Shown: piece after piece, positions 1 through 64,000 of the stretch
Position numbering within the stretch: the first letter of the stretch is position 1
How the letters are laid out: each line of letters opens with the position of its first letter
NCBI RefSeq assembly: GCF_008180155.1
Contig: NZ_VSZS01000064.1
Span: forward strand, 248,001-312,000
From: Neoaquamicrobium microcysteis
GTDB lineage: Bacteria > Pseudomonadota > Alphaproteobacteria > Rhizobiales > Rhizobiaceae
DNA length: 64,000 bases
Direction of reading: 5' to 3'
The notes under the pieces: generated by a model
Database searches by the model: none
Seen by the model: only the letters and a program-made list of their open reading frames with translations
Told to the model about the DNA's origin: nothing
Translations under genes and position numbers: made by a program

Positions 1-1166
1 CGCTCATCCGCGGTCTCGGCCAGATGGTCTGGTCGTCGTCCGACAGCTTCCTTTTGATCGCGATCCCGCTTTTCGTGCTTCTGGGCGAGATCCTCGTGCG
101 CGCCGGCATCGCCGAGCGCACCTATGCCACGCTCGACGCATGGTTCTCGTGGCTGCCGGGCGGGCTCGTCCATGCCAACATCGGCACGGCCACCATGTTT
201 TCCGCCACCTCCGGCTCGTCGGTCGCCACGGCTGCCACCGTCGCCACCGTCGCCATGCCGCAGGCGGAAAAGCAGGGCTACGACCAGCGGCTCTTTGCCG
301 GCGCGATTGCAGCCGGCGGCACGCTCGGCATCATGCTGCCGCCGTCGATCAACCTGATCGTCTACGGCTTCCTCACCCAGACCTCGGTGCCCCAGCTATT
401 CATGGCCGGCATCCTGCCGGGCCTGCTCATGGCGGCCGGCTTCATGCTCATCACCGCGGTCATCTGCAAGGTCAGGCCGCAGCTTGGCGGGCCCAGCCGG
501 TCGTTCACCTGGCGACAGCGTTTCGAGGGGCTGCGCCACCTGATACCGGTATTCCTCGTCTTCGCGATCATCATCGTCTCCATCTATCGCGGCTGGGCCA
601 CCCCCACCGAGGCTGCGGCCGTCGGCGTGGCGATGGCGATGGTCATCGCGGCCTTCTACAAGGCGCTCACGCCGGCCAACATGCGCGAGGCGCTCCTGGG
701 CACCATCCGCACCACATCGCTGGTGATGTTCGTCATCGTCGGCGCGTACTTCCTCAACTACACGCTCGGCGCGACAGGGCTCGGCCGCCAGCTCACCGCT
801 TTCCTCGACGGGCTGGGCCTCGGGCCCTACGGCATGCTGCTCATCATCATCCTGATGTACATCGTGCTCGGCTTCTTCATCGAGACGCTGGCGCTGATGA
901 TCGCGACGATCCCGATCGTCGTGCCCATCGTTGTCGGGCTGGGCTTCGACAAGGTGTGGTTCGGCATCCTTCTCATCGTGCTGATCGAGATGGCGCTGAT
1001 CACGCCGCCCGTCGGCCTCAACCTCTACGTGGTCCAGGGAGCCCGCAAGAGCGGCCGGCTGGGCGACGTGATGGTCGGAGCCATCCCCTACGTGCTGGTG
1101 ATGCTTCTGATGGTGGTCCTGCTGATCGCCTTCCCCGGCATCGCCCTGTTCTTCGCGCCGGTCTGA
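1..1166 (+). CDS. dctM: TRAP transporter large permease (DctM), 5' end outside window
   Basis: This is the large membrane subunit of a tripartite ATP-independent periplasmic transporter, which drives Na+- or H+-coupled uptake of an organic acid delivered by a periplasmic binding protein. The reading frame is open from position 3 with no start codon of its own, so the N-terminus lies outside. An internal ATG at 24 is not a likely start because it begins inside a membrane segment. Hydrophobic segments alternate with short loops, and the family motif LPPSIN is visible near 350. A second PPVGLN motif occurs near 1010. About 380 residues are present of a usual 420-430. DUF2848 and amidase genes follow closely downstream and probably belong to the same operon. 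Substrate unknown. Confidence 0.93.
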   Translation, partial: LIRGLGQMVWSSSDSFLLIAIPLFVLLGEILVRAGIAERTYATLDAWFSWLPGGLVHANIGTATMFSATSGSSVATAATVATVAMPQAEKQGYDQRLFAGAIAAGGTLGIMLPPSINLIVYGFLTQTSVPQLFMAGILPGLLMAAGFMLITAVICKVRPQLGGPSRSFTWRQRFEGLRHLIPVFLVFAIIIVSIYRGWATPTEAAAVGVAMAMVIAAFYKALTPANMREALLGTIRTTSLVMFVIVGAYFLNYTLGATGLGRQLTAFLDGLGLGPYGMLLIIILMYIVLGFFIETLALMIATIPIVVPIVVGLGFDKVWFGILLIVLIEMALITPPVGLNLYVVQGARKSGRLGDVMVGAIPYVLVMLLMVVLLIAFPGIALFFAPV

Positions 1167-1195
1167 GCCGGCGTCTTCCTCTCAACGGTAGGACA

Positions 1196-1888
1196 ATGAC
1201 CAACACCATTACCTTCGACGTAGCGGGCCGCGAGCCCGTCACCATCGCGGTGCGCAACGCCATCATCGCCGGCTGGACCGGGCGCAACATGGATGCCGTG
1301 CAGCATCACATCGACGAGCTGGAGGCCATCGGCGTGCCGCCGCCCTCCACGGTGCCGCTCTACTACCGCGTCGGCGCGGCGCTCCTCACCACCGACAAGC
1401 TGATCGAGACGGTGGACGAGACCTCCTCCGGCGAGGCCGAGCCGGTTCTGGTCGACGACGGCGAGAACCTCTATCTCGGCCTCGGCTCCGACCACACCGA
1501 CCGCCAGCTCGAGACGCATTCGGTGGCGCTGTCGAAGCAGATCTGCGCCAAGCCGGTCGCATCGACGCTGTGGCTGTTCAGCGAGGTAGCCGATCACCTC
1601 GACGACCTCCAGATCCGCTCCTTCATCAGCGAGAACGGCGAGTGGGTTCCTTACCAGAGCGGCACGCTGGCCTCCATCCGGCCGCTTCTCGATCTCGTCG
1701 CCGCCTCGCCCAAGGCGCAAAGCGCCACCCGACTTGCGGCGGGAACGGCGATGATGTGCGGCACCTTCCCGGTCCTGTCGGGCGGCGTGCGCCCCGCACG
1801 CCGTTTTCGCATGGAGATGGAGGACGCAAGGCTTGGCCGGCGCATCGAGCATAGCTATGAAATGAGCCCGCTGCCCGTCATTTCGTGA
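1196..1888 (+). CDS. DUF2848 family protein
   Basis: A 230-residue protein that I recognise as a DUF2848 member, a family without an established function. The chosen ATG lies 29 bases after the permease stop. The frame is open far upstream, but that part only shadows the permease gene. There is no signal peptide or membrane segment, so it should be cytoplasmic. Visible landmarks are a central LGSDHTDRQLE stretch and a C-terminal GTFPVLSGG stretch. It sits between a TRAP permease and an amidase, which suggests it acts on the imported compound or on a product of the amidase. No catalytic residues can be assigned with confidence. Confidence 0.8.
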   Translation: MTNTITFDVAGREPVTIAVRNAIIAGWTGRNMDAVQHHIDELEAIGVPPPSTVPLYYRVGAALLTTDKLIETVDETSSGEAEPVLVDDGENLYLGLGSDHTDRQLETHSVALSKQICAKPVASTLWLFSEVADHLDDLQIRSFISENGEWVPYQSGTLASIRPLLDLVAASPKAQSATRLAAGTAMMCGTFPVLSGGVRPARRFRMEMEDARLGRRIEHSYEMSPLPVIS

Positions 1889-1898
1889 GAGATCGCCC

Positions 1899-3209
1899 AT
1901 GCCTGCCGCTTCCCCCCTCCGCCCCGGCCATAACGGCATTTCGCTGCGCGCGGCCGACCGGGCCCGCCATGCGATAGACCGCGCGATGGCGCTGGACGGC
2001 TCGGTGCTGTCCAGCATCTTCACGAGCTTCGACTCAGGCCGCATAGCAGCGGACGCCGAGGCGCTGGATCGCGATGCGGCGCGTCTTGAGGGGCCGCTCG
2101 CCGGCTTGCTGGTGTCGATCAAGGATCTGTTCGACGAGGAGGGCGTGACCACCACGGCCGGCTCCGCGATCCTGGCGGGCGAGGCCCCGGCTGGCCGGGA
2201 TGCCGAAGCGGTGCGACGCCTCAAGGCGGCCGGAGCTATCGCCTGCGGGCGCACGACGATGAGCGAGTTCGCCTATTCGGGCGTCGGCCTCAACCCGCAT
2301 TTCGGCAATCCCGGCAACGCGCTCGACCCGCTTCGCATCACCGGCGGCTCCACCTCCGGCGGGTCCGTCACCGTGGCGCTGGGCATCGCCGATGTGGCGC
2401 TGGGTTCCGACACCGGCGGTTCCGTGCGCATCCCCGCCGCCCTCAACGGCCTTTGCGGCTTCAAGCCCACACAGGCCGCCGTGCCGCTCGACGGCGCGTT
2501 TCCGCTGTCCGGCACCTATGACAGCATCGGCCCGCTCGCACGCACCATCGCCTTGTGCGCGGCCGTGCACGCCGTGCTTTCCGGCACGTCGCCCGACAAT
2601 GGCGAGGCGGTCGAAAAGCCCCGCATCGGCGTCGTGCGCGGCCCGCTGACCGAAGGGCTGGACGAGAAGGTGTCGCGCGACTTCGACGCCGCGCTGGTGA
2701 AGCTCGCCGATGCCGGCTGCACGCTACAGGACGTCGACCTGCCGATGCTCGACGGCTACGGCAATGTCAACCGCATCCTCGTCGCCACCGAGGCGCACGC
2801 GATCCATCGCCACCGTCTCGACGGGCTGGAGACGGCCGGTGACGCGCGCGTGCTCAAGCGCATCCGCGCGGCCGAAACCTTCAGCGCCGCCGAGGTGGCC
2901 GAGGCGCGTGCCCTTCGCGCCCACGCGGTCGAGGCGTTTCGCGCGCTGTCGGGCGGGTTCGACGCCTTCGTGATGCCGACGCTCCCCACCGTTGCCCCAT
3001 TGATCGCCGATGTCGAGGCGGAGTTCGACCGGCTGAACGCGCTGATGCTGCGCAACCCGTCTGCGCTCAACTTCCTCGACGGCTGCGCAGCCACCGTGCC
3101 GATGCACGGCGACCGGAGCCTCGCCACCGGGCTGACCATGTTCGCGGCCGGCGGTGCCGACTGGCGCGTGCTGGCGCTGGCGCAACGCGCCGAGGCCGCG
3201 CTGGCGTGA
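1899..3209 (+). CDS. Amidase-signature family amidohydrolase
   Basis: A 436-residue amidase-signature enzyme that hydrolyses a carboxamide bond. The Ser-cisSer-Lys triad can be read directly: Lys75 in VSIKDLFD, cis-Ser151 in GGSTSGGS and nucleophile Ser175 in GSDTGGSVRIP. The 24-residue spacing between the two serines is the family norm. Length is slightly below the typical 450-490. The start is 10 bases after DUF2848, and the stop overlaps the GTG start of the next gene, so translation is probably coupled. It has no signal peptide. Family members include GatA, allophanate hydrolase and aryl or aliphatic amidases. The absence of gatB or gatC nearby argues for a catabolic enzyme. The substrate is presumably supplied by the TRAP system. 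Confidence 0.9.
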   Translation: MPAASPLRPGHNGISLRAADRARHAIDRAMALDGSVLSSIFTSFDSGRIAADAEALDRDAARLEGPLAGLLVSIKDLFDEEGVTTTAGSAILAGEAPAGRDAEAVRRLKAAGAIACGRTTMSEFAYSGVGLNPHFGNPGNALDPLRITGGSTSGGSVTVALGIADVALGSDTGGSVRIPAALNGLCGFKPTQAAVPLDGAFPLSGTYDSIGPLARTIALCAAVHAVLSGTSPDNGEAVEKPRIGVVRGPLTEGLDEKVSRDFDAALVKLADAGCTLQDVDLPMLDGYGNVNRILVATEAHAIHRHRLDGLETAGDARVLKRIRAAETFSAAEVAEARALRAHAVEAFRALSGGFDAFVMPTLPTVAPLIADVEAEFDRLNALMLRNPSALNFLDGCAATVPMHGDRSLATGLTMFAAGGADWRVLALAQRAEAALA

Positions 3210-4006
3210 CGGGCATCGAAGGCGTCTGGATCGAATTTCTGGTCCGGGCCGGCGCGACCGCCTTCGTGGTCATCTTTATCGCGTGGGCGGCCGCCCGCTT
3301 CAATTCGCTGGTGGGCGGCGTCCTCGTCGGACTGCCGATCGTGCTGGGGCCGGCCTTCTTCTTCATGACGCTCGAGCACGAGCCGCCCTTCGTCGCCGAA
3401 ACGGCCGCCGGCGCGCTGTACTCGCTGACGGCGACACAGGCGTTTCTGGCATTCTATATCATTGCCGCGGGGCGGCTTTCGGCCGTGGGCGCAACGCTTG
3501 CTGCCGCCATAGCGTGGGTGGCGACTGCCCTGCCGCTGGCCTTCGCGCCGCATCCGCTCCCTGCCGGCGTGGCGCTTTTCGTCCTCGTCACCATCGGGCT
3601 TCGCATCGCGCTCAAGCGCTTCGTGCCGGCCAGCACTCCGCCCGCCTCGGCCAGCCGGTGGCCGCTTCTGGTCCTGCGCGGCGTGGCGGCCGGCCTGCTC
3701 GTGGGCGCGGTCACGCTGGCGGCATCAGGGCTGGGGCCGTCGCTGGCAGGCATTCTGGTCTCGTTTCCCATCGGCTTCTGCGCGATCCTTTTGTCGCTCA
3801 ATCTCGACCACGGCGCGGCCATCGCGACGAAAACCGCCTATGCCGGTCTGGTCGGCGTATCCAGCCTCGCAGCCTTCTGCCTGACGCTGGCGACGACGGC
3901 CGGCATCACCGCGCCATGGGCAGGCTTCACGCTCGGCCTCGGCGCATCGCTGGTGGTGACGGCCCTGTGCGGGCTGCTCATGCGCGGCCGCCCCGCCTTG
4001 CGCTGA
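3206..4006 (+). CDS. Polytopic inner-membrane protein of unknown function
   Basis: A 266-residue hydrophobic protein with about eight predicted membrane segments and short polar loops. The start is a GTG whose last two bases overlap the TGA of the amidase, so it is translationally coupled to that gene. I do not recognise the family with certainty. The pattern of paired hydrophobic halves, each ending in a glycine-rich GLP or FPIGF motif, suggests an internal repeat of about 130 residues, as seen in small permeases and exporters. It may move a product or counter-ion of the amidase pathway, but that is inference from position only. Confidence 0.7.
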   Translation: MTGIEGVWIEFLVRAGATAFVVIFIAWAAARFNSLVGGVLVGLPIVLGPAFFFMTLEHEPPFVAETAAGALYSLTATQAFLAFYIIAAGRLSAVGATLAAAIAWVATALPLAFAPHPLPAGVALFVLVTIGLRIALKRFVPASTPPASASRWPLLVLRGVAAGLLVGAVTLAASGLGPSLAGILVSFPIGFCAILLSLNLDHGAAIATKTAYAGLVGVSSLAAFCLTLATTAGITAPWAGFTLGLGASLVVTALCGLLMRGRPALR

Positions 4007-4063
4007 AGCGAGGCTTGCAGGCATGGTGGGTGGGCCGGCAGCAGCTTTCGGGGAACCAGCATC

Positions 4064-4942
4064 ATGGTCGACTTCAAGGGTCTGGAGACCTTCGTCTGGG
4101 TGGTCGCCCTCGGCAGCTTTCGCGGCGCGGCGCAGAAGCTCAACACCACCCAGCCGGCCGTCTCCCACCGCATCAACAATCTCGAGGAAGAGATCGGCGC
4201 CAAGCTGCTCATCCGCGAGACGCGCAGCGTCACGCCCACCCCGCGCGGCCGCCAGCTCCTGCCCTATGCCGAACGCATCCTCACCATGCGCGCCGAGATG
4301 CTGTCGGTGCTGCGCGATGCGGCGGCGATACGCGGGGTGCTCCGGCTCGGCGTCGCCGAAACCATCGTCCAGACATGGCTTCCGCATTTCATCAAGGAAG
4401 TGAACCGCTGCTATCCCAACCTGTCGGTCGAGATCGACGTGGACATCTCGCCGTCGCTGCGCACGCGCCTGCTGGCGCAGGAGATCGACATCGCCTTCAT
4501 GCTCGGGCCGCTGACCGCGCCGCGCCTCAACAACCGGCTCCTGTGCGAATATCAGGTCGGCTTCATCGCCAGCCCGTCGCTCAGGGTTCCCAACCCCGCA
4601 ACGCTCGAAGATTTGTCGTCCTTTCCGCTCATCACCTTCGCCCGCAAGACGCAGCCCTACGAAGCGGTGAAGTCGCTTTTCAACCGGCCCGACCTGCCGC
4701 CGATCAAGCTGCACGCCAGCGCCTCGATGGCCACCGTCGTGCATCTGGCGCTCGAAGGCATCGGCATCGCCGTCATCCCCTATGAATCGGTCGCATCCGA
4801 GATCGCGGACGGCGAGCTGGAACTGATCCGCACCGACATCGCCATCCCCCAGCTCACCTTCTGCGCCTGCTGGCTCCAGTCTCCCGACACCTACGCCGTC
4901 GAGCTCGTCGTCGACATCGCCGCCCGCATCGCGGCGCGCTGA
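4064..4942 (+). CDS. LysR-family transcriptional regulator
   Basis: A 292-residue LysR-type regulator. The N-terminal winged helix-turn-helix occupies residues 1-60, with the typical GSFRGAAQKLNTTQPAVSH pattern, followed by a linker helix. A periplasmic-binding-protein-like effector domain extends from about residue 90 to the end. Length is normal for the family. It lies 57 bases after the membrane-protein gene and in the same direction. LysR regulators usually control a divergent or adjacent operon and respond to a substrate or intermediate. Here the likely target is the TRAP/DUF2848/amidase cluster immediately upstream, although co-transcription as the last gene of that operon is also possible. 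Confidence 0.93.
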   Translation: MVDFKGLETFVWVVALGSFRGAAQKLNTTQPAVSHRINNLEEEIGAKLLIRETRSVTPTPRGRQLLPYAERILTMRAEMLSVLRDAAAIRGVLRLGVAETIVQTWLPHFIKEVNRCYPNLSVEIDVDISPSLRTRLLAQEIDIAFMLGPLTAPRLNNRLLCEYQVGFIASPSLRVPNPATLEDLSSFPLITFARKTQPYEAVKSLFNRPDLPPIKLHASASMATVVHLALEGIGIAVIPYESVASEIADGELELIRTDIAIPQLTFCACWLQSPDTYAVELVVDIAARIAAR

Positions 4943-4979
4943 ACCAGCGTTACCATCTTTCCCCAGCACCCGGTTTCGC

Positions 4980-5008
4980 TTGACAGGACGCCCATCGCCT
5001 GAATGAAT
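4980..5008 (+). promoter_or_regulatory. Candidate sigma-70 promoter of the GntR/peptide ABC operon
   Basis: A perfect TTGACA hexamer at 4980-4985 is followed after 17 bases by ATGAAT at 5003-5008, a weak -10 element (3 of 6 matches). It is placed directly before the regulator gene and its candidate operator. The -35 is convincing and the -10 is not, so the transcription start is uncertain. Confidence 0.45.
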
Positions 5009-5035
5009 TGGGGAACCAATCAATCAAATGGTTCC
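5007..5035. promoter_or_regulatory. Candidate GntR operator overlapping the regulator start codon
   Basis: Two nested inverted repeats are visible. ATTGG (5007-5011) pairs with CCAAT (5016-5020). GGAACCA (5012-5018) pairs with TGGTTCC (5029-5035) across a 10-base spacer. The second arm overlaps the ATG at 5028. Such symmetry just downstream of the promoter fits autoregulation by the FadR-type repressor encoded here. The assignment rests on symmetry and position only. Confidence 0.5.
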
Positions 5036-5804
5036 ACCCGAGGGAGCGCGGCATTTGCAGCCGGAACGGGCGACGTTGAATTCCTCCATAGCGCTGGAGA
5101 ATCTGCGCCAGCTCGTGCGCGAGCATCGCGACGATGCGGAATGGCGGCTGCCTCCCGAGCGCGAGCTGGCGATTTCCATGGGTCTCGGCCGGCGCGCGGT
5201 TCGCCGGGCGATGGAGGTTCTGGAGGCCGAAGGCGCGGTCTGGCGGCAGCAGGGCAAGGGAACCTTTATCGGGCGTCGTCCCGCGCTTCAGCCGCTGCTG
5301 GCCGGCAACCTCGCCGAACGCACCAACCCGCTCGAGGTCATGGAGGCCCGGTTGCAGATCGAGCCGGCGCTGGCCCGCATGGCGGCGCTGCGTTGCTCTT
5401 CCGACGATATAGACGCCCTGCGCCGCCTCTCGCAGAAGACCTCGACGGCGCTCGACAATGACGGCTGGGAGCTGTGGGACAGCGCCTTCCACCGCCGCAT
5501 CGCCGAATGCGCGGGCAACGGCCTGCTGCTGTCGCTGTTCGACGTGGTGCAGACCATCCGGCAGGAGCCGGGCTGGCGCAGCCTGCGGGCGCGTGCGCGC
5601 AGCGATGCCAGCCGCGACGATTCGTTCCGCGAGCACGAGGCGATCGTCGAGGCGATTGCCGATCGCGACGCGCCGGGGGCCGAGCGCGCCATGCGCCGCC
5701 ACCTCAACGCCATCAACGCCAACCTGCAGTCCGCGATCATGGGCGGCGACGAATATCCCGACGAGAGCGCCATGGGCCACGATGACATGAGGACCACCGC
5801 ATGA
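5028..5804 (+). CDS. GntR-family regulator, FadR/FCD subfamily
   Basis: A 258-residue regulator with a GntR winged helix at about residues 18-85, including the diagnostic LPPERELAISMGLGRRAVRRAM and EGAVWRQQGKGTFI stretches. An all-helical FCD effector domain runs from about 105 to 235. Length matches the subfamily. The ATG at 5028 is preceded by a purine-rich GGGGAA 12 bases upstream and lies inside a candidate operator. The gene ends in an ATGA overlap with the first ABC ATPase, so regulator and transporter are one transcription unit. FCD regulators usually bind small carboxylates or amino-acid derivatives, which agrees with a peptide or gamma-glutamyl substrate. Confidence 0.92.
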   Translation: MVPPEGARHLQPERATLNSSIALENLRQLVREHRDDAEWRLPPERELAISMGLGRRAVRRAMEVLEAEGAVWRQQGKGTFIGRRPALQPLLAGNLAERTNPLEVMEARLQIEPALARMAALRCSSDDIDALRRLSQKTSTALDNDGWELWDSAFHRRIAECAGNGLLLSLFDVVQTIRQEPGWRSLRARARSDASRDDSFREHEAIVEAIADRDAPGAERAMRRHLNAINANLQSAIMGGDEYPDESAMGHDDMRTTA

Positions 5805-6844
5805 GCGCACCGCAGGCCGCATCCGGCGTTTCCACAGCCGCTTCGCCGGCAGCGGCAGCGCCGGTCCTGTCGGTCGAGGGCTTCTCGCTCACCTTCGACG
5901 CCAAAGCGCAGACCAATCTGGTGGAAGACGTGTCGTTCTCGGTCGCGCCGGGCCGCACGCTCTGCATCGTGGGCGAATCGGGCTGCGGCAAGAGCGTCAC
6001 GTCGCTGGCCCTGATGGGGCTTCTGCCCTCGCCGCCGGCGCGCATCGTCTCCGGCACGGCGCGGTTCGAGGGCAGCGACCTGTTCGCCATGTCCGAGCGC
6101 GCGCGCGCCGATCTGCGCGGAAACGAGATGGCGATGATCTTTCAGGAGCCGATGACCTCGCTCAATCCGGCCTTCACCATCGGCCACCAGATTGCGGAAG
6201 GCATCATCCGCCACCGCAAGCTGTCGAAGGCGCAGGCGCGGGCCGAGGCGCTGAAGATGCTCGAATGGGTGCGCATCCCGGCCGCCGCCAAGCGGCTCGA
6301 CGCCTACCCGCACCAGCTTTCCGGCGGCATGCGCCAGCGCGTCATGATCGCGATGGCGCTGGCCAACCGGCCGAAGCTTCTCATCGCCGACGAGCCGACG
6401 ACGGCGCTCGACGTGACGATCCAGGCGCAGATCCTGGCTCTGGTCCGCCGCATCCAGCAGGAGACCGGCACGGCGATGATCCTCATCACCCACGATCTGG
6501 GCGTCGTGGCCGAGGTCGCCGACGATGTGGCGGTCATGTATGCCGGCCGCATCGTGGAGAGCGGCCCGGTTGAGGCGATCTTCGCCGACCCGCAGCACCC
6601 CTACACGATCGGCCTTTTCGGCTCGGTGCCCTCGCTCGAGCGCAGGCAGGGCAGGCTGGCGACCATCAAGGGCGCGGTGCCGCCGCTCCAACTGATGCCG
6701 AAGGGTTGCCGCTTCGCGCCGCGCTGCCCCTTTGCCGACACGCGCTGTCACGAGCAGGTGCCGCCCACGGTTTCTTTCGGCGCGGGTCACAAGGCTGCAT
6801 GCTGGTACGCGCCGATCGAGCAGACGATGGGGGCGACACAATGA
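5801..6844 (+). CDS. Peptide-type ABC transporter ATPase (DppD-like)
   Basis: A 347-residue nucleotide-binding subunit of an oligopeptide/dipeptide/glutathione-family importer. It carries Walker A GESGCGKS, signature LSGGMRQR, Walker [13 protein letters not shown] and the switch histidine in LITHDLG. The C-terminal oligopeptide extension (HPYT then [11 protein letters not shown]) with its cysteines is present. The ATG overlaps the stop of the GntR gene and its own TGA overlaps the ATG of the second ATPase. It pairs with that ATPase to form the heterodimer powering the permeases encoded at 11095-12905. Family membership is clear and the exact substrate is not. Confidence 0.95.
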
Positions 6845-7950
6845 GTTCGCCGGCTGAACAGCCCATCCTCGAGGCCCGCGGTCTGGTCAAGCGGTTCGGC
6901 GGCCGTCGCGGTATCTTCGATTCCTCGCCCACCGTTCACGCCGTCAACGACGTTTCGCTCAGGATCGCCCGTGGCGAAACCTTTGCGATCGTCGGCGAAT
7001 CGGGCTGCGGGAAATCGACGCTCGGCCGTCTTCTGCTGCGGCTCATCGAAGCGAGCGAGGGCGAGGTGCTCTACGAGGGCCAGTCGATCACCGCGCTGTC
7101 GCAGCGCGAGATGCGGCGGCTGCGCCGCGATCTCCAGATCATCTTCCAGGATCCCTTCGCCTCGCTCAACCCGCGCATGACGGTGGGCGACATCATCGCC
7201 GAGCCCATCCGCCTTCACGGGCTGGCCCGCGGCAAGGCGGTGCAGGCGCGCGTCACCGAGCTGCTCGGCATCGTCGGGCTGCGGGCCGAATATGCCGACC
7301 GCTACCCGCATGAGTTTTCAGGCGGCCAGCGCCAGCGCATCGGCATCGCACGCGCGCTGGCGGGCGAGCCGAAGCTTATCATCGGCGACGAGCCGGTCTC
7401 CGCGCTCGACGTGTCCATCCAGGCGCAGGTCATCAACCTGCTCGAAGACCTCAAGGACCGCTTCGGCCTCACCCTCGTCATCGTCGCGCACGACCTTGCC
7501 GTCATCCGCCACATGAGCGACCGCGTGGCCGTCATGTATCTGGGCGAGATCGTCGAGCTTTCGCCGGTCGATCCGCTCTACGAGCAGCCGCTGCATCCCT
7601 ATACGCAGGCGCTTCTCGGCGCCATTCCGCGGCCCGACCCGAAGGACCGCGCCGCGCCTAAGCTCTTGCAGGGCGATGTCCCTAGCCCCACCGACCTTCC
7701 GCCCGGCTGCCGCTTCCACACGCGCTGCCCCCATGCGCGCCAGCTCTGCCAGGAAATCCGTCCCGTGCTGGAGGATGCCGGCGGGGGGCGCGGCGTCGCC
7801 TGCCACTTCTGGCGCGAGATCGCGCAGATGGAGACGGCGACCACGCAGCGGGCGCGGACCGACGGCGCGCTCGACCGCCGTCTCGAGGTCTACCGCGCGG
7901 CACAGGCGCGGCGCGAAGCGGACAGTTCGCAAGCCGGCAAAATTCTTTAA
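6841..7950 (+). CDS. Peptide-type ABC transporter ATPase (DppF-like)
   Basis: A 369-residue second ATPase of the importer. Walker A is GESGCGKST, the signature is FSGGQRQR and Walker B is LIIGDEPVSALD. The oligopeptide C-terminal region has HPYTQ and GCRFHTRCPHA. An upstream in-frame ATG exists, but the ATG at 6841 overlaps the preceding stop (ATGA) and starts directly before the conserved ATPase fold, so I choose it. The tail after residue 320 is longer than in most DppF proteins and is rich in Arg, Ala and Thr. The binding-protein gene follows after 12 bases with a purine-rich ribosome site (AAGGAG). Confidence 0.94.
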   Translation: MSSPAEQPILEARGLVKRFGGRRGIFDSSPTVHAVNDVSLRIARGETFAIVGESGCGKSTLGRLLLRLIEASEGEVLYEGQSITALSQREMRRLRRDLQIIFQDPFASLNPRMTVGDIIAEPIRLHGLARGKAVQARVTELLGIVGLRAEYADRYPHEFSGGQRQRIGIARALAGEPKLIIGDEPVSALDVSIQAQVINLLEDLKDRFGLTLVIVAHDLAVIRHMSDRVAVMYLGEIVELSPVDPLYEQPLHPYTQALLGAIPRPDPKDRAAPKLLQGDVPSPTDLPPGCRFHTRCPHARQLCQEIRPVLEDAGGGRGVACHFWREIAQMETATTQRARTDGALDRRLEVYRAAQARREADSSQAGKIL

Positions 7951-7962
7951 GGAGCCACACAC

Positions 7963-9456
7963 ATGAAAAGATTGATGACATTGACGCTGGGGGCGATGCT
8001 GATGGCCAGCGCCGCCTCGGCAGCCGACCTCAGGATCGCGCTGCAGGACGATCCCGACGTGCTCGACCCGCACCGCGCCCGCACCTTCGTCGGCCGCATC
8101 GTCTTCACTTCGCTCTGCGACAAGCTGGTCGACATCGACGCCAACCTCGCCATCCAGCCGCAGATCGCGACCGAATGGTCGTGGAACGACGACAACACCG
8201 TCCTGACCATGTCGCTGCGCGAGGGCGCGACCTTCCACGACGGCGCGCCGATCGACGCCGAGGCGGTGAAGGCCAATCTCGACCGCGCCCGCACCGACGA
8301 GGAAAGCCTGCGCCGCAGCGAGGTCGCCTCGATCTCCGACATCGCCGTCATCGATGCGCAGACGCTGGAGATCACGCTGTCTCAGCCCGATGCCGGCCTG
8401 CTTTCGCAGCTCACCGACCGCGCCGGCATGCTGATGTCGCCCGCCTCCTTCGATGCCGATCCCGGCCAGAACCCGGTCTGCTCCGGCCCCTACAAGTTCG
8501 TCGAGCGCATCCAGAACGACCGCATCGTGCTGGAGAAGTTCGCCGGGCACTGGAACGCCGACGCCTACGCCTTCGACAAGGTGACCTTCGTGCCGATCCC
8601 GGATGCGACGGTGCGCCTCGCCAATCTGCGCTCCGGCGATGTCGATATCATCGAGCGCGTCGCGCCGTCCGATCTTGAAACGGTGGCGGGCGACGACAGC
8701 ATCACGCTCGCCTCCGTCACCGGCCTCGGCTTCCAGGCGATCGAGGTCAACATGGCCAATGGCGACCGCGCGAACAACCCGCTCGGCACCGACAAGCGGG
8801 TGCGTCAGGCGCTCGATCTGGCCATCGATCGCAACGTGCTCAACGAAGTGGTCGGCGCCGGCACCTACGAGCCTGCCTATCAGGCCTTCCCGCCGGCAAG
8901 CTTCGCCTACAATCCCGAGATTGGCGCCGAGGGCCGCGATGTCGAGAAGGCCAGGGCCCTGCTGGCAGAGGCCGGCCACGAGCGCGTCGCCTTCGAGCTG
9001 ACCTTCGGCAACAACACCATCATGCAGCAGGTCTTCGAACTGGTGCAGGCCATGGGCGCCGAAGCCGGCTTCGACATCACGCTTCGTCCGACCGAGTTCG
9101 CGGCCCTCCAGTCCGCGCTCAAAGCCGGCGATTTCGAGGTCGGCCAGTCCGGCTGGTCGGGCCGCGTCGATCCCGACGGCAACATCCACCAGTACGTCAC
9201 CTGCGAAGGCAGCCTCAACGACGCAAAATACTGCAACGAGGAGGTCGACCGGCTGCTCAACGAGGCGCGCACCATCAACGACGAAGCCCAGCGCAAGGCG
9301 CTCTACGACGAGGCGCAGGCCATCCTGCGCGACGAGATGCCGATCCTCTATCTGTTCTACCTGCCCTGGCCCTTCGTGCATCAGGCCGCCATCGAGGGCT
9401 TCACCGCCTATCCCGACGGCATGATCCGGCTTGCCGGCGTCACCGTGGGCGAATGA
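7963..9456 (+). CDS. Peptide-family ABC substrate-binding protein (first tandem copy)
   Basis: A 497-residue family-5 extracellular solute-binding protein. A signal peptide of about 20 residues ends at SAASA before ADLRIALQ. The family pattern DPDVLDPH, then FTSLCDKL and NPVCSGPYKF, can be read. Cysteines in SLCDKL, NPVCSG and VTCEG...YCNEE also occur in the next gene and may form disulfides in the periplasm. An AAGGAG site precedes the ATG. It captures the substrate for the DppBCDF-like system around it. Glutathione- or peptide-binding proteins are the nearest roles by context, because the operon ends with a gamma-glutamyltransferase. Confidence 0.94.
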   Translation: MKRLMTLTLGAMLMASAASAADLRIALQDDPDVLDPHRARTFVGRIVFTSLCDKLVDIDANLAIQPQIATEWSWNDDNTVLTMSLREGATFHDGAPIDAEAVKANLDRARTDEESLRRSEVASISDIAVIDAQTLEITLSQPDAGLLSQLTDRAGMLMSPASFDADPGQNPVCSGPYKFVERIQNDRIVLEKFAGHWNADAYAFDKVTFVPIPDATVRLANLRSGDVDIIERVAPSDLETVAGDDSITLASVTGLGFQAIEVNMANGDRANNPLGTDKRVRQALDLAIDRNVLNEVVGAGTYEPAYQAFPPASFAYNPEIGAEGRDVEKARALLAEAGHERVAFELTFGNNTIMQQVFELVQAMGAEAGFDITLRPTEFAALQSALKAGDFEVGQSGWSGRVDPDGNIHQYVTCEGSLNDAKYCNEEVDRLLNEARTINDEAQRKALYDEAQAILRDEMPILYLFYLPWPFVHQAAIEGFTAYPDGMIRLAGVTVGE

Positions 9457-9474
9457 CCGGCTGGACGGTCCCCG

Positions 9475-9486
9475 GGAGCCGGCTCC
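9475..9486. promoter_or_regulatory. Intercistronic palindrome between tandem binding-protein genes
   Basis: A perfect 12-base palindrome (GGAGCC then GGCTCC) inside an 81-base GC-rich gap. Without a loop or T-run it is not a good terminator, but together with flanking GGCC/GGCC symmetry it could fold into a weak structure protecting the upstream mRNA. Confidence 0.35.
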
Positions 9487-9537
9487 GGCCGGCCCCCGCC
9501 TCAACGACAACAAAGCTGAAAACAGGGGAATAAAACC

Positions 9538-11034
9538 ATGAGACTGCTTCTTTCATCGCTGCTGGCGACGACCCTCCTCGCCACCGTGGGCGCATCGGCC
9601 CAGGATTTCCGCATCGGCCTTCAGGAAGACCCCGACGTGCTGGACCCGCACAAATCGCGCACCTTCGTCGGCCGCCTCGTCTACACCTCGCTCTGCGACA
9701 AGCTGATCGACGTCGATGCGGCGCTGGAGTTCGTGCCCCGCGTCGCCACCGACTGGAGCTGGAACGACGACAACACCCAGCTCACCTTCACCATCCGCGA
9801 CGACATGGTGTTCCATGACGGCGAGAAGCTGGACGCCGCAGCCGTCGCCGCCAATCTGGAGCGTGCCCGTACCCTGCCGGACAGCCTTCGCAAGAGCGAG
9901 CTTGCCTCGGTGACGGGCGTCGAGGCGACCGACGACACCACCGTCGTCCTCACGCTGGCCCAGCCCGACGCGACCCTGCTGGCGCAGCTTTCGGACCGCG
10001 CCGGCATGCTGCTTTCACCGGCCAGCTTCGAGACCGATGTCGGCACCAACCCCGTCTGCTCTGGCCCGTACAAATTCGTCAGCCGCGTGCAGAACGACCG
10101 CATCATCCTCGAGAAGTTCGCCGATCATCCGGAAGCCGACGACTATCATTTCGACCGCCTCGTCTTCCAGCCGATCCCCGATTCCACCGTGCGACTCGCC
10201 AATCTGCGCGCCGGCGATCTCGACATGCTGGAGAGGCTGAACCCGTCCGACGCCGCCACCGTGCGCGACGACGCTGCCCTGCAGTTCGTCACCGTCGCCG
10301 GTCTCGGCTATCAGGGCATCACCATCAACACCAGCGGCGAGGGCAAGGGCGACAACCCGCTCGGCACCGACAAGCGGGTCAGGCAGGCGCTTCAGCTCGC
10401 CATCGGCCGCGACATCATCAACGAAGTCGTCGGCAACGGCCTGTTCGAGCCGGCACAGCAGCCCTTCCCGCCTGCGAGCCCCTACAACAGCGAGAAGTTT
10501 CCGCTCGTGGCCCGCGACGTGGAGGCCGCGAAGGCGCTGCTGGCGGAGGCGGGCCACGAGCGCGTCTCCTTCGAGCTTGCCTTCGGCAACAACACGACGG
10601 CGTCGGCCATCAACGAGCTGATCCAGGCCATGGCGTCCGAAGCCGGCTTCGACATCAGCCTCCAGCCGACCGAGTTCGCCGCCATGCAGCAGGAGATGCA
10701 GGCCGGCAACTATCAGGCGGCGCAGATCGGCTGGTCCGGCCGCGTCGATCCCGATGGCAATCTCCACGGCTTCGTCACCTGCGAAGGCACCCTCAACGAT
10801 TCGAACTACTGCAACGAGGAGGTCGATCGCCTGCTCAACGAAGCGCGCCAGACGCCCGACACGCAGGCCCGCATTCCGCTCTACGAGCAGGCGCAGGCGA
10901 TCCTGATGGACGAGCTGCCGATCATCTATGTCTACCACCAGCCCTGGCCGTTCGTTCTGTCCTCGAACGTCGAGGGCTTCGAGGCCTATCCCGATGGCAT
11001 GCTGCGCCTCAAGGGCGTCAGCCTCGCCGACTAG
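9538..11034 (+). CDS. Peptide-family ABC substrate-binding protein (second tandem copy)
   Basis: A 498-residue family-5 binding protein, clearly a paralogue of the preceding gene. The mature N-termini align closely (DFRIGLQEDPDVLDPH versus DLRIALQDDPDVLDPH), as do all cysteine positions and the FSTY-poor C-terminal YPDGMLRLKGVS. A signal peptide of about 21 residues ends at ASA before QDF. It is preceded by an AGGGGAA site. Two binding proteins for one set of permeases suggest two related ligands or a widened range. The duplication is in-frame and both copies look intact. Confidence 0.94.
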   Translation: MRLLLSSLLATTLLATVGASAQDFRIGLQEDPDVLDPHKSRTFVGRLVYTSLCDKLIDVDAALEFVPRVATDWSWNDDNTQLTFTIRDDMVFHDGEKLDAAAVAANLERARTLPDSLRKSELASVTGVEATDDTTVVLTLAQPDATLLAQLSDRAGMLLSPASFETDVGTNPVCSGPYKFVSRVQNDRIILEKFADHPEADDYHFDRLVFQPIPDSTVRLANLRAGDLDMLERLNPSDAATVRDDAALQFVTVAGLGYQGITINTSGEGKGDNPLGTDKRVRQALQLAIGRDIINEVVGNGLFEPAQQPFPPASPYNSEKFPLVARDVEAAKALLAEAGHERVSFELAFGNNTTASAINELIQAMASEAGFDISLQPTEFAAMQQEMQAGNYQAAQIGWSGRVDPDGNLHGFVTCEGTLNDSNYCNEEVDRLLNEARQTPDTQARIPLYEQAQAILMDELPIIYVYHQPWPFVLSSNVEGFEAYPDGMLRLKGVSLAD

Positions 11035-11043
11035 TCATAACCC

Positions 11044-11067
11044 GGCGGCGGGCCATCGCCCGCCGCC
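11044..11067 (+). terminator. Intercistronic stem-loop after binding-protein gene
   Basis: A perfect 10-bp stem (GGCGGCGGGC and GCCCGCCGCC) closes on the loop CATC, starting 10 bases after the binding-protein stop. There is no T-run, and the operon continues 27 bases later. It is therefore more likely an mRNA-stabilising or partial-termination element that raises binding-protein over permease levels. Confidence 0.65.
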
Positions 11068-11094
11068 GCCATCCCATCGCGTGGTCGAAGCCTC

Positions 11095-12042
11095 ATGTTG
11101 AAGATCATTGCCAGGCGCGTGCTCGTCGCGATACCGACGCTGGTGCTCGTGACGCTGATCGTGTTCGGTTTGCAGAAGATCCTGCCGGGCGATCCGCTGC
11201 TGACGCTTGCGGGCGAGGAGCGCGATCCGCAGGTGCTGGCCTATCTGCGCGAAAAATACAGGCTCGACGACCCCTTCCACATGCAATACCTCGCCTGGCT
11301 CGGAAACGTGCTGACAGGCGATTTCGGCAACTCGCTGCGCACCGGCGTTCCCGTCTCCACGCTCATCGCCCAGAAGCTGCCGGTCACGCTCCAGCTTGCC
11401 GTCATGGCGATCATCATGGCGATGCTGATCGGCATCCCTGCGGGCATCATCTCGGCGGTGCGCAAGGGAACCACCACCGACTACGCCGCCAATGCGGTCG
11501 CGCTGTCGGGCATGTCGATCCCCAATTTCTGGCTCGGCATCATTCTCATCATGGTCGTGTCGGTGCAGTGGCGGCTGCTGCCGGCCTCGGGCTACGTGCC
11601 GCTGACGGAAAACCCCATCCAGTCGCTGCGCACCATGCTGATGCCGTCCTTCGTGCTGGCCACCGCGCTGGCGGCCTATCTGATGCGCCATACGCGCTCG
11701 GCCATGCTGGGCGTGCTCACGTCCGACTATATCCGCACCGCGCGCGCCAAGGGCCTCCTGCCCAAGACCGTGATCCTCAAGCACGCGCTGCGCAACGCGC
11801 TGATGCCCATCGTCACCCTGTCCACGCTTCTCTTCGGCGAGTTGCTGGCCGGCGCGGTGCTCACCGAGCAGGTGTTCACCATTCCCGGCTTCGGCAAGCT
11901 CATCGTCGATGCCGTGTTCACCCGCGACTATGCGGTGGTGCAGGGCGTGGTGCTGTGCACGGCGGTCGGCTTCATCTTCATGAACCTTGTCGCCGACGTG
12001 CTCTACATCCTCATCAACCCCCGCCTGAGGCATCCCCAATGA
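11095..12042 (+). CDS. Peptide-type ABC transporter permease (DppB-like)
   Basis: A 315-residue inner-membrane permease with the DppB/OppB layout: an N-terminal membrane helix (residues 9-30), a periplasmic loop with LPGDPLL and a further five helices. The cytoplasmic EAA loop is seen as DYIRTARAKGLLPKTVILKHALRNALMP. It starts at ATG 11095 after a hairpin-containing gap and overlaps the next permease by ATGA. It forms the heterodimeric channel with the next gene product and is powered by the two ATPases encoded upstream. Confidence 0.95.
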   Translation: MLKIIARRVLVAIPTLVLVTLIVFGLQKILPGDPLLTLAGEERDPQVLAYLREKYRLDDPFHMQYLAWLGNVLTGDFGNSLRTGVPVSTLIAQKLPVTLQLAVMAIIMAMLIGIPAGIISAVRKGTTTDYAANAVALSGMSIPNFWLGIILIMVVSVQWRLLPASGYVPLTENPIQSLRTMLMPSFVLATALAAYLMRHTRSAMLGVLTSDYIRTARAKGLLPKTVILKHALRNALMPIVTLSTLLFGELLAGAVLTEQVFTIPGFGKLIVDAVFTRDYAVVQGVVLCTAVGFIFMNLVADVLYILINPRLRHPQ

Positions 12043-12905
12043 GCGTTCAGGCAGAAGCCATCGCGCCGCGCCGCAGGCTCGGACGCGCGGCGACCAAGTT
12101 CCTCGCCAACCGCAGCGCCGTGTTCGGCGGCGTGCTCGTCAGCGTCTTCGTGCTGATGGCTCTGCTGGCGCCGGTGCTCACCAGCTACGATCCGTTCGCG
12201 ACATCCTTCACCTCGATCCGCAAGCCGCCCTCGGCCGATTTCTGGCTGGGCACCGACGAGCTGGGCCGCGACATCTACACCCGCATGCTCTACGGCGCGC
12301 GCGCCTCGCTCATGGCGGGTGTGGTCTCGGTCGCCATCGCGGTCGCCGTCGGCGTTCCCTTCGGGCTGCTGGCAGGTTTCTACGGAGGCTGGGTCGACGC
12401 CTCCGTCTCCCGCGTGACCGAGGCGCTGCTGGCGATCCCCTTCCTCATCCTCGCCATCGCGCTCGCCGCCTTCCTCGGGCCCAGCCTCACCAACGCGATG
12501 ATAGCCATCGGCCTGTCGGCCACGCCGATCTTCATCCGCCTCACGCGCGGCCAGACGCTGGCGGTCAAGACGGAGGATTATGTCGAAGGTGCGCGCGCCA
12601 TCGGCCTGCCCAACGTGCTCATCATCACCCGCTACATCTTCCCCAACGTGCTGCCGCCCATCGTCGTGCAGGCGACCATCACCATCGCCACCGCCATCAT
12701 CGCGGAGGCCAGCCTTTCCTTCCTCGGCCTCGGCCAGCAGCCGCCCAACCCCTCATGGGGCTCGATGCTCAACACGGCCAAGAACTTCATGACCCAGGCC
12801 CCCTGGATGTCGATCTTCCCCGGCGGCGCGATCTTTATGGTCGTGCTCGGCTTCAACCTCCTCGGCGACGGCCTGCGCGACGCGCTCGACCCTCGCGATC
12901 ATTGA
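12039..12905 (+). CDS. Peptide-type ABC transporter permease (DppC-like)
   Basis: A 288-residue permease of the DppC/OppC type. The N-terminal cytoplasmic arm is followed by a helix at about residues 25-47. The FWLGTDELGRDIYTR motif typical of DppC is present, and an EAA loop reads DYVEGARAIGLPNVLIITRYIFPN. The start is fixed by the ATGA overlap with the DppB-like gene; the longer open frame upstream only shadows that gene. The C-terminus LGDGLRDALDPRDH is the usual family end. It is followed after 23 bases by the gamma-glutamyltransferase gene. Confidence 0.95.
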   Translation: MSVQAEAIAPRRRLGRAATKFLANRSAVFGGVLVSVFVLMALLAPVLTSYDPFATSFTSIRKPPSADFWLGTDELGRDIYTRMLYGARASLMAGVVSVAIAVAVGVPFGLLAGFYGGWVDASVSRVTEALLAIPFLILAIALAAFLGPSLTNAMIAIGLSATPIFIRLTRGQTLAVKTEDYVEGARAIGLPNVLIITRYIFPNVLPPIVVQATITIATAIIAEASLSFLGLGQQPPNPSWGSMLNTAKNFMTQAPWMSIFPGGAIFMVVLGFNLLGDGLRDALDPRDH

Positions 12906-12928
12906 CCACACCACGGAGCAGACCATCC

Positions 12929-14725
12929 ATGTTCACCACAAGGCCCGAGATCCTCGGCACGTTCGGCGTCGTCACGACAACCCACTGGCTCGCCTCGCAG
13001 TCCGGCATGGCGATGCTGGAACGCGGCGGCAACGCCTTCGACGCGGCCGTCGCGGCCGGCTTCGTGCTGCAGGTGGTCGAGCCCCATCTGGTCGGGCCGG
13101 GCGGCGAAGTTCCGATCGTGTTCCACTCCGCCAGGACGGGCAGGACGCAGGTGCTGTGCGGGCAGGGCACCACGCCGGCAGGCGCGACGATGGAGCACTA
13201 CAAGTCTGAAGGCCTGACGCTCATCCCCGGCAACGGCCTGCTGGCGACCGTCATCCCCGGCGCGTTCGACGCATGGATGCAGCTTCTGCGCGACCATGGC
13301 TCGCTGCCGCTGGCCGAGGTGATGGCGCCTGCGATCCACTATGCCGAGAACGGGCACCCGATGCTGCCGCGCGTCGCCAACACCATCGCCGGGCTGAAGG
13401 ATTTCTTCGCCCGCGAATGGCCCACCTCGGCCGCCTTCTTCACCCCCGGCGGCAGCCTGCCCGAGGCGAAGAAGCTGTTCCGCAACGAGGCGCTGGCCAA
13501 CACGTGGAAGCGCATCGTCGCCGAATCGCAGGCCGGCGGCGGCAGCCGCGAAAAGCAGGTCGACCGGGCACGCGATGCCTTCTACCGTGGTTTCGTTGCC
13601 GAAACGATCGAGCGTTTCGTCAATGAAAACGAGGTCATGGACGAAAGCGGCAAGCGCCATCGCGGCGTCATCACCGCCGACGACATGGCCGGCTGGCAAG
13701 CCACTTACGAGGAGCCGCTGACCTACGACTATCACGGCTATCGCCTCAACAAGATCGGCGCGTGGGGGCAGGGGCCGGTCTTCCTTCAGACGCTGGCGCT
13801 GCTCAAGGGCTTCGACATCGGCGCGATGGACACGCGGGGGCCGGATTTCGTCCACACGCTCACCGAAGCGATGAAGCTCGCCTTCGCAGACCGCGAATAT
13901 TACTACAGCGACCCGAACTTCATCGACGTGCCGGTCGAGACGCTGCTGTCGGACGCCTACAACGACGAACGGCGCAGGCTGATCGAAAGGCAGGCCTCGC
14001 TCGAGCTGCGGCCCGGCCGCATCGCCGGCTATGAGGACCAGATCGCGCGCATGGATGCCGCTCTCGAGCGCCTGTCGCGCGTCGCCAATCCCGACGCGGC
14101 TTCCGCCGAGCCCACCATGGCCGACATGCGCTCCGTGCGGCGCGGCGATACCGTCCATATCGACGCCATCGACAAGGACGGCAACATGGTCGCCGCCATG
14201 CCTTCAGGCGGCTGGCTGCAATCCTCGCCCTATATTCCCGAGCTCGGCTTCATGCTCAACACGCGGGCGCAGATGTTCTGGCTGGAGGAGGGACTGCCCG
14301 CCAGCCTCGCGCCGGGCAAGCGGCCACGCACCACGCTCACGCCCAGCCTCGCCGAAAAGGACGGCCGCCCCTACATGGTCTTCGGCACGCCCGGCGGCGA
14401 CCAGCAGGAGCAGTGGCAGCTTCAGTTCTTCCTGCGGCACGTCCATCACGGGCTCAACCTGCAGGAAGCCATCGACATGCCGATGTCGCATACCGCGCAC
14501 TTCCCCAACTCGTTCTATCCGCGCGACCGCAAACCCGGAAACCTCGCCATCGAGGAGACTTTCGGGTCCGAAACGATCGAGGAACTGAAAGCGCGCGGCC
14601 ACCGCCTCGACGTGACGCCTGAATGGTCTATCGGCCGCATGGTGGCGGCCGCCCGCGACGAGGACGGCATTCTTCGCGCCGCAGCGACCCCGCGCCTGAT
14701 GCAGGCCTACGCGGTCGGGCGCTAG
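12929..14725 (+). CDS. ggt: Gamma-glutamyltransferase family protein, probably cytosolic
   Basis: A 598-residue member of the Ntn-hydrolase gamma-glutamyltransferase family, which cleaves gamma-glutamyl bonds such as that of glutathione after autocatalytic processing. The N-terminal part starts TFGVVTTTHWLASQ, and the expected processing threonine is Thr408 in RRGDTVHIDAID. Glycine-rich SGGW and the GTPGGDQQ oxyanion region follow. There is no signal peptide, unlike the classic periplasmic enzyme, so substrate brought in by the adjacent ABC importer would be hydrolysed in the cytosol. The start at 12929 is chosen because the upstream open frame covers the permease gene. It ends the operon, 62 bases before a hairpin repeat. 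Confidence 0.9.
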   Translation: MFTTRPEILGTFGVVTTTHWLASQSGMAMLERGGNAFDAAVAAGFVLQVVEPHLVGPGGEVPIVFHSARTGRTQVLCGQGTTPAGATMEHYKSEGLTLIPGNGLLATVIPGAFDAWMQLLRDHGSLPLAEVMAPAIHYAENGHPMLPRVANTIAGLKDFFAREWPTSAAFFTPGGSLPEAKKLFRNEALANTWKRIVAESQAGGGSREKQVDRARDAFYRGFVAETIERFVNENEVMDESGKRHRGVITADDMAGWQATYEEPLTYDYHGYRLNKIGAWGQGPVFLQTLALLKGFDIGAMDTRGPDFVHTLTEAMKLAFADREYYYSDPNFIDVPVETLLSDAYNDERRRLIERQASLELRPGRIAGYEDQIARMDAALERLSRVANPDAASAEPTMADMRSVRRGDTVHIDAIDKDGNMVAAMPSGGWLQSSPYIPELGFMLNTRAQMFWLEEGLPASLAPGKRPRTTLTPSLAEKDGRPYMVFGTPGGDQQEQWQLQFFLRHVHHGLNLQEAIDMPMSHTAHFPNSFYPRDRKPGNLAIEETFGSETIEELKARGHRLDVTPEWSIGRMVAAARDEDGILRAAATPRLMQAYAVGR

Positions 14726-14738
14726 AGCACGTTGCAGG

Positions 14739-14754
14739 CGGGTGGAAACACCCG
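14739..14754 (+). terminator. Stem-loop after the gamma-glutamyltransferase gene
   Basis: A 6-bp stem (CGGGTG and CACCCG) closes on a GAAA tetraloop, 13 bases after the stop. It is stable but has no T-run. It may act with the larger hairpin repeat just downstream as a transcription end or RNA-processing site. Confidence 0.45.
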
Positions 14755-14787
14755 GCGTCGCATACATGCGGCTAAATCAACAAGTTG

Positions 14788-14836
14788 GACCATGATGTCG
14801 TCCGAAAACTAGTTCCCGCTTTTCGGCATCATGGTC
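14788..14836. repeat. Rhizobiales-type intergenic palindromic repeat
   Basis: A long imperfect hairpin. GACCATGATG (14788-14797) pairs with CATCATGGTC (14827-14836). Inside it CCGAAAA (14802-14808) pairs with TTTTCGG (14820-14826). The sequence resembles a short palindromic element I know as very common between genes in Rhizobiales, usually written with a GGAACCGGTTTTCGG core. It lies between convergent genes and can fold as an RNA terminator in either direction. Confidence 0.7.
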
Positions 14837-14862
14837 TAGGGCGCAGTCGCTCCCTCCCGCCG

Positions 14863-15918
14863 CTACCCCTTGAGTTGCGGCGGGATGTTCTCGCGGAAGA
14901 TCACCTCCATCGCCAGCGGGCGCTGGGCATCGCCGTTCGACGGCGCGTCCGGCGGCCGCGAGAATCGCGCCAGCGTCTGCGCGATGGTCTGGTCCGGGTC
15001 CGAATTGATCACCACGTCCATCGTGCCTTCGATCAGCAGGCGTCTGGTGTCGCCCGTCAGCCCGTGGCCGATGAAGACGACATCGCCGCCCTTGCCCTGT
15101 TCGCGCAACGCGCGGCCGATGCCGTCCGACGCGCCGCCGACATTGTAGATGCCGACGAGGTCGGGGTTCTGCTCGAGCAGGGAAAGCGTGTGGCGGTAGT
15201 TTTCGTTGCGGTCGTCGTGCCCCTCGCGCATGCCCACGACGCGCAGGCCCGGATGCGCCTCCTCGATGAGGCTGAGGAAGCCCATCTCGCGCTCGGCATG
15301 GGCGCGGTAGTTGCGGCTGCCCGCCACAAGCGCGACACTGCCTTCGCGCACCCTGCAGAAGCGGCCTAGCAGCAGCGCGGCGGTCCGGCCCGCCGCCTGG
15401 TTGTCGAGCCCGATATAGGCTTCGCGGCCCGGATGCGGCAGGTCGGATACGATGGTGATCAGCCGCGTGCCGCCGTCGGCCACTTCCTCCGCCGCCTCGC
15501 GCACCAGCGGGTGGTCCACCGCCATGAAGGCGATGCCGTCGGCCCACCGGGCGTGATGGCGAAGTGCCGTCGCCAGCGCGCCGGCGTCGAAGCTCTCGAT
15601 GAAGAAGCAGCGCACCGGCACGTCGTCGCGCAGGCTCGTCTCGGCGATCGCGCGCACCTTGTCGCCGAGCAGGCGCAGATAGGGGTTGCCGCCCTTCGGC
15701 AGCAGGAAGGCGACGTTGGGCGGCCGCGGCCCCGACAGGCGCTCGCGCTCCTCGGCCTCCATGTAGCCGAGCGCGACGGCGGCCTTCAGCACGCGCTCGA
15801 CGGTGCGCGGCTTCACCCCCTTGCGCCGGTTCAGCACGCGGTCGACCGTCGCCAGCGACACCCCGGCCGTGGCCGCCACATCGGACATAGAGGGGATGAT
15901 GCCGGTTTCTGATGACAC
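14863..15918 (-). CDS. LacI-family regulator of the TRAP/RuBisCO-like cluster
   Basis: A 351-residue LacI-type regulator. The helix-turn-helix reads MSDVAATAGVSLATVDRVLNRR and is followed by a periplasmic-sugar-binding-like sensor domain to the C-terminus. I choose the GTG at 15918 because TTGAGG lies 9 bases upstream. An ATG at 15888 has no ribosome site, and the ATGs at 15960/15957 would add an AT-rich stretch unlike coding sequence here. It is divergent from the TRAP operon, with 124 bases between them that hold a palindrome. It probably represses that operon until the imported sugar acid or an intermediate binds. Confidence 0.9.
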   Translation of the reverse strand: MSSETGIIPSMSDVAATAGVSLATVDRVLNRRKGVKPRTVERVLKAAVALGYMEAEERERLSGPRPPNVAFLLPKGGNPYLRLLGDKVRAIAETSLRDDVPVRCFFIESFDAGALATALRHHARWADGIAFMAVDHPLVREAAEEVADGGTRLITIVSDLPHPGREAYIGLDNQAAGRTAALLLGRFCRVREGSVALVAGSRNYRAHAEREMGFLSLIEEAHPGLRVVGMREGHDDRNENYRHTLSLLEQNPDLVGIYNVGGASDGIGRALREQGKGGDVVFIGHGLTGDTRRLLIEGTMDVVINSDPDQTIAQTLARFSRPPDAPSNGDAQRPLAMEVIFRENIPPQLKG

Positions 15919-15943
15919 GTCAAAAAACCTCAATAATGAATGT

Positions 15944-15972
15944 TTGACGTGAAGCATCATGCTTCCTAGCCT
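15944..15972 (+). promoter_or_regulatory. Candidate promoter of the TRAP operon with operator in the spacer
   Basis: TTGACG (15944-15949), a 17-base spacer and TAGCCT (15967-15972) face the TRAP genes. The spacer contains the palindrome GAAGCAT-C-ATGCTTC (15951-15965), placed to block RNA polymerase when bound by the divergent LacI protein. On the minus strand TTGACA occurs at 15980-15975, which could be the -35 for the regulator itself. Confidence 0.55.
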
Positions 15973-16042
15973 TCTGTCAAGAGGAGCAAGAGGGTGTGGT
16001 GTCGTCGCCACGAGCCCTCGAAACACATCAAGGGAGGTAGGC

Positions 16043-17062
16043 ATGGCAGGACAGTTCAATTCGTTCACCCGGCGCGGGGCGCTGGCTCTGGGGCTTGGTG
16101 CCGGCGCGCTGGCGATGACGCCGCGCTGGGCCTCGGCCCAGTCGCTCAACCTGCGCTACGGCCACAACAACGAGCCGTCCAGCGTGGCGGGCGCGCAGGC
16201 CGACTGGTTCGCCGAGGCGCTCGGCAGGCACTCCGGCGGCGACATCGCCGTTCAGGTGTTTCCGTCCTCGCAGCTGGGCAAGCTTCAGGAGCTGGCCGAG
16301 GCCGTCTCGCTCGGCACCATCGCGTTTTCGCACAACACGGCCGGCGGCATCGGCTCGCTCTACGAGCCCTTCGGCGCGCTCGACACGCCCTATCTCTACC
16401 GCGACATCGACCACCTCATGAAGGTGATGGACATCAACTCGCCGGTCATGCAGGAGCTGAACCAGGGCCTGATCGAGGCCGCCAACGTGCGCGTCATCTA
16501 CGCCCACTATTTCGGCCGCCGCAATCTCACCGCCAACAAGGCGGTCTACAAGCCGGCCGACCTTGCGGGCGAGAAGATCCGCTCCGTGCCGTTCCCCATC
16601 TACCAGACCGCCATCGAGGGCATGGGCGCTGCACCCGTGCCGGTCGACTGGTCGGAGGTGCCCACCGCGCTCGCCACTGGCGTCGTGGCGGGTCAGGAGA
16701 ACCCGGTCAACGTCATCCTCAACGTCAAGCTCTACGAGGTCCAGTCGCACCTCATGCTCACGGGCCACATGTCCAACGCCGAGGTCGTCGTGATGAACGA
16801 GGACGTTTGGCAGGGCCTCAGCGACGCGCAGAAGCAGGCGGTCGAGGCAGCCTCCCTCGAAATCCGCGAGCGTGCGACGAAGGCGATCGAGGAGAACGAG
16901 GAAAAGGAAACCGCCGAGCTGCGCGAGATGGGCATGACCGTGATCGGCCCCGAGGACGGGCTCGACATCGAGGCCTTCCGCGCGTCCGTGTCGACGCTGG
17001 TCGATCAGCGCTTTGGCGAGAAGTACGGCGATCTCTACGAGAAGATCCGGGCCATCGCCTGA
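16043..17062 (+). CDS. dctP: TRAP transporter substrate-binding protein (DctP)
   Basis: A 339-residue periplasmic binding protein of the DctP family. The leader contains a twin-arginine pattern (FTRRGALALGLGAG) and a cleavage region ending ASAQ, so Tat export is likely. The mature protein starts SLNLRYGHNNEPSS and shows the family arginine region near RSVPFPIYQ. A strong GGGAGG site lies 5 bases before the ATG; a longer frame upstream lacks one. It is first in the TRAP operon, 124 bases from the divergent LacI gene. Clustered enzymes (RuBisCO-like protein, DUF1537 kinase) suggest a branched sugar acid or its lactone as ligand. Confidence 0.94.
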   Translation: MAGQFNSFTRRGALALGLGAGALAMTPRWASAQSLNLRYGHNNEPSSVAGAQADWFAEALGRHSGGDIAVQVFPSSQLGKLQELAEAVSLGTIAFSHNTAGGIGSLYEPFGALDTPYLYRDIDHLMKVMDINSPVMQELNQGLIEAANVRVIYAHYFGRRNLTANKAVYKPADLAGEKIRSVPFPIYQTAIEGMGAAPVPVDWSEVPTALATGVVAGQENPVNVILNVKLYEVQSHLMLTGHMSNAEVVVMNEDVWQGLSDAQKQAVEAASLEIRERATKAIEENEEKETAELREMGMTVIGPEDGLDIEAFRASVSTLVDQRFGEKYGDLYEKIRAIA

Positions 17063-17088
17063 TCGCCGCCGCCTGATCACCGCATGAG

Positions 17089-17616
17089 ATGCAGGACATG
17101 ACCGCTCCAGCCGCCGACATCCCCGCCGGGCGCCCGCTTGCGGCCGTCGCCACGCTGTGCCGCAACGTGGCGGTCCTGCTGCTCGCCTTGATGAGCGTGC
17201 TCATCATCGTCCAGATCGTCGGCCGCAACGTGTTTGCGACCGGCACGCCCTGGGCTGACGAGCTGGCGCGCTTCTGCGGCGTTTCGCTGGTCTTCCTCTG
17301 CATCCCGGTGCTGGCCTTGCGGGGCCAGCACGTCGCCGTCGACATGGTGCCGATGATGCTGCCTCCCGCCGGGCGGCGCGCCTTCGCGATCGTCGGCGAG
17401 CTGATGGTCCTTTCCTTCGCCTGCATCATGGTCTGGGCGCTCTACGCCTTTCTCGAGCGGGCGTGGAAGTTCGCCACGCCCACGCTGGGCATTCCCAACT
17501 GGGTGCTCTACGCGCCGGCCGCCATCGCCTTCGGTCTGCTGGCGCTGGTCACCGTCGCGCGTCTCGCAGGCCTCATGCGCAACGCACCCGCCGGCCGTGA
17601 GGAAAAGCCGTCATGA
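17089..17616 (+). CDS. dctQ: TRAP transporter small permease (DctQ)
   Basis: A 175-residue small membrane subunit with four hydrophobic segments at about residues 24-48, 62-82, 98-122 and 140-160, the standard DctQ topology. The motif VGRNVFATGTPWADELARF around residue 40-60 is characteristic. An alternative ATG three codons downstream (17098) would give almost the same protein. The stop overlaps the ATG of the large permease (ATGA), so the two subunits are made together. DctQ links binding protein docking to the DctM channel. Confidence 0.93.
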   Translation: MQDMTAPAADIPAGRPLAAVATLCRNVAVLLLALMSVLIIVQIVGRNVFATGTPWADELARFCGVSLVFLCIPVLALRGQHVAVDMVPMMLPPAGRRAFAIVGELMVLSFACIMVWALYAFLERAWKFATPTLGIPNWVLYAPAAIAFGLLALVTVARLAGLMRNAPAGREEKPS

Positions 17617-18890
17617 GTGTCCTTCTGCTGGCTGTCTTCGCCGTCGCCCTCGTCGTCGGCGCTCCCATAGCCGTCGCGCTCGGCCTGTCGTCTGCCGTCG
17701 CAATCATCGTCTACGACCTGCCCGTCCACGTGCTCGCGCAGCGCGCCGTCAACGCGCTCGATTCGACGCCGCTGCTGGCCGTGCCGCTGTTCATCCTGGC
17801 TGCAAGCCTGCTCGGCTCGATCGGCGTCACCCAGCACATCTTTGATCTGGTGCGCCTGCTGGTCGGCCGCATCCGCGGCGCGTTCGCGCAGGTGTCCATC
17901 CTCGTCAGCCTCATATTCTCGGGCGTCTCGGGTGCCGCGCTCGCCGATATCGGCGCTCTGGGCAAGCTCCAGATCGACGAAATGGAGAAGCAGGGCTACA
18001 CCAAGAAGTTCGCGGCAGGCATCACGGTGGCCGCCGCCACCATCGGGCCGATCTTCCCGCCGTCGATCCCCATCGTCATCTATGCCAGCGTCACCAACGT
18101 CTCGACCGTGCAGTTGCTCGTCGCCGGCATCATCCCCGCCTTCGTCATCACCGCCGCGCTGATGCTCCAGGTTGCCGTCATGGCGCGCATCTTCAAGCTG
18201 CCGCGCGACACGGTGAAACCCAGCCTGCGCGCCGTGGCCGAAAAGACGGCGATCTCGTTTCCCGCACTGCTTGCTCCGGTCATCCTTATCGGCGGGCTGC
18301 TTAGCGGCTATTTCGGCCCCACCGAGGTGGCAGGCGTCACCGTCGCCTATGCGCTGCTCATCGGCGCCTTCGTCTACCGGTCGCTCACCGTGCGTGCGGT
18401 CTGGGTCGGCCTGCGCGACACGGTCGAGGCGACGGCCAGCATCCTGTTCATCGTCGCCACCGCCGCCGTGTTCGCCTGGGTTCTGACGCTCGATCAGGTG
18501 CCCGCGCGCGCCGGCGCATTCCTGCTCGGCCTGTCGGACAATCCGATCGTGCTGCTGCTTCTGGTCAACCTGCTGCTGCTCGTCGTCGGCATGTTCCTGG
18601 AATCGATCGCCGCCATCCTCATCATCGCGCCCATCGTCGCGCCGGCGCTCCATGCCGCCGGCGTCGATCCGCTCCAGCTGGGCATCGTCTTCGTGCTCAA
18701 TCTCATGATCGGCCTGCTGACGCCGCCGGTGGGCATGAGCCTCTACATGGTCTCCATCGTCGGCAAGATGCCCGTCCACATGGTCATCAGGGGCGTGCTG
18801 CCCTTTCTCATCCCGCTGCTTGTGTCGCTGCTCGTGGTCACGCTCGTGCCCGCCATCTCGACATGGCTGCCCCGCATCATCTTTCAGTAG
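17613..18890 (+). CDS. dctM: TRAP transporter large permease (DctM)
   Basis: A 425-residue transport subunit with about twelve hydrophobic segments. Family motifs include SGVSGAALADIGALG, TIGPIFPPSIPIVIYA and a second-half copy LLTPPVGMSLYM, reflecting the internal pseudo-symmetry of DctM. Length is typical. It overlaps dctQ at the start and is followed 9 bases later by the VOC-protein gene with an AGGAAC ribosome site. Together with the two upstream genes it forms a complete TRAP system separate from the partial one at the window start. Confidence 0.95.
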   Translation: MSVLLLAVFAVALVVGAPIAVALGLSSAVAIIVYDLPVHVLAQRAVNALDSTPLLAVPLFILAASLLGSIGVTQHIFDLVRLLVGRIRGAFAQVSILVSLIFSGVSGAALADIGALGKLQIDEMEKQGYTKKFAAGITVAAATIGPIFPPSIPIVIYASVTNVSTVQLLVAGIIPAFVITAALMLQVAVMARIFKLPRDTVKPSLRAVAEKTAISFPALLAPVILIGGLLSGYFGPTEVAGVTVAYALLIGAFVYRSLTVRAVWVGLRDTVEATASILFIVATAAVFAWVLTLDQVPARAGAFLLGLSDNPIVLLLLVNLLLLVVGMFLESIAAILIIAPIVAPALHAAGVDPLQLGIVFVLNLMIGLLTPPVGMSLYMVSIVGKMPVHMVIRGVLPFLIPLLVSLLVVTLVPAISTWLPRIIFQ

Positions 18891-18899
18891 GAACACCCC

Positions 18900-19439
18900 A
18901 TGAGCAGGTTTCTTGGCGCAATCCGTCAGCTCGGCTATGTCGTCGACGACATCGAGGCGGCGATGGCGCATTGGCACGAGGTGATGGGCGTCGGCCCGTG
19001 GTTCTACAATCCGCGAGTGCCGATCGAGGACTACCGCTACGAGGGCAACCCCTACGAGCCGCACAATTCGGTTGCGCTCGCCAATAGCGGCTTCATCCAG
19101 GTCGAGCTCATCCAGTGCCGCAACGACGTGCCGTCGATGTATCGCGACTTCCGCCTCGCCGGCCATCGCGGGCTTCAGCACGTCGCCTATTGGACGCAGG
19201 ATTACGACCGCGACCTCGCCAGCATGGAGGCTCAGGGCTACCGGCAGAAGATGAGCGGCAAGGTGGGCGAGAACGGCCGCTTCGTCTATTTCGACCGCGA
19301 GGCGCATCCCGGCACCGTCATCGAGCTTTCCGAGGTGATGGGTCCGAAGGGCCGCATGTTCGACATGATCCGCGCCGCATCGGAAGGCTGGGACGGCAGC
19401 GATCCGGTGCGTCCGTTCCCCGACCTCTCGGCCATCTGA
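18900..19439 (+). CDS. VOC-superfamily (glyoxalase/epimerase-like) protein
   Basis: A 179-residue vicinal-oxygen-chelate protein. It opens with IRQLGYVVDDIEAAMAHW, the typical first beta-alpha-beta-beta-beta unit. Metal-binding candidates are His in LQHVAYW and Glu in IELSEVMG. Such proteins act as methylmalonyl-CoA-type epimerases, dioxygenases or lyases and are usually cytoplasmic. It lies between the TRAP permease and the RuBisCO-like gene, 10 bases before the latter, so it probably isomerises or epimerises the imported acid or an enolised intermediate. The exact reaction cannot be told from sequence. Confidence 0.85.
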   Translation: MSRFLGAIRQLGYVVDDIEAAMAHWHEVMGVGPWFYNPRVPIEDYRYEGNPYEPHNSVALANSGFIQVELIQCRNDVPSMYRDFRLAGHRGLQHVAYWTQDYDRDLASMEAQGYRQKMSGKVGENGRFVYFDREAHPGTVIELSEVMGPKGRMFDMIRAASEGWDGSDPVRPFPDLSAI

Positions 19440-19449
19440 GGCGGGCTCG

Positions 19450-20727
19450 ATGCGTCCTGGCACGATCGAGGCGAGCTATCTGATCGAGACGCCGCTCGAC
19501 CCCGAAAAGGTCGCCGGCATCATGGCGGGCGAGCAGTCGAGCGGAACCTTCCTTCGCGTGGCGGGCGAGACCGACGAACTGCGCGCCCGCGCAGCCGCCG
19601 ACGTGCTGGAGGTGGTCGAACTCGAAAGCGCGCCTGCTCCCGCCCTTTCCAGCGCATGGCTCGAGCGCAAGGGCGCGTCCGGTCCATGGAGGCGTGCCAG
19701 GGTTCGCATCGCCTTTCCGGTCGCCAATATCGGCGCGAACCTGCCGACGCTCGCGGCAACGGTTGCAGGCAACCTCTACGATCTCGGCGAGGTCACCGGG
19801 TTGCGGCTGCGCGACGTCGCGCTCCCTCAGTCGTTTCGGGACCGTTTCGAGAAGCCCGTCGTCGGTGTCGCCGGCACCCGCGAAAGTGTCGGCGCACACG
19901 GCCGCCCGCTCTTCGGCACCATCATCAAGCCCAATGTCGGCATGCGCGCCCATGAGATTGCCGATCTCGTCGGGCTGCTGTGCGAGGCGGGCGTCGACTT
20001 CATCAAGGACGACGAGATTTGCGCCGACCCGGACCACGCGCCGCTGGCCGAGCGCGTACCGGCGGTCATGGCGCGCGTCAGGGCCTATCGGGAGCGCACC
20101 GGCCGCAACGTCATGGTGGCCTTCAACATCACCGACGAGACGGATGCGATGCGCCGTCACGCCGCGCTGGTCGAGCGCGAGGGCGGCTCCTGCGTCATGG
20201 CAAGCCTCAATTGGTGCGGCCTTTCGGCCATGCAGTCGCTTCGCCGGGCCACGCCGCTCGCCATCCACGGCCACCGCAACGGGTTCGGCGCGTTCGCCCG
20301 CCATCCGCTGCTCGGCATCGGCTTCGACGCCTACCAGGCGCTCTACCGGCTGGCGGGGGTAGACCACATGCATGTCCACGGCATCGGGGGGAAGTTCTCC
20401 GACCATGCCGACGAGGTGGAGGCCGCGGCGCGGCGCTGCCTCGAGCCGCTCGCCGTCGATGCGGCTCCCGATGCGGCCGATGCCGTCATGCCCGCCTTCT
20501 CGTCCGGCCAATGGGCCGGCACGCTGCCGGTGACGGCCAGGGCGGCAGGCTCCAGCGATTTCATGTTCATGGCCGGGGGCGGCATCCTTGCCCATCCGCA
20601 GGGCCCGGCAGCCGGCGTCGCCAGTCTGCGTCAGGCGTGGGAGGCGGTCGCCGCCGGCGAGGCGCTTGAGGCCGCGGCCGCGACAAGGCCGGAGCTGGCG
20701 GCTGCGCTCGGCTTCTTCGGCCGCTGA
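19450..20727 (+). CDS. RuBisCO-like protein (form IV), OiaX-like
   Basis: A 425-residue protein with the RuBisCO large-subunit fold. Residues matching the RuBisCO active site are present: Lys160 (Lys175) in GTIIKPN, the carbamate-type Lys186 with Asp188 and Glu189 in FIKDDE, His275-Arg276 in HGHRNG, His308 and loop-6 Lys315 in GIGGKFSD. The second lysine of the KPK motif is Asn162, and the phosphate-site serine region reads AGGGI, so it is not a CO2-fixing enzyme. The kinase that follows belongs to DUF1537. That pairing is known from 3-oxo-isoapionate catabolism, where the RuBisCO-like enzyme decarboxylates the phosphorylated oxo-acid. Tetronate-type enolase or isomerase roles remain possible. 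Confidence 0.88.
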   Translation: MRPGTIEASYLIETPLDPEKVAGIMAGEQSSGTFLRVAGETDELRARAAADVLEVVELESAPAPALSSAWLERKGASGPWRRARVRIAFPVANIGANLPTLAATVAGNLYDLGEVTGLRLRDVALPQSFRDRFEKPVVGVAGTRESVGAHGRPLFGTIIKPNVGMRAHEIADLVGLLCEAGVDFIKDDEICADPDHAPLAERVPAVMARVRAYRERTGRNVMVAFNITDETDAMRRHAALVEREGGSCVMASLNWCGLSAMQSLRRATPLAIHGHRNGFGAFARHPLLGIGFDAYQALYRLAGVDHMHVHGIGGKFSDHADEVEAAARRCLEPLAVDAAPDAADAVMPAFSSGQWAGTLPVTARAAGSSDFMFMAGGGILAHPQGPAAGVASLRQAWEAVAAGEALEAAAATRPELAAALGFFGR

Positions 20728-20728
20728 C

Positions 20729-21964
20729 ATGGCCGGCATCGTCTTCATCGGCGACGATTTCACCGGGGCCTCCGACACGCTCGCGACTTTGGCCGAAAGG
20801 GGTGCGACAGTGCGCCTGTTCCTCGATGCGCCGCAGCCGCAAGAGGCGGCGGGGCTGGACGCCATCGGTATCGCCACCGACCTGCGCTCCCGCCCGCCCG
20901 AAGAGATTACGTCGCGGCTTGCCGGCCTCATGCCGGCGGTGAAGGCGCTGTCGCCGCGCTTCGTGCACTACAAGATTTGCTCCACCTTCGATTCCGCGCC
21001 GCATGTCGGCAGCATCGGCGCGGCCGTGCTGCAGCTCGAAGCCGCGCTTTCGCCCGCTCACACGCTCATCGTCGGCGGGCAGCCGAGCCTTGGCCGCTAC
21101 TGCGTCTTCGGCATGCTGCTGGCGCGTGCGCCCGATGGCGCGGTGCATCGGATCGACCGGCACCCGATCATGAGCCGGCACCCGGTCACCCCGATGGACG
21201 AGGCGGACCTGCGCATCCACCTTGGCCGGCAGGGCCTCGCCGACATCGGGCTCTTCAACCGGGCACAATTGCAATCGGACGCGCAAGGGCTCGCCGCGAT
21301 GCTGAACCAGCCCGGACGCACTCTTGTCGATGCCGTCGATCAATCGGACATCGAGCAGATCGCCACCGCCCTGCGCGCCTTGCCGCAAGAGTCTGCGCCG
21401 GTCATGCTCGTCGGCGCCAGCAGCGTTGCCGAGACGCTGCGCCCCCCGGCCGGGAATCGCCCGGCCGGCAAGATGTCCCGCACGCCCGGCCCGCGTCTCG
21501 CCGTGGCCGGCAGCCGCTCGTCGGCCACCGCCGCGCAGGTCGCGGCCGCAACGCTCTACGAATGTGTGCCTCTTACGGTCGAGGATTTCGCCGCCGGGGC
21601 TGCGCGGACTGCAAAGCGTTGTGGCGACCTGCTTGCCTCCGGCCGCAATGTGCTGGTCCACCTCGATCCGGCCCGCGACTATCGCCTGACCTCGACCGCG
21701 CTTTCCGATGCGCTTGCCAACTTGACGGCGTCCATCCTCGCCCGCACGCCCGTCGCGGCCGTGGCCGTCGCCGGCGGCGACACGTCCGGCGCGGTAGTCG
21801 CGCGGCTCGGCTTTCGCAGCCTCTCCTTCGTAGCGCGCGCCGGCGCGGGCGTCGCCATCTGCCGCGGCCATCGCGAGGCAAGCCCGCTCGACGGCGCGCT
21901 GCTTCTGCTCAAGGGCGGGCAGGTGGGCGACCTCGACACTTTCGACCGGTTCGTTGCCGGCTAA
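20729..21964 (+). CDS. DUF1537 four-carbon-acid sugar kinase, OiaK/OtnK-like
   Basis: A 411-residue kinase of the DUF1537 family, which phosphorylates sugar acids such as tetronates and 3-oxo-isoapionate with ATP. The N-terminal domain starts IVFIGDDFTGASDT with the conserved Asp-Asp pair. The C-terminal nucleotide domain has AVAGGDTSGAV and LLLKGGQVGDLDTFDR. The ATG at 20729 lies one base after the RuBisCO-like stop, so coupling is likely; a longer open frame only shadows the preceding gene. I infer that the kinase acts before the RuBisCO-like protein in a short route from an imported acid. Confidence 0.9.
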   Translation: MAGIVFIGDDFTGASDTLATLAERGATVRLFLDAPQPQEAAGLDAIGIATDLRSRPPEEITSRLAGLMPAVKALSPRFVHYKICSTFDSAPHVGSIGAAVLQLEAALSPAHTLIVGGQPSLGRYCVFGMLLARAPDGAVHRIDRHPIMSRHPVTPMDEADLRIHLGRQGLADIGLFNRAQLQSDAQGLAAMLNQPGRTLVDAVDQSDIEQIATALRALPQESAPVMLVGASSVAETLRPPAGNRPAGKMSRTPGPRLAVAGSRSSATAAQVAAATLYECVPLTVEDFAAGAARTAKRCGDLLASGRNVLVHLDPARDYRLTSTALSDALANLTASILARTPVAAVAVAGGDTSGAVVARLGFRSLSFVARAGAGVAICRGHREASPLDGALLLLKGGQVGDLDTFDRFVAG

Positions 21965-21967
21965 GTT

Positions 21968-22975
21968 TCAGCCGCTCTCTCGCACGATGAGCTCGAAGCC
22001 GGTATCGACAGTCCGCTGGGAGTGCCCGGCCGACCCGTTCTCCATCAGCATCGCGATCGCGCCGTGTCCCATCTCCCATGGGTGCGGCTTCACCGTCGTC
22101 AGCGACGGGCTGATGGTCGATGCGATCTCGTAGTCGCCCCAGCCGATGATCGCGATCCGCCCCGGCACGTCGATACCGCGCCGGGCGCATTCGAACACCA
22201 TGCTGGCTGCCACCACGTCCGTCGGGCAGATCACCGCATCGATTTCGCCGTCGAGCGCCAGCAGCGCATCCAGCGCCTGCGGCCCGCTGGAAAAGCCGTG
22301 CGGCTCGTCCACGTCGACGATCAGGTTGTCCGGCAGGCCTGCCCTGCGCATCTCGTCGCGGAACACCGGCGGCCGTTCCCGGAAGCGGCGGGTGCCCGGC
22401 CGGTCGTTGCCCACCAGCGCGATCCGCCTTCGGCCGGCCGCGACGTGGTGCCGGCACGCGGCGCGTACCGCCTCGTCGATGTGGTAGCCGATCGCCATGT
22501 CGAGCGGTTCGCCGAGCAGCCAGCTCTCGACCAGCGGGATGCTCGACTTGCCGAGCAGGTCCACCGTCGCCGGGTCGTGGTCGTTGCCGATCAGCACGAT
22601 CCCTGCCGCGCGCAGTCCGATGAATGTTTCCACCGCCTCGCGTTCCTGGCGCATCGTGTCGGCCAGCATCACGATCAGTTTGTGGCCGTGGGCCTCGCAG
22701 CCTTCCTGGAGGCCGGTGACGTATTTGTAGAAGCTGGAATTGCGTACCGACGGCACGGCCGCGCCGATGACCCGGCTCTTGCCCGCCGCCAGGTTACCGG
22801 CCGCGAGGTTGGGCACGTAGCCCAGCTCGAACGCCGCCTCCAGCACCTTCAGCCGCGTGGCCTCCTGCACCCGGTGCGGATGGCGGAACGCGTTGGAAAC
22901 CGTCATGGCGGAAACGTTGGCCGCGTCGGCCACGTCCTGCATCGTCGCGGTGCCTTGCCCCCTCGACGGCTTCAT
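21968..22975 (-). CDS. LacI-family regulator (second)
   Basis: A 335-residue LacI-type regulator. The helix-turn-helix MQDVADAANVSAMTVSNAFRHPHRVQ lies at about residues 13-35, with a hinge near ELGYVPNLAAGNLAAGKS and a sugar-binding-like effector domain after it. I choose the ATG at 22975, with GGGAAAG upstream, over a TTG six codons earlier (22993). It is convergent with the kinase gene (3-base gap) and divergent from the operon at 23242. The intergenic region holds a strong palindromic operator, so control of that operon and of itself is likely. A role for the RuBisCO-like cluster is also possible. Confidence 0.92.
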   Translation of the reverse strand: MKPSRGQGTATMQDVADAANVSAMTVSNAFRHPHRVQEATRLKVLEAAFELGYVPNLAAGNLAAGKSRVIGAAVPSVRNSSFYKYVTGLQEGCEAHGHKLIVMLADTMRQEREAVETFIGLRAAGIVLIGNDHDPATVDLLGKSSIPLVESWLLGEPLDMAIGYHIDEAVRAACRHHVAAGRRRIALVGNDRPGTRRFRERPPVFRDEMRRAGLPDNLIVDVDEPHGFSSGPQALDALLALDGEIDAVICPTDVVAASMVFECARRGIDVPGRIAIIGWGDYEIASTISPSLTTVKPHPWEMGHGAIAMLMENGSAGHSQRTVDTGFELIVRESG

Positions 22976-23059
22976 TGTTCTTTCCCGCGCCAACCTGCAA
23001 GCATGGTTTTCTACCTAACGGCCCCGACCCAGTGCTGCAATGTCGTGCCGGCAATCGGA

Positions 23060-23087
23060 TTGACACTTACTATAGCGCGGCTATTTT
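23060..23087 (+). promoter_or_regulatory. Sigma-70-like promoter upstream of the glyoxalase/oxidase operon
   Basis: TTGACA (23060-23065) is followed after 16 bases by TATTTT (23082-23087). It faces the gene at 23242 with a leader of about 150 bases. The -10 lies inside the palindromic operator. The surrounding bases are AT-rich compared with coding DNA. Confidence 0.6.
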
Positions 23088-23101
23088 AGCGCTAAAATAG
23101 C
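23080..23101. promoter_or_regulatory. 22-bp perfect palindromic LacI-type operator
   Basis: A perfect palindrome: GCTATTTTAGC followed by GCTAAAATAGC. The centre TTTAGCGCTAAA has the CG-containing dyad favoured by LacI-family proteins. It overlaps the -10 element, as expected for a repressor site, and lies between the divergent LacI gene and the operon starting at 23242. Confidence 0.75.
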
Positions 23102-23241
23102 TATGCATAAACGAGGCGAGGATAGATGCGAAATCGGGCCATCCGAGGTTACCTGAAACGAGTAACTCCGGATCATAGGCTCTCGCAGGTCTTGGGGCGC
23201 TTCAAATCCTTGCCCCGCGAGGCTTCGAGGCCAAATCCGTC

Positions 23242-23910
23242 ATGAAATTGCGGCTTCCCGTCGATCATCTCGTTTGCGTTGTGAACGACCTTTCTCGAGC
23301 GGTAACCTCATTTGTCGATGCGGACTTCACCGCGACCCCGATTTCGCGTCACAGCGACGCGATGGGAACAGCCAATTCCTGCATCTTGCTGGACGGTGCC
23401 TATATCGAACTGATGGGGATAGTGGCCGGTACGCCGGCCAACGAGGGCTGGCGCGCGCTGCTGGCGCAAGGCCATGGCCTCAAGGGCATCGCGCTCGCCA
23501 GCGACGACATCGCCGCGACGGAAAAAGCCCTTGAATTGCAAGGCATTGCGGGTGAGGTGAGGCATTTCTCCCGCGCGGTTCCGGAGGGCGAACTGCGCTT
23601 CTCCGTGATCCGCCTGCCGCGCGAAATGACCCCCGGCCTGCAATGCCTCTACTGCCAGCACCACACCCCCGCGCTCCTGTGGACGCTGGATGCGATGCGC
23701 CATGCCAACGGTGCGACGCGTATCCTGTCGGCCTCCGCGCCGGGCGTTGAGGCCCTTTCCCCGCTCGCTGTCTCGACCGATGGCTTGCCGATGGCCGATA
23801 CGCCGCAAGCCGCCATCGTGATCGGGACGGCCGAGCCCGTTTCCGCGGAACGCCGCGATGCGATCCTTGCTGCGACCGGCATTGCCATCGAGACGAGGCC
23901 GGGCAAATGA
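23242..23910 (+). CDS. Glyoxalase-like domain protein
   Basis: A 222-residue protein beginning LPVDHLVCVVNDLSRAV, the opening strand of a glyoxalase-like fold of the larger single-chain type (Glyoxalase_3-like). A candidate metal ligand Glu appears in AYIELMG, and a Cys-rich QCLYCQHH stretch follows at about residue 133. It lacks a signal peptide. It is first in an operon downstream of the promoter/operator at 23060-23101 and overlaps the FAD oxidoreductase by four bases. The pairing suggests handling of an aldehyde or keto product made by the oxidase. Specific reaction unknown. Confidence 0.75.
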   Translation: MKLRLPVDHLVCVVNDLSRAVTSFVDADFTATPISRHSDAMGTANSCILLDGAYIELMGIVAGTPANEGWRALLAQGHGLKGIALASDDIAATEKALELQGIAGEVRHFSRAVPEGELRFSVIRLPREMTPGLQCLYCQHHTPALLWTLDAMRHANGATRILSASAPGVEALSPLAVSTDGLPMADTPQAAIVIGTAEPVSAERRDAILAATGIAIETRPGK

Positions 23911-25184
23911 CCGACTGGCCGACCGACAAGCCTTCGCCGCTATGGCGTTCGCTCTCCCGCGAGACCTTCTCCGCGCCCGCACTTTCGGGCGATGCGGACT
24001 GCGATGTGTTGGTGGTGGGCGGCGGCATTTCGGGGCTGACCACCGCGCTGGAACTGCGCAAGCGCGGCCGGTCGGTGCTGCTGCTGGAGGCCGCAACCGT
24101 GGGCGCGGGCGCGTCCGGCCGGGCCAATGGGCAAGTGATAGCCGCGCTGACGCGCCACGGTCCCGACGCGATCCGCAAGGCGCTGGGCGAGCCATTCCTC
24201 CAGCTTCTGGCGGGCTCGGCCGACCGCCTCTTCGGCCTGGCCGAGACCTACGGCATCGATTGCGATGCGCGTCGCAACGGCTGGCTCCAGCCGGCGCATT
24301 CTCCCGGCCGCGCGAAGCGGGCCGCGGCGATGGCCGCGCAATGGGCCGCGATGGGCGCGCCGACAAGGGCGCTGGACCGCGCCGAGATGGCGGCTCGCAT
24401 CGGCAGCGACAGCTATTTCGGCGGCTGGGAGCATGGCGGCGGCGGCCACATCAACCCCTTTGCCTTCACCGTTGGGCTTGCCCGCGCCGCAGCCGGCGAA
24501 GGCGTCGTCATCCACGAGCGGACGCCCGCGCTGTCGCTGACCCGTCAAGGCGACCGTTGGCGCGTGACCACGCCCGCAGGCGCCGTGCGTGCCTCGCGTG
24601 TGGCGCTGACGACGGCAGCCCATACGGGCGATCTGTGGCCGGGCCTGCGCCGCACCATCGTGCCGGTCACCTCCTATCAGGCGGCGACCGCACCGCTGGG
24701 CGCACTGGCGCACTGGGTGCTGCCGGGGGACGAGGCGTTCTCCGACACCAGGCAGGATCTGCGCTATTTGCGCAAGGACCGCGACGGCCGGATCGTTTCG
24801 GGCAGTGCCATGGCGATCCAGCTTGCAGCCCCGACGCGCCTGCCGCGCCTCATCAGCCGAAAGCTGGGGCTGATCCGGCCGGAACTGGGCGAGCTGCCGA
24901 TGGAGCATTTCTGGGGCGGGCGCATCGCGATGACAGTTGACCGCGTGCCGCATCTGCATCGGACGCCCGACGGGCTTGCAACGTGGATCGGCTGCAACGG
25001 GCGCGGGCTGGCGCTGGCATGCGCCATGGCGCAGGTGCTGGCCGATGCCGTCTGCGACGTGCCGGACGAAAAGCTCGCCCTGCGCCCCACGCCGCTGAAA
25101 CCCGTGCCCTTCCACCCCTTCGTCAGCCGCACCGCCCGCATGATCCTGCCCTGGTTGCGCTGGCAGGACGGACGGGAAATCTGA
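23907..25184 (+). CDS. FAD-dependent amine/amino-acid oxidoreductase (DAO family)
   Basis: A 425-residue flavoprotein of the glycine-oxidase/gamma-glutamylputrescine-oxidase type. The FAD-binding Rossmann motif VVGGGISGLTTALELRKRG starts near residue 35 and ends in an acidic LLLLEA. A GASGRANGQV motif follows, typical of PuuB/OrdL-like enzymes. The C-terminal GCNGRGLALACAMAQ closes the FAD site. It oxidises a primary or secondary amine to an imine, probably in the cytosol. The ATG overlaps the upstream stop (ATGA). The metallopeptidase gene follows after 25 bases. The combination suggests breakdown of an N-substituted amino acid or polyamine conjugate. Confidence 0.88.
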   Translation: MTDWPTDKPSPLWRSLSRETFSAPALSGDADCDVLVVGGGISGLTTALELRKRGRSVLLLEAATVGAGASGRANGQVIAALTRHGPDAIRKALGEPFLQLLAGSADRLFGLAETYGIDCDARRNGWLQPAHSPGRAKRAAAMAAQWAAMGAPTRALDRAEMAARIGSDSYFGGWEHGGGGHINPFAFTVGLARAAAGEGVVIHERTPALSLTRQGDRWRVTTPAGAVRASRVALTTAAHTGDLWPGLRRTIVPVTSYQAATAPLGALAHWVLPGDEAFSDTRQDLRYLRKDRDGRIVSGSAMAIQLAAPTRLPRLISRKLGLIRPELGELPMEHFWGGRIAMTVDRVPHLHRTPDGLATWIGCNGRGLALACAMAQVLADAVCDVPDEKLALRPTPLKPVPFHPFVSRTARMILPWLRWQDGREI

Positions 25185-25209
25185 CCCGAGCAGACATAGC
25201 GAGATCACC

Positions 25210-26730
25210 ATGCCGCGCGCCGCAGTCATCCAGCTTTTCCACGAAGCCAACGCCTTCACCCCGTCGAAGGCGAATTACGACGGCTTCCTCTCGGCGCAGT
25301 ATTTTCGCGGTGAGGATGTGCGGCGCGAGTTCGGCTCGACCAGCAACTGGCTGGGCGGCGTGACGGAAGCACTGGACGAAGCCGGTTACGAGATCGCCTA
25401 TGGCGTCTGCACAGGCTGCCTGCCCGGCGGCACGCTGGACGGCGAAAGCTATCACCGGCTGGTGCGCGAGATCGTCGGTTCGCTGGAGGAGATAGCGGCG
25501 GCCGGGCCGGTCGATATCGTCGCGCTGCTGTTGCACGGCGCGCTGGTGGTGGAGGGCGTGGCCACGCCGGAGACCGATCTGGCAAGGAAGGTGCGTGCCG
25601 TCGTCGGTCCGAAGGTGCCCATCGCCGTGCCGCTCGATTTTCATGCCAATGTCGAACCCGAGCTGCCGTTCGTGGTGGATGTCGTGATCGGCGGCAAGCT
25701 CTACCCGCACGCCGACACCCATGCCCGCGGCAGGAAGCTGATCGAGCTGACGCTGGCGCGCGAACCTTGGAAGACGCGCCGCTTCCGGCTGCCGATGGCC
25801 GCACCGATGAGCGCGCAGACCAGCGATACCGCGCCGTTCTCGGAACTGGTCGCCCTGTCGAACGAGATCGAGCAGCGGGCGGGGCTGGCGGATGTGGTCG
25901 TCATGGGTGGCTTTCCCTATGTCGATTCCGAGGAGGTCGGCAGCTCGGTCCTCGTGACCGGTACGGACGACGCGGCCATGGTGCGGGCCTATCGCGATAT
26001 GGCCGACGCTGCCTGGGAGCGGCGCGAGGCGATGCTGACCCGCGCGCCGTCCTTCGAGGAAGCGGCAGCGGAGATATTCGCAAGCGCAGCCAGGGGCAGG
26101 GTGGTGGTGGGCGATGCCGGCGACAATCCGGGCTCGGGCGGTGTCGCCAACGTGGCCGACATCTTCGCTTCACTCTCGGCGCAGGATTTGCCGTTCGCCG
26201 CAGGCTTCATGGTCGATGGCGAGGCGGTGAAAACCGCGCAGGCGATAGGCGTCGGCAATCGCGGCATCGTGCCGATGGGCATGCTGAAGAACGGCAAGCC
26301 CTTCGCGCCGGACGTCACCGTCGAGCGTGTCGGCATCGTCGAGTACCGCAACGAGGGGCCGAACCTGCATGGCGAGTTGCTCGAAGGCGGGTTGGGCGCT
26401 GTCGTGCGTGTCGGCGATCACGGCCACATCGCCATCGTCACCGAACGCATCCAGGCCTACGACACGCAGGCCTTTCGCAGCCAGGGCATCGTGCTGGAAG
26501 ACAAGGCGATCATCCATGTGAAGTCGAGCAACCATTTCCGCTCAGCCTTCACACCGCTGGCCGAGAACGGCGTGTTCGTGGTCGATTCCGGTGGCTGGGC
26601 ATCGACGGACGCGCTCCGCTTTCCCTTCACGAAGCGCGCGACGCGCATCCTGCCTCTGGCTCAACTCGACAAGGCGGAATGGGACCGTCAGGTAGACGAG
26701 GAGTGCGCGGTTGCGTTGCGCAGGGGATGA
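25210..26730 (+). CDS. M81-family (MlrC-like) metallopeptidase
   Basis: A 506-residue protein of the MlrC/DUF1485 family, named after the enzyme that cleaves linearised microcystin. Early metal-site motifs FHEANAFTP and, near residue 140, PLDFHANV and YPHADTHARG are present. The C-terminal MlrC domain begins after about residue 290 with VGDAGDNPGSGG. Length is normal. It has no signal peptide and so acts on imported material. It ends the glyoxalase/oxidase operon and faces the amidohydrolase gene across 24 bases. Most members in soil bacteria have no proven substrate. Peptide or amide hydrolysis is the family expectation. Confidence 0.9.
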   Translation: MPRAAVIQLFHEANAFTPSKANYDGFLSAQYFRGEDVRREFGSTSNWLGGVTEALDEAGYEIAYGVCTGCLPGGTLDGESYHRLVREIVGSLEEIAAAGPVDIVALLLHGALVVEGVATPETDLARKVRAVVGPKVPIAVPLDFHANVEPELPFVVDVVIGGKLYPHADTHARGRKLIELTLAREPWKTRRFRLPMAAPMSAQTSDTAPFSELVALSNEIEQRAGLADVVVMGGFPYVDSEEVGSSVLVTGTDDAAMVRAYRDMADAAWERREAMLTRAPSFEEAAAEIFASAARGRVVVGDAGDNPGSGGVANVADIFASLSAQDLPFAAGFMVDGEAVKTAQAIGVGNRGIVPMGMLKNGKPFAPDVTVERVGIVEYRNEGPNLHGELLEGGLGAVVRVGDHGHIAIVTERIQAYDTQAFRSQGIVLEDKAIIHVKSSNHFRSAFTPLAENGVFVVDSGGWASTDALRFPFTKRATRILPLAQLDKAEWDRQVDEECAVALRRG

Positions 26731-26754
26731 ACCTCGAAGGAAGCACCAGTCAAC

Positions 26755-27969
26755 CTACCCAACCACTGCCCCGCCCTTGATGACGTGCCGGTGATGCCGC
26801 GCGAAATCGACCAGCACGCCGGCGTCGAGCGGGTTGGCGTCGAGGACGTTGAGGTCTGCGCGGTAACCCGCCCTGACATGCCCGATCTCGCTTTCCAGCC
26901 GGACGAGCTCGGCGGCGACCGAGGTGGCGGAACGCAGCATGTCGAGCGGCGAGACCACGTCTGAGCGCAGGCGAAACTCGTCGAGCTGACGATCCTGCAT
27001 CGGGCCGACCAGATCCGTGCCGTAGGCCATTGGAATGCCGGTGCGCTGCGCAAGCTCCACGGCGCGTATACCTGAATCGAGCACGGCGTTGACCTTCTGG
27101 ATGCGGTCTGTCGGAAAGCCGCTCTGCGCGCCGACATCGGCAATTGCTCGAAGCACCGACAGCGTCGGCGTGAGATAGGCGCCGCGCTCCTTCATCAGCC
27201 TCGCCGTTTCGTCGTCCAGCAGATTGCCGTGCTCGATGGAGCGGACACCGTTGCGCACGGCGCGCGCGACGGAACGCGCGGTGTAGGTGTGAGAGACGAC
27301 GTAGAGATTGGCCATCTCGGCCTCGTCCACGATTGCGGCGATTTCGGCTTCGGAGAACTGGTCCGACGTGATGCGGTCGGTGGGCGATGAAATGCCGCCA
27401 TTGGCCATGATCTTGATGTGGTGCGCACCGCGCCGGATTTCGTCGCGCGCAGCCAGCCGAACGGCGTCCACGCCGTCGCAGCGGCGGCCAAGGCTGACGA
27501 GCGAATAGGCGCTGTCCTCATTGTCGGTGCCCATGCCGCGATGGTCGCCGTGCCCGCCGGTGGGCGACAGGGCCTTGCCGCCGTAAAGCACGCGCGGGCC
27601 GGCAAACAGTCCTTCTTCCACCGCGCGAGCAAGACCGAAATCGGCCCCGCCGACATCGCGCACGGTCGTGAAGCCGCGCTGTAGCATGGCCTTGAGAAGC
27701 ACCGCCGCGCGGGCCGCGACATAGATCGGCGACTGCTTCGGCAGCTCGCCCAGATTGGCGGTATAGGCGGTCGCGTGAACGTGGCAGTCGATGAGGCCGG
27801 GAATGACGAAGCCGCCGGCCACGTCGATGCGCCGCGCGTCGGCCATGCCGGTGACCGGGCTTTCGGCAATATCGTGGATCAGCCCGTGTTCAAGGACGAG
27901 ATGGCGGTCGGCTGAGATGGAGCCGGTCTCGACATCCACGATATTGGCGTTTTCGAGAATGGTGGTCAC
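26755..27969 (-). CDS. Amidohydrolase-superfamily dipeptidase-like enzyme
   Basis: A 404-residue metal-dependent amidohydrolase. The HxH motif is His63/His65 in IDCHVHA, a likely carboxylated lysine is Lys186 in HIKIMANGG, then His227 in VSHTYT, His247 in IEHGN and the catalytic Asp in YGTDLVG. This layout matches the Xaa-Arg/Xaa-Lys dipeptidase and prolidase-like group. Cytoplasmic. It is the downstream gene of a two-gene minus-strand unit with the binding protein at 28069, 99 bases away and separated by a hairpin. It could cleave a dipeptide-like or N-acyl amino acid taken up by the peptide ABC system of this region. Confidence 0.88.
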   Translation of the reverse strand: MTTILENANIVDVETGSISADRHLVLEHGLIHDIAESPVTGMADARRIDVAGGFVIPGLIDCHVHATAYTANLGELPKQSPIYVAARAAVLLKAMLQRGFTTVRDVGGADFGLARAVEEGLFAGPRVLYGGKALSPTGGHGDHRGMGTDNEDSAYSLVSLGRRCDGVDAVRLAARDEIRRGAHHIKIMANGGISSPTDRITSDQFSEAEIAAIVDEAEMANLYVVSHTYTARSVARAVRNGVRSIEHGNLLDDETARLMKERGAYLTPTLSVLRAIADVGAQSGFPTDRIQKVNAVLDSGIRAVELAQRTGIPMAYGTDLVGPMQDRQLDEFRLRSDVVSPLDMLRSATSVAAELVRLESEIGHVRAGYRADLNVLDANPLDAGVLVDFARHHRHVIKGGAVVG

Positions 27970-28025
27970 GGTCTGCTCCCCCGATGCATTGAAGGCCGCA
28001 AGAAAGACGGCATGAAAAGAGGTGA

Positions 28026-28045
28026 CCGGGCGCGCAAGCGTCCGG
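28026..28045 (-). terminator. Intercistronic stem-loop after binding-protein gene
   Basis: CCGGGCGC and GCGTCCGG form an 8-bp stem with one wobble or mismatch around a GCAA tetraloop, downstream of the minus-strand binding-protein stop and before the amidohydrolase start. It has no T-run. It resembles the hairpins after the other binding-protein genes in this window. Confidence 0.45.
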
Positions 28046-28068
28046 CCCCCGACATGGTGTCTATGCGC

Positions 28069-29574
28069 TTACTCGCCCGACCAGCTGATGCGGTTGAGGA
28101 AGATGTTCTCGTTGGCCAGCGGGGTGAACTCGATACCGTCGGCCGCGCCGTAGATGACCGAGGCCTGGTAGAGCGGGATCACGTAGTTCTTCGAGGCGAC
28201 GATCTCGCTCACCTTCTTGTAGAGATCGAGACGCTCGTCGGTGTCGATCGTCGCGCGCGCCGCATCGAGTGCGCCGTCTAGTTCTTCGTCGGTCACATTG
28301 GCCCAGCCGCTGGACGAATGCAGGATCGGATACATGATGCCGTCGGCATCCTGGCAGCCGCAGCTCCACCGGCTGAACGAGGTCTGCGGGATGCTTTCGG
28401 GGCCGGACTGCATGCGCTGCATCCAGTTGCCCATATCCGTCATCTCGATCTCGACGTTGAAGCCGACATCGGCCAGCATCTGCTGGATCGCCTGCACCAC
28501 GCGCTGGTCGTAGACGGGCGCGGTGAGGATCGAGAACGGTGCGGTCGCGGTCTCGCCGAGCTCCGCGATGATCTCCTTCGCCTTCTCCGGGTCGTAGCCG
28601 GGGGCCTCGATGCCCTCGACATAGCCGAAGGCGGCCGGCGAGACGAGCTGCGAGACGGGAGCCTCGAAGCCGCCGAGAATGCCTTCGACGATGCCTTCCT
28701 TGTCCAGCGCATGGGCGATGGCAAGACGCACCTGCTCATTATCGAGTGGCGCCTTCTGCACGTTCATCGCGAAGTAGGCGACGCGCTCGGTGCGGGCGGA
28801 CAGAACCTTGCCAGTGCCGCTGGCCTCGACCTGAGCGGCAAGGTCGCTGTCGATGTTGGTGACGATGTCGCTGGTGCCGGACTGGAGGTTGGCGACGCGC
28901 GTGGCGGCATCCGGAACGGCGCGGAAGGATGCCTTCGGAAACGCGCCCTTTTCGCCCCAATAGTCGTCGTTGCGCGCCAGAATGACCTCGACCCCGCGGT
29001 TCCAGCTCTCGAACCTGTAGGGCCCTGAGCCGACGGGACTGGCGTTGAACTCGTCCTTGGAAACCGCCTCGACCGCGTGCTGCGGCACGATGGACAGCTT
29101 GGTGAGCTGCGCGAAAAGCACCGGATACGCGCCGTCGGTGGTCAGCACCACGGTGGTGTCGTCTTTGGCCACCGCGTCGGTGATCGAGTTGAACTGGCCG
29201 AGCTGCGGGCTCGCGAACTCCGGATCGGTGATGCGCTTGACGGAGAAGACGACATCTTCCGCCGTCAGCTTCTCTCCGTCATGGAAGGTGACGTCGTCGC
29301 GGATCTTGAACTCGATCTCGGTGTCCGAGAGGTAGTTCCACTCGGTCGCGATCTGCGGCGCGATCTCGCCGGCATCGTCGCGGGTCAGCAGGTTGTCGAA
29401 GATGTTCCGGTAGACGTTGAAGCTGTCGGGATTCCACTGCACGTGCGGGTCGAGCGAGTTCGGCTCGCCGACGAAGTCGATTACGATCATGTCTTTCGCG
29501 CTGGCGACACCCGCCGGCACGGTGAGGGATGAAGCCGCAAGCAGGGCGGCGATCATAAGCCTGTTCAGTCGCAT
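28069..29574 (-). CDS. Peptide-family ABC substrate-binding protein
   Basis: A 501-residue family-5 binding protein. A signal peptide of about 25 residues ends VASA before KDMIVIDF. I choose the ATG at 29574, where AAGGAAC lies about 6 bases upstream; an upstream extension to 29712 lacks a ribosome site and would bury the leader. It is strongly similar to the protein encoded divergently at 30732 (shared LDPH.QWNPDS, YRNIFDNL and FHDGE.LTAEDV). There are no permease genes on this strand, so it must use the permeases at 32314-34100 or elsewhere. Its operon partner is the amidohydrolase. Confidence 0.93.
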   Translation of the reverse strand: MRLNRLMIAALLAASSLTVPAGVASAKDMIVIDFVGEPNSLDPHVQWNPDSFNVYRNIFDNLLTRDDAGEIAPQIATEWNYLSDTEIEFKIRDDVTFHDGEKLTAEDVVFSVKRITDPEFASPQLGQFNSITDAVAKDDTTVVLTTDGAYPVLFAQLTKLSIVPQHAVEAVSKDEFNASPVGSGPYRFESWNRGVEVILARNDDYWGEKGAFPKASFRAVPDAATRVANLQSGTSDIVTNIDSDLAAQVEASGTGKVLSARTERVAYFAMNVQKAPLDNEQVRLAIAHALDKEGIVEGILGGFEAPVSQLVSPAAFGYVEGIEAPGYDPEKAKEIIAELGETATAPFSILTAPVYDQRVVQAIQQMLADVGFNVEIEMTDMGNWMQRMQSGPESIPQTSFSRWSCGCQDADGIMYPILHSSSGWANVTDEELDGALDAARATIDTDERLDLYKKVSEIVASKNYVIPLYQASVIYGAADGIEFTPLANENIFLNRISWSGE

Positions 29575-29958
29575 TGGTTTGTTCCTTCCAATCCGTGTCC
29601 GTTCCCCATGGCCCGCCCTCGCGGGGCGGTCGTGCGGCTTTGCCGTCACACCAGACGTGCGTATTGACATCTCAGTTGATGCTATTGGCACATCAGTAGG
29701 CGATCTTTGCACGCGTCCCGGCGACGCGCAACATCATTCCGTTCCAATTGCGTCAGGCGAAATAGAATGAGGTTTCGTGGGCAGGAAATTGCCGAACGTG
29801 GCTTGACGGACAAGGGATCACAGAGAACTATGGGCGAGATTCCGCAGTTTCGCGCGGATACGGAAAACGGTTTCGGTGCGGGCCGCGCAATGAGAATGAT
29901 CGTTCTTCACGCCCGCCGGTACACAATGACAGATTGACGATCTGAGAGGTTAGAACGA
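29575..29958. promoter_or_regulatory. Divergent regulatory region between binding protein and GntR genes
   Basis: This 384-base gap has no convincing gene. It contains a small hairpin in the binding-protein leader (CCGCCC 29613-29618 with GGGCGG 29624-29629), a TTGACA at 29664-29669 and an inverted repeat TGATG (29677-29681)/CATCA (29691-29695) that could be a regulator site. Composition is more AT-rich than the flanking genes. Exact promoters cannot be assigned. Confidence 0.4.
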
Positions 29959-30735
29959 ATGCTCGATCAAGAGGTATACGCTTCCCCCATACCGCCGCAG
30001 GGCAAGGGCGAGGCTGCCGGGCGCGCATTGCGCAGCGCCATCGTGCATTGCGTTCTGGCACCCGGAGAGCGCCTGTCGGAGGCGGAGCTGGCGCGCGAGT
30101 TCGGGCTTGGCCGCGGCGCGGTGCGCGCGGCGCTGGCGCGGCTTCAGGCGGGCGGGTTCGTCACATCGACGGCACGCAGCGGCTGGGTGGTGACGCCCGT
30201 ATCGGCCGGCGAAATCCGCGAGCTGAGCGCGGCGCGCCGGCATCTCGAGCCGCTGCTGTGCACTGTCAGCCTCGACGAGAACGACAGCGCGCATCTGCGC
30301 AATCTGGCCGAGATGCACGTTGCCCTGACGCACCGCCAGGAGCTGGGCGGCGACATGGTGCCGACCATCCGCCGCTGCGAGCGCGAGATACTGGAATGCC
30401 TGTCGGCGCGGCTCGGCATGCCGATCGTCGCCGGATGGCTGAGCGACCTGTGGGACCGCTCGATCAGGCTGGTCCACTTTTTCGAGGCGCACGCCCCGGT
30501 GAAGCTGACGCCGGCCAACCGCTCGCGCTTCGTCGAGGCGCTTGTCGATGGCCGCAAGGCAGATGCGCTGAGCCACCTCGCCGCCGCCAACACGGCGCTC
30601 GAAACCTACCTGCTCGACCGCTTCCTGGAATCGGAGGCGAAGGTGGGAACCCGCACCTCTCGCCGCGCAGCCGACAGGGAAAAGCCGCTGGAGCCGAAGT
30701 CGGGCAAGCCAATCTCGGGAACAAGGACAGCATGA
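29959..30735 (+). CDS. GntR-family regulator, FCD subfamily
   Basis: A 258-residue regulator. The winged helix spans about residues 20-80, with LSEAELAREFGLGRGAVRAALARLQAGGFV as the recognition part. A helical FCD-type effector domain follows to about residue 220, and the last 35 residues are basic and probably disordered. The ATG is preceded by GAGAGG about 10 bases upstream. It overlaps the next binding-protein gene (ATGA), so regulator and transporter are co-transcribed. It lies between two paralogous binding-protein genes and probably controls both directions from the 384-base gap. Confidence 0.9.
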   Translation: MLDQEVYASPIPPQGKGEAAGRALRSAIVHCVLAPGERLSEAELAREFGLGRGAVRAALARLQAGGFVTSTARSGWVVTPVSAGEIRELSAARRHLEPLLCTVSLDENDSAHLRNLAEMHVALTHRQELGGDMVPTIRRCEREILECLSARLGMPIVAGWLSDLWDRSIRLVHFFEAHAPVKLTPANRSRFVEALVDGRKADALSHLAAANTALETYLLDRFLESEAKVGTRTSRRAADREKPLEPKSGKPISGTRTA

Positions 30736-32249
30736 TGACGAAGACATTCTCTCGCACGCTTGCGTTGGCGCTGGGGCTGGCGCTGGCGCTGGGCAGTTCC
30801 GCCCTTGCCATGCAGGCCGCATCCGCCAAGGATCTGCTGGTCGTCGATCTGGTCAGCGAGCCGTCTTCGCTGGACCCGCACAAGCAGTGGAACCCGGACA
30901 GCTACTACGTCTACCGCAACATCTTCGACAACCTCGTCACGCGCGACGATGACGGGCAGATCGTGCCGCAGATCGCGACGGATTGGACCAACACGTCGGA
31001 CACCGAGTTCGTGTTCACGATCCGCGACGACGTCACCTTCCACGATGGCGAGAGACTGACGGCGGAGGATGTCGCCTTCTCCATCACGCGCATCATCGAT
31101 CCCGCGTTCGGCAGCCCGCAGCTGGGCCAGTTCAACAAGATCGTGTCGGCGGAGGCGACCGGCGAATACGAGGTGACGCTGAAGACCGACGGCGCGTACC
31201 CGGTGCTGCTGGCGCAGCTCGTCAAGCTGTCGATCGTGCCGAAGCATGTGGTGGAAGAAGTCGGCGACGACGCTTTCAACGCCAGCCCCGTCGGTTCGGG
31301 CCCCTACAAGTTCGCCAACTGGCAGCGCGGCGTTTCGGTGCGGCTCGACCGCAACGACGAATACTGGGGCGACAAGGGTCCGTTCGCCTCGGCCGAGTTC
31401 CGCGCCGTGCCCGATGCCGCGACCCGCGTCGCGAACCTCCAGGCCGGCGAAACCGACCTGGCGGTGACGATCGATTCCGATCTCGCAGCCCAGATCGAGG
31501 GTTCGGGCAGCGCCAAGGCGCTTTCCGTGCTGACGGAACGCATCGGCTATCTCAAGCTCAACCCGCAGCGCGGACCGCTGGACGACAAGCGCGTCCGCCA
31601 GGCCGTGGCGCAGGCGATCGACAAGGAAGGCATCGTCGAGGGCATTCTGGGCGGCTACGACGAGCCGCTCGCCCAGATGGCGACGCCCTCGCATTTCGGC
31701 TTTGTCGAGGGCATCGAGACCTATCCCTACGATCCCGAGGCGGCGAAGGCGCTCATCGAGGAGGCCGGCGTGGCCGGGCAGACGATATCGTTTGCGACCT
31801 CGCCCACCTTCGACCAGCGCATCGTGCAGGCCATCGCCCAGATGGTCAGCGATGCCGGGCTCGTCGCCGAGATCGAGCTCACCGACATGGCGACCTACCT
31901 CCAGCGCGTGCAGAGCGAGCCTGCCGAACAGCCCTACCTCGCCTTCGGCCGGTGGTCCTGCGCCTGTCAGGACGTCGACGGAGTTCTGCACTCGCTGCTG
32001 CATTCGTCCAGCTCGTGGTCATCGCTGACGGACGAGCGCATCGACGGCTTGCTGGACGAGGCCCGCAACACGCTGGACCAGGACGCGCGTCTCGACGCCT
32101 ACAGGCAGGTGAGCGAGTTCGTCGCCGAGGAGGTGCCGCTGGTGCCGCTCTATCAGGCGGCCATCATCTACGGTGCGGCCAATGGCCTCGACTGGCAGCC
32201 GACCGCGAACGAGAGCATGTTCCTGAACCGGATGAGCTGGTCGGACTGA
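30732..32249 (+). CDS. Peptide-family ABC substrate-binding protein (divergent paralogue)
   Basis: A 505-residue family-5 binding protein with a long leader (MMTKTFSRTLALALGLALAL and onward to ASAKD). The mature part parallels the protein encoded at 28069. Landmarks are SLDPHKQWNPDSYYVYRNIF, FNASPVGSGPYKF and a C-terminal NESMFLNRMSWSD. The start is the ATG in the ATGA overlap with the GntR gene; a long open frame upstream only shadows that gene. It is the binding protein of the permeases that follow after a hairpin-containing 64-base gap. Confidence 0.94.
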   Translation: MMTKTFSRTLALALGLALALGSSALAMQAASAKDLLVVDLVSEPSSLDPHKQWNPDSYYVYRNIFDNLVTRDDDGQIVPQIATDWTNTSDTEFVFTIRDDVTFHDGERLTAEDVAFSITRIIDPAFGSPQLGQFNKIVSAEATGEYEVTLKTDGAYPVLLAQLVKLSIVPKHVVEEVGDDAFNASPVGSGPYKFANWQRGVSVRLDRNDEYWGDKGPFASAEFRAVPDAATRVANLQAGETDLAVTIDSDLAAQIEGSGSAKALSVLTERIGYLKLNPQRGPLDDKRVRQAVAQAIDKEGIVEGILGGYDEPLAQMATPSHFGFVEGIETYPYDPEAAKALIEEAGVAGQTISFATSPTFDQRIVQAIAQMVSDAGLVAEIELTDMATYLQRVQSEPAEQPYLAFGRWSCACQDVDGVLHSLLHSSSSWSSLTDERIDGLLDEARNTLDQDARLDAYRQVSEFVAEEVPLVPLYQAAIIYGAANGLDWQPTANESMFLNRMSWSD

Positions 32250-32265
32250 CCGCAACCGACCGACT

Positions 32266-32292
32266 CCCGGCCCTGCTATTGGCGGGGCCGGG
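32266..32292 (+). terminator. Intercistronic stem-loop after binding-protein gene
   Basis: CCCGGCCC (32266-32273) and GGGCCGGG (32285-32292) form a perfect 8-bp stem with an 11-base loop, 16 bases after the binding-protein stop and 21 bases before the permease start. No T-run follows. It probably protects the upstream transcript or terminates partially. Confidence 0.6.
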
Positions 32293-32313
32293 GCGCAACC
32301 CGAGAGGCAGCCC

Positions 32314-33240
32314 TTGTCGGCGTTCTTCCTGAAGAGAATCGTGCAGGCGCTGATCGCCGTGATCGGCGTGATGACGCTCATCTTCTTCCTCCAGCGGCTG
32401 ACGGGCGACCCGGTGCTGCTGCTGGTGCCGCAGAACGCGACGCAGGCTGACATCGCGGCGATGCGCGAGACACTGGGCTTCAACCGCCCGCTGGCGGTGC
32501 AGTATCTCGATTACATGGGCGGCCTGCTGACATTCGATTTCGGTCGCTCCTACGTCCAGAACATTCCCGTCTGGGACCTGATCGCAAGCCGCCTGCCCTA
32601 CACGCTGATGCTGGCGGGCGGCGCGCTGGTGGTGGCGTTTGGCATCGGCATTCCACTGGGCGTGCTGATGGCGGTGCGGCGCGGCAAGCCGGAAGCCAAG
32701 GTGATGATGGGCTTCGTGCTGGCCGGCCAGTCCATGCCGACCTTCTGGTCGGCGATCCTGATGATCATGGTGTTTGCGGTGTGGCTCGGCTGGCTGCCGC
32801 CGTCGGGCGCGCGCACCAATGCGAGCCTCATCATGCCGTCGATCGCGCTCGGGCTTCTGTCGATGGCGACGTTCGCGCGTGTCGCGCGCACCGCCGTGCT
32901 GGACGAGCTTGAAAAGGACTATGTGCGCACCGGCCACGCCAAGGGCCTGCCGATGCGCCGCATCGTCATGCGCCACCTGCTGCGCAACGCCGCGATCCCC
33001 GTCGTCACGGTAGCGGCTCTGGAGATCGCCAATCTTCTGGCGGGCGCGGTGATCGTGGAGACCGTGTTCGCCTGGCCGGGGCTGGGGCAGCTCACCGTGC
33101 AGGCGATCAACGCACGCGACTTCATGGTGGTGCAGGGCGTGGTGCTGCTCGGCGCGATCACTGCCATCACGCTCAACCTCATCGCCGATCTTCTTTACAG
33201 CCTCATCGACCCGCGCATCCGCATGGAGGCCGGCGCATGA
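32314..33240 (+). CDS. Peptide-type ABC transporter permease (DppB-like)
   Basis: A 308-residue permease. The start is a TTG with GAGAGGCAG just upstream; no ATG is available before the first membrane helix (FFLKRIVQALIAVIGVMTLI). The DppB loop LTGDPVLLLVP and the cytoplasmic EAA loop DYVRTGHAKGLPMRRIVMRHLLRN are clear. Six membrane helices are expected. The stop overlaps the ATG of the DppC-like gene. The rare start may hold its translation below that of the binding protein encoded upstream. Confidence 0.94.
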   Translation: MSAFFLKRIVQALIAVIGVMTLIFFLQRLTGDPVLLLVPQNATQADIAAMRETLGFNRPLAVQYLDYMGGLLTFDFGRSYVQNIPVWDLIASRLPYTLMLAGGALVVAFGIGIPLGVLMAVRRGKPEAKVMMGFVLAGQSMPTFWSAILMIMVFAVWLGWLPPSGARTNASLIMPSIALGLLSMATFARVARTAVLDELEKDYVRTGHAKGLPMRRIVMRHLLRNAAIPVVTVAALEIANLLAGAVIVETVFAWPGLGQLTVQAINARDFMVVQGVVLLGAITAITLNLIADLLYSLIDPRIRMEAGA

Positions 33241-34100
33241 GCGGCGGGGTTTCCACGCCTGCGCGCACGGCTACGCGCAAACCGATCCCATGGGCCGTCG
33301 TACCGTTCTGGCTCATTCTTCTCGGCCTCGTGCTGGTGGCGGTGTTCGCGCCGCTGATCGCGCCGATGGACCCCAACACCCAGAACCTGCTTGCACGCCT
33401 CAAGGAGCCGGGCTTCGAATCGCGCGGCGCGGTCTATCTGCTGGGCTCGGACGAGCTGGGCCGCGACGTTCTCTCCCGCGTGATCCACGGCGCGCGCATA
33501 TCGCTGCTGGTGGCCTTCGCCTCGGTCATCCTGTCCGGCGTGTTCGGCTCCATCCTCGGCATGGTCGCCGCCTTCTATCGCGGCTGGGTCGAGACCATCA
33601 TCATGCGGCTGGTGGACATCGTGCTGTCGGTGCCGGCGATCCTGCTGGCCATCATCACCGTCGCGGTGCTGGGGCCGAGCCTCTACAACGTCGTCATCGT
33701 GCTGGCGCTGACGCGCTGGCCGCGCTACGCCCGCGTCGCCTACGGCCAGACCCTGTCGGTCGCCAACATGCCCTATGTGCGCCTGTCGCGCTTCATGGGT
33801 GCGGGATGGTTCCGGCTTTTGTGGCGGCATGTGCTGCCCAACATCGCCGGAGCGCTCATCGTGGTGGCCACGCTGGAATTCGGTCTGATGGTGCTGTTCG
33901 AGGCGGGGCTTTCCTTCCTCGGGCTCGGCGTTCAGCCGCCCACGGCAAGCTGGGGCGCGATGCTTTCGACCGGCCGCAACTACGTCGCCACTGCGTGGTG
34001 GATCGCGACCTTTCCGGGTCTCGCGCTGTTCCTGCTGGTGCTTTCCATCAACCTCATCGGCGATCACGTGCGCGACCGCCTCGACCCCCGTTCACGTTAA
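33237..34100 (+). CDS. Peptide-type ABC transporter permease (DppC-like)
   Basis: A 287-residue DppC/OppC-type permease. The LLGSDELGRDVLSRV motif is present at about residue 65. The EAA loop reads PYVRLSRFMGAGWFRLLWRHVLPN, and the family end GDHVRDRLDPRSR closes the protein. It overlaps the DppB-like gene by four bases and is followed 9 bases later by an SDR gene. With its partner it forms the channel. The two ATPases come four genes later, after tailoring enzymes, an unusual interruption for a peptide ABC operon. Confidence 0.94.
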   Translation: MSGGVSTPARTATRKPIPWAVVPFWLILLGLVLVAVFAPLIAPMDPNTQNLLARLKEPGFESRGAVYLLGSDELGRDVLSRVIHGARISLLVAFASVILSGVFGSILGMVAAFYRGWVETIIMRLVDIVLSVPAILLAIITVAVLGPSLYNVVIVLALTRWPRYARVAYGQTLSVANMPYVRLSRFMGAGWFRLLWRHVLPNIAGALIVVATLEFGLMVLFEAGLSFLGLGVQPPTASWGAMLSTGRNYVATAWWIATFPGLALFLLVLSINLIGDHVRDRLDPRSR

Positions 34101-34109
34101 GGAAATACC

Positions 34110-34898
34110 ATGCAGTTCGCAGACGAGTTCAAGGGCAAGAAGGTCATCGTCACAGGGGCCTGCGGCATCATGGGTGGCTGGATCGCCGACGGTTTCCGCG
34201 AGGTGGGCGCGACGCTTTGCCTGACCGACCGCGAGCAGGGAAAGCTCGACGCGATGCTGGCGAAGCAAGGCTCAGATGGGCACATCGCCATCGCCGCGGA
34301 TCTGCGCGACGCGGCCTCGATAAAGGCATTCGCCGACGACGTTGCCGATGCATGGGGCGCGCCGGACGTGGTGGTCAACAATGCCGGCATCTACCCGTCG
34401 GCCTTCCTGCTCGACATGGACATCGACGACTGGGACGCCGTGTTCGACGTCAATCTGCGCGCGCCATTCCTGCTGTCGCAGCTTTTCGCGAGGCAGATGA
34501 TCGCTGCCGGGCAGGGCGGCTCCATCGTCAACATCTCGTCCGGCGCGTCGCGCAAGATGCGCACGACGGTCGTGCCCTACTGCACGTCGAAGACTGCGCT
34601 CGACAGGCTGACCAAGGGCTTCGCGCTGGAGCTTGCCGAATACGGCATCCGCGTCAACGCGGTGGAACCGGGCTTCATGGCGGGCAGCGATGTCAGCCCG
34701 CTGTCGGACGATCACGTCAGCGCCGCCATCGCCTCGATCCCGCTCGGCCGCCCGTCCTCGCCGAAGGATGTCGTCGGCGCCGTACTCTACCTCTCCTCGG
34801 AGGCCGGCGCCTATGTCACCGGCGCGACGCTGACGGTGGATGGCGGCAACTCGATCGGCACCAAGGCCGTCTATCAGGCCAAGAAGAAGGCGCTCTGA
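34110..34898 (+). CDS. Short-chain dehydrogenase/reductase
   Basis: A 262-residue NAD(P)-dependent oxidoreductase of the classical SDR type. The cofactor glycine motif is TGACGIMGG (residues about 16-24), followed by NNAGIY. The catalytic Ser lies in VNISSGAS, the YxxxK motif in YCTSK, and the usual VEPGFM and VDGG end are present. The acidic residue in LTDRE at the end of strand two suggests NAD preference. It is embedded between permease and deacetylase genes of the ABC operon, so it presumably oxidises a hydroxyl group of the imported compound. The C-terminal KKKAL tail is a lysine-rich extension. Confidence 0.9.
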   Translation: MQFADEFKGKKVIVTGACGIMGGWIADGFREVGATLCLTDREQGKLDAMLAKQGSDGHIAIAADLRDAASIKAFADDVADAWGAPDVVVNNAGIYPSAFLLDMDIDDWDAVFDVNLRAPFLLSQLFARQMIAAGQGGSIVNISSGASRKMRTTVVPYCTSKTALDRLTKGFALELAEYGIRVNAVEPGFMAGSDVSPLSDDHVSAAIASIPLGRPSSPKDVVGAVLYLSSEAGAYVTGATLTVDGGNSIGTKAVYQAKKKAL

Positions 34899-34908
34899 AA
34901 GGAAGACC

Positions 34909-35820
34909 ATGACCGAACGCCTGAGCATCAAATCGCCATGGCCGGACTATGAGTGGCCGGAAGGCAAGCAGTCGGCAGCCCTCCTTTCGGTGGACGTGGA
35001 CGCGGATTCTCCATTCCTTTGGTCTCTCGGCAAGGACGCGCCGCAGCGGCTTGCCACGCACGAGATTCGCCGCTTCGGGCCGCGTACCGGACTCTATCGC
35101 CTGCTCGACCTGTTCGCGCGCTACGGCTTCAAGGCCAGCTTCTACGTACCGGGATACGTCGCCGAGGCGAACCCGGAAATCCTTCCAGCCATCCTTGAAG
35201 GCGGGCACGAGATCGGCCTGCACGGCTATTTCCACGAGATCGTCTCGGAAGTCTCCGACGCCGAGTTCACCGGCGCGATCGAGGCGAGCTTCGAGCTGTT
35301 CGTGAAGCAGACCGGGCAGGAGCCGGTCGGCTTCCGCTCGCCCGCGTGGGAGTTGACGCCGCATATGCTGCGCGAGATCAGGCGGCTCGGTCTTGCCTAC
35401 GATTCCTCGCTGTCGGGCTTGGACCATCCCTACGACATCGACGGCATTACCGAGCTGCCGGTGCAGTGGATGGTGGATGACGCCATCGTCTTCAAGTTCG
35501 AGGGCGGCGGTCGCGACAAGTGGCCCTATCAGTCCGGGCGCGGCGTGATCGACGACTGGATCAGGGAGTGGCGCGCGCTGCACCGCTATGGAGGGCTGTT
35601 CACGCTGACGGTGCACGACTGGATTTCCGGCCGCGCCCAGCGCATCGCACTGCTGGAAGAACTGCTCGATGCCATCAGCGCCGAGAAGGGCGTGTGGGTC
35701 GCAACCGCCCAGGAGATTGCGGCCTGGCATGCCGGCTCGGTCAACAAGGGGCGCTTCGCGGTCGAGGCTACGATCCCAGACGCGATCGCCGCGCGCCGGT
35801 TCGGACAGTCGAATGGGTGA
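34909..35820 (+). CDS. Polysaccharide deacetylase (NodB-fold), allantoinase/PgdA-like
   Basis: A 303-residue NodB-homology enzyme. The metal and acid residues are visible as Asp29/Asp31 in SVDVDAD and the histidine pair His105/His109 in HGYFHE. RSPAWE follows at about residue 144. It lacks a signal peptide, so it is cytosolic, like the PuuE allantoinase and HpPgdA-type group and unlike secreted chitin deacetylases. The ATG has GAAAGGAAG upstream. It overlaps the following gamma-glutamyltransferase by eight bases. It may hydrolyse an amide or cyclic imide of the imported substrate. Confidence 0.88.
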   Translation: MTERLSIKSPWPDYEWPEGKQSAALLSVDVDADSPFLWSLGKDAPQRLATHEIRRFGPRTGLYRLLDLFARYGFKASFYVPGYVAEANPEILPAILEGGHEIGLHGYFHEIVSEVSDAEFTGAIEASFELFVKQTGQEPVGFRSPAWELTPHMLREIRRLGLAYDSSLSGLDHPYDIDGITELPVQWMVDDAIVFKFEGGGRDKWPYQSGRGVIDDWIREWRALHRYGGLFTLTVHDWISGRAQRIALLEELLDAISAEKGVWVATAQEIAAWHAGSVNKGRFAVEATIPDAIAARRFGQSNG

Positions 35821-37357
35821 GCACTGGATGGTGCGCAAGGGCGAGGTCCGCAGCGACGGAGGGCTGGTCGCCTGCCAGAACTGGCTTGCGGCCGAGGCGG
35901 GCGCTGGCGTGCTGTCGCGCGGCGGCAACGCCATGGATGCGGCCGTAACCACGGCGCTGACGCTGAGCGTGGTGGAGCCATGGCTGTCGGGCATCGGCGG
36001 TGGAGGGTTCTTGCTGCGCGCGGATGGCCAGACGGGCAGCGTCGATACGCTCGACTTCAACGTCAACGCCTCGCGCAACATCGACCCGGCCGATTATCCG
36101 CTGGTGGAAGGCCGCGACGGCGACTGGTTCAACTGGCCCGCCGTGAAGGACGACCGCAACCTGATCGGCTATCACTCGATATGCGTGCCGGGCGCGGTGG
36201 CTGGGCTGGCGCAGGCGCTGGAGCGTTTCGGCACGATCAGTTTCACTGAGGCTCTGCAGCCGGCTATCGAACATGCTACGCGCGGGCTGGTGGTGGACTG
36301 GTTCACCGTACTGTGCCTTGCCATCGACGCCGAGGGGCTTGGCCGCTTCCCGGCATCCGCCGAACTGTTCCTGCAGAACGGGCGCGCGCCGCGCGTGCCG
36401 GAAACAGGCAAGAGCCGCACCATTCCCATGCCGCGCAAGGCGGCGATGCTGGAGCGTCTGGCAAGCGCGGGCTGGCGGGACTTTTACGAAGGCGAGGTTG
36501 CCGCCGCCATCGTCGCCGACCTCAATGCGGGTGGTTCGCCGATCGATGCGGGCGAGATGCGCGACTATCGGCCCGTCTGGCGCGAAGCCATCGCCACGCC
36601 GTTCAGGGGCATGACCCTTCACGCCATGGGCGGGCTGTCGGGCGGGCCGACGCTCTCGGCGGCAATCGCCGAGCTGGCAACGGCGCTGCCGGAAGGCGAG
36701 CCCCTTTCCGGTCGCACGGCGCTTGCATTCGCCCGTGCGATCCGACGCGCCAGCGAACATCGCCTGCGCACGCTGGGCCATGCCAGTGGCGAAAGCTGCA
36801 CGACGCATCTCAGCGTGGTCGACCGTGACGGCACGATGGTGTCGCTGACCAACACGCTCCTGTCGCGCTTCGGCTCCAAGGTGGTGCTGCCTTCGACCGA
36901 CCTGCTGATGAACAACGGCATGATGTGGTTCGACCCGCGCCCCGGCCAGCCGAACTCGATCGCGCCCGGGGTTCGGCCGCTCGCCAATATGTGTCCGATG
37001 GTCGCGACGCAGGACGGCAGGCCGAGGCTGGCGCTGGGCGCGGCCGGCGGCCGCCAGATCATGCCGGCCGTCACGCAGATCCTTTCCTATGTCGCAGCCT
37101 ATGGCATGCCGCTCGAAGAGGCGTTCCATGCGCCGAGGCTGGACGCAAGCGGCGTGCGCCTGCGCGTCAACCGCAAGGCGAAGCCGGATGTGGCCTCGCG
37201 GGTGGGCGACGAGTTTCCCGTCGATATCGTGGAGGATACGCTCTACCCGGTGAATTTCGCCATACCCTCGGCGGTGATGCGCGACGGCGGCGAGAATATC
37301 GGCATGGCCCACCCGCATCATCCATGGGCGGCCGTGGGGCTGGAGCGCGCGCCATGA
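35813..37357 (+). CDS. ggt: Gamma-glutamyltransferase family protein (second), probably cytosolic
   Basis: A 514-residue gamma-glutamyltransferase-family Ntn hydrolase, about 80 residues shorter than the copy at 12929 and only distantly similar to it. The nucleophile/processing threonine is Thr330 in SCTTHLSVVDRDG, close to the classic TTHYSV motif. GAAGGRQI supplies the oxyanion region near residue 410. There is no signal peptide; the N-terminus EHWMVRKGEVRSDGG leads straight into the fold. The ATG overlaps the deacetylase gene by eight bases and the stop overlaps the next ATPase (ATGA). It could process an imported gamma-glutamyl or acyl-amide compound. Confidence 0.88.
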   Translation: MGEHWMVRKGEVRSDGGLVACQNWLAAEAGAGVLSRGGNAMDAAVTTALTLSVVEPWLSGIGGGGFLLRADGQTGSVDTLDFNVNASRNIDPADYPLVEGRDGDWFNWPAVKDDRNLIGYHSICVPGAVAGLAQALERFGTISFTEALQPAIEHATRGLVVDWFTVLCLAIDAEGLGRFPASAELFLQNGRAPRVPETGKSRTIPMPRKAAMLERLASAGWRDFYEGEVAAAIVADLNAGGSPIDAGEMRDYRPVWREAIATPFRGMTLHAMGGLSGGPTLSAAIAELATALPEGEPLSGRTALAFARAIRRASEHRLRTLGHASGESCTTHLSVVDRDGTMVSLTNTLLSRFGSKVVLPSTDLLMNNGMMWFDPRPGQPNSIAPGVRPLANMCPMVATQDGRPRLALGAAGGRQIMPAVTQILSYVAAYGMPLEEAFHAPRLDASGVRLRVNRKAKPDVASRVGDEFPVDIVEDTLYPVNFAIPSAVMRDGGENIGMAHPHHPWAAVGLERAP

Positions 37358-38325
37358 GCCCGGTGCTGAAGGTCGACGACCTGAAGGTCACAATCGGCGG
37401 CAATGCCGTGGTGGACGGCGTGAGCTTCGAGGTCGACGCGGGCGAAATCCTGTCCGTCGTCGGCGAGTCGGGCTGCGGCAAGTCGATGACGGCCTTCGCA
37501 GTCATGGGGCTGCTGCCGAAGGCGGCGAGGCTTGCGGGCGGGCGCGTGCTGTTCGGCGACGCGGACCTCGCCACGGTTTCGGAAAAGCAGCGCCGCAGCC
37601 TGCGCGGCGACGACCTCGCCATGATATTCCAGGAGCCCGTGGCCTCGCTGAACCCGCTGATGCCGATCGGTAGGCAGATCGCCGAAAGTCTCGTTGTCCA
37701 TGGCAAGGCGAAAGGCCGCGACCCGCTCAAGGCGGCAATCGGGATGCTGGAGGAAGTGGGCATTCCCGAGCCGGAAATCCGCAGCAGGCAGTATCCGTTC
37801 GAGCTTTCCGGCGGGATGTGCCAGCGCGCGATGATCGCGATGGCGCTGATCTGCCGGCCGAAGCTGCTGATCGCCGACGAGCCGACGACGGCGCTGGACG
37901 TGACCATCCAGGCGCAGATCCTCGAACTGATGAAGCGCCTGCGCGACGAGACCGGCACGGCGATCCTGCTGATAACGCACGACATGGGGGTGGTGGCCGA
38001 CATGGCCGACCGGGTCGCGGTGATGTATGCCGGTCGCGTCATCGAGCAGGCCCCGGTGGACGCGATCTTCGCGCGGCAGGAGCACCCCTATACACGGCTG
38101 CTGCTTTCGACCATTCCGCGCCTCGACGGCCGGCCGAAGTCGCTGCTGCCTTCGATCGAAGGCGTGGTGCCCGACATCGGCAGCTGGCCGGTCGGCTGCC
38201 GCTTCAACCCGCGCTGCCCGCTGGCCGACCAGCCCTGCATCGAAAGACAGCCGCCGCTGGAGCCGCGCCGCGATACGGGGCTTGCCGCCTGCTGGCATAG
38301 CGACCGTGTGGAGGCGATGCTGTGA
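37354..38325 (+). CDS. Peptide-type ABC transporter ATPase (DppD-like)
   Basis: A 323-residue ATPase. Walker A is GESGCGKSM, the signature is LSGGMCQRAMIAMA, Walker B is [12 protein letters not shown] and the switch is LITHDMG. The oligopeptide C-terminal motif HPYTRLLLSTIPRLDG and GCRFNPRCPLA are present. Within the signature the fifth residue is Cys, where Arg is usual, a minor variant. The ATG overlaps the gamma-glutamyltransferase stop. It belongs with the permeases encoded at 32314-34100, four genes upstream. Confidence 0.94.
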   Translation: MSPVLKVDDLKVTIGGNAVVDGVSFEVDAGEILSVVGESGCGKSMTAFAVMGLLPKAARLAGGRVLFGDADLATVSEKQRRSLRGDDLAMIFQEPVASLNPLMPIGRQIAESLVVHGKAKGRDPLKAAIGMLEEVGIPEPEIRSRQYPFELSGGMCQRAMIAMALICRPKLLIADEPTTALDVTIQAQILELMKRLRDETGTAILLITHDMGVVADMADRVAVMYAGRVIEQAPVDAIFARQEHPYTRLLLSTIPRLDGRPKSLLPSIEGVVPDIGSWPVGCRFNPRCPLADQPCIERQPPLEPRRDTGLAACWHSDRVEAML

Positions 38326-39320
38326 GCGAGCCGCTGCTTTCCGTCCGCGACCTGAAGGTCCACTTCCCGATCCGCGGTGGTCTGATGGGAAGGCCGGTCG
38401 GCTGGGTCAAGGCGGTGGACGGTGTGAGCCTCGACATCGCGCGCGGCGAGAGCGTCGCGCTGGTGGGCGAATCGGGCTGCGGCAAGTCCACGCTGGGGGC
38501 GGCTATTCTGGGCATGCAGAAGCCGACCAGCGGCACCATCCGCTTCGAGGATCGCGAGGTCGTGCACGGCGACGCCGCCATGCGGCATGCCCTGTCGCGC
38601 GAGCTGCAGATCGTGTTCCAGGACCCGGTTTCGGCGCTGAACCCGAAGCTCACCATCGGCGAGAGCATCGCCGAGCCGCTGGCGATCCACGGCGTGGGAA
38701 CGCGCAGGGAGCGCCGCGAGCGCGTGGCCGAACTGCTGGGTCTGGTCGGGCTTCACCCCCAGCATGCCGAGCGCAAGCCGAACGCGTTTTCGGGCGGCCA
38801 GCGCCAGCGCATCGTGATCGCCCGCGCGCTGGCGTTGAACCCGCAGCTGCTGATCCTCGACGAGCCGGTCTCCGCGCTCGACGTTTCGATCCGGTCGCAA
38901 ATCCTCAACCTGCTGCTCGACCTTCAGCAGCGGCTGGGTCTCTCCTACCTGTTCATCAGCCACGATCTGTCGGTGGTGCGCCATTTCGCCGACCGTGTAG
39001 CCGTGATGTATCTGGGCCATCTGGTGGAGACCGGGCCAACCGGCGACGTGTTTGCCAAGCCGGTGCATCCCTACACCGAGGCGTTGCTTTCGGCCGTGCC
39101 GCTGCCCGATCCCGTCGCCCAGCGCAACCGCAAGCGCATCGTGCTGACCGGCGATCTGCCGAGCCCGGCCAACCCCCCCAAGGGCTGCAAGTTCGTGACC
39201 CGCTGTCCGCTCGCGCAAGACATTTGCCGGCAGACGCACCCGCCGCTGGTGGAGGTTGGCGAAGGCTGGCGCGCCGCCTGCCACATCCGCGCGCCCGCAA
39301 CAATCTCAGGAGGACCATGA
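38322..39320 (+). CDS. Peptide-type ABC transporter ATPase (DppF-like)
   Basis: A 332-residue ATPase starting at GTG 38322, overlapping the stop of the DppD-like gene. Walker A is GESGCGKST, the signature is FSGGQRQR and Walker B is LLILDEPVSALD. HPYTEALLSAVPLPDP and the cysteine motif GCKFVTRCPLA end the family domain. An insert MGRPVGWVKAVDG before the Walker A region is typical of DppF proteins. The stop overlaps the ATG of the Rid-family gene, with AGGAGG as ribosome site. Confidence 0.94.
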   Translation: MSEPLLSVRDLKVHFPIRGGLMGRPVGWVKAVDGVSLDIARGESVALVGESGCGKSTLGAAILGMQKPTSGTIRFEDREVVHGDAAMRHALSRELQIVFQDPVSALNPKLTIGESIAEPLAIHGVGTRRERRERVAELLGLVGLHPQHAERKPNAFSGGQRQRIVIARALALNPQLLILDEPVSALDVSIRSQILNLLLDLQQRLGLSYLFISHDLSVVRHFADRVAVMYLGHLVETGPTGDVFAKPVHPYTEALLSAVPLPDPVAQRNRKRIVLTGDLPSPANPPKGCKFVTRCPLAQDICRQTHPPLVEVGEGWRAACHIRAPATISGGP

Positions 39321-39718
39321 GCACTTCCGTTTCCCGTCGTCTCGTCAACGCACCCGATGCACCGCAGACGCTGCATCGCCGCTACACCAACGCGCTGGAG
39401 GTGCGCGGGCAGGGACGCACGCTCTACATCAGCGGCCAGATCCCGGCCGATGACACCGGCAGCGCTCCGGACAATTTCGAGGCGCAGGCGCGGCTGGCAT
39501 GGGGCAATGTCGAGCGCCAGCTCAAGGCGGCCGGCATGACGCTGGACGACCTCGTCAAGGTCACCGTGTTTCTTGCCAGCTACGAACTGCGCGATGTCAA
39601 CGCGAGGGTGCGCTGGGACGTGATGGGCGACCGCATGGTGGCGCTGTCCACCGTGATTGCAGGCCCCTACGACCCGGCATGGAAGATCGAGATCGAAGCG
39701 ATCGCGGTGGCCGACTGA
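39317..39718 (+). CDS. Rid-family (YjgF/YER057c) protein lacking the RidA arginine
   Basis: A 133-residue Rid-superfamily protein, which usually forms trimers and hydrolyses reactive enamines or imines. The fold markers YISGQIP, KVTVFLAS and the end KIEIEAIAVAD are clear. The position of the RidA catalytic arginine (family PARSxV) reads VALSTV, with Leu110, so it should not be a classical RidA deaminase. The start overlaps the ATPase stop after AGGAGG. As last gene of the ABC operon it may scavenge or transform an unstable nitrogen-containing intermediate made by the SDR or amidase-like enzymes of the same operon. Confidence 0.88.
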   Translation: MSTSVSRRLVNAPDAPQTLHRRYTNALEVRGQGRTLYISGQIPADDTGSAPDNFEAQARLAWGNVERQLKAAGMTLDDLVKVTVFLASYELRDVNARVRWDVMGDRMVALSTVIAGPYDPAWKIEIEAIAVAD

Positions 39719-39724
39719 AAAGGT

Positions 39725-40930
39725 TCAGATGATGGCGGCTTCGCTTAGCCGGCAAAGGTCGGCTTCGCTGTAGCCGATGCCTTTCAGCACCTCGCGCGTG
39801 TCGCTGCCGAGTTCCGGCGGTGCCTGCGTGGGCGCGACGACCTCGCGATTGACCTTGAAGCCCAGCGTGGGGAGGTGGATGTCTCGCGGCTGGCGATCCC
39901 AGCTCATCGCATGGGCGAAGCTGCGGGTGCGGGCCTGGCCCTCGGCGAGCACCTCGTCGAGCGAGCGCACCCTGGACGCCGGCACGCCCGCGCTGTCGAG
40001 CGCCTTTTCCCATTCGCTGGCCGTGCCCGACAGGAAAATCCCGACCAGCTCCGCGCGCAGTGCTGCGGCGTTGTCGCGTCGCGCCTCCGGTTCGCGCCAG
40101 CGCTCGTCCTCCAGAATGTCGGGCCTGCCCAAGCCGGCACACAGCGCGCGAAACTGTTTGTCGTTGTTGGCTGCCACCATGAGCAGCCCGTCGCTGGTTT
40201 CGAACGCGCCTGACGACGGGCTCTGGCTCCACGCCTCGTTGCCGGCCGGCCGGGGCATCCACCCGCTGGTGAGGTGGCTTGTCACGAGCGACGCCATCAG
40301 GAGCATGGACGTGTCGAGCATGGCCACGTCGAGATGCACCGCCTCTCCCGTCCTGCGCGTCTCGTGCAGCGCCGAGACGATGGCGAACGCGGCATTCATG
40401 CCGGTGGCGTAGTCGACATAAGGCGCGCCAACCTTCTGGGGCCCGGTGTCGACCGTTCCGGTCGTCTTCATGATGCCGCACATGCCCTGGATGACGTGGT
40501 CGTATGCGGGCCGGTGGCTGAACTCGCCGTCCTGGCCGTAGGCGGAGATCGAGCAATAGACGATGCGCGGATTGATCTCGCGAACCGTCTCGAACGGCAG
40601 GCCGAGCCTCGTGATCGCGCCCGGGCGGAAATTCTCGATGAAGACGTCGGCACTCTCGATCAGCCGCTTCATGACGGCAAGGCCCTCAGGCGTCTTCAGG
40701 TTGAGGGTCACCGACTTCTTGTTGGCATTCTGGGTGAGGTAGGCGATGCCCATGCCTTCGGCGTTGAGCTGGGCGATGTCGCCCTTGTCGCGAGACCAGT
40801 CGCCGCCGTCGGGCGTCTCGATCTTCAGCACCTCGGCACCCATCAGGCCAAGCTGGTAGGCCGCATAGGGGCCGGCAAGCACCTGCGTCAGATCGATGAC
40901 ACGAAGACCGGCGAGGGGCTGAAACATCAA
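39725..40930 (-). CDS. CaiB/BaiF family CoA-transferase
   Basis: A 401-residue family III CoA-transferase, which moves CoA between carboxylic acids through an aspartyl-CoA intermediate. The N-terminal PLAGLRVIDLTQVLAGPYA is diagnostic, and the catalytic aspartate is Asp173 in YVDYATG. Cytoplasmic. It is the last gene of the minus-strand operon descending from the binding protein at 45819, 31 bases after the hydrolase gene. Its presence suggests that the imported compound yields a carboxylic acid that must be activated to a CoA thioester without ATP. A second ATG one codon downstream is an equally good start. Confidence 0.93.
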   Translation of the reverse strand: MMFQPLAGLRVIDLTQVLAGPYAAYQLGLMGAEVLKIETPDGGDWSRDKGDIAQLNAEGMGIAYLTQNANKKSVTLNLKTPEGLAVMKRLIESADVFIENFRPGAITRLGLPFETVREINPRIVYCSISAYGQDGEFSHRPAYDHVIQGMCGIMKTTGTVDTGPQKVGAPYVDYATGMNAAFAIVSALHETRRTGEAVHLDVAMLDTSMLLMASLVTSHLTSGWMPRPAGNEAWSQSPSSGAFETSDGLLMVAANNDKQFRALCAGLGRPDILEDERWREPEARRDNAAALRAELVGIFLSGTASEWEKALDSAGVPASRVRSLDEVLAEGQARTRSFAHAMSWDRQPRDIHLPTLGFKVNREVVAPTQAPPELGSDTREVLKGIGYSEADLCRLSEAAII

Positions 40931-40961
40931 TGCGCTCCTGAGAAGAATGTGGGCATGGCGG

Positions 40962-41924
40962 CTACTTGCGTTTGAACAGGAGCCGGCAGTCGCCGACGCC
41001 GTCGTCTATCGCGCGCAGCCACTCGGCCGCCGGCGTGGATCGGCGAAGGTGGGCGTCGAGGAAGGCAAGCGCCATCTGCTTCACGGCCTGCTGCTGCGCC
41101 GGAACCGTGGCCTGCGTGTCGCGCTCGGTGAGACCGCCGAGGAAATGGTCGCCGTCATCGAGTACGGCGAGATATTTCGAGCCCGACGGGGCGAGTTCGT
41201 ACGGCTCGGATTTCCAGCGCCAGTCGCCGCCCTTGGCGCCGCGATCCAGCGTGCCGGTGACGTTGAGCACGGGCCCGTCCATGGCGTCCCACGAGCCATC
41301 GCGCAGCCCCTGCTGGTCGCGCCCCTGCGCGCTGAGAAGCATGGCGGCCGAAAACCGCCGGTCGCGAAACTGCCGCGCCTCCCCGTCCGGCATGTCGATC
41401 TCCGCACCCGCCAGAAGCTGCGCCGTGTAGGCGCCGAAGGAGTGCCCGGCGATGGCTCCGCGCTCACCGTCGAGCCTGCCGCAGGTTGCGCCCACGATTG
41501 AAGGAAGCGCTGTCACGACCTCGTTGACCAGAGCTACACGCGCCAGCCAGCGGGCGGGGGAATGCAGGATTTCGTGCATCCGCGCCCTGATGTCCGGCAT
41601 CGCCGTCCACCGCGAGAGGTCGCCCTGCGGGTCCAGCCCGAGCTGCGGCTCGCTGCGGGCCACCGCGTCTATGGCGTCGTCGAAGGTGGGATGGATGACC
41701 AGATAGCCGTGGCGCGCCCAGTATCGAGACAGCAGCGCATATTGCGACCCGCTGGAGCCGAGGCCGTGGCAGAACACGACGAAGCCCTGCGGTGCACCGC
41801 GCTCCGGCCAGCGGCAGGTCAGCGGGCGCTGGGCGGCGATCGTCCAATGGTCGGCCAGCACCTCATGCGCTTCGACCACGCCGTGACCGTCGAAATCCGA
41901 AGCGTAATACGAGCCTCCCATCAT
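40962..41924 (-). CDS. Alpha/beta-hydrolase family esterase/amidase
   Basis: A 320-residue alpha/beta hydrolase. The oxyanion turn is FCHGLGSSGSQ and the nucleophile is Ser162 in AGHSFGAY. The acid and histidine are probably in VTGTLDRG and DDGDHFLGG. The insertion between strand 6 and the nucleophile elbow resembles platelet-activating-factor acetylhydrolase or dienelactone-hydrolase-like enzymes. It has no leader, so cytosolic. The start overlaps the ATPase stop by four bases. It would release an acid from an imported ester, amide or lactone, which the following CoA-transferase could activate. Confidence 0.87.
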   Translation of the reverse strand: MMGGSYYASDFDGHGVVEAHEVLADHWTIAAQRPLTCRWPERGAPQGFVVFCHGLGSSGSQYALLSRYWARHGYLVIHPTFDDAIDAVARSEPQLGLDPQGDLSRWTAMPDIRARMHEILHSPARWLARVALVNEVVTALPSIVGATCGRLDGERGAIAGHSFGAYTAQLLAGAEIDMPDGEARQFRDRRFSAAMLLSAQGRDQQGLRDGSWDAMDGPVLNVTGTLDRGAKGGDWRWKSEPYELAPSGSKYLAVLDDGDHFLGGLTERDTQATVPAQQQAVKQMALAFLDAHLRRSTPAAEWLRAIDDGVGDCRLLFKRK

Positions 41925-42943
41925 GCGGCCTTCCCCGTGCCGCTGGCGGGCAGGACCGCGGGGCGGTCCGCATGAAGAAAGCAGCTCGCCGTTCCGCCAC
42001 CGTCCACCGCATAGGCCGGCGGCATCTCGGTCTGGCAGCGCGGCATGACATGCGGGCAGCGGTTCTGGTAGGGGCAGCCGGTCGTCGAGACGCGCGGCGC
42101 ATCGATGGCCGGGGCGGCCTTTCGGGCGGCGCGGCGTGCGCGCTGCGCCTGCGGATCGAGGAGCGGTACGGCGTCGAGCAGCGCCTTGGTATAGGGATGC
42201 GCCGGCCGCCTGTAGACACGGTCGGAAGGGCCTTCCTCCACGATATGGCCGAGATACATCACCGCGATCCGGTCCGAGATGTGATGGACCAGCGCAAGGT
42301 CGTGGGCGATCAGCAGGTAGGCGATGCCGAGCGCGTCGCGGCGCTCGTAGAGCAGGTTGATGATCTGGTTCTGCGTCGACACGTCGAGTGCGCTGACCGG
42401 CTCGTCCAGCACGATAAGGCGGGGCTGCAGGGCAAGCGCCGAAGCGATGGCGATGCGCTGGCGCTGGCCGCCCGAAAACTGGTGCGGGTGCCTTTCCAGG
42501 TGCTCCCGCGAGAGCGACACGAGCTCCAGCAGTTCGACCGCGCGTTGGCGCCGTTCGCTGCGACCCATCGTGGTGTGTACCCGAAGCGGCTCGGTGACGA
42601 TTTCTTCCACCGTCATGGACGGATTGAGCGAGGAATAGGGGTCCTGGAAGACGGCCTGTATCTGCTTGCGCACGTTGGACGGATAGCGCGTGCCCATCCC
42701 GGCGAGGTCTTCATCGCCGAAGCGCATCGAGCCGCCGGCGGCCGGCACCAGACCCAGAACCGTGTTGGCGATGGACGATTTGCCGGAACCCGATTCCCCC
42801 ACGAGCCCGAGCGTTTCGCCGGGGCGTATGGAGAGGTTCGCACCCTTTACCGCATGAAACGGCCTGCCCGACAGGCCCAGGAGCGAGCGGCCCCAATAGG
42901 TGACCCACAAATCGTTGATCTCGAGGAGGGGTCTGTCCGTCAC
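41921..42943 (-). CDS. Peptide-type ABC transporter ATPase (DppF-like)
   Basis: A 340-residue ATPase. Walker A is GESGSGKSS, the signature is FSGGQRQRIAIASA, Walker B is LIVLDEPVSALD and the switch is LIAHDLA. The oligopeptide tail has HPYTKALLDAVPLLDP and GCPYQNRCPHVM. Start and stop both overlap neighbouring genes by four bases (fusion permease-ATPase upstream, hydrolase downstream). It forms the ATPase heterodimer with the C-terminal half of the fused protein encoded at 42940-44865. Confidence 0.94.
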   Translation of the reverse strand: MTDRPLLEINDLWVTYWGRSLLGLSGRPFHAVKGANLSIRPGETLGLVGESGSGKSSIANTVLGLVPAAGGSMRFGDEDLAGMGTRYPSNVRKQIQAVFQDPYSSLNPSMTVEEIVTEPLRVHTTMGRSERRQRAVELLELVSLSREHLERHPHQFSGGQRQRIAIASALALQPRLIVLDEPVSALDVSTQNQIINLLYERRDALGIAYLLIAHDLALVHHISDRIAVMYLGHIVEEGPSDRVYRRPAHPYTKALLDAVPLLDPQAQRARRAARKAAPAIDAPRVSTTGCPYQNRCPHVMPRCQTEMPPAYAVDGGGTASCFLHADRPAVLPASGTGKAA

Positions 42944-44865
42944 GATGCACGCTCCAGCTGGAGTTCATCGGCCCGAATGCATCGCACCAGCCTGTCGGTG
43001 CCGGTGAGAGGAACACGCGCCTCGCAGGCCGCGATCCGGAAATCACACCGGTTGGAGAAGCGGCAGCCTGTCGGCCACGATCCCGGCCGAGGCACGTTGC
43101 CGCGAATGGTGGGTAGGGGCGGGTTGCGGTCGGACGCGTGCGGCATCGCCGAAAGCAGGCCGCGCGTGTAGGGATGGCGGGGGCTGGCAAACAGCGCGCC
43201 GACCTCGGCAGTCTCTACCATCTCGCCGGCATACATGACGCTGATGCGGTCGCAGATGTCGGCGGCCACCGCGAGGTCGTGGGTGACGAACAGGATCGCC
43301 ATGCCGAACTCGTCCTGAAGGTCGCGGAAGAGATCGAGGATCTCCTGCTGCACCGTCACGTCGAGCGCGGTGGTCGGCTCGTCTGCGATCAGCAGCGAGG
43401 GGTTGCAGCTGAGCGCGCGCGCGATTGCGATTCGCTGCGCCATGCCGCCCGAAAGCTCGTGCGGATAGGCGCGCGCCCGCTCCTCCGGGCGCGGGATGCC
43501 GACGCGGTCGATCAGTTCGACCACGCGCGCCCAGGCCTGTTTCTGAGACAGGCCCTGCCGGGTGCGAAGCACCTCGGCGATCTGGCTGCCGACCGTGAAG
43601 GCGGGATTGAGGCTGGTGGTGGGATCCTGAAACACCATCGCCACCTCGTTGCCGCGCACCTGCTCGATCTGCCTGCGCGAAAGCGTGCGCAGATCCTTGC
43701 CGTTGAGCACGATGGAGCCTTGCGTCGTGCGCAGCCCGGCGCTCATCAGGCCGAGTATGGCAAGGCCGGTCATCGTCTTGCCGCTGCCCGATTCGCCCAC
43801 AAGCCCCATCGTCTCACCGCGCGAGATGCCGAACGACAGGTCGGTGATGACCGGCACGCCGGCTCCCTCGCCGACAACGACCCGCAGGCCTTCCACGCGC
43901 AACACCTCGTCCTCGCGCGGCGGGAGGGGGTTCGCGGCAGCGCCGGCGGCCGGCACGTCGGTATCGGTGGATGCGGTTGCCGTTTCCGATCTAGGGCCGA
44001 CGGCGATGCCGCGCCCGATCGAATCACGAATGACGTCGCCGAGCAGATTGACGGACAGAACCGTGACGATGATCGCCAGGCCGGGAGGGATCGCTAGGAA
44101 CCAGTTCAGATCCATATAGGCGGCAGCGGTGTTGAGCATCGTGCCCCAGCTGGCGTTCGGCGGCTGGACACCGAGCCCGATGAAGCTGAGTCCGGCTTCG
44201 GCGAGCAGCACCGCGCCAACCGTCAGCGTCACCTGCACGATCAGCGGAGGCGCGATGTTGGGGAGGATGTGGCGCAGCAGGATGCGGCTGTCGGGCGCGC
44301 CCACGACGCGGGCGGAGCGGACGTAGACCTCCTCGCGCTCGGCAAGCACGACGCCGCGCGCCAGCCGCAGGAAGGACGTGGAGAACAGAATGCCGAGCGC
44401 GATCATCGCACGGTGAAGGCCCGGACCGAGCAGCGCGATGATGACGATGGCGACCATGATGCCCGGGATCGAGACGATCGCCTCGACCATGCGCATCACC
44501 ACCCAGTCCCACCAGCCGCCCTTGTAGCCGATGAAGAGGCCCAGCGGCACGCCGAGGATGATCGCGATGGCCGTGGCCTCGGCGGCTGCGATGATGGCGA
44601 TGCGGCAGCCGTAGATGAGGCGGCTGAGCACGTCTCGGCCGAGATCGTCGGTGCCGAGCCAATGCTGGGCCGAAGGGCCTTGCAGGGCCTTGATGAGGTT
44701 CTGCTGCAGCGGGTTGTAGGGCGCCAGCCAGTCCGCGAAGATCGCGAGCAGCGCAAGCAGGACGAGCACCGACACTGTCGTGACGGTGATGACCGACGTC
44801 GCGTTGAGCCGCCAGCGAAAGCGGCGCGGCACGGGCCGGATATGTGATGCGGAGCTGGGGTTCAC
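42940..44865 (-). CDS. Fused peptide ABC permease (DppC) and ATPase (DppD)
   Basis: A 641-residue polypeptide joining two transporter subunits. Residues 1-290 are a DppC-type permease (WLGTDDLGRDVLSRL, and an EAA loop EVYVRSARVVGAPDSRILLRHILPN). Residues about 290-325 are a Ser/Thr/Ala/Pro-rich linker. Residues 326-641 are a DppD-type ATPase ([47 protein letters not shown]). I choose the GTG at 44865, which overlaps the DppB stop (GTGA); the open frame reaching 45606 only shadows that gene. The reading frame is uninterrupted across the linker, so the fusion is encoded as such. Fused forms are known in some rhizobia but are uncommon. Confidence 0.92.
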   Translation of the reverse strand: MNPSSASHIRPVPRRFRWRLNATSVITVTTVSVLVLLALLAIFADWLAPYNPLQQNLIKALQGPSAQHWLGTDDLGRDVLSRLIYGCRIAIIAAAEATAIAIILGVPLGLFIGYKGGWWDWVVMRMVEAIVSIPGIMVAIVIIALLGPGLHRAMIALGILFSTSFLRLARGVVLAEREEVYVRSARVVGAPDSRILLRHILPNIAPPLIVQVTLTVGAVLLAEAGLSFIGLGVQPPNASWGTMLNTAAAYMDLNWFLAIPPGLAIIVTVLSVNLLGDVIRDSIGRGIAVGPRSETATASTDTDVPAAGAAANPLPPREDEVLRVEGLRVVVGEGAGVPVITDLSFGISRGETMGLVGESGSGKTMTGLAILGLMSAGLRTTQGSIVLNGKDLRTLSRRQIEQVRGNEVAMVFQDPTTSLNPAFTVGSQIAEVLRTRQGLSQKQAWARVVELIDRVGIPRPEERARAYPHELSGGMAQRIAIARALSCNPSLLIADEPTTALDVTVQQEILDLFRDLQDEFGMAILFVTHDLAVAADICDRISVMYAGEMVETAEVGALFASPRHPYTRGLLSAMPHASDRNPPLPTIRGNVPRPGSWPTGCRFSNRCDFRIAACEARVPLTGTDRLVRCIRADELQLERAS

Positions 44866-45806
44866 GAGGGACGCGCTTTGGGGTTGAGAAGTCCGTAGAT
44901 CACGTCGGTGGCGAGCTGCACGACGACGACGAGAGCGACCATGACCAGCACGAGCCCCTGAAGCATGGGAATGTCCTGCTGGCGCACGGCGGTGATGGCG
45001 AGGGTGCCGAGCCCGTTGATCGCGAAGACCTGCTCGACGATCAGCGCGCCGCCGAGCAGCACGGTGATCTGGAAGGACAGCACGGCGACCACCGGTATCA
45101 TCGCGTTGGTGAGCGCGTGTCGGAAGATAACGCGGCGCGTGGAGAGCCCCTGCGCGCGGGCGGCACGGATATAATCCTGCTGCAGCACGCCGACCATGGC
45201 AGAGCGGACCTGCCTTGCGATGGCAGCGCTGGAGGAAAGGCCGAGCGCGATCGACGGCAGGGTTACGCTGCGCAGCCACTCCCACGGCGAGGTCGAGATC
45301 GGGGTGAAGCCCGTGGCCGGAAACCAGCGCAGGCTGACGGCGAAGACGGCGACGAGGATGAGGCCGAACCAGAAATTGGGGATCGCCTGCCCGATCGTCG
45401 CGCCCAGCGTGGCGAAGCGGTCGACCCACGAACGCGGGCGTAGCGCAGCTGCGATGCCGGCCGCCACGCCCACGATGATCGCTATCAGTGCCGAGACGAA
45501 CGTCAGCGACAGCGTGACGGGAAGCCGCTGCATCACGGCGCTCGTGACGCTGACGCTGTTGAAGAATGAGGTGCCGAGGTCGCCCTGCGCGGCTCGCCCG
45601 AGCCACTGGAAGTAGCGTACGACCACGGGTTCGTTCAGGCCCAGCCGCTCACGCAGCATTTCGTGCTGTTCCTGCGTGCCGGTGTCGCCGAGGATCAGAT
45701 CGACCGGGTCGCTCGGGAGCAGCGACGTAAACGAGAACGTCAGCACCGAGACGATGAGCAGCAGGGGTACCAGCGCGAGAAGCCGGTGAGCGATGAGCCT
45801 GAACAT
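44862..45806 (-). CDS. Peptide-type ABC transporter permease (DppB-like)
   Basis: A 314-residue DppB permease. The first helix is ALVPLLLIVSVLTFSFTSLL, then the loop LPSDPVDLI, and the EAA loop DYIRAARAQGLSTRRVIFRHALTNAMIP follows. The C-terminus YGLLNPKARPS is typical. It starts 12 bases after the binding-protein stop, with no hairpin between them, unlike the other ABC operons here. It pairs with the permease half of the fusion protein encoded downstream. Confidence 0.94.
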   Translation of the reverse strand: MFRLIAHRLLALVPLLLIVSVLTFSFTSLLPSDPVDLILGDTGTQEQHEMLRERLGLNEPVVVRYFQWLGRAAQGDLGTSFFNSVSVTSAVMQRLPVTLSLTFVSALIAIIVGVAAGIAAALRPRSWVDRFATLGATIGQAIPNFWFGLILVAVFAVSLRWFPATGFTPISTSPWEWLRSVTLPSIALGLSSSAAIARQVRSAMVGVLQQDYIRAARAQGLSTRRVIFRHALTNAMIPVVAVLSFQITVLLGGALIVEQVFAINGLGTLAITAVRQQDIPMLQGLVLVMVALVVVVQLATDVIYGLLNPKARPS

Positions 45807-45818
45807 GGGTATCCGCCG

Positions 45819-47330
45819 TCAGTCGTTCGCAACGAGCCCGCGAAGATTGATCGAGTCCTCACCGTAGCGATAGACGACGGAAGGATTGTTCGCGGTCTTC
45901 TCGCTGACGCCGAACAGGATCGGCGCATTGGTGACGAAGATCAGGAACGCCTCGTCGGCGAGCTGTGCGGCCATCTTCTTGTAGGCGGGTGCGCGCTCCT
46001 CGCTCTCGACGGAGTTGAGCCCCTCCTCGGCCAGCGCCAGAAGCTCGTCGCTCGGCTTCGCCTTGAACGGGTTGTAGGCCGCATCCTCGTAGATGTAGCG
46101 CAGCGCCACGAACTTCGGATCGGTGATGGTGTTCCAGACGAGGTTGGTGGCGGGGAAGTCGGTCGTGCGGCTGCGGCGCGCCAGCGTGCCCGGCTCCAGC
46201 GGCACGATGTTCATCGTGATGCCGATCTCCTGGAAGAACCCGGCCAGCGCCTCCAGACGCGACTGGTAGATGGGGATCGACGGCATGTCGAAGGTGAAGC
46301 CTTCCGGGAACCCGGACTGCGCCATCAGTTCGCGGGCCTTGTCGAGATCGTATTCGTACACGCCCTCGAGCGACGGATCGTAGGCCCAGTCGCCCTGGCC
46401 GTAGGGCTGGAACGACTTGACCGCAAGACCGAACTGGATCGCCTGGTTGAAGGCGTCGCGATCGATGGCGAGCGCCATCGCCTTGCGCACCAGCGGATCG
46501 GCGAAGGCGGGTACGACTGTGCCTTCGCGGTCGGAGATGATGACGTGATAGTTGAGGCCGCCATTGTGGCGGATGAGCTCGAGGTCTGGCGCGCGGTCGA
46601 TGATCGCGGCCTGAGCGTTGGACAGCCAGTTGCCGGCGTCGATCTGCCCGGTGCGCAGCGAGTTCAGGCGGGCGGTGTCGTCGGGGATTTCCCAGACCTC
46701 GTAGCGGGCGAGACCGATCTTGTCCTTGTCCCAGTAGGTCGGGTTCGGCGTGTAGACGCGCACCTCGCCCTCGCGCGATTCCGACGCATTGTAGACATAG
46801 GGGCCGGTGCCGACCGGGTTGCGGTCCACTGCGGGATCGTCGAGCGCGGCCGGCGCGATCATCATGCCGCCGGTGTAGCACAGGCTGTTGATGATCGCCG
46901 GGTCGGGTTCCTTGAGCTTGATGCGCAGCGTGTACTCGTTGGCGGCCTCGGCGCTCTCCACCGTCCTCAGGCCCTCGATCACGTCGAGCTTGATGCCGCG
47001 GTTGATGTTCGCGGCCGCAGCCTCGGCGTTGAAGGCTTCGCCGTTGCTGAAGCTGACGCCCTCGCGAAGCGTGATTGTGACGTCGAGCCCGTCTACCTCG
47101 TAGCCGGTTGCGAGCAGGGGCACGTTCTCGCCGTCGGGACCTTTCTCGAACAGCGATTCATAGACCGGCCGCAAGAAAGGGACGCCACTGCCGCTCTGCT
47201 GCTGCGGGTCCATGGTGATGAGCTTTACCTGTTCGGCATACCTGAACGTGCCCGCCTCCTGCGCCCACGCCTGCCCTGCGGCAAGCGCCAGCGCGCACGA
47301 CATCAATGATCCTGCAATCCACCGTCTCAT
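45819..47330 (-). CDS. Peptide-family ABC substrate-binding protein
   Basis: A 503-residue family-5 binding protein. The signal peptide MRRWIAGSLMSCALALAAG ends QAWA before QEAGTFRYAE. I choose the ATG at 47330 because GGGAGGG lies 7-13 bases upstream; a longer frame to 47429 crosses the promoter region and would bury the leader. Mature motifs are ITMDPQQQSG, GVSFSNGEAFNAEA and NPVGTGPYVYN. It is first in the operon with DppB, the DppC-DppD fusion, DppF, the hydrolase and the CoA-transferase, and divergent from the UTRA-type GntR gene. Confidence 0.94.
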   Translation of the reverse strand: MRRWIAGSLMSCALALAAGQAWAQEAGTFRYAEQVKLITMDPQQQSGSGVPFLRPVYESLFEKGPDGENVPLLATGYEVDGLDVTITLREGVSFSNGEAFNAEAAAANINRGIKLDVIEGLRTVESAEAANEYTLRIKLKEPDPAIINSLCYTGGMMIAPAALDDPAVDRNPVGTGPYVYNASESREGEVRVYTPNPTYWDKDKIGLARYEVWEIPDDTARLNSLRTGQIDAGNWLSNAQAAIIDRAPDLELIRHNGGLNYHVIISDREGTVVPAFADPLVRKAMALAIDRDAFNQAIQFGLAVKSFQPYGQGDWAYDPSLEGVYEYDLDKARELMAQSGFPEGFTFDMPSIPIYQSRLEALAGFFQEIGITMNIVPLEPGTLARRSRTTDFPATNLVWNTITDPKFVALRYIYEDAAYNPFKAKPSDELLALAEEGLNSVESEERAPAYKKMAAQLADEAFLIFVTNAPILFGVSEKTANNPSVVYRYGEDSINLRGLVAND

Positions 47331-47409
47331 ATCGGCCCTCCCAGCCTGAGTGTGTGGCCGCGGCATCCTAGCCGGGGCCGGTTTCCTCCCACAACCGGAA
47401 CAGGTTCGA

Positions 47410-47447
47410 TTGTGATATAGTTCTAGCACTTTATCATTATCGTGCTA
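47410..47447 (+). promoter_or_regulatory. Candidate promoter and operator of the UTRA-type regulator
   Basis: TTGTGA (47410-47415), a 16-base spacer and TATCAT (47432-47437) face the GntR gene. The inverted repeat TAGCAC (47424-47429)/GTGCTA (47442-47447), with a 12-base spacer, overlaps the -10. It lies in the AT-rich centre of the 228-base divergent gap and could control both directions. Confidence 0.5.
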
Positions 47448-47558
47448 TAGCCACAAACGGTTTTTTCATGCATGCGGGCAAATCGGCGAGGATTGCCTCG
47501 GGCGAGCGGCATGCAGTAACGAGAGTGCACGGGCCCGTGCTGAAAGGATGTCACGCTG

Positions 47559-48347
47559 TTGTCGAACGCTGCCGAACACAAGCAGATGCTGCGGGAGGAC
47601 GGTACGCCCTATTACGTCCAGCTGGCCGCCATCATCCGCAGGCAGATCGCCGACGACACCTGGCTGGTAGGCGACAGGCTGCCCACACTCAAGCAGATGG
47701 TCGCAAGCTTCGGCGTCTCGCCGATGACCGTGCGCCACGCACTGGCCGGGCTGGAGAAGGAAGGCCTCATCAGCGCCGAGCGGGGACGGGGAACCTTCGT
47801 GACGGCTAAACCCGATATGCCGCCATCCGTGCCTTACGGCCTGACGCGATCGCCGTCGCATCCGGGCAGCGAGCTGAGCTTCCGCGTCATTGCCTCGCGG
47901 CCGGCCGAGGGCGAACTGAGGATCGCGCCAGAGGACGGCGAGCCGCTCGAACACTACCGCTACATGAAGCGCATCTTCGCGCGCCACGGTGCGCCCTTCA
48001 TCGTCGGCGAATATCTCGTGGCCGACAGCGCCTACCGCGCTATCCCCGAGAACCTCTGGGCCACGCAACTCATCAGCACGCTGCTCTACGATACCAAGGC
48101 GGTGGGGCTGACCAAGGTGCGCCAGACGTTTCGCGTCGTATCGTCCATGCCGCAGGAAGCGGCCGAACTCGACATAAGGGTGCACGACCCCGTGGTGCGG
48201 GTGCGCCGCATCTTCCAGAACGCGCGCAAGGAGGTGATCTGCCTCGCGCAGCTCGTCTACCGCACCGACGGGGTCGTCTTCGACATCAACATCGACATCG
48301 ACGACCGCAACCGCCTGCTGGAACTGGGCGGCTTCCCGGAGTCGTGA
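47559..48347 (+). CDS. GntR-family regulator, HutC/UTRA subfamily
   Basis: A 262-residue regulator. The winged helix is at residues 15-85 (GDRLPTLKQMVASFGVSPMTVRHALAGLEKEGLI and GRGTFV). A UTRA ligand domain runs from about 105 to 250, with the chorismate-lyase-like pattern. The best start is TTG 47559, with AAAGGA 10 bases upstream; an ATG at 47586 would remove nine residues and is also possible. UTRA domains sense small effectors such as sugars, amino acids or their phosphates. It is divergent from the peptide ABC operon and convergent with the acyl-CoA-synthetase fusion gene, which ends 3 bases away. Confidence 0.9.
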   Translation: MSNAAEHKQMLREDGTPYYVQLAAIIRRQIADDTWLVGDRLPTLKQMVASFGVSPMTVRHALAGLEKEGLISAERGRGTFVTAKPDMPPSVPYGLTRSPSHPGSELSFRVIASRPAEGELRIAPEDGEPLEHYRYMKRIFARHGAPFIVGEYLVADSAYRAIPENLWATQLISTLLYDTKAVGLTKVRQTFRVVSSMPQEAAELDIRVHDPVVRVRRIFQNARKEVICLAQLVYRTDGVVFDINIDIDDRNRLLELGGFPES

Positions 48348-48350
48348 GGT

Positions 48351-51038
48351 TCAATCCTTGCGGTCGCCATAGACAGGCGGTCTCTTTTCCCGGAACGCTG
48401 TCAGGCCTTCCTCAAGGTCGGGGCCGTCGAGATGAAGCGCGAAGCGTTCGATCTCCGCATACATACGTCCCTGCCTCTCGACGTCTCGAGAGCCTGGCCG
48501 CGTGAGCCACCGCACATGAGCAAGCGCTTGCGGGCTGCAGCGGCAAATCTCCTGCGCGATCTCCACCGCCCTCGCCATGAGCCGGTCCTTCGGTACCGTC
48601 TCGTTGACGAGACCCCAGTCGCGCAGCGTTGCCGCATCGAGCAGGCTGGCCGTATTGAACAGCAGGGCCGCCCGCGACGTTCCGATCCGTTCCGGCAAGC
48701 GCACAGTCGCGCCGCCGGCCGGCACGATGCCGTATTTCGCATGGCCGTCGCCGAGCCTTGCCCCCTCGGCCGCGACGATGATGTCGCAGGCGAGCAGCAG
48801 TTCCAGCCCGCCGGCGACGGCGACGCCGTTGACAGCGGCGATGACGGGAACCGGAAAATCCTCGATCATCTGGATGACGCCGAGATTGTAGGCGAGCATG
48901 TCGATGAGGCGGCTTCCGCCTGCCTGCTGTGCCTGCTCGAACTCGACGAGGTCGCCGCCCGCGCAGAAGGCCTCGCCCGTGGCCGCAAGGATCAGCACCC
49001 GCAATGCCGGCAGGGCGGCTGCTTCCCTCAGCCGGCTTTCCAGCGCCTGCACCATGGCCTGCGAAAGCGCGTTGCGGCTTGCCGGCCGGTTCAGCGTGAT
49101 CGTGGCAACGCCGCCTTCAACTGCCAGCAGAACACCTTCGTCGGCGTTTTCGCTGGCGGCCGCGCTCACGCGGTAGGTTTGCGGCAGCGGCTGCAAGGCT
49201 GCCTCCAGCGCCGCGATCTGTTGCGCGGTGGCGCCCGTTACCTCGACATCGACCAGCGTATGCTTCTGGGCGTCGAGCGAAACCGTCACCCGGGCCTTCG
49301 CAGCGCTGCCGGCAGCAATGCCAAGTTCGAGGCGAACCTTTTCCTCGATCGCCATGTCGCGAAGCGCCGGCTTGTAGATCTTGCCCACCGCCGTGACGGG
49401 CAGCGCGTCGATGACCAGGATGCTGCGAGGCCGGGCCGGCGGCTCGTGCACATGCGCCTCCAGATGCGCCTTCAGCGCCGCGAGGTCGATCTGCATCCCC
49501 GGCGCCGGCACGACGAACAGGGCGGGCACCTCGCCGGCATACTGGTCGGGCATGCCGACCGCCGCACTGATATGCACGCCGGCAAACTGGTTGGCCACGT
49601 CTTCGATTGCGGCCGGGTCGATATTGTGCCCGCTGCGCACGATCAGATCCTTTTCGCGCCCGGTCAGCACCAGCCGGCCGTCGCTGCGCAGGTAGCCCAC
49701 GTCGCCCGTTGTAAGCCAGCCATCCGCATCAAGCGTGCCGATGTTGTGCGCCTGATCGACATAGCCCGGAAAGACCTGTGGTCCTTTCACCTGAACCAAC
49801 CCGCTTTCGCCCGGCTCGCAAAGCGTGTCGTCGTCGGTATCGAGGCGCACGATACGCGTCTGCGAAAACGGCGCGCGGAAGCCGACGCTGCCGGCCAGCG
49901 GCTCGCCCCGGCCGGGGTTGAAGGCGATGGCGGCAGCCGTCTCCGTCATGCCGTAGGTCTCGTAAAGCCTGATGCCGGTCGTCGCCTCGAAACGGCTGCC
50001 GACGGCTTTCGGCAGCACCGCGCCCCCCGTCAGGGCCATGCGGACTGATGATGCGTCGATGCCTTGATGCCATGTGTTGGTAAGCGCGGCGATCGAGGTC
50101 GGCACGCCGTTGATGACCGTGACGCCGAAATCCTCCACAAGTCTCCAGTAGTTTTCCACCACTGCGGGCGGGCGAAGCGCGTAGGGCGACGGCACGATCA
50201 TGTGAGCGCCGGCCGCCAGCACCGACAGCCCCACCGTCATCGTCCCCCCGACATGGAAGAACGGGAAGCCGTTGATGACGACATCGTTCTCGTCATAGCC
50301 GAAGACCTGGGCGAAGGAGAACGCGGCGTGGATCTGGTTTCCGGCGGTCAGCCGTACGAGCTTGGGCCGGCCAGTCGTTCCGCCGGTGTGAAACAGGGCA
50401 CAGACCGCGTTCCGATCCTGCGACGGTTCGAAATCGAGCGCATCGGCAGGGGAGGGCGAAAGCGCATCGACCAGTCGCGTGAAACCGTCGGCATCTTCCA
50501 TTGGATCGTCGCCGATCACCAGCACGCGTTGCAGGCTCGGCACATGGTCGAACACGCCCTGCGTCTTGTCCCAGCACATCTCGTCAAGCGACCGGGCCGG
50601 CACGATCAGGATCGTCGCCCCTTCGGCATCGAGCAGGTCGAAGATCGCCTCGCGGCTGAGCAGATAGTTGAGCGAGCTGGCGACGCCGGCAACCTGCGCG
50701 CCGAGCAGCAGAGCCGGCAGTTCCGGCAGCGTGGGCGACAGGAACGCCGCGACGCCCCTGCCCGGTGCGAGGCCAAGCCTGCGGAACATGTTGGCGGTGC
50801 GCGTGATCTCGCCCAGCAGTTCGCGATGGGTCAGTGAGATGCCGACATCTTCCGCGTCGGGTGAACGCAGGACGGTGAGCGCGGGGCGGTCGCCGCAGTG
50901 CTGCGCGGTGGCGGCAAACAGATCATGGAGGTTGCGCGCCGTGATCAGCTCGTCATAGGGCGTCGCCTCGATCGCGGCGATGTCATCGATGGTCTCGACG
51001 CGCCTGACCGGCTTCGTCGTCTTCAGGAGCCGCTTCAT
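48351..51038 (-). CDS. Acyl-CoA synthetase fused to a crotonase (enoyl-CoA hydratase-like) domain
   Basis: An 895-residue two-domain enzyme. Residues 1 to about 560 are an AMP-forming acid-CoA ligase: P-loop FHTGGTTGRPK, YGMTET, TTGDVGYL, GREKDLIVRSG and the C-terminal lysine in VGKIYKP. After a 70-residue bridge, residues 635-895 are a crotonase fold with the oxyanion motif GEAFCAGGDL and GGLELLLACD. Glu746 matches crotonase Glu144, but the Glu164 position is His766 (GDGHAKYG), so simple hydration may not be its reaction. The ATG at 51038 overlaps the stop of the RbsA-like ATPase; the open frame beyond it is a shadow. The frame is intact through the junction. Confidence 0.92.
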   Translation of the reverse strand: MKRLLKTTKPVRRVETIDDIAAIEATPYDELITARNLHDLFAATAQHCGDRPALTVLRSPDAEDVGISLTHRELLGEITRTANMFRRLGLAPGRGVAAFLSPTLPELPALLLGAQVAGVASSLNYLLSREAIFDLLDAEGATILIVPARSLDEMCWDKTQGVFDHVPSLQRVLVIGDDPMEDADGFTRLVDALSPSPADALDFEPSQDRNAVCALFHTGGTTGRPKLVRLTAGNQIHAAFSFAQVFGYDENDVVINGFPFFHVGGTMTVGLSVLAAGAHMIVPSPYALRPPAVVENYWRLVEDFGVTVINGVPTSIAALTNTWHQGIDASSVRMALTGGAVLPKAVGSRFEATTGIRLYETYGMTETAAAIAFNPGRGEPLAGSVGFRAPFSQTRIVRLDTDDDTLCEPGESGLVQVKGPQVFPGYVDQAHNIGTLDADGWLTTGDVGYLRSDGRLVLTGREKDLIVRSGHNIDPAAIEDVANQFAGVHISAAVGMPDQYAGEVPALFVVPAPGMQIDLAALKAHLEAHVHEPPARPRSILVIDALPVTAVGKIYKPALRDMAIEEKVRLELGIAAGSAAKARVTVSLDAQKHTLVDVEVTGATAQQIAALEAALQPLPQTYRVSAAASENADEGVLLAVEGGVATITLNRPASRNALSQAMVQALESRLREAAALPALRVLILAATGEAFCAGGDLVEFEQAQQAGGSRLIDMLAYNLGVIQMIEDFPVPVIAAVNGVAVAGGLELLLACDIIVAAEGARLGDGHAKYGIVPAGGATVRLPERIGTSRAALLFNTASLLDAATLRDWGLVNETVPKDRLMARAVEIAQEICRCSPQALAHVRWLTRPGSRDVERQGRMYAEIERFALHLDGPDLEEGLTAFREKRPPVYGDRKD

Positions 51039-52534
51039 CAGTGGACAGCCGCATACATTATGGTTTCCTCGTCCGCGCGGTGGCCCTCGAACTCCTCCAC
51101 GATGCGTCCCTGCCGGCAGACGAGGATGCGGTCCGAAAGCTGGAGGATTTCCGGCAGGTAGGACGAGATCACCATCACCGCGATGCCCTCGTCGGCGAGC
51201 CGGTTGATGAGGTGGTGGATTTCGGCGATGGCGCCGACATCGACCCCGCGCGTCGGTTCGTCGAATATGACCAGCTTCGGCTTCTGCACGAGCGCCTTGG
51301 CCACCACGACCTTCTGCTGGTTGCCGCCGGAAAGCTCGATCACCCGCGCATCCGCGTTGATCGCCTTGACGTTCAGGGCGTCGATCCATTCCTTCGCGAT
51401 GGCGCGCATCTCCTTCATGGAAACCGTGGTCGATTTCGTCCGGCCCGCCGCCATCGCACCCAGATGAATGTTCTCGGCGATCGACATCGTTTCGAAGAAG
51501 CCCTCGATCTTGCGGTCCTCGGTGACGTAGATGATGCCATCGCGCACCGCGGGCCGCGGCACCCGGTAGCGCACCGGCCGCCCGTTGAGCCGCACCTGTC
51601 CGCCGTGGAAGAAGTCTCGCTTGAGAACGCCGGCCACCACCTTCGCCGCCTCCGTGCGGCCCGAGCCGATGAGGCCGAACACGCCGGTGATCTGGCCGGC
51701 GAAGACGGAGAACGATGTGTTGCGCACCATGTTGCCCATGGAAAGGTTCTGGACGCTGAGAACCTTCTCGCCGGCGCCGCGAACCTGCCGGTCCGTGTGG
51801 GAGCCGTAGAGTTCGCCGCTGAGCGTGCGGCCGACCATCGCGCGCACGATCTTCTCGCGGTCGAAGGCCGAGGTCGCGTCGGTGACGACGTGCTGGCCGT
51901 CGCGCATCACGGTGATGCGGTCGGCGATCTGCAATGCTTCCTCGAGCGCGTGGCTGATGAAGATGATCGACACGCCGCGCTGCTTCAGCCGGCTAACCAG
52001 CGAGAAGAACTGGTGCTTCTCCTCCGGCGTCAGCGTCGCGGTGGGCTCGTCGAAGATGATGACCTGCGCGTTGTGATGCACCGCGCGCGCGATCTCGACC
52101 ATCTGCTTCTGGCCCGCACCGAGGGTCGCGACCATCGCCGTCGGGTCGACGTGGAAATTGAGGGACTGGAGGAACTGCTGGCCGGCGATGTAGATGCCGC
52201 GCAGGCGGTGAAAGAGCTTGTCGTCTGTGAGATAGATGTTCTGCGCGACGGTGAGCGAGGGGACAAGGCTCGTCTCCTGATAGACCATGGCGATGCCGCG
52301 CCCGAGCGCATCGGAGGGCGAGCCCAGTTCTACCTTCTGCCCGTCTACCCAGAGCTCGCCGGAGGTCGGATGGACGACGCCGGCGATCATCTTGGTCAGC
52401 GTGGACTTGCCTGCGCCGTTCTCGCCCAGAAGGGCGTGCACCTCGCCGCGATGCAGCGCGAAGCTGACATCCTGCACCGCTGGAACGCCGCGATATTCCT
52501 TGGTAGCGTTCCTGAGTTCGACGATGGCGTTCAT
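51038..52534 (-). CDS. Sugar-type ABC transporter ATPase with two nucleotide domains (RbsA/MglA-like)
   Basis: A 498-residue double ATPase. The first domain has Walker A GENGAGKST, a variant signature LGAGQKQMVEIA and Walker B VIIFDEPTATLT. The second has the usual degenerate P-loop GLIGSGRTE and a good LSGGNQQK with LVIFDEPTRGVD. This asymmetry is normal for RbsA-type proteins. It energises the two RbsC-type permeases encoded at 53598-55712 and 56802-57776. Both ends overlap neighbouring genes by ATGA, so it is tightly embedded in the operon. Confidence 0.94.
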   Translation of the reverse strand: MNAIVELRNATKEYRGVPAVQDVSFALHRGEVHALLGENGAGKSTLTKMIAGVVHPTSGELWVDGQKVELGSPSDALGRGIAMVYQETSLVPSLTVAQNIYLTDDKLFHRLRGIYIAGQQFLQSLNFHVDPTAMVATLGAGQKQMVEIARAVHHNAQVIIFDEPTATLTPEEKHQFFSLVSRLKQRGVSIIFISHALEEALQIADRITVMRDGQHVVTDATSAFDREKIVRAMVGRTLSGELYGSHTDRQVRGAGEKVLSVQNLSMGNMVRNTSFSVFAGQITGVFGLIGSGRTEAAKVVAGVLKRDFFHGGQVRLNGRPVRYRVPRPAVRDGIIYVTEDRKIEGFFETMSIAENIHLGAMAAGRTKSTTVSMKEMRAIAKEWIDALNVKAINADARVIELSGGNQQKVVVAKALVQKPKLVIFDEPTRGVDVGAIAEIHHLINRLADEGIAVMVISSYLPEILQLSDRILVCRQGRIVEEFEGHRADEETIMYAAVH

Positions 52535-53601
52535 GCGGCTTCTCCCATCGCGTGGAGGGCCACGACGACGCCGTCACCACGCGATGCCGCGAAAACATGC
52601 CCGTCGTGCTCGATGACGCTGGTGATGCCGTGCGTGGCTCCGTCGGCCCGGCTGTGGAGGCTCGATTGCGGGCGCAAGCCCTCGTCGAACCGCACGCACA
52701 GCCCGGCCGACATGGTCGGGGCCCAAGGTTTCAACAAGCCCAGATGCTTCACGCCGCCGCCTTGCAGCGGTTCGTAGAAGCTGCGGCCGGAACGCAGGGT
52801 AGGGGCGACCCAGAACGGCTGGGGAACCTCGGCCAGCATGCGCCGGCGATAGGCGGGCTCGCGCAGCACGAACTCGACAAGCTGGCTGCGCGGCGCAAAG
52901 CCCGCGAGCCAGTATCCGCCGGCTGTAGCCGATATCCTGCCGGGATAGGCCGGAAGGTCGGCGGCCAGCACTTCGGCCGGCCCGCCGTCGACCGGAAGTC
53001 CCAGCAGGCGATGCCGCCAGGCTTCCGACGCGATGAGACGGTCGCCCGCGAGCGCGAGGCCGGCCGGCCAGGCAAGCCCGTCGGCAAGCGTGCTGCCTTC
53101 CCCGCTCTCCAGATCGATGTGCCGGACGCTGCCGGATGCGTTGCGTTCCATCAGGTCGCGCTGCCAGTCATCGGCACCGTTGGTCGCCGACCCGCTGGCG
53201 ACGTAGAGCCGCCCGCCGCCGGCAACCATCGCCGTGATGCAGGCCAAGCCCGGATCGTAGCGCCTTCCGTCGAACGCACCGCCGAATATGACGATCTCGC
53301 CGGTCGCGAGCGCGGCAGCGAGGCCGCCTTCAACGGCGGCCATGGCGGTGATGGGCGCGCCGCATCCATATGTCGCCTCCCATTGCTTAGCCGGCGAAAG
53401 GCGATGAATATGATCGCCCGCCGAAGCGTGAACCAGGCCGGCTGAAACGGCGATGCAGTCGACATTTTCGAGCGGCAGTTTCGTGCCGGCTTCGTCCAGC
53501 CTGCGGTTGGGCCGCATGGCACCGTCCAGCGCCGGCACGGTCACGGCCGCCTCGCCGCGCCCCAGCAGATTGTCCAGCGTACGCGCGAGCGCTGCGATCA
53601 T
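52531..53601 (-). CDS. SMP-30/strictosidine-synthase-like beta-propeller protein
   Basis: A 356-residue protein with repeated short beta-sheet units (ISVSAGLVHAS-like, MVAGGGRLYVASGS, GLALAGDRLIASE, VIEHDGHVFAAS), as expected of a six-bladed calcium-dependent propeller of the gluconolactonase/strictosidine-synthase group. The motif DLPAYPGRISA parallels the LPGYPDNI motif of the preceding gene product, but the paired Asn is lacking, so metal binding may be altered. No leader is seen, so cytosolic. The ATG at 53601 overlaps the permease-propeller gene and the stop overlaps the ATPase gene. Probably a lactonase or hydrolase-like partner; activity unproven. Confidence 0.8.
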   Translation of the reverse strand: MIAALARTLDNLLGRGEAAVTVPALDGAMRPNRRLDEAGTKLPLENVDCIAVSAGLVHASAGDHIHRLSPAKQWEATYGCGAPITAMAAVEGGLAAALATGEIVIFGGAFDGRRYDPGLACITAMVAGGGRLYVASGSATNGADDWQRDLMERNASGSVRHIDLESGEGSTLADGLAWPAGLALAGDRLIASEAWRHRLLGLPVDGGPAEVLAADLPAYPGRISATAGGYWLAGFAPRSQLVEFVLREPAYRRRMLAEVPQPFWVAPTLRSGRSFYEPLQGGGVKHLGLLKPWAPTMSAGLCVRFDEGLRPQSSLHSRADGATHGITSVIEHDGHVFAASRGDGVVVALHAMGEAA

Positions 53602-55712
53602 GTCCGCCCCCAATAGGATGTCTGGCCGGTCCAGCTCTCGTCCATGCCGTCCAGCTTCAGTTTTCCGATGCGGTTGTTGAAGATGCCGCCGATGTAGAGG
53701 TGGCCCTTGTGCTCTCGCATCGAGGTTATCATCGGGTGGTTCTCGCCACCGAAATCCCACAGCGTCTCTATGATGCGGCCGTTCTCGTCGAAGCGGATGA
53801 CGCAGCCGGTATTGATGTTGGGATAGAGCCATTCGTCGGGCGCGATGCGGCGCGCCATGCGCTTGCGGAAGCCCGGCATCTTCATCGCCAGATCGACCGA
53901 GGGCGTGCGCATGCCAACCAGTGCGACCCAGTACGTACCGTCGGATGCGCGGTTGATGTTGTCCGGGTAGCCGGGCAGATCGGAGATGACCGGCTCCACC
54001 GTTCCCTTCTTCGGCCCGTCGAACCAGTAGCGGCTGATGCGGCAGCCCCAAGTCTCGGCGAACAGGAACGACTGCCCGTCATGGGTCATGCAGATGCCAT
54101 TCGGGAAGACGAGGTTCTTCAGCACCGTGCGGGTAGAACCCGTGTTCGGATCGAAGCACACGATACGTCCGTTGCCGCGCGATTCCAGGCAGTCCACCGG
54201 CCAATCGTGCATCTCGTAGCGGATCGTCGCTTCGCTGAAGAAGACGCGGCCGTCGAGCGCGATGTCGAGATCGTCCGCCAGCCGCAGGCGCGAATCGTCG
54301 ATGATGGAGAGCCACGAGCGGTTGGTCTCGTCGGTCAGCCGCTCGATCCGGCGGTCCATCGTCACGCGATAGAGGCCCATGCCGCCGATGCACACCAGCA
54401 GCGAACCATCCTTGGCGAACGCCATGCCGAGCGGACGTCCGCCGGTATGGGCGAAAACTTCCTGCCTTTTGTAGTCGGGCGCGAAGAACCGGACGATGTC
54501 GCCGGTGCGGTCGCCGACATAGATATTGTCGTCGTCGTCGAGGATGACGTCCTCCGGGCCGTCGATCCGGCCAAGGCCGATCAGCTCGACCGGGCGCAGC
54601 CGGTCATTCAGGGCATAGGGCGAGGCGCCGCTCGTCGGCGGTGCCGGAGGCAGGTCGGCATAGGTGGGCGAGACGTATACCTTTGACAGGACCTTGTGGC
54701 GGTTCTTGAGCCACCGCACGTCGATGGCCACGGCCGCCAGAAGCACGATGCCGAGAAGCAGCGAGTTCGCACCGCTGGTGACCCCGAGCCGGACGAGGCT
54801 GTTGACGATAATCATCACCGTGATGGAGCCGATCACCGCCTTCGCCGCCGAGCCGCGTCCGCCACCGAGGCTGTTGCCGCCCAGCACGGCTGCCGTCAGC
54901 GCGGCGATCTCCAGACCGATGCCGGTATCGGCCCCGGCGCCGCCGAGGCGCGAGGCGAACAGGACGCCCGCGAGCGACGCGAGGATGCCGGACACGACAT
55001 AGGTCGAGCAGATGACGCGGCGGACGGGGATGCCGACATTGTGCGCCGAGCGGCGCGAGCCGCCGACGGCCAGTATGTGCCAGCCCGCGCGGCTGCGGCT
55101 GAGGACCAGATGGATGATGACGGCGATCGTCACGATCACGACGACGCTGAACGGCGCGCCCAGCAGGAAGCCCTCGCCGAAGAAATACCAGAGATCGGAA
55201 TCGGGAAAGGCGGCCGCAATGGAAACCGAATATTTCAGCAGCAGCATGTCGACGATGGCGCGCACGATGATGAGGGTGACGAGCGTCGTCAGGAAGGCGC
55301 GCAGCCGCAGATACCCCACGAGAAGGCCGTTGACGAGGCCTACGGCCGCGCCACACATGACGGTCGTGGCGACCACGGCCGGCACCGACCATTCCGCGAC
55401 GCTGATGAGCGCCAACGCAACGATGTTGCCGAGCGCGAAGGTGGATCCGACGGACAGGTCGATGCCGCCCGCGACCATGACGATCATCAGCGCGATGACG
55501 ATCAGCCCGAACTCGCCCCATTGCCGCGCCAGGTTGGTCACGCTGGCGGAACCGAAGAAGTCGGGTATCAGCGATCCGAAGACGGCCAGCACCGCCAGCA
55601 GGATGAGCATCGGGATGGCGTTGTCGACCCAGCGCTTGGTGAGGATTTCACCGACGAGGTGGTCGGGCACGGCGCGGTAGCGCCACCGTGTCATCGTGTC
55701 TGACAGGCTCAT
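53598..55712 (-). CDS. RbsC-type ABC permease fused to a strictosidine-synthase-like propeller
   Basis: A 704-residue two-part protein. Residues about 30-335 are a sugar-type permease of eight to ten helices, with IVMVAGGIDLSVGS and LGGNSLGGGRGS as family motifs. Residues 336-375 are a Pro/Ser-rich linker. Residues 376-704 form a propeller: GPEDVILDDDDNIYVGD, LVFPNGICMTHDGQ, FAETWGCRISRYWF, LPGYPDNINRASDGTYWVAL. Glu387, the FPNG Asn and the PDN Asn-Asp match calcium ligands of gluconolactonase-type enzymes. RbsC permeases end in the cytoplasm, so the propeller should meet substrate as it enters the cell. The frame is intact through the junction and no stop or ribosome site interrupts it. Confidence 0.9.
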   Translation of the reverse strand: MSLSDTMTRWRYRAVPDHLVGEILTKRWVDNAIPMLILLAVLAVFGSLIPDFFGSASVTNLARQWGEFGLIVIALMIVMVAGGIDLSVGSTFALGNIVALALISVAEWSVPAVVATTVMCGAAVGLVNGLLVGYLRLRAFLTTLVTLIIVRAIVDMLLLKYSVSIAAAFPDSDLWYFFGEGFLLGAPFSVVVIVTIAVIIHLVLSRSRAGWHILAVGGSRRSAHNVGIPVRRVICSTYVVSGILASLAGVLFASRLGGAGADTGIGLEIAALTAAVLGGNSLGGGRGSAAKAVIGSITVMIIVNSLVRLGVTSGANSLLLGIVLLAAVAIDVRWLKNRHKVLSKVYVSPTYADLPPAPPTSGASPYALNDRLRPVELIGLGRIDGPEDVILDDDDNIYVGDRTGDIVRFFAPDYKRQEVFAHTGGRPLGMAFAKDGSLLVCIGGMGLYRVTMDRRIERLTDETNRSWLSIIDDSRLRLADDLDIALDGRVFFSEATIRYEMHDWPVDCLESRGNGRIVCFDPNTGSTRTVLKNLVFPNGICMTHDGQSFLFAETWGCRISRYWFDGPKKGTVEPVISDLPGYPDNINRASDGTYWVALVGMRTPSVDLAMKMPGFRKRMARRIAPDEWLYPNINTGCVIRFDENGRIIETLWDFGGENHPMITSMREHKGHLYIGGIFNNRIGKLKLDGMDESWTGQTSYWGRT

Positions 55713-55741
55713 GAGGATTCGCTCTATTCAATGGAACGGGA

Positions 55742-55768
55742 GGCATGGGCGGACCGGCCGCCCATGCC
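55742..55768 (-). terminator. Intercistronic stem-loop after sugar-binding-protein gene
   Basis: GGCATGGGCGG (55742-55752) and CCGCCCATGCC (55758-55768) form a perfect 11-bp stem with a 5-base loop. It lies 12 bases after the binding-protein stop and 29 bases before the fused permease start on the minus strand. There is no T-run. It probably stabilises the binding-protein message. Confidence 0.65.
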
Positions 55769-55780
55769 CCGCACGACAGG

Positions 55781-56776
55781 TCAGTTGAGACCGGGCAAGG
55801 ACCAGCACGAGGCTGGCGTCATGTTGTCCTTCGTCACGAAGTCGAGCGGCGTGAACAGCGTGGTCTTGGTCGTGCCGGCCGGCTGCCCCTGCTGGATGAG
55901 GTGCTTGATCATCGTCGCCATATCACGCGCCTGGCCCGGCACGTGGTAGACGACGACCTCCGAATAGGTGCCGTTGGCCAGCCCGTCACAGGCCATCTGG
56001 TTGCCGCCGCCCTGCGTGAGCAGGTAGACGTCCTTGCCCGATTCCTTGATGGCCGCGGCGGTGCCCACGTCCATCACGTCCCAGAAGCCGGTGATCGCGC
56101 ACAGGTCCGGATGCTGCTGGATCACGGTCGCGGCGATGTTCTTCGCCTTGGTGCCGTCCCAGTCGGCGGCCTGGTTCGATACGATCTGGATGTCGTCGTG
56201 CTGCGACAGCACGTTCTGGATGCCCTGCATTTGGTAGACGCTGGCGGCGGCCGTCAGCACGCCCTGGGTGATGGCCACCTTGCCGCTGCCGCCATTGGCC
56301 GGCGAGCAGACCTCGACCAGCCGTTCGCCAATCCGCTGCCCCATGCCGACATAGTCGGCCCCGATGAAGGCGTCGGTCGAATAGCTCGACCGCATGTTCA
56401 CCTGCACGACGTAGATGCCGGCTTCCTCGGCCCGGCGCAGGAGGCGGGCATAGGACTGGACGTCGGGATTATGGACGACGATGACGTCGGGCTTTTCCGA
56501 GATCAGCGAGGTGATCGCCTGAGCGCCCGCATCCGTGCTCCAGTTGGGATCGCGGATGTCGATCGTCATGCCCAGTGGTTCGAGCGCTTCCTTGAGGCCT
56601 GCGGCCCAGCCTTCGGTGAGGTCGAAGCCCATGGCCACGGGTATGTAGGCCACGCGCTTTCCCTCGAACGCGCTGTAGTAAGGTTCGCGCGTGGGGTCGT
56701 CGATGCCCTGAGCGAAGGCCGCTCCGGCGCAAAGGGTGACTGCCGTTGCCAGCAGGGTGGTCGTTATCAGTCGCAT
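55781..56776 (-). CDS. Sugar-type ABC substrate-binding protein (RbsB-like)
   Basis: A 331-residue periplasmic binding protein. The signal peptide MRLITTTLLATAVTLCAG ends AFAQ before GIDDPTREP. The ATG at 56776 has GGGAGGAG 6 bases upstream, whereas the longer frame to 56836 overlaps the permease gene. The mature part shows the RbsB-like pattern YIPVAMGFDLTEGWAAGLKEA and PDVIVVHNPD, and two cysteine pairs (VCSPAN, DLCAITG) occur. It lies between two permease genes, 25 bases after the first. Ligand unknown; the tailoring enzymes point to a lactone, glycoside or acid rather than ribose. Confidence 0.92.
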   Translation of the reverse strand: MRLITTTLLATAVTLCAGAAFAQGIDDPTREPYYSAFEGKRVAYIPVAMGFDLTEGWAAGLKEALEPLGMTIDIRDPNWSTDAGAQAITSLISEKPDVIVVHNPDVQSYARLLRRAEEAGIYVVQVNMRSSYSTDAFIGADYVGMGQRIGERLVEVCSPANGGSGKVAITQGVLTAAASVYQMQGIQNVLSQHDDIQIVSNQAADWDGTKAKNIAATVIQQHPDLCAITGFWDVMDVGTAAAIKESGKDVYLLTQGGGNQMACDGLANGTYSEVVVYHVPGQARDMATMIKHLIQQGQPAGTTKTTLFTPLDFVTKDNMTPASCWSLPGLN

Positions 56777-56801
56777 GTTGCTCCTCCCATTGAGAACAAG
56801 G

Positions 56802-57776
56802 CTAGATGTCCCCTTGCTGAGCGGTCTGCTCGTCACGGGGGTTGACGATCGTGTCGATCACGATTGCGGTGAGAAGGATGATGCCCTTGATGACGTTCTG
56901 GACGGTGTACTGGATGTCCATGATCGTCATGCCGTTCAGCAGCACGCCGATGAGCAGCGTACCGACGATGACGTTGCGTATGCCGCCCTTGCCGCCCGAC
57001 AGGCCGATGCCGCCCAGCACCACGACGAGGATCACGTCGTAGACGTAGGTCGAGATCGCGACGCGCGTGTTCATGCTGGCGACCGAGGCGGCCGTGACCA
57101 TGCCGGCCATGAAGCCGATGAGCGACGACAGAACGTACTGCATCACGATGACCGGACGCGCGGGTATGCCGGTGATGCGCGCGGCCAGAAGGTTGTCGCC
57201 CACCGCACGCAGATAGTGACCAGCCCTCGTGTAGCGGAGGAACAGGTAGCCCATCAGGCACACGCCGGCGAAGACGAAGATGGGCACCGGCACGCCGTAG
57301 ATGGTGCCCTGTCCGAGCCACAGCAGGTGGCGGGCCGCCTCCGGCATGTAGACGACATCGAGCCGCAGCAGGAAGTAGCGCCCGAACCCGTAGATCAGCG
57401 TCCCCATCGCCAGCGTGGCGAAGATGGCGGGGATTTCGACATAAGCGACAAGGCAGCCGGTGATCGTGCCCGTCACGAGGCTGAAGGCGAGCCCCATAGC
57501 CACCGCCTGGTGCAGCGGCACGCCGTTGGCGACCAGTTGCAGGGTCCATGCGACCGAGACGGCCATCAGCGCCACCAGCGAGAGGTCGATGCCCCGGCCG
57601 ATGACCACCAGCCCCATCGCTACGCCCAGCATGCCAAGGATCGATACGCTGCGAACGAGATTGAGCAAATTGTTGGTCGTCAGGAAGCCCGGCAGCGCTA
57701 TCGCGAAACCGATGCACAAAAGGACGGCCAGACCGAAGACGATCTGCTCCTGACTGAGATGCCCAAGAGCCCGCAT
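56802..57776 (-). CDS. Sugar-type ABC transporter permease (RbsC-like)
   Basis: A 324-residue permease with about ten hydrophobic segments. Family motifs are VVIGRGIDLSLVALMA at about residue 60 and VVLGGIGLSGGKGG at about 260. It is the first gene of the minus-strand operon and starts 240 bases from the divergent AraC gene, with GGGAGGAA just upstream. It forms the channel together with the permease half of the fusion encoded at 53598, so only one partner carries the propeller. Confidence 0.94.
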   Translation of the reverse strand: MRALGHLSQEQIVFGLAVLLCIGFAIALPGFLTTNNLLNLVRSVSILGMLGVAMGLVVIGRGIDLSLVALMAVSVAWTLQLVANGVPLHQAVAMGLAFSLVTGTITGCLVAYVEIPAIFATLAMGTLIYGFGRYFLLRLDVVYMPEAARHLLWLGQGTIYGVPVPIFVFAGVCLMGYLFLRYTRAGHYLRAVGDNLLAARITGIPARPVIVMQYVLSSLIGFMAGMVTAASVASMNTRVAISTYVYDVILVVVLGGIGLSGGKGGIRNVIVGTLLIGVLLNGMTIMDIQYTVQNVIKGIILLTAIVIDTIVNPRDEQTAQQGDI

Positions 57777-58016
57777 GCAATTCCTCCCTTGCGTCGGTCC
57801 AGATGGGTGGGCCGACGATCGGGCCGGAGGTTAGGAGCGCCGGCTATGCGATTCTTCTCCACGGGCGCATGATTTTTGCGTGAGAGCGCAGTGGCACGAT
57901 TGTCCGCTGGACGCCTGCAACGATGCAGAATACGCTGCGTCAATGCCGTGTCCGGGCTGAGGAGGATCGCTTCGACGCGAAGCCGGCCAAGGGTTCTGTA
58001 GAGGGTGGAGGACCCC
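57777..58016. promoter_or_regulatory. Divergent regulatory region, sugar-type ABC operon and AraC gene
   Basis: A 240-base gap between divergent genes. I see no clear -35/-10 pair or long palindrome. The region must contain promoters in both directions and the binding site of the AraC protein, but I cannot place them. Confidence 0.4.
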
Positions 58017-58961
58017 ATGGACCTTGTATTTTCGACCGACAATTATGAGCCCGCGAAGCGGTATGCTGCGTGGCGCGACGCCATCTGCGACGTCTATGTG
58101 CATGTCGACGTAAAGGCCGCCGATCCCGAGCGTTATCGCGGCTTCATTCGCGAGGCGAAATTCGGCGGCGTGGTGCTGACGGACATCCTGCTTTCGGAAC
58201 AGAACATCAGGCGCAACCGCCAGCACATCTCGCGGCTGGATAAGGAATGCTACTATCTCCAGCTCCTGCACAAGGGCAGCATCAGCGTCGTGCAGGGCGG
58301 CGAGGTGCACAAGTCCAACGCGGCGCGCGGCGCGATCTTCTGCGCGACCGAACAGTATGAGCTGCACGGCCATGGCGAGGTCCGCTCGTTCTACCTCGAA
58401 ATACCGCGCGACGAGTTCGCGCTGCGCTTTCCGCGCGAGCGGATACCCGTGTCGGCCGCACTCAACACCACGCAGGGGCTGGGCCGCATCGCCACCGAGT
58501 TCTGTGCGACGCTGGCCACCGAGGGCTCGCGCCTGGAGGACGGGGTTCGAGCCGGACTGGGCAGCCAGCTCATGGATTTGCTGGCCTTCTCGCTCATGAC
58601 CAGCGAGGGCGACATGCCGGCCGCCGAAGGGGCGGTGCAGAAGGCGAGGTTGCGCTCGGTCCAGCAGTGGATCGAGACGCACATCGCCGAGCCCGACCTT
58701 TCGCTGGAGCGGGTGGCGACCGCCAACGGCATGTCGCTGCGCTATCTGCACCTGCTGTTCAGGAACTGCGACATGTCCGCGTCGGAGTGGATCTGGAACC
58801 GCAGGCTGCAACTGGCCTACGACCGGATTTCGCGGGGCGACGGCGTGTCGATCACCGCGATCGCCTACGATCACGGCTTCAACAGCTCGTCGCACTTCTC
58901 CACGATGTTCCGCAGGAAATACGGCCTGTCGCCGCGCGACATTGCGCGCAGCAGACAGTAG
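58017..58961 (+). CDS. AraC-family transcriptional regulator
   Basis: A 314-residue AraC-type activator. The N-terminal half (about 1-190) is a cupin-like domain of the type often found in AraC regulators of aromatic or hydrocarbon catabolism. The C-terminal double helix-turn-helix spans residues 210-310, including LSLERVATANGMSLRYLHLLF and the family end SSHFSTMFRRKYGLSPRDIARSR. I choose the ATG at 58017 because GGAGG lies 5 bases upstream; the GTG at 58005 has none. It is divergent from the sugar-type ABC operon and probably activates it when the substrate or its CoA ester is present. Confidence 0.92.
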   Translation: MDLVFSTDNYEPAKRYAAWRDAICDVYVHVDVKAADPERYRGFIREAKFGGVVLTDILLSEQNIRRNRQHISRLDKECYYLQLLHKGSISVVQGGEVHKSNAARGAIFCATEQYELHGHGEVRSFYLEIPRDEFALRFPRERIPVSAALNTTQGLGRIATEFCATLATEGSRLEDGVRAGLGSQLMDLLAFSLMTSEGDMPAAEGAVQKARLRSVQQWIETHIAEPDLSLERVATANGMSLRYLHLLFRNCDMSASEWIWNRRLQLAYDRISRGDGVSITAIAYDHGFNSSSHFSTMFRRKYGLSPRDIARSRQ

Positions 58962-58971
58962 TCAGTCGGCC

Positions 58972-59670
58972 CTAAACTTCCAGCCACTCGCGCCGGATCG
59001 CCTCGTTGGCCAGAAGCTCGGCCGGCGTGCCCTCGAACACGATCTGGCCGTGCCCCATGACGTAGACGCGGTGCGAGATGCGCATCGCGATGACAAGCCT
59101 CTGCTCGACCAGCAGGATGGAAATGCCCCGCTGCGCGATCTCTTGCAGGAGCTCGCCGATGCGTTCCACCATCTGCGGCGCGAGGCCCTCGGTCGGCTCG
59201 TCGATCATGATGAGATCGGGATTGCCCATGAGCGTGCGGCAGATGGTGAGCATCTGCTGCTCGCCGCCCGACAGCGCGCCACCCGGGGCGTTGGCGCGGT
59301 CCTTGAGCTGCGGGAAGAGCTTCCACGTTTCTTCGAGGCTCCAGCGCGGGTTTTCGACCCCGCGCTTGATGCCCAGAAGCAGGTTTTGCTCGACCGTCAG
59401 CGAGGGGAAGATGGCGCGTTCTTCCGGCACGAAGCCGATGCCCAGATGCGCGATCTCGTGCGGGCTGCGCCCGGCCACCGGCTTGCCGCGGAACGTGATC
59501 CGGCCCTGCGGTGCGGGGTCGCCCATGATCGCCTTGAGCGTGGTGGAACGGCCCACACCGTTGCGCCCGAGGATGCTGACGATCTCGTTGTCGCCCACTT
59601 CGAGGCTTACGCCCTGCAGGATGTGGCTCTTGCCGTAATAGGCGTGAAGGTCGCTTACCTGAAGCATCAT
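58972..59670 (-). CDS. livF: Branched-chain-amino-acid-type ABC ATPase (LivF-like), Walker A variant
   Basis: A 232-residue LivF-type ATPase. The P-loop reads GRNGVGRST, with Arg41 where the nucleotide-binding lysine is expected. The signature LSGGEQQM, Walker B LIMIDEPTEGLAP and the switch LLVEQ are intact, so the change is isolated. The codon CGT is clear in the sequence. The protein works with the LivG-like subunit, whose Walker A is normal. The start overlaps the livG stop. It is last in the operon and is convergent with the AraC gene. Confidence 0.92.
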   Translation of the reverse strand: MMLQVSDLHAYYGKSHILQGVSLEVGDNEIVSILGRNGVGRSTTLKAIMGDPAPQGRITFRGKPVAGRSPHEIAHLGIGFVPEERAIFPSLTVEQNLLLGIKRGVENPRWSLEETWKLFPQLKDRANAPGGALSGGEQQMLTICRTLMGNPDLIMIDEPTEGLAPQMVERIGELLQEIAQRGISILLVEQRLVIAMRISHRVYVMGHGQIVFEGTPAELLANEAIRREWLEV

Positions 59671-60431
59671 GCGGCCTCCGTGCCGAGATAGGCCTGCTGG
59701 ACCGCGGCATTGGCCTTGATCCGCTCAGGCGTGTCCGATGCGATCACCTGTCCGTAGACGAGCACCGAAATGCGGTCTGCCAGATCGAAGACGACATGCA
59801 TGTCGTGCTCGATCATCAGTAGCGTGCGGTTCTCGCTGACCTTGCGGATCAGCGCGACGACGCGTTCCACCTCGGCATGGCTCATGCCGGCCGTGGGCTC
59901 GTCGAGCAGGATGACGTCGGCGCTGCCGGCGATGGTGAGGCCGATCTCGAGCGCGCGCTGCTCGCCATAGGTCAGCACGCCCGCAGGCACGTCCGCGCGG
60001 TCCATCAGGTCGATTTCGGTCAGGATTTCCTCGGTGCGGCGTCTCACCTCGTCCAGCCGCTCCACCCCTTTCCAGAACGCATATTTGTGGCCCATAGCCC
60101 ACAGCGTCGCGCAGCGGACGTTTTCCCACACGCTCAGGCGCGGGAAGATGTTGGTGACCTGGAAGCTGCGCGACAGGCCGCGCCGGTTGATGAGCTGCGG
60201 CGGCATGCCGGCAATGTCTTCGCCGCGCAGCTCTATCGTCCCCCCGTCTGGGCGATAGTGCCCGCTGATGAGATGGAACAGCGTCGACTTGCCGGCGCCG
60301 TTCGGGCCGATGACGGCATGGCGCTCGCCCGGCGCCACGACGAGGTCGACGCCGCGGATGATCTCCATAGGGCCGAAGCTCTTGCGGACGCCGGCGAGCT
60401 CGATGGCCGGAACAGGGCGGGCTTCGTTCAT
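59667..60431 (-). CDS. livG: Branched-chain-amino-acid-type ABC ATPase (LivG-like)
   Basis: A 254-residue LivG-type ATPase. Walker A is GPNGAGKST, the signature region reads LTYGEQRALEIG (LSYGEQR form typical of LivG) and Walker B is VILLDEPTAGMS. The family insert GLSRSFQVTNIFPRLSVWENV is present. Start and stop overlap its neighbours. In this family the ligand ranges from leucine to urea, amides and aromatic acids, so the name does not fix the substrate. Confidence 0.93.
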   Translation of the reverse strand: MNEARPVPAIELAGVRKSFGPMEIIRGVDLVVAPGERHAVIGPNGAGKSTLFHLISGHYRPDGGTIELRGEDIAGMPPQLINRRGLSRSFQVTNIFPRLSVWENVRCATLWAMGHKYAFWKGVERLDEVRRRTEEILTEIDLMDRADVPAGVLTYGEQRALEIGLTIAGSADVILLDEPTAGMSHAEVERVVALIRKVSENRTLLMIEHDMHVVFDLADRISVLVYGQVIASDTPERIKANAAVQQAYLGTEAA

Positions 60432-61720
60432 CGGTTCCCCCTTTGCGGCAGGGCCGCGTCATAGGCGTTGCGGGCAAGGCGCGCGGCGCGCAGGAACAGC
60501 CAGAGCCCGACCGCGAACACGACGGCTCCGATCGCCCAAGGCGTCAGCGTCGTCACGTCGAACGGGATCGAGTAGAGCGTCATGCGCGGCCCATAGGCGG
60601 CCCTGATGCTGAACTGGTGGCTGGTCTCGATAAGCATGGCGAGCCCCGCCACCGCAACCGCACCCGGCACGAACATCAGGAAGTAGTAGGGCAGCACGCG
60701 ATGCAGCGTGCGCGCGGCCAGCAGCGGCTGCTGCATGGAGAGCAGGCCCGCGATGCCGCCCGGCGCGAACATCACCACCCCGATGAACAGCAGGCCGACA
60801 TAGAGCGGCCACACAGTCGTGGCGTCGCTGAGTATCAGCTGGAGCCAGGTGACGAGGATCGCGCCGATGATCGGGCCGGCAAAGTTTCCGACACCGCCGA
60901 TATAGGTCATCAGCACGACCGAGCCGGATTCCACGGCGCCCATCTGCGCGGCGTTGACGATCTCGAAATTGATCGCTGACAGGCCGCCCGCGACACCGGC
61001 GAAGAGGCCCGACAGGCTGAAGGCGATGAAGCGCACCGTGCTGGGATCGTAGCCGATGAAGCTGACACGCTGGGGGTTGTCGCGAACGGCGTTGCAGATG
61101 CGCCCGAACGGGGTGCGCGTGATGGCGTACATCAGCACGATCGACAGGAAGCACCACGCCGCGATCAGGTAGTAGACCTGTATCTGCGGACCGAAAGAGT
61201 AGCCGAAGACGCGCAGCATGTCTGTTCTGTCGGTGGTGATGCCTTCCTCGCCGCCAAAGAAGCGGCGCAGGATGAGCGCGCTGGACGCGACGAGCTCGCC
61301 GATGCCCAGCGTAATCATGGCGAAGGCCGTTCCCGCGCGTTTCGTCGCCACCGCGCCGAAAAGCACGCCGAAAAACAGCCCGCCCAGCGCGCCGACGACA
61401 GGAAACAGAGGCAGCGGTATCGGATAGCTGTTGCCGCCGACCAGGTTGAGCATGTGAACCGTGGCGAAACCGCCCAGCCCGAAGAATACCGCATGGCCGA
61501 AGGACAGCAGTCCCGTCTGGCCCAGCAGCATGTTGTAGGACAGGGCGAAGACGATCATCGTCCCCATCAGACTCATGGTGGAAAGCGCAAGCCGCGAGCT
61601 GAAGACGTAGGGAAGCAGCAGCAGGGTGAGCGCCAGCGCGATCCAGATGCCGTACCGGACGAGAAGTCCGGCACGGGTCGAGGCGGGCGCGGCGGAAGAG
61701 ATCGTGGCAGACTGGTTCAT
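60428..61720 (-). CDS. livM: Branched-chain-amino-acid-type ABC permease (LivM-like)
   Basis: A 430-residue permease with about ten membrane segments. The conserved core has YNMLLGQTGLLSFGHAVFFGLGGFA at about residue 65-90 and GGVGNFAGPIIGA near residue 275. The protein carries an extra C-terminal part (about residues 320-430) with two or three more hydrophobic segments beyond the usual LivM length of about 320-350. Start and stop overlap livH and livG by four bases. It forms the channel with the LivH-like subunit. Confidence 0.92.
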   Translation of the reverse strand: MNQSATISSAAPASTRAGLLVRYGIWIALALTLLLLPYVFSSRLALSTMSLMGTMIVFALSYNMLLGQTGLLSFGHAVFFGLGGFATVHMLNLVGGNSYPIPLPLFPVVGALGGLFFGVLFGAVATKRAGTAFAMITLGIGELVASSALILRRFFGGEEGITTDRTDMLRVFGYSFGPQIQVYYLIAAWCFLSIVLMYAITRTPFGRICNAVRDNPQRVSFIGYDPSTVRFIAFSLSGLFAGVAGGLSAINFEIVNAAQMGAVESGSVVLMTYIGGVGNFAGPIIGAILVTWLQLILSDATTVWPLYVGLLFIGVVMFAPGGIAGLLSMQQPLLAARTLHRVLPYYFLMFVPGAVAVAGLAMLIETSHQFSIRAAYGPRMTLYSIPFDVTTLTPWAIGAVVFAVGLWLFLRAARLARNAYDAALPQRGNR

Positions 61721-62667
61721 GTGTCACGGGTTCCCATGAGTCCGCGCGGCCGGAAGATCAGGACCAGCACCAGCAGGATGTACGGCATGATCGGCGCGAT
61801 CTGCGCGATGGTGACGCGCCAGATGTCGGCCAGCCAGACTTCCAGAACGGCGGAGAGCTGCGAAGTGCCGAACAGGTCGGCAAGCGAGACGTTGAAGGCG
61901 ACCGCGAAGGTCTGGACGAGACCGATCAGCAGGGACGCGACGAGCGCACCGCCGAGCGAGCCCAGCCCGCCGACGACCACGACGACGAACAGGATCGGCC
62001 CCAGCAGGGCTGCCATGTTGGACTGCGTGATCAGGATCGGCCCGGCGATCACGCCGGCGATTGCCGCCAGGCCCACGCCCACGCCGAAGACCAGCATGAA
62101 GATGCGGTCGACATTGTGGCCCAGCATGCCGACCATGCCCGGATGGGTGAGCGCCGCCTGCACGATAAGGCCGATGCGCGTGCGCTTGATCGTGAGAAGC
62201 AGGGCGATGAAGATCGCGACCGATATCAGCAGCACGAAGAGCCTGAACGCCGGATAGTTGACCGAGAACACCGTGAAGGCCGCGAAATCGAGAGATGGCG
62301 GCACGCGGTAATCGACCGGCAGCTTACCCCAGAACATCTCGACCATCTCGGTGATGACGAAGGTGAGGCCGAAGGTGAAGAGCAGCTCGGCGACGTGGCC
62401 GTGCTTGTGCACGCGGCGCAGCCCGTAGCGCTCTACGGCCATGCCGATCAGCCCGACGAGTACCGGGGCGATGATGAGCGCTGGCCAGAAACCCAGCCTG
62501 CGGCTGATCTCGAAGCCGAAGAACGCGCCGAGCATGTAGAAGCTCGCATGGGCAAGGTTGAGCACGCCCATCATGCTGAAAATGACGGTCAGCCCGCTGG
62601 CCATCAGGAACAGCAGCATGCCGTAAAGGACGCCGTTGAGCGTCGAAACAAGGATGATCTCAAGCAC
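61717..62667 (-). CDS. livH: Branched-chain-amino-acid-type ABC permease (LivH-like)
   Basis: A 316-residue permease with eight or so membrane segments. The N-terminal LNGVLYGMLLFLMASGLTVIFSMMGVLNLAHASFYMLGAFFG is the LivH signature, and VVVVGGLGSLGGALVASLLIG marks the C-terminal half. The start lies 93 bases after the binding-protein stop, past a strong hairpin, and AACCGTGCTTGAG covers the start context. Its stop overlaps the livM start. Confidence 0.93.
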   Translation of the reverse strand: MLEIILVSTLNGVLYGMLLFLMASGLTVIFSMMGVLNLAHASFYMLGAFFGFEISRRLGFWPALIIAPVLVGLIGMAVERYGLRRVHKHGHVAELLFTFGLTFVITEMVEMFWGKLPVDYRVPPSLDFAAFTVFSVNYPAFRLFVLLISVAIFIALLLTIKRTRIGLIVQAALTHPGMVGMLGHNVDRIFMLVFGVGVGLAAIAGVIAGPILITQSNMAALLGPILFVVVVVGGLGSLGGALVASLLIGLVQTFAVAFNVSLADLFGTSQLSAVLEVWLADIWRVTIAQIAPIMPYILLVLVLIFRPRGLMGTRDT

Positions 62668-62719
62668 GGTTGAACCTTCCGCGGCCGTTGCCGGCGCTTT
62701 CAGGAGGATTTTGCGGATG

Positions 62720-62750
62720 GGCCGGGCGGCGCGCGGAGCGCCACCCGGCC
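62720..62750 (-). terminator. Intercistronic stem-loop after binding-protein gene
   Basis: A 13-position stem pairs GGCCGGG-c-GGCGC (62720-62732) with GCGCC-a-CCCGGCC (62738-62750), with one mismatch and a 5-base loop. It lies between the LivK-like stop and the livH start and has no T-run. It fits the pattern of mRNA-protecting hairpins after binding-protein genes in this window. Confidence 0.6.
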
Positions 62751-62760
62751 GGTTCGTCCC

Positions 62761-64000
62761 TTACGGACGTTCCATCTCGCAGGTCGTGGGAAGCAGCGTG
62801 TCCTCGGTGGGCACGGTGGCGGCGAGCTTCCAGCCCCAGCCGGTGTGCTCCTCGTCGAACTTCTCGCCCTCGCCAAGCTCGCCCAGCGCCGCGATGTAGA
62901 GCGGCTGGAAGAACTGGTGGTCGTCCGCGCGCATGAAGCCCTCCTCGCCCTTGGCGAAGCTGTCGTGCTTCATCTCGACGAGCTTGGGTATGAAATCGCC
63001 CGGATCCTCCGACCCGGCCTCTTCCATGGCCTTGAACACCATGTCCATCATGTTGAACACGCGCGGGAAGTAGACCGGAGCGGACGAGAACCGCTCCATA
63101 TAAGCGCCGGCGCGTTCTTCCGCCGGGCCGTAGCCGAGATTGTTGATGCCCTCGTTGATCTGGAAGACCTTGTTTTCGAGGTTCGCCTGCTTGATGGCGG
63201 TGGGTGCGCCGGCGCCGCCGGCATAGAACGTGTACCAGTCGACATCGAGGCCGGTTTCGCCGGCCGCCTTTATCAGCAGTGCCAGATCCTGGCCCCAGTT
63301 GCCGGTGATGACGGTGTCTGCGCCGGAAGCGCGGATCTTGGCGACATAGGGCGCGAAGTCGGTGATGCGCACCAGCGGATGATACTCGTCGCCGACGATC
63401 TCGATGTCAGGACGCTTTTCATTGAGCATGCGCTTGGCGGCACCCGCTACCGCATGGCCGAACGAATAGTCCTGCGAGATAAGGTAGACCTTCTTGATGT
63501 CTTCCTTGTCCTTCATGAAATTCGTCAGCGCTTCCATCTTAATGTCGGCGCTGGCATCCCAGGTGAAGTGCCAGTAGCTGCACTTCTCGTTGGTCAGCAC
63601 CGGATCGATGGCGGCGTAGTTCAGGTGGACGATGTTCTCGCCCGGATTGCGCTCATTGTACTTGGTGATGAAGTCGGAAACCGCGACCGCGACAGACGAA
63701 CCGTTGCCCTGCACGATGACCTGAATGCCCTCGTCGATGGCCTTCTGCACCTGCACGAGGCTGATCTGGGGGTTGGTCTGGTTGTCGTAGCCGACGATCT
63801 GAACCTGCTTGCCGTTGATGCCGCCGCGCGCGTTGACCTCGTCGGCGATGAAGTTGAGCTGGTTGAGCCCGATCTGGCCGATGCTGGCGCCGCCGCCCGA
63901 GAGCGGATCGACATAGCCGATCTTGATCGTTTCCTGGGCCATTGCCGACAGCGCGGTCGAGCCCAGCATGGCGAGCGCAAGCGCCGCCGATCCGATGAAT
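62761..64000 (-). CDS. livK: Branched-chain-amino-acid-type ABC binding protein (LivK-like), 5' end outside window
   Basis: At least 412 residues of a periplasmic binding protein. The frame runs open to the window edge. The residues before the internal ATG at 63969 continue a hydrophobic leader (IGSAALALAMLGSTALSAMAQ), so the true start lies just beyond the window and that ATG is only part of the signal peptide. The mature part begins ETIKIGYVDPLSGGGASIGQ, a typical LivK-like opening, with SQDYSFGHA in the second domain. One disulfide candidate is Cys in NEKCSYW together with the near-terminal TTCEMERP. It is first in the operon with livH, M, G and F. Confidence 0.92.
   Translation of the reverse strand, partial: FIGSAALALAMLGSTALSAMAQETIKIGYVDPLSGGGASIGQIGLNQLNFIADEVNARGGINGKQVQIVGYDNQTNPQISLVQVQKAIDEGIQVIVQGNGSSVAVAVSDFITKYNERNPGENIVHLNYAAIDPVLTNEKCSYWHFTWDASADIKMEALTNFMKDKEDIKKVYLISQDYSFGHAVAGAAKRMLNEKRPDIEIVGDEYHPLVRITDFAPYVAKIRASGADTVITGNWGQDLALLIKAAGETGLDVDWYTFYAGGAGAPTAIKQANLENKVFQINEGINNLGYGPAEERAGAYMERFSSAPVYFPRVFNMMDMVFKAMEEAGSEDPGDFIPKLVEMKHDSFAKGEEGFMRADDHQFFQPLYIAALGELGEGEKFDEEHTGWGWKLAATVPTEDTLLPTTCEMERP

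Follow-up and report, generated by a model that had tools for sequence, protein, structure and literature searches.

The 64,000-nucleotide stretch of DNA analyzed here (the window) encodes a permease of the RbsC type that runs, in one reading frame, into a propeller of the strictosidine-synthase-like (SSL) type, and the same fusion recurs in many bacteria in a conserved gene order and with a conserved set of predicted metal-ligand residues. Directly downstream lies the gene of a second, separate propeller that has lost these residues. We read the cassette as a CUT2-type importer whose tethered, cytoplasmic propeller is a metallo-hydrolase with a pseudo-enzyme propeller as its partner, an explanation whose chances we hold to be about even. 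Such an arrangement may let the cell process a nutrient during its import.

A single reading frame joins a permease to a propeller

The fusion frame lies on the minus strand, from an ATG at 55712 to a stop at 53600-53598, and encodes 704 amino acids with zero internal stops, in agreement with a preliminary description of this DNA that had reported one uninterrupted frame. The succession of an RbsC-type permease and a propeller, also read from the sequence at that stage, is borne out by Pfam matches judged against curated cut-offs: BPD_transp_2 at residues 59-327 (126 bits, cut-off 26.8), which is the permease domain of CUT2 importers, SGL at residues 394-600 (57.7 bits, cut-off 26.3), and SSL_N at residues 365-409 (50.8 bits, cut-off 18.9) together with Str_synth at residues 480-566 (75.8 bits, cut-off 25), which place the C-terminal part in the SSL family.

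53598-55712, minus strand: permease-propeller fusion, 704 amino acids plus stop (open frame, Pfam, 80/80 homologues fused)
54678-55631, minus strand: RbsC-type permease domain, residues 28-345 (BPD_transp_2, AlphaFold2 helices, nine hydropathy peaks)
54597-54677, minus strand: linker, residues 346-372 (P349-P386 spacing of 36-39 residues in 81/81)
53601-54596, minus strand: SSL-type propeller, residues 373-704 (Str_synth, SGL, SSL_N, AlphaFold2, Foldseek)

The preliminary description had proposed a search for proteins holding both domains; 80 homologues of the fusion were kept from a genome scan, all with the same fusion (77 complete and 3 ending at a contig end); together with the window fusion they make up the 81 fusions counted below. 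The same description had feared a frameshift at 54600-54710, which is excluded because all 80 homologues cross this segment in a single frame and the stretch between P349 and P386 has a near-constant length of 36-39 residues in 81/81 fusions. With the same in-frame junction in 80 of 80 independent loci, the probability that two genes were joined by an error of sequencing or assembly is negligible, and the fusion is genuine. We also considered a separate propeller product from an internal Met start, and rejected it for the window protein, which has no Met between residues 300 and 430 (Met starts only were considered); a Met does occur in the range 338-386, usually at 354, in 49 of the 81 homologues, where internal initiation may give a separate propeller.

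The AlphaFold2 model of the fusion, built with 50 of the 81 family members, shows a helical membrane domain followed by an all-beta domain (mean pLDDT 79.8), with pLDDT below 50 at residues 469-471 and in a poorly modelled loop at 617-634; as the pTM is 0.67, the model is no reliable guide to how the two domains lie relative to each other. Foldseek with this model returned TGW6 (8kg3) as the best match (E 1.1e-14), as well as strictosidine synthases, Drp35, PON1, the lactonase RPA3624, and DFPase. The propeller is complete by both methods (target TM-score 0.79, judged on the fold as a whole rather than blade by blade), as had been expected. Ten long helices of the model were counted as membrane-spanning, nine of which are marked by a plain hydropathy scan that misses the short helix 267-277; the segment after the last helix is basic, and no strongly hydrophobic stretch follows it. 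RbsC-type permeases have ten membrane helices and both ends in the cytoplasm. Given this topology, the fused propeller is probably cytoplasmic, as previously suggested, and likelier to sit beside the channel exit than at it, because the ATPase must occupy that face.

The fusion belongs to a conserved importer cassette

In 64 of the 65 loci with enough flank, the genes follow one another as permease 2, binding protein, fusion, second propeller, and ATPase; this order also holds in 3/3 annotated plasmid regions examined (of 16 plasmid matches) and around 14/14 further fusions picked from a survey of the family. Besides the fusion, the window contains the following genes.

58005-58961, plus strand: divergent AraC-family regulator (at -3 in 10/81 loci, window included)
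56802-57776, minus strand: second RbsC-type permease, no propeller (at -2 from the fusion in 75/81 loci)
55781-56776, minus strand: periplasmic binding protein, Peripla_BP_4 (at -1 from the fusion in 77/81 loci)
52531-53601, minus strand: second SSL-like propeller without metal ligands, 356 amino acids (ATGA overlap with the fusion)
51038-52534, minus strand: RbsA-type double ATPase, 498 amino acids (at +2 from the fusion in 74/81 loci)
48351-51038, minus strand: acyl-CoA ligase/enoyl-CoA hydratase fusion (Pfam, NCBIfam, TGATG junction; overlaps the ATPase gene)

The double-NBD ATPase and the Peripla_BP_4 binding protein beside the permease are the partners of a CUT2 importer, in which the two dissimilar permeases would form the channel and the double ATPase would drive it. 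The start of the binding-protein gene was taken at an ATG; an upstream GTG at 56836 is also open. It had been noted, correctly, that the second permease has no propeller, while the separate gene at 52531-53601, which supplies a second one, had been overlooked. The ligase-hydratase gene, found in 9/81 loci (window included) and in 8 of them at +3, is likely in the same operon as the cassette; no solved relative of its product was found at E 1e-50 or better.

Neither the binding protein nor the neighboring genes give a substrate. The best solved relative of the binding protein stands at E 3.4e-16 and its relatives bind mixed sugar types, so an assignment from this similarity was rejected. Genes of one or more of five catabolic types occur in the available flank of 65/81 loci, yet these form at least three different catabolic sets that no single substrate fits, and assignment from the neighbors was likewise rejected.

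The fused propeller retains a predicted metal site

The GPE, FPNG, and PDN motifs picked out in the preliminary description are present, and all five ligand positions that we scored (E387, D480, N538, D584, and N585) are kept in 81/81 fused propellers, where they make up the Glu, Asn (or Asp), Asn, Asp set of SMP30/DFPase/PON-type hydrolases (ligand sets as given in PMC3551927 and PMC12362111), with three of the four ligand columns aligned with SGL motifs and the Glu matched by motif only.

54552-54554, minus strand: E387 of GPE, predicted metal ligand (E in 81/81)
54273-54275, minus strand: D480, predicted metal ligand (N in 43 and D in 38 of 81; aligns with the Asn of RPND in SGL proteins)
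54099-54101, minus strand: N538 of FPNG, predicted metal ligand (N in 81/81; aligns with PNG of SGL proteins)
53958-53963, minus strand: D584-N585 of PDN, predicted metal ligand(s) (D and N in 81/81; D584 aligns with PDG of SGL proteins)

Metal binding by the fused propeller is a prediction from conserved residues and a modelled fold, and the domain would probably hydrolyse an ester or lactone bond of the imported compound or of its first product. H422 and E553 are invariant in the 81 fusions and are Lys and Ser in 9/10 distant members, with Ser for E553 also in one closer copy; H422 is therefore ruled out as a universal catalytic residue.

The exception to ligand retention is L121, a distant fusion that keeps the fusion and the cassette and has lost all five positions. 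The metal site is therefore not required everywhere, and at least one lineage has retained a fused propeller that lacks it. L121 agrees with a different and somewhat unlikely explanation, namely that both propellers are regulatory or structural, binding the imported compound or its product and controlling the ATPase (trans-inhibition) or holding a heteromeric complex together, with a metal that is structural. The near-fixed linker length and the high conservation of the segment after TM10 (residues 334-349, mean 86.5% versus 71.9% for the permease) also fit a regulatory or structural role, as does a second propeller that is seen only beside the fusion and without ligands. However, a scaffold would hardly seem to need the full ligand set that 81/81 aligned fusions keep, and residue 480 changes together with the catabolic neighbors, although by clade. 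This residue is Asn in 37/37 loci with a CMD gene and 17/17 with an aminotransferase, and Asp in 17/17 loci with ALDH, 15/15 with Zn-ADH, and 9/9 with the ligase-hydratase; a CoA-transferase and one LysR type break the strict pattern (11 Asp and 1 Asn each). Since the covariation follows clades, it may reflect shared ancestry alone.

The second propeller has lost the ligands

The second-propeller gene shares four bases with the fusion gene, and its product is probably made by translational coupling. Among 79 second propellers (two of them cut by a contig end, all 79 used for the counts), 54 have none of the five ligands and 25 have one, which is N538, and never is there more than one; our second-propeller alignment (A4) holds 26 of the 79, with L034 and L064 dropped from the selection for an odd start or short call. 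The fused propeller is more conserved than the second one in 2346/2346 pairs of 69 cassettes (mean 69% versus 48%). In the sampled genomes, the second propeller was seen only adjoining the fusion (9/9 strong places). On a tree with 15 members each of the fused, second, and free propellers (out of 81, 79, and 15), each group lies on one side of a branch, with the deeper order unsure as the program warned of long branches. Second propellers are not nested inside fused ones on this tree, and a recent duplication of the fused propeller was rejected as their origin. The second propeller, apparently an inactive pseudo-enzyme, would most likely pair as a non-catalytic partner with the fused propeller or with the plain permease in a putative heteromeric complex.

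Close relatives of the two halves were found only as fusions

Across 289 genomes sampled from the class, every close relative found of the permease (9/9) or of the propeller (9/9, at 55% identity or more) was part of a fusion, against 13 free SSL propellers at 34-39% identity. These results, like those for second-propeller relatives, cover the best 6-7 candidates scored per genome, among which neither half had a close homologue standing alone. The fusion is present in 53/297 genomes sampled from the family; it also occurs in Variovorax, Paraburkholderia, and Bordetella and on a Pantoea plasmid, and Bradyrhizobium sp. BTAi1 is a rhizobial laboratory strain with the cassette. The 16 plasmid records name it SMP-30/gluconolactonase in 10 cases and permease in 2, with no name shown in 4, an annotation trap for such fusions. 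No description of a permease-propeller fusion was found among the literature matches listed (titles and abstract openings, with most subscription journals outside the coverage), and we regard it as a new variant of known families.

That an ordinary catabolic hydrolase of the same pathway was fused here for dosage or localization, with no mechanistic link to transport, is quite improbable: the lack of close unfused homologues in the 289 genomes would be odd for a dispensable tether, and the ligand-less second propeller would be left unexplained. Nevertheless, such an origin is in line with the catabolic genes near the cassette in 65/81 loci and with a hydrophobic stretch in the first 70 residues of 12/15 free SSL propellers, as if these were membrane-tethered (the other three are cut by the chosen start).

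An importer with a tethered metallo-hydrolase propeller remains our preferred reading. ABC importers are generally regarded as passing their substrates unchanged. It is unlikely, though conceivable, that the cassette represents a widespread class of importers that convert their cargo on arrival, in a hydrolytic analogue of group translocation. Transport and the first catabolic step would then be one machine, built from a catalytic propeller on one permease and a separately supplied pseudo-enzyme propeller that pairs with it. The coupling of import to catalysis could be studied on an enzyme-permease fusion that is conserved and has a ligand-less twin.

Comparison with known systems

The cassette shares BPD_transp_2 permeases, a double-domain RbsA-type ATPase, and a Peripla_BP_4 binding protein with CUT2 (RbsABC-type) importers but differs in its two dissimilar permeases, one with a C-terminal propeller. 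The NCBIfam models listed for its permeases and binding protein all score below cut-off, and the fusion falls outside ribose RbsC proper (PRK09512; 156 bits, cut-off 398). The ribose-binding protein has Asn and Asp where the cassette binding protein has Trp and Gly. In a sister cassette (L114, genome G625), permease 2, binding protein, and permease follow in the same order (41, 37, and 40% identity) and the ATPase is 43% identical, but the permease is fused directly to the ATPase (846 amino acids), with no propeller between them.

The fused propeller has its fold and Pfam families in common with TGW6, plant strictosidine synthases, and bacterial SSL proteins, whereas its free bacterial SSL relatives (34-41% identity) mostly have the N-terminal hydrophobic stretch and no transporter attached. 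SMP30/gluconolactonase, DFPase, Drp35, and PON1 resemble it in that the SGL motifs RPND, PNG, and PDG align with D480, N538, and D584; identity to Drp35, PON1, and DFPase in the structural matches is only 12-16%, and E387, which we take by motif only to be the first Glu ligand of the PON/SMP30 types, does not share an alignment column with that Glu. In DrSOD of Deinococcus radiodurans, too, a calcium propeller with six blades is naturally fused to a functional domain unrelated to it, here a superoxide dismutase (SOD), and lactonase activity has been measured (PMC12362111); there, however, the partner is a soluble enzyme rather than a transporter, and there is one propeller.

A permease and a propeller in one reading frame

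The preliminary description had read an uninterrupted frame encoding an RbsC-type permease followed by a strictosidine-synthase-like (SSL) propeller. This reading is borne out: the frame has 704 residues and carries Pfam domains of both halves, each above its curated cut-off (BPD_transp_2 at 59-327, SSL_N at 365-409, SGL at 394-600, Str_synth at 480-566).

53598-55712, minus strand: permease-propeller fusion, one open frame of 704 residues (ATG at 55712, stop at 53600-53598)
53601-52531, minus strand: second propeller gene, 356 aa, starting within the last codons of the fusion (ATGA)
48351-51038, minus strand: acyl-CoA ligase/enoyl-CoA hydratase fusion, a single 895-residue frame overlapping the ATPase gene

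For the AlphaFold2 model, 50 of the 81 sequences in the family alignment (the window fusion and 80 relatives) served as input. It shows a helical membrane part and a beta domain (mean pLDDT 79.8, pTM 0.67; pLDDT <50 at residues 469-471 and 617-634). Foldseek matches among solved structures include TGW6 (E 1.1e-14), strictosidine synthases, Drp35, PON1, the lactonase RPA3624 and DFPase, in agreement with the C-terminal propeller proposed earlier.

We scanned one genome per species, obtaining 169 stretches that encode a relative, and kept the best 80 (54.6 to 86.8% identity to the window fusion). Permease and propeller share one frame in all 80, which rules out a sequencing or assembly artefact as the source of the fusion; 77 are complete, and three (L013, L023, L044) are truncated by a contig end but retain at least the first 648 residues. 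The P349-P386 spacing is 36 to 39 residues in 81/81 fusions, the linker being the least conserved part of the protein despite its near-constant length. The frameshift or hidden stop at the junction that had been considered was thus not encountered.

Distribution of fused and unfused relatives

Other proteins with both domains, which the preliminary description had suggested seeking, also occur outside this set of 80. Among 289 genomes sampled from the class, a propeller-only query hit 25 places with E no higher than 1e-20: nine are fused (55-100% identity, in open frames of 709-739), 13 stand alone (34-39%) and three are second propellers. A permease-only query, read at E 1e-40 or below, picked out nine places, which are again these fusions, and no unfused close permease in these genomes; the best 6-7 candidates per genome were scored in both searches. 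The permease and propeller halves belong together. Across 398 genomes of the phylum, 11 hold a total of 15 full-length fusions; the remaining 11 matches with E up to 1e-60 comprise 10 lone propellers (38-41%) and one lone permease. A fusion match at E 1e-100 occurs in 53/297 genomes of the family; the distribution is patchy, since within the genus only the window's genome carries it (1/8). More distant fusions (43-47% identity to the window's) also occur. Plasmids carry relatives too: at E 1e-60, 16 records out of 72,556 give a match, which covers 80% or more of the protein in 15.

A conserved cassette with a second propeller

The fusion lies in a single-strand cassette ordered permease 2 (RbsC-type, without propeller), binding protein, fusion, second propeller, ATPase. 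It is complete in 69/81 loci and in 64 of the 65 with enough flank; the exception, L064, has a called 97-residue frame between permease 2 and binding protein in an otherwise unchanged order. The order is identical in the three annotated plasmid regions examined (of 16 hits) and is kept around 14/14 further fusions picked from the family-sample matches. One genome (L127/L128) holds three complete cassettes within ~25 kb, whose fusions share 43, 81 and 60% identity with that of the window; another (L129) has two within ~12 kb (59 and 83%).

The second propeller is homologous to the fused one by profile comparison (E 2.4e-31) and has the same predicted fold (AlphaFold2 pLDDT 86.0, weak at 270-297; Foldseek match to strictosidine synthase, E 2.3e-13). 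Its ATG stands at the identical 4-base overlap in 61/77 loci, and all nine strong matches to it in the 289 genomes adjoin a fusion; of 10 weaker ones, eight are fused propellers and two free SSL proteins. It is less conserved than the fused propeller in 2346/2346 pairs from 69 cassettes (mean 48.1 vs 69.3%).

Predicted metal site and function

SMP30 binds its metal through Glu18, Asn154 and Asp204, with the counterpart of Asn103 also used by DFPase, Drp35 and PON (PMC3551927), and Glu, Asn, Asn and Asp are the ligands of a propeller lactonase (PMC12362111). When the fusion was aligned with four SGL (SMP30/gluconolactonase-type) proteins from the window's own genome, D480 fell on the Asn of RPND, N538 on the Asn of PNG and D584 on the Asp of PDG. 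No single alignment column holds the first Glu ligand of both groups; we take E387 (GPE) to be this ligand by motif alone, assuming the PON1 pattern. All five positions (E387, N/D480, N538, D584, N585) are kept in 81/81 fusions, which supports a metal-binding role for GPE, FPNG and PDN, named earlier as likely calcium ligands, for GPE by motif only.

In our view the fused propeller is most likely a metal hydrolase that acts either on the compound being imported or on the first product made from it. The five positions are also kept in 13/14 further fusions. The chief fact against a hydrolase is the exception, L121 (genome G676), where they read Ala, Ala, Thr, Val and Gly, so that the predicted metal site is gone while fusion and cassette are intact. 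The strongest rival is a regulatory or structural role for the propellers. Among 79 second propellers, two of which end at a contig edge, 54 retain none of the five positions and 25 retain N538 only; 480 is Thr in 73, 584 is Ala, Gly, Ser or Cys, and 585 is mostly Arg. Position 387 is Asp in 70/79, which could in principle allow metal binding. Alongside a hydrolytic fused propeller, the second would most likely be a non-catalytic partner.

Membrane topology

Ten long helices of the model were counted as membrane-spanning; a hydropathy scan gave nine peaks, missing the short helix 267-277. Beyond residue 333 the 19-residue hydropathy mean reaches at most 1.19 (vs at least 1.9 for membrane peaks), and the segment behind the last membrane helix is basic. 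Together with the known topology of RbsC, these features place the propeller probably in the cytoplasm. A hydrophobic stretch lies within the first 70 residues of 12/15 free bacterial SSL proteins and would place these in the periplasm. Two free SSL propellers opening with such a stretch (L115, 2182-3246; L116, 1927-3078) are probably membrane-anchored and periplasm-facing. If free SSL proteins are periplasmic and the fused propeller is cytoplasmic, the fusion would appear to have shifted the fold to the opposite side of the membrane.

Neighbouring genes and substrate

Three main neighbour sets occur in relatives: the ligase-hydratase with an AraC-type regulator (divergent from the cassette in the window); zinc alcohol dehydrogenase with aldehyde dehydrogenase; and class IV aminotransferase with a carboxymuconolactone-decarboxylase-family protein and quinone oxidoreductase. 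Residue 480 is Asn with the decarboxylase (37/37) and aminotransferase (17/17), and Asp with aldehyde dehydrogenase (17/17), zinc alcohol dehydrogenase (15/15) and ligase-hydratase (9/9); a CoA-transferase and a LysR type show one exception each. The marker-gene sets also coincide with clades, and 16/81 loci have none of the five marker genes in the available stretch. In L127 the ligase and hydratase parts match as two adjacent stretches, so their join may vary between relatives. Beyond the AraC gene, the window holds putative branched-chain amino-acid (Liv)-type ABC transporter genes (58975-63999, minus strand, by appearance), not seen with the cassette among the loci listed.

The binding protein can be aligned with ribose-binding protein 2ioy; Trp232 and Gly257 (77/77 each) stand in place of the Asn and Asp that would bind the sugar, so that ribose is unlikely to be what the cassette transports. 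Our guess at the substrate is an ester or lactone of either a sugar or an aromatic acid.

Comparison with known systems

Both component families, permease and SSL propeller, are known, and the fusion protein stands in public databases under partial names. A literature search, judged by title and abstract start and with subscription journals mostly outside its scope, listed no paper that evidently describes the fusion or the cassette with two propellers. The nearest propeller-less relative met, L114, has permease 2, a binding protein and an 846-residue frame (1933-4473, minus strand) in which an RbsC-type permease is joined to an RbsA-type double ATPase. This single case suggests that both propellers were inserted between permease and ATPase, since the L114 cassette is otherwise like the window's, but lacks propellers and its permease runs straight into the ATPase.
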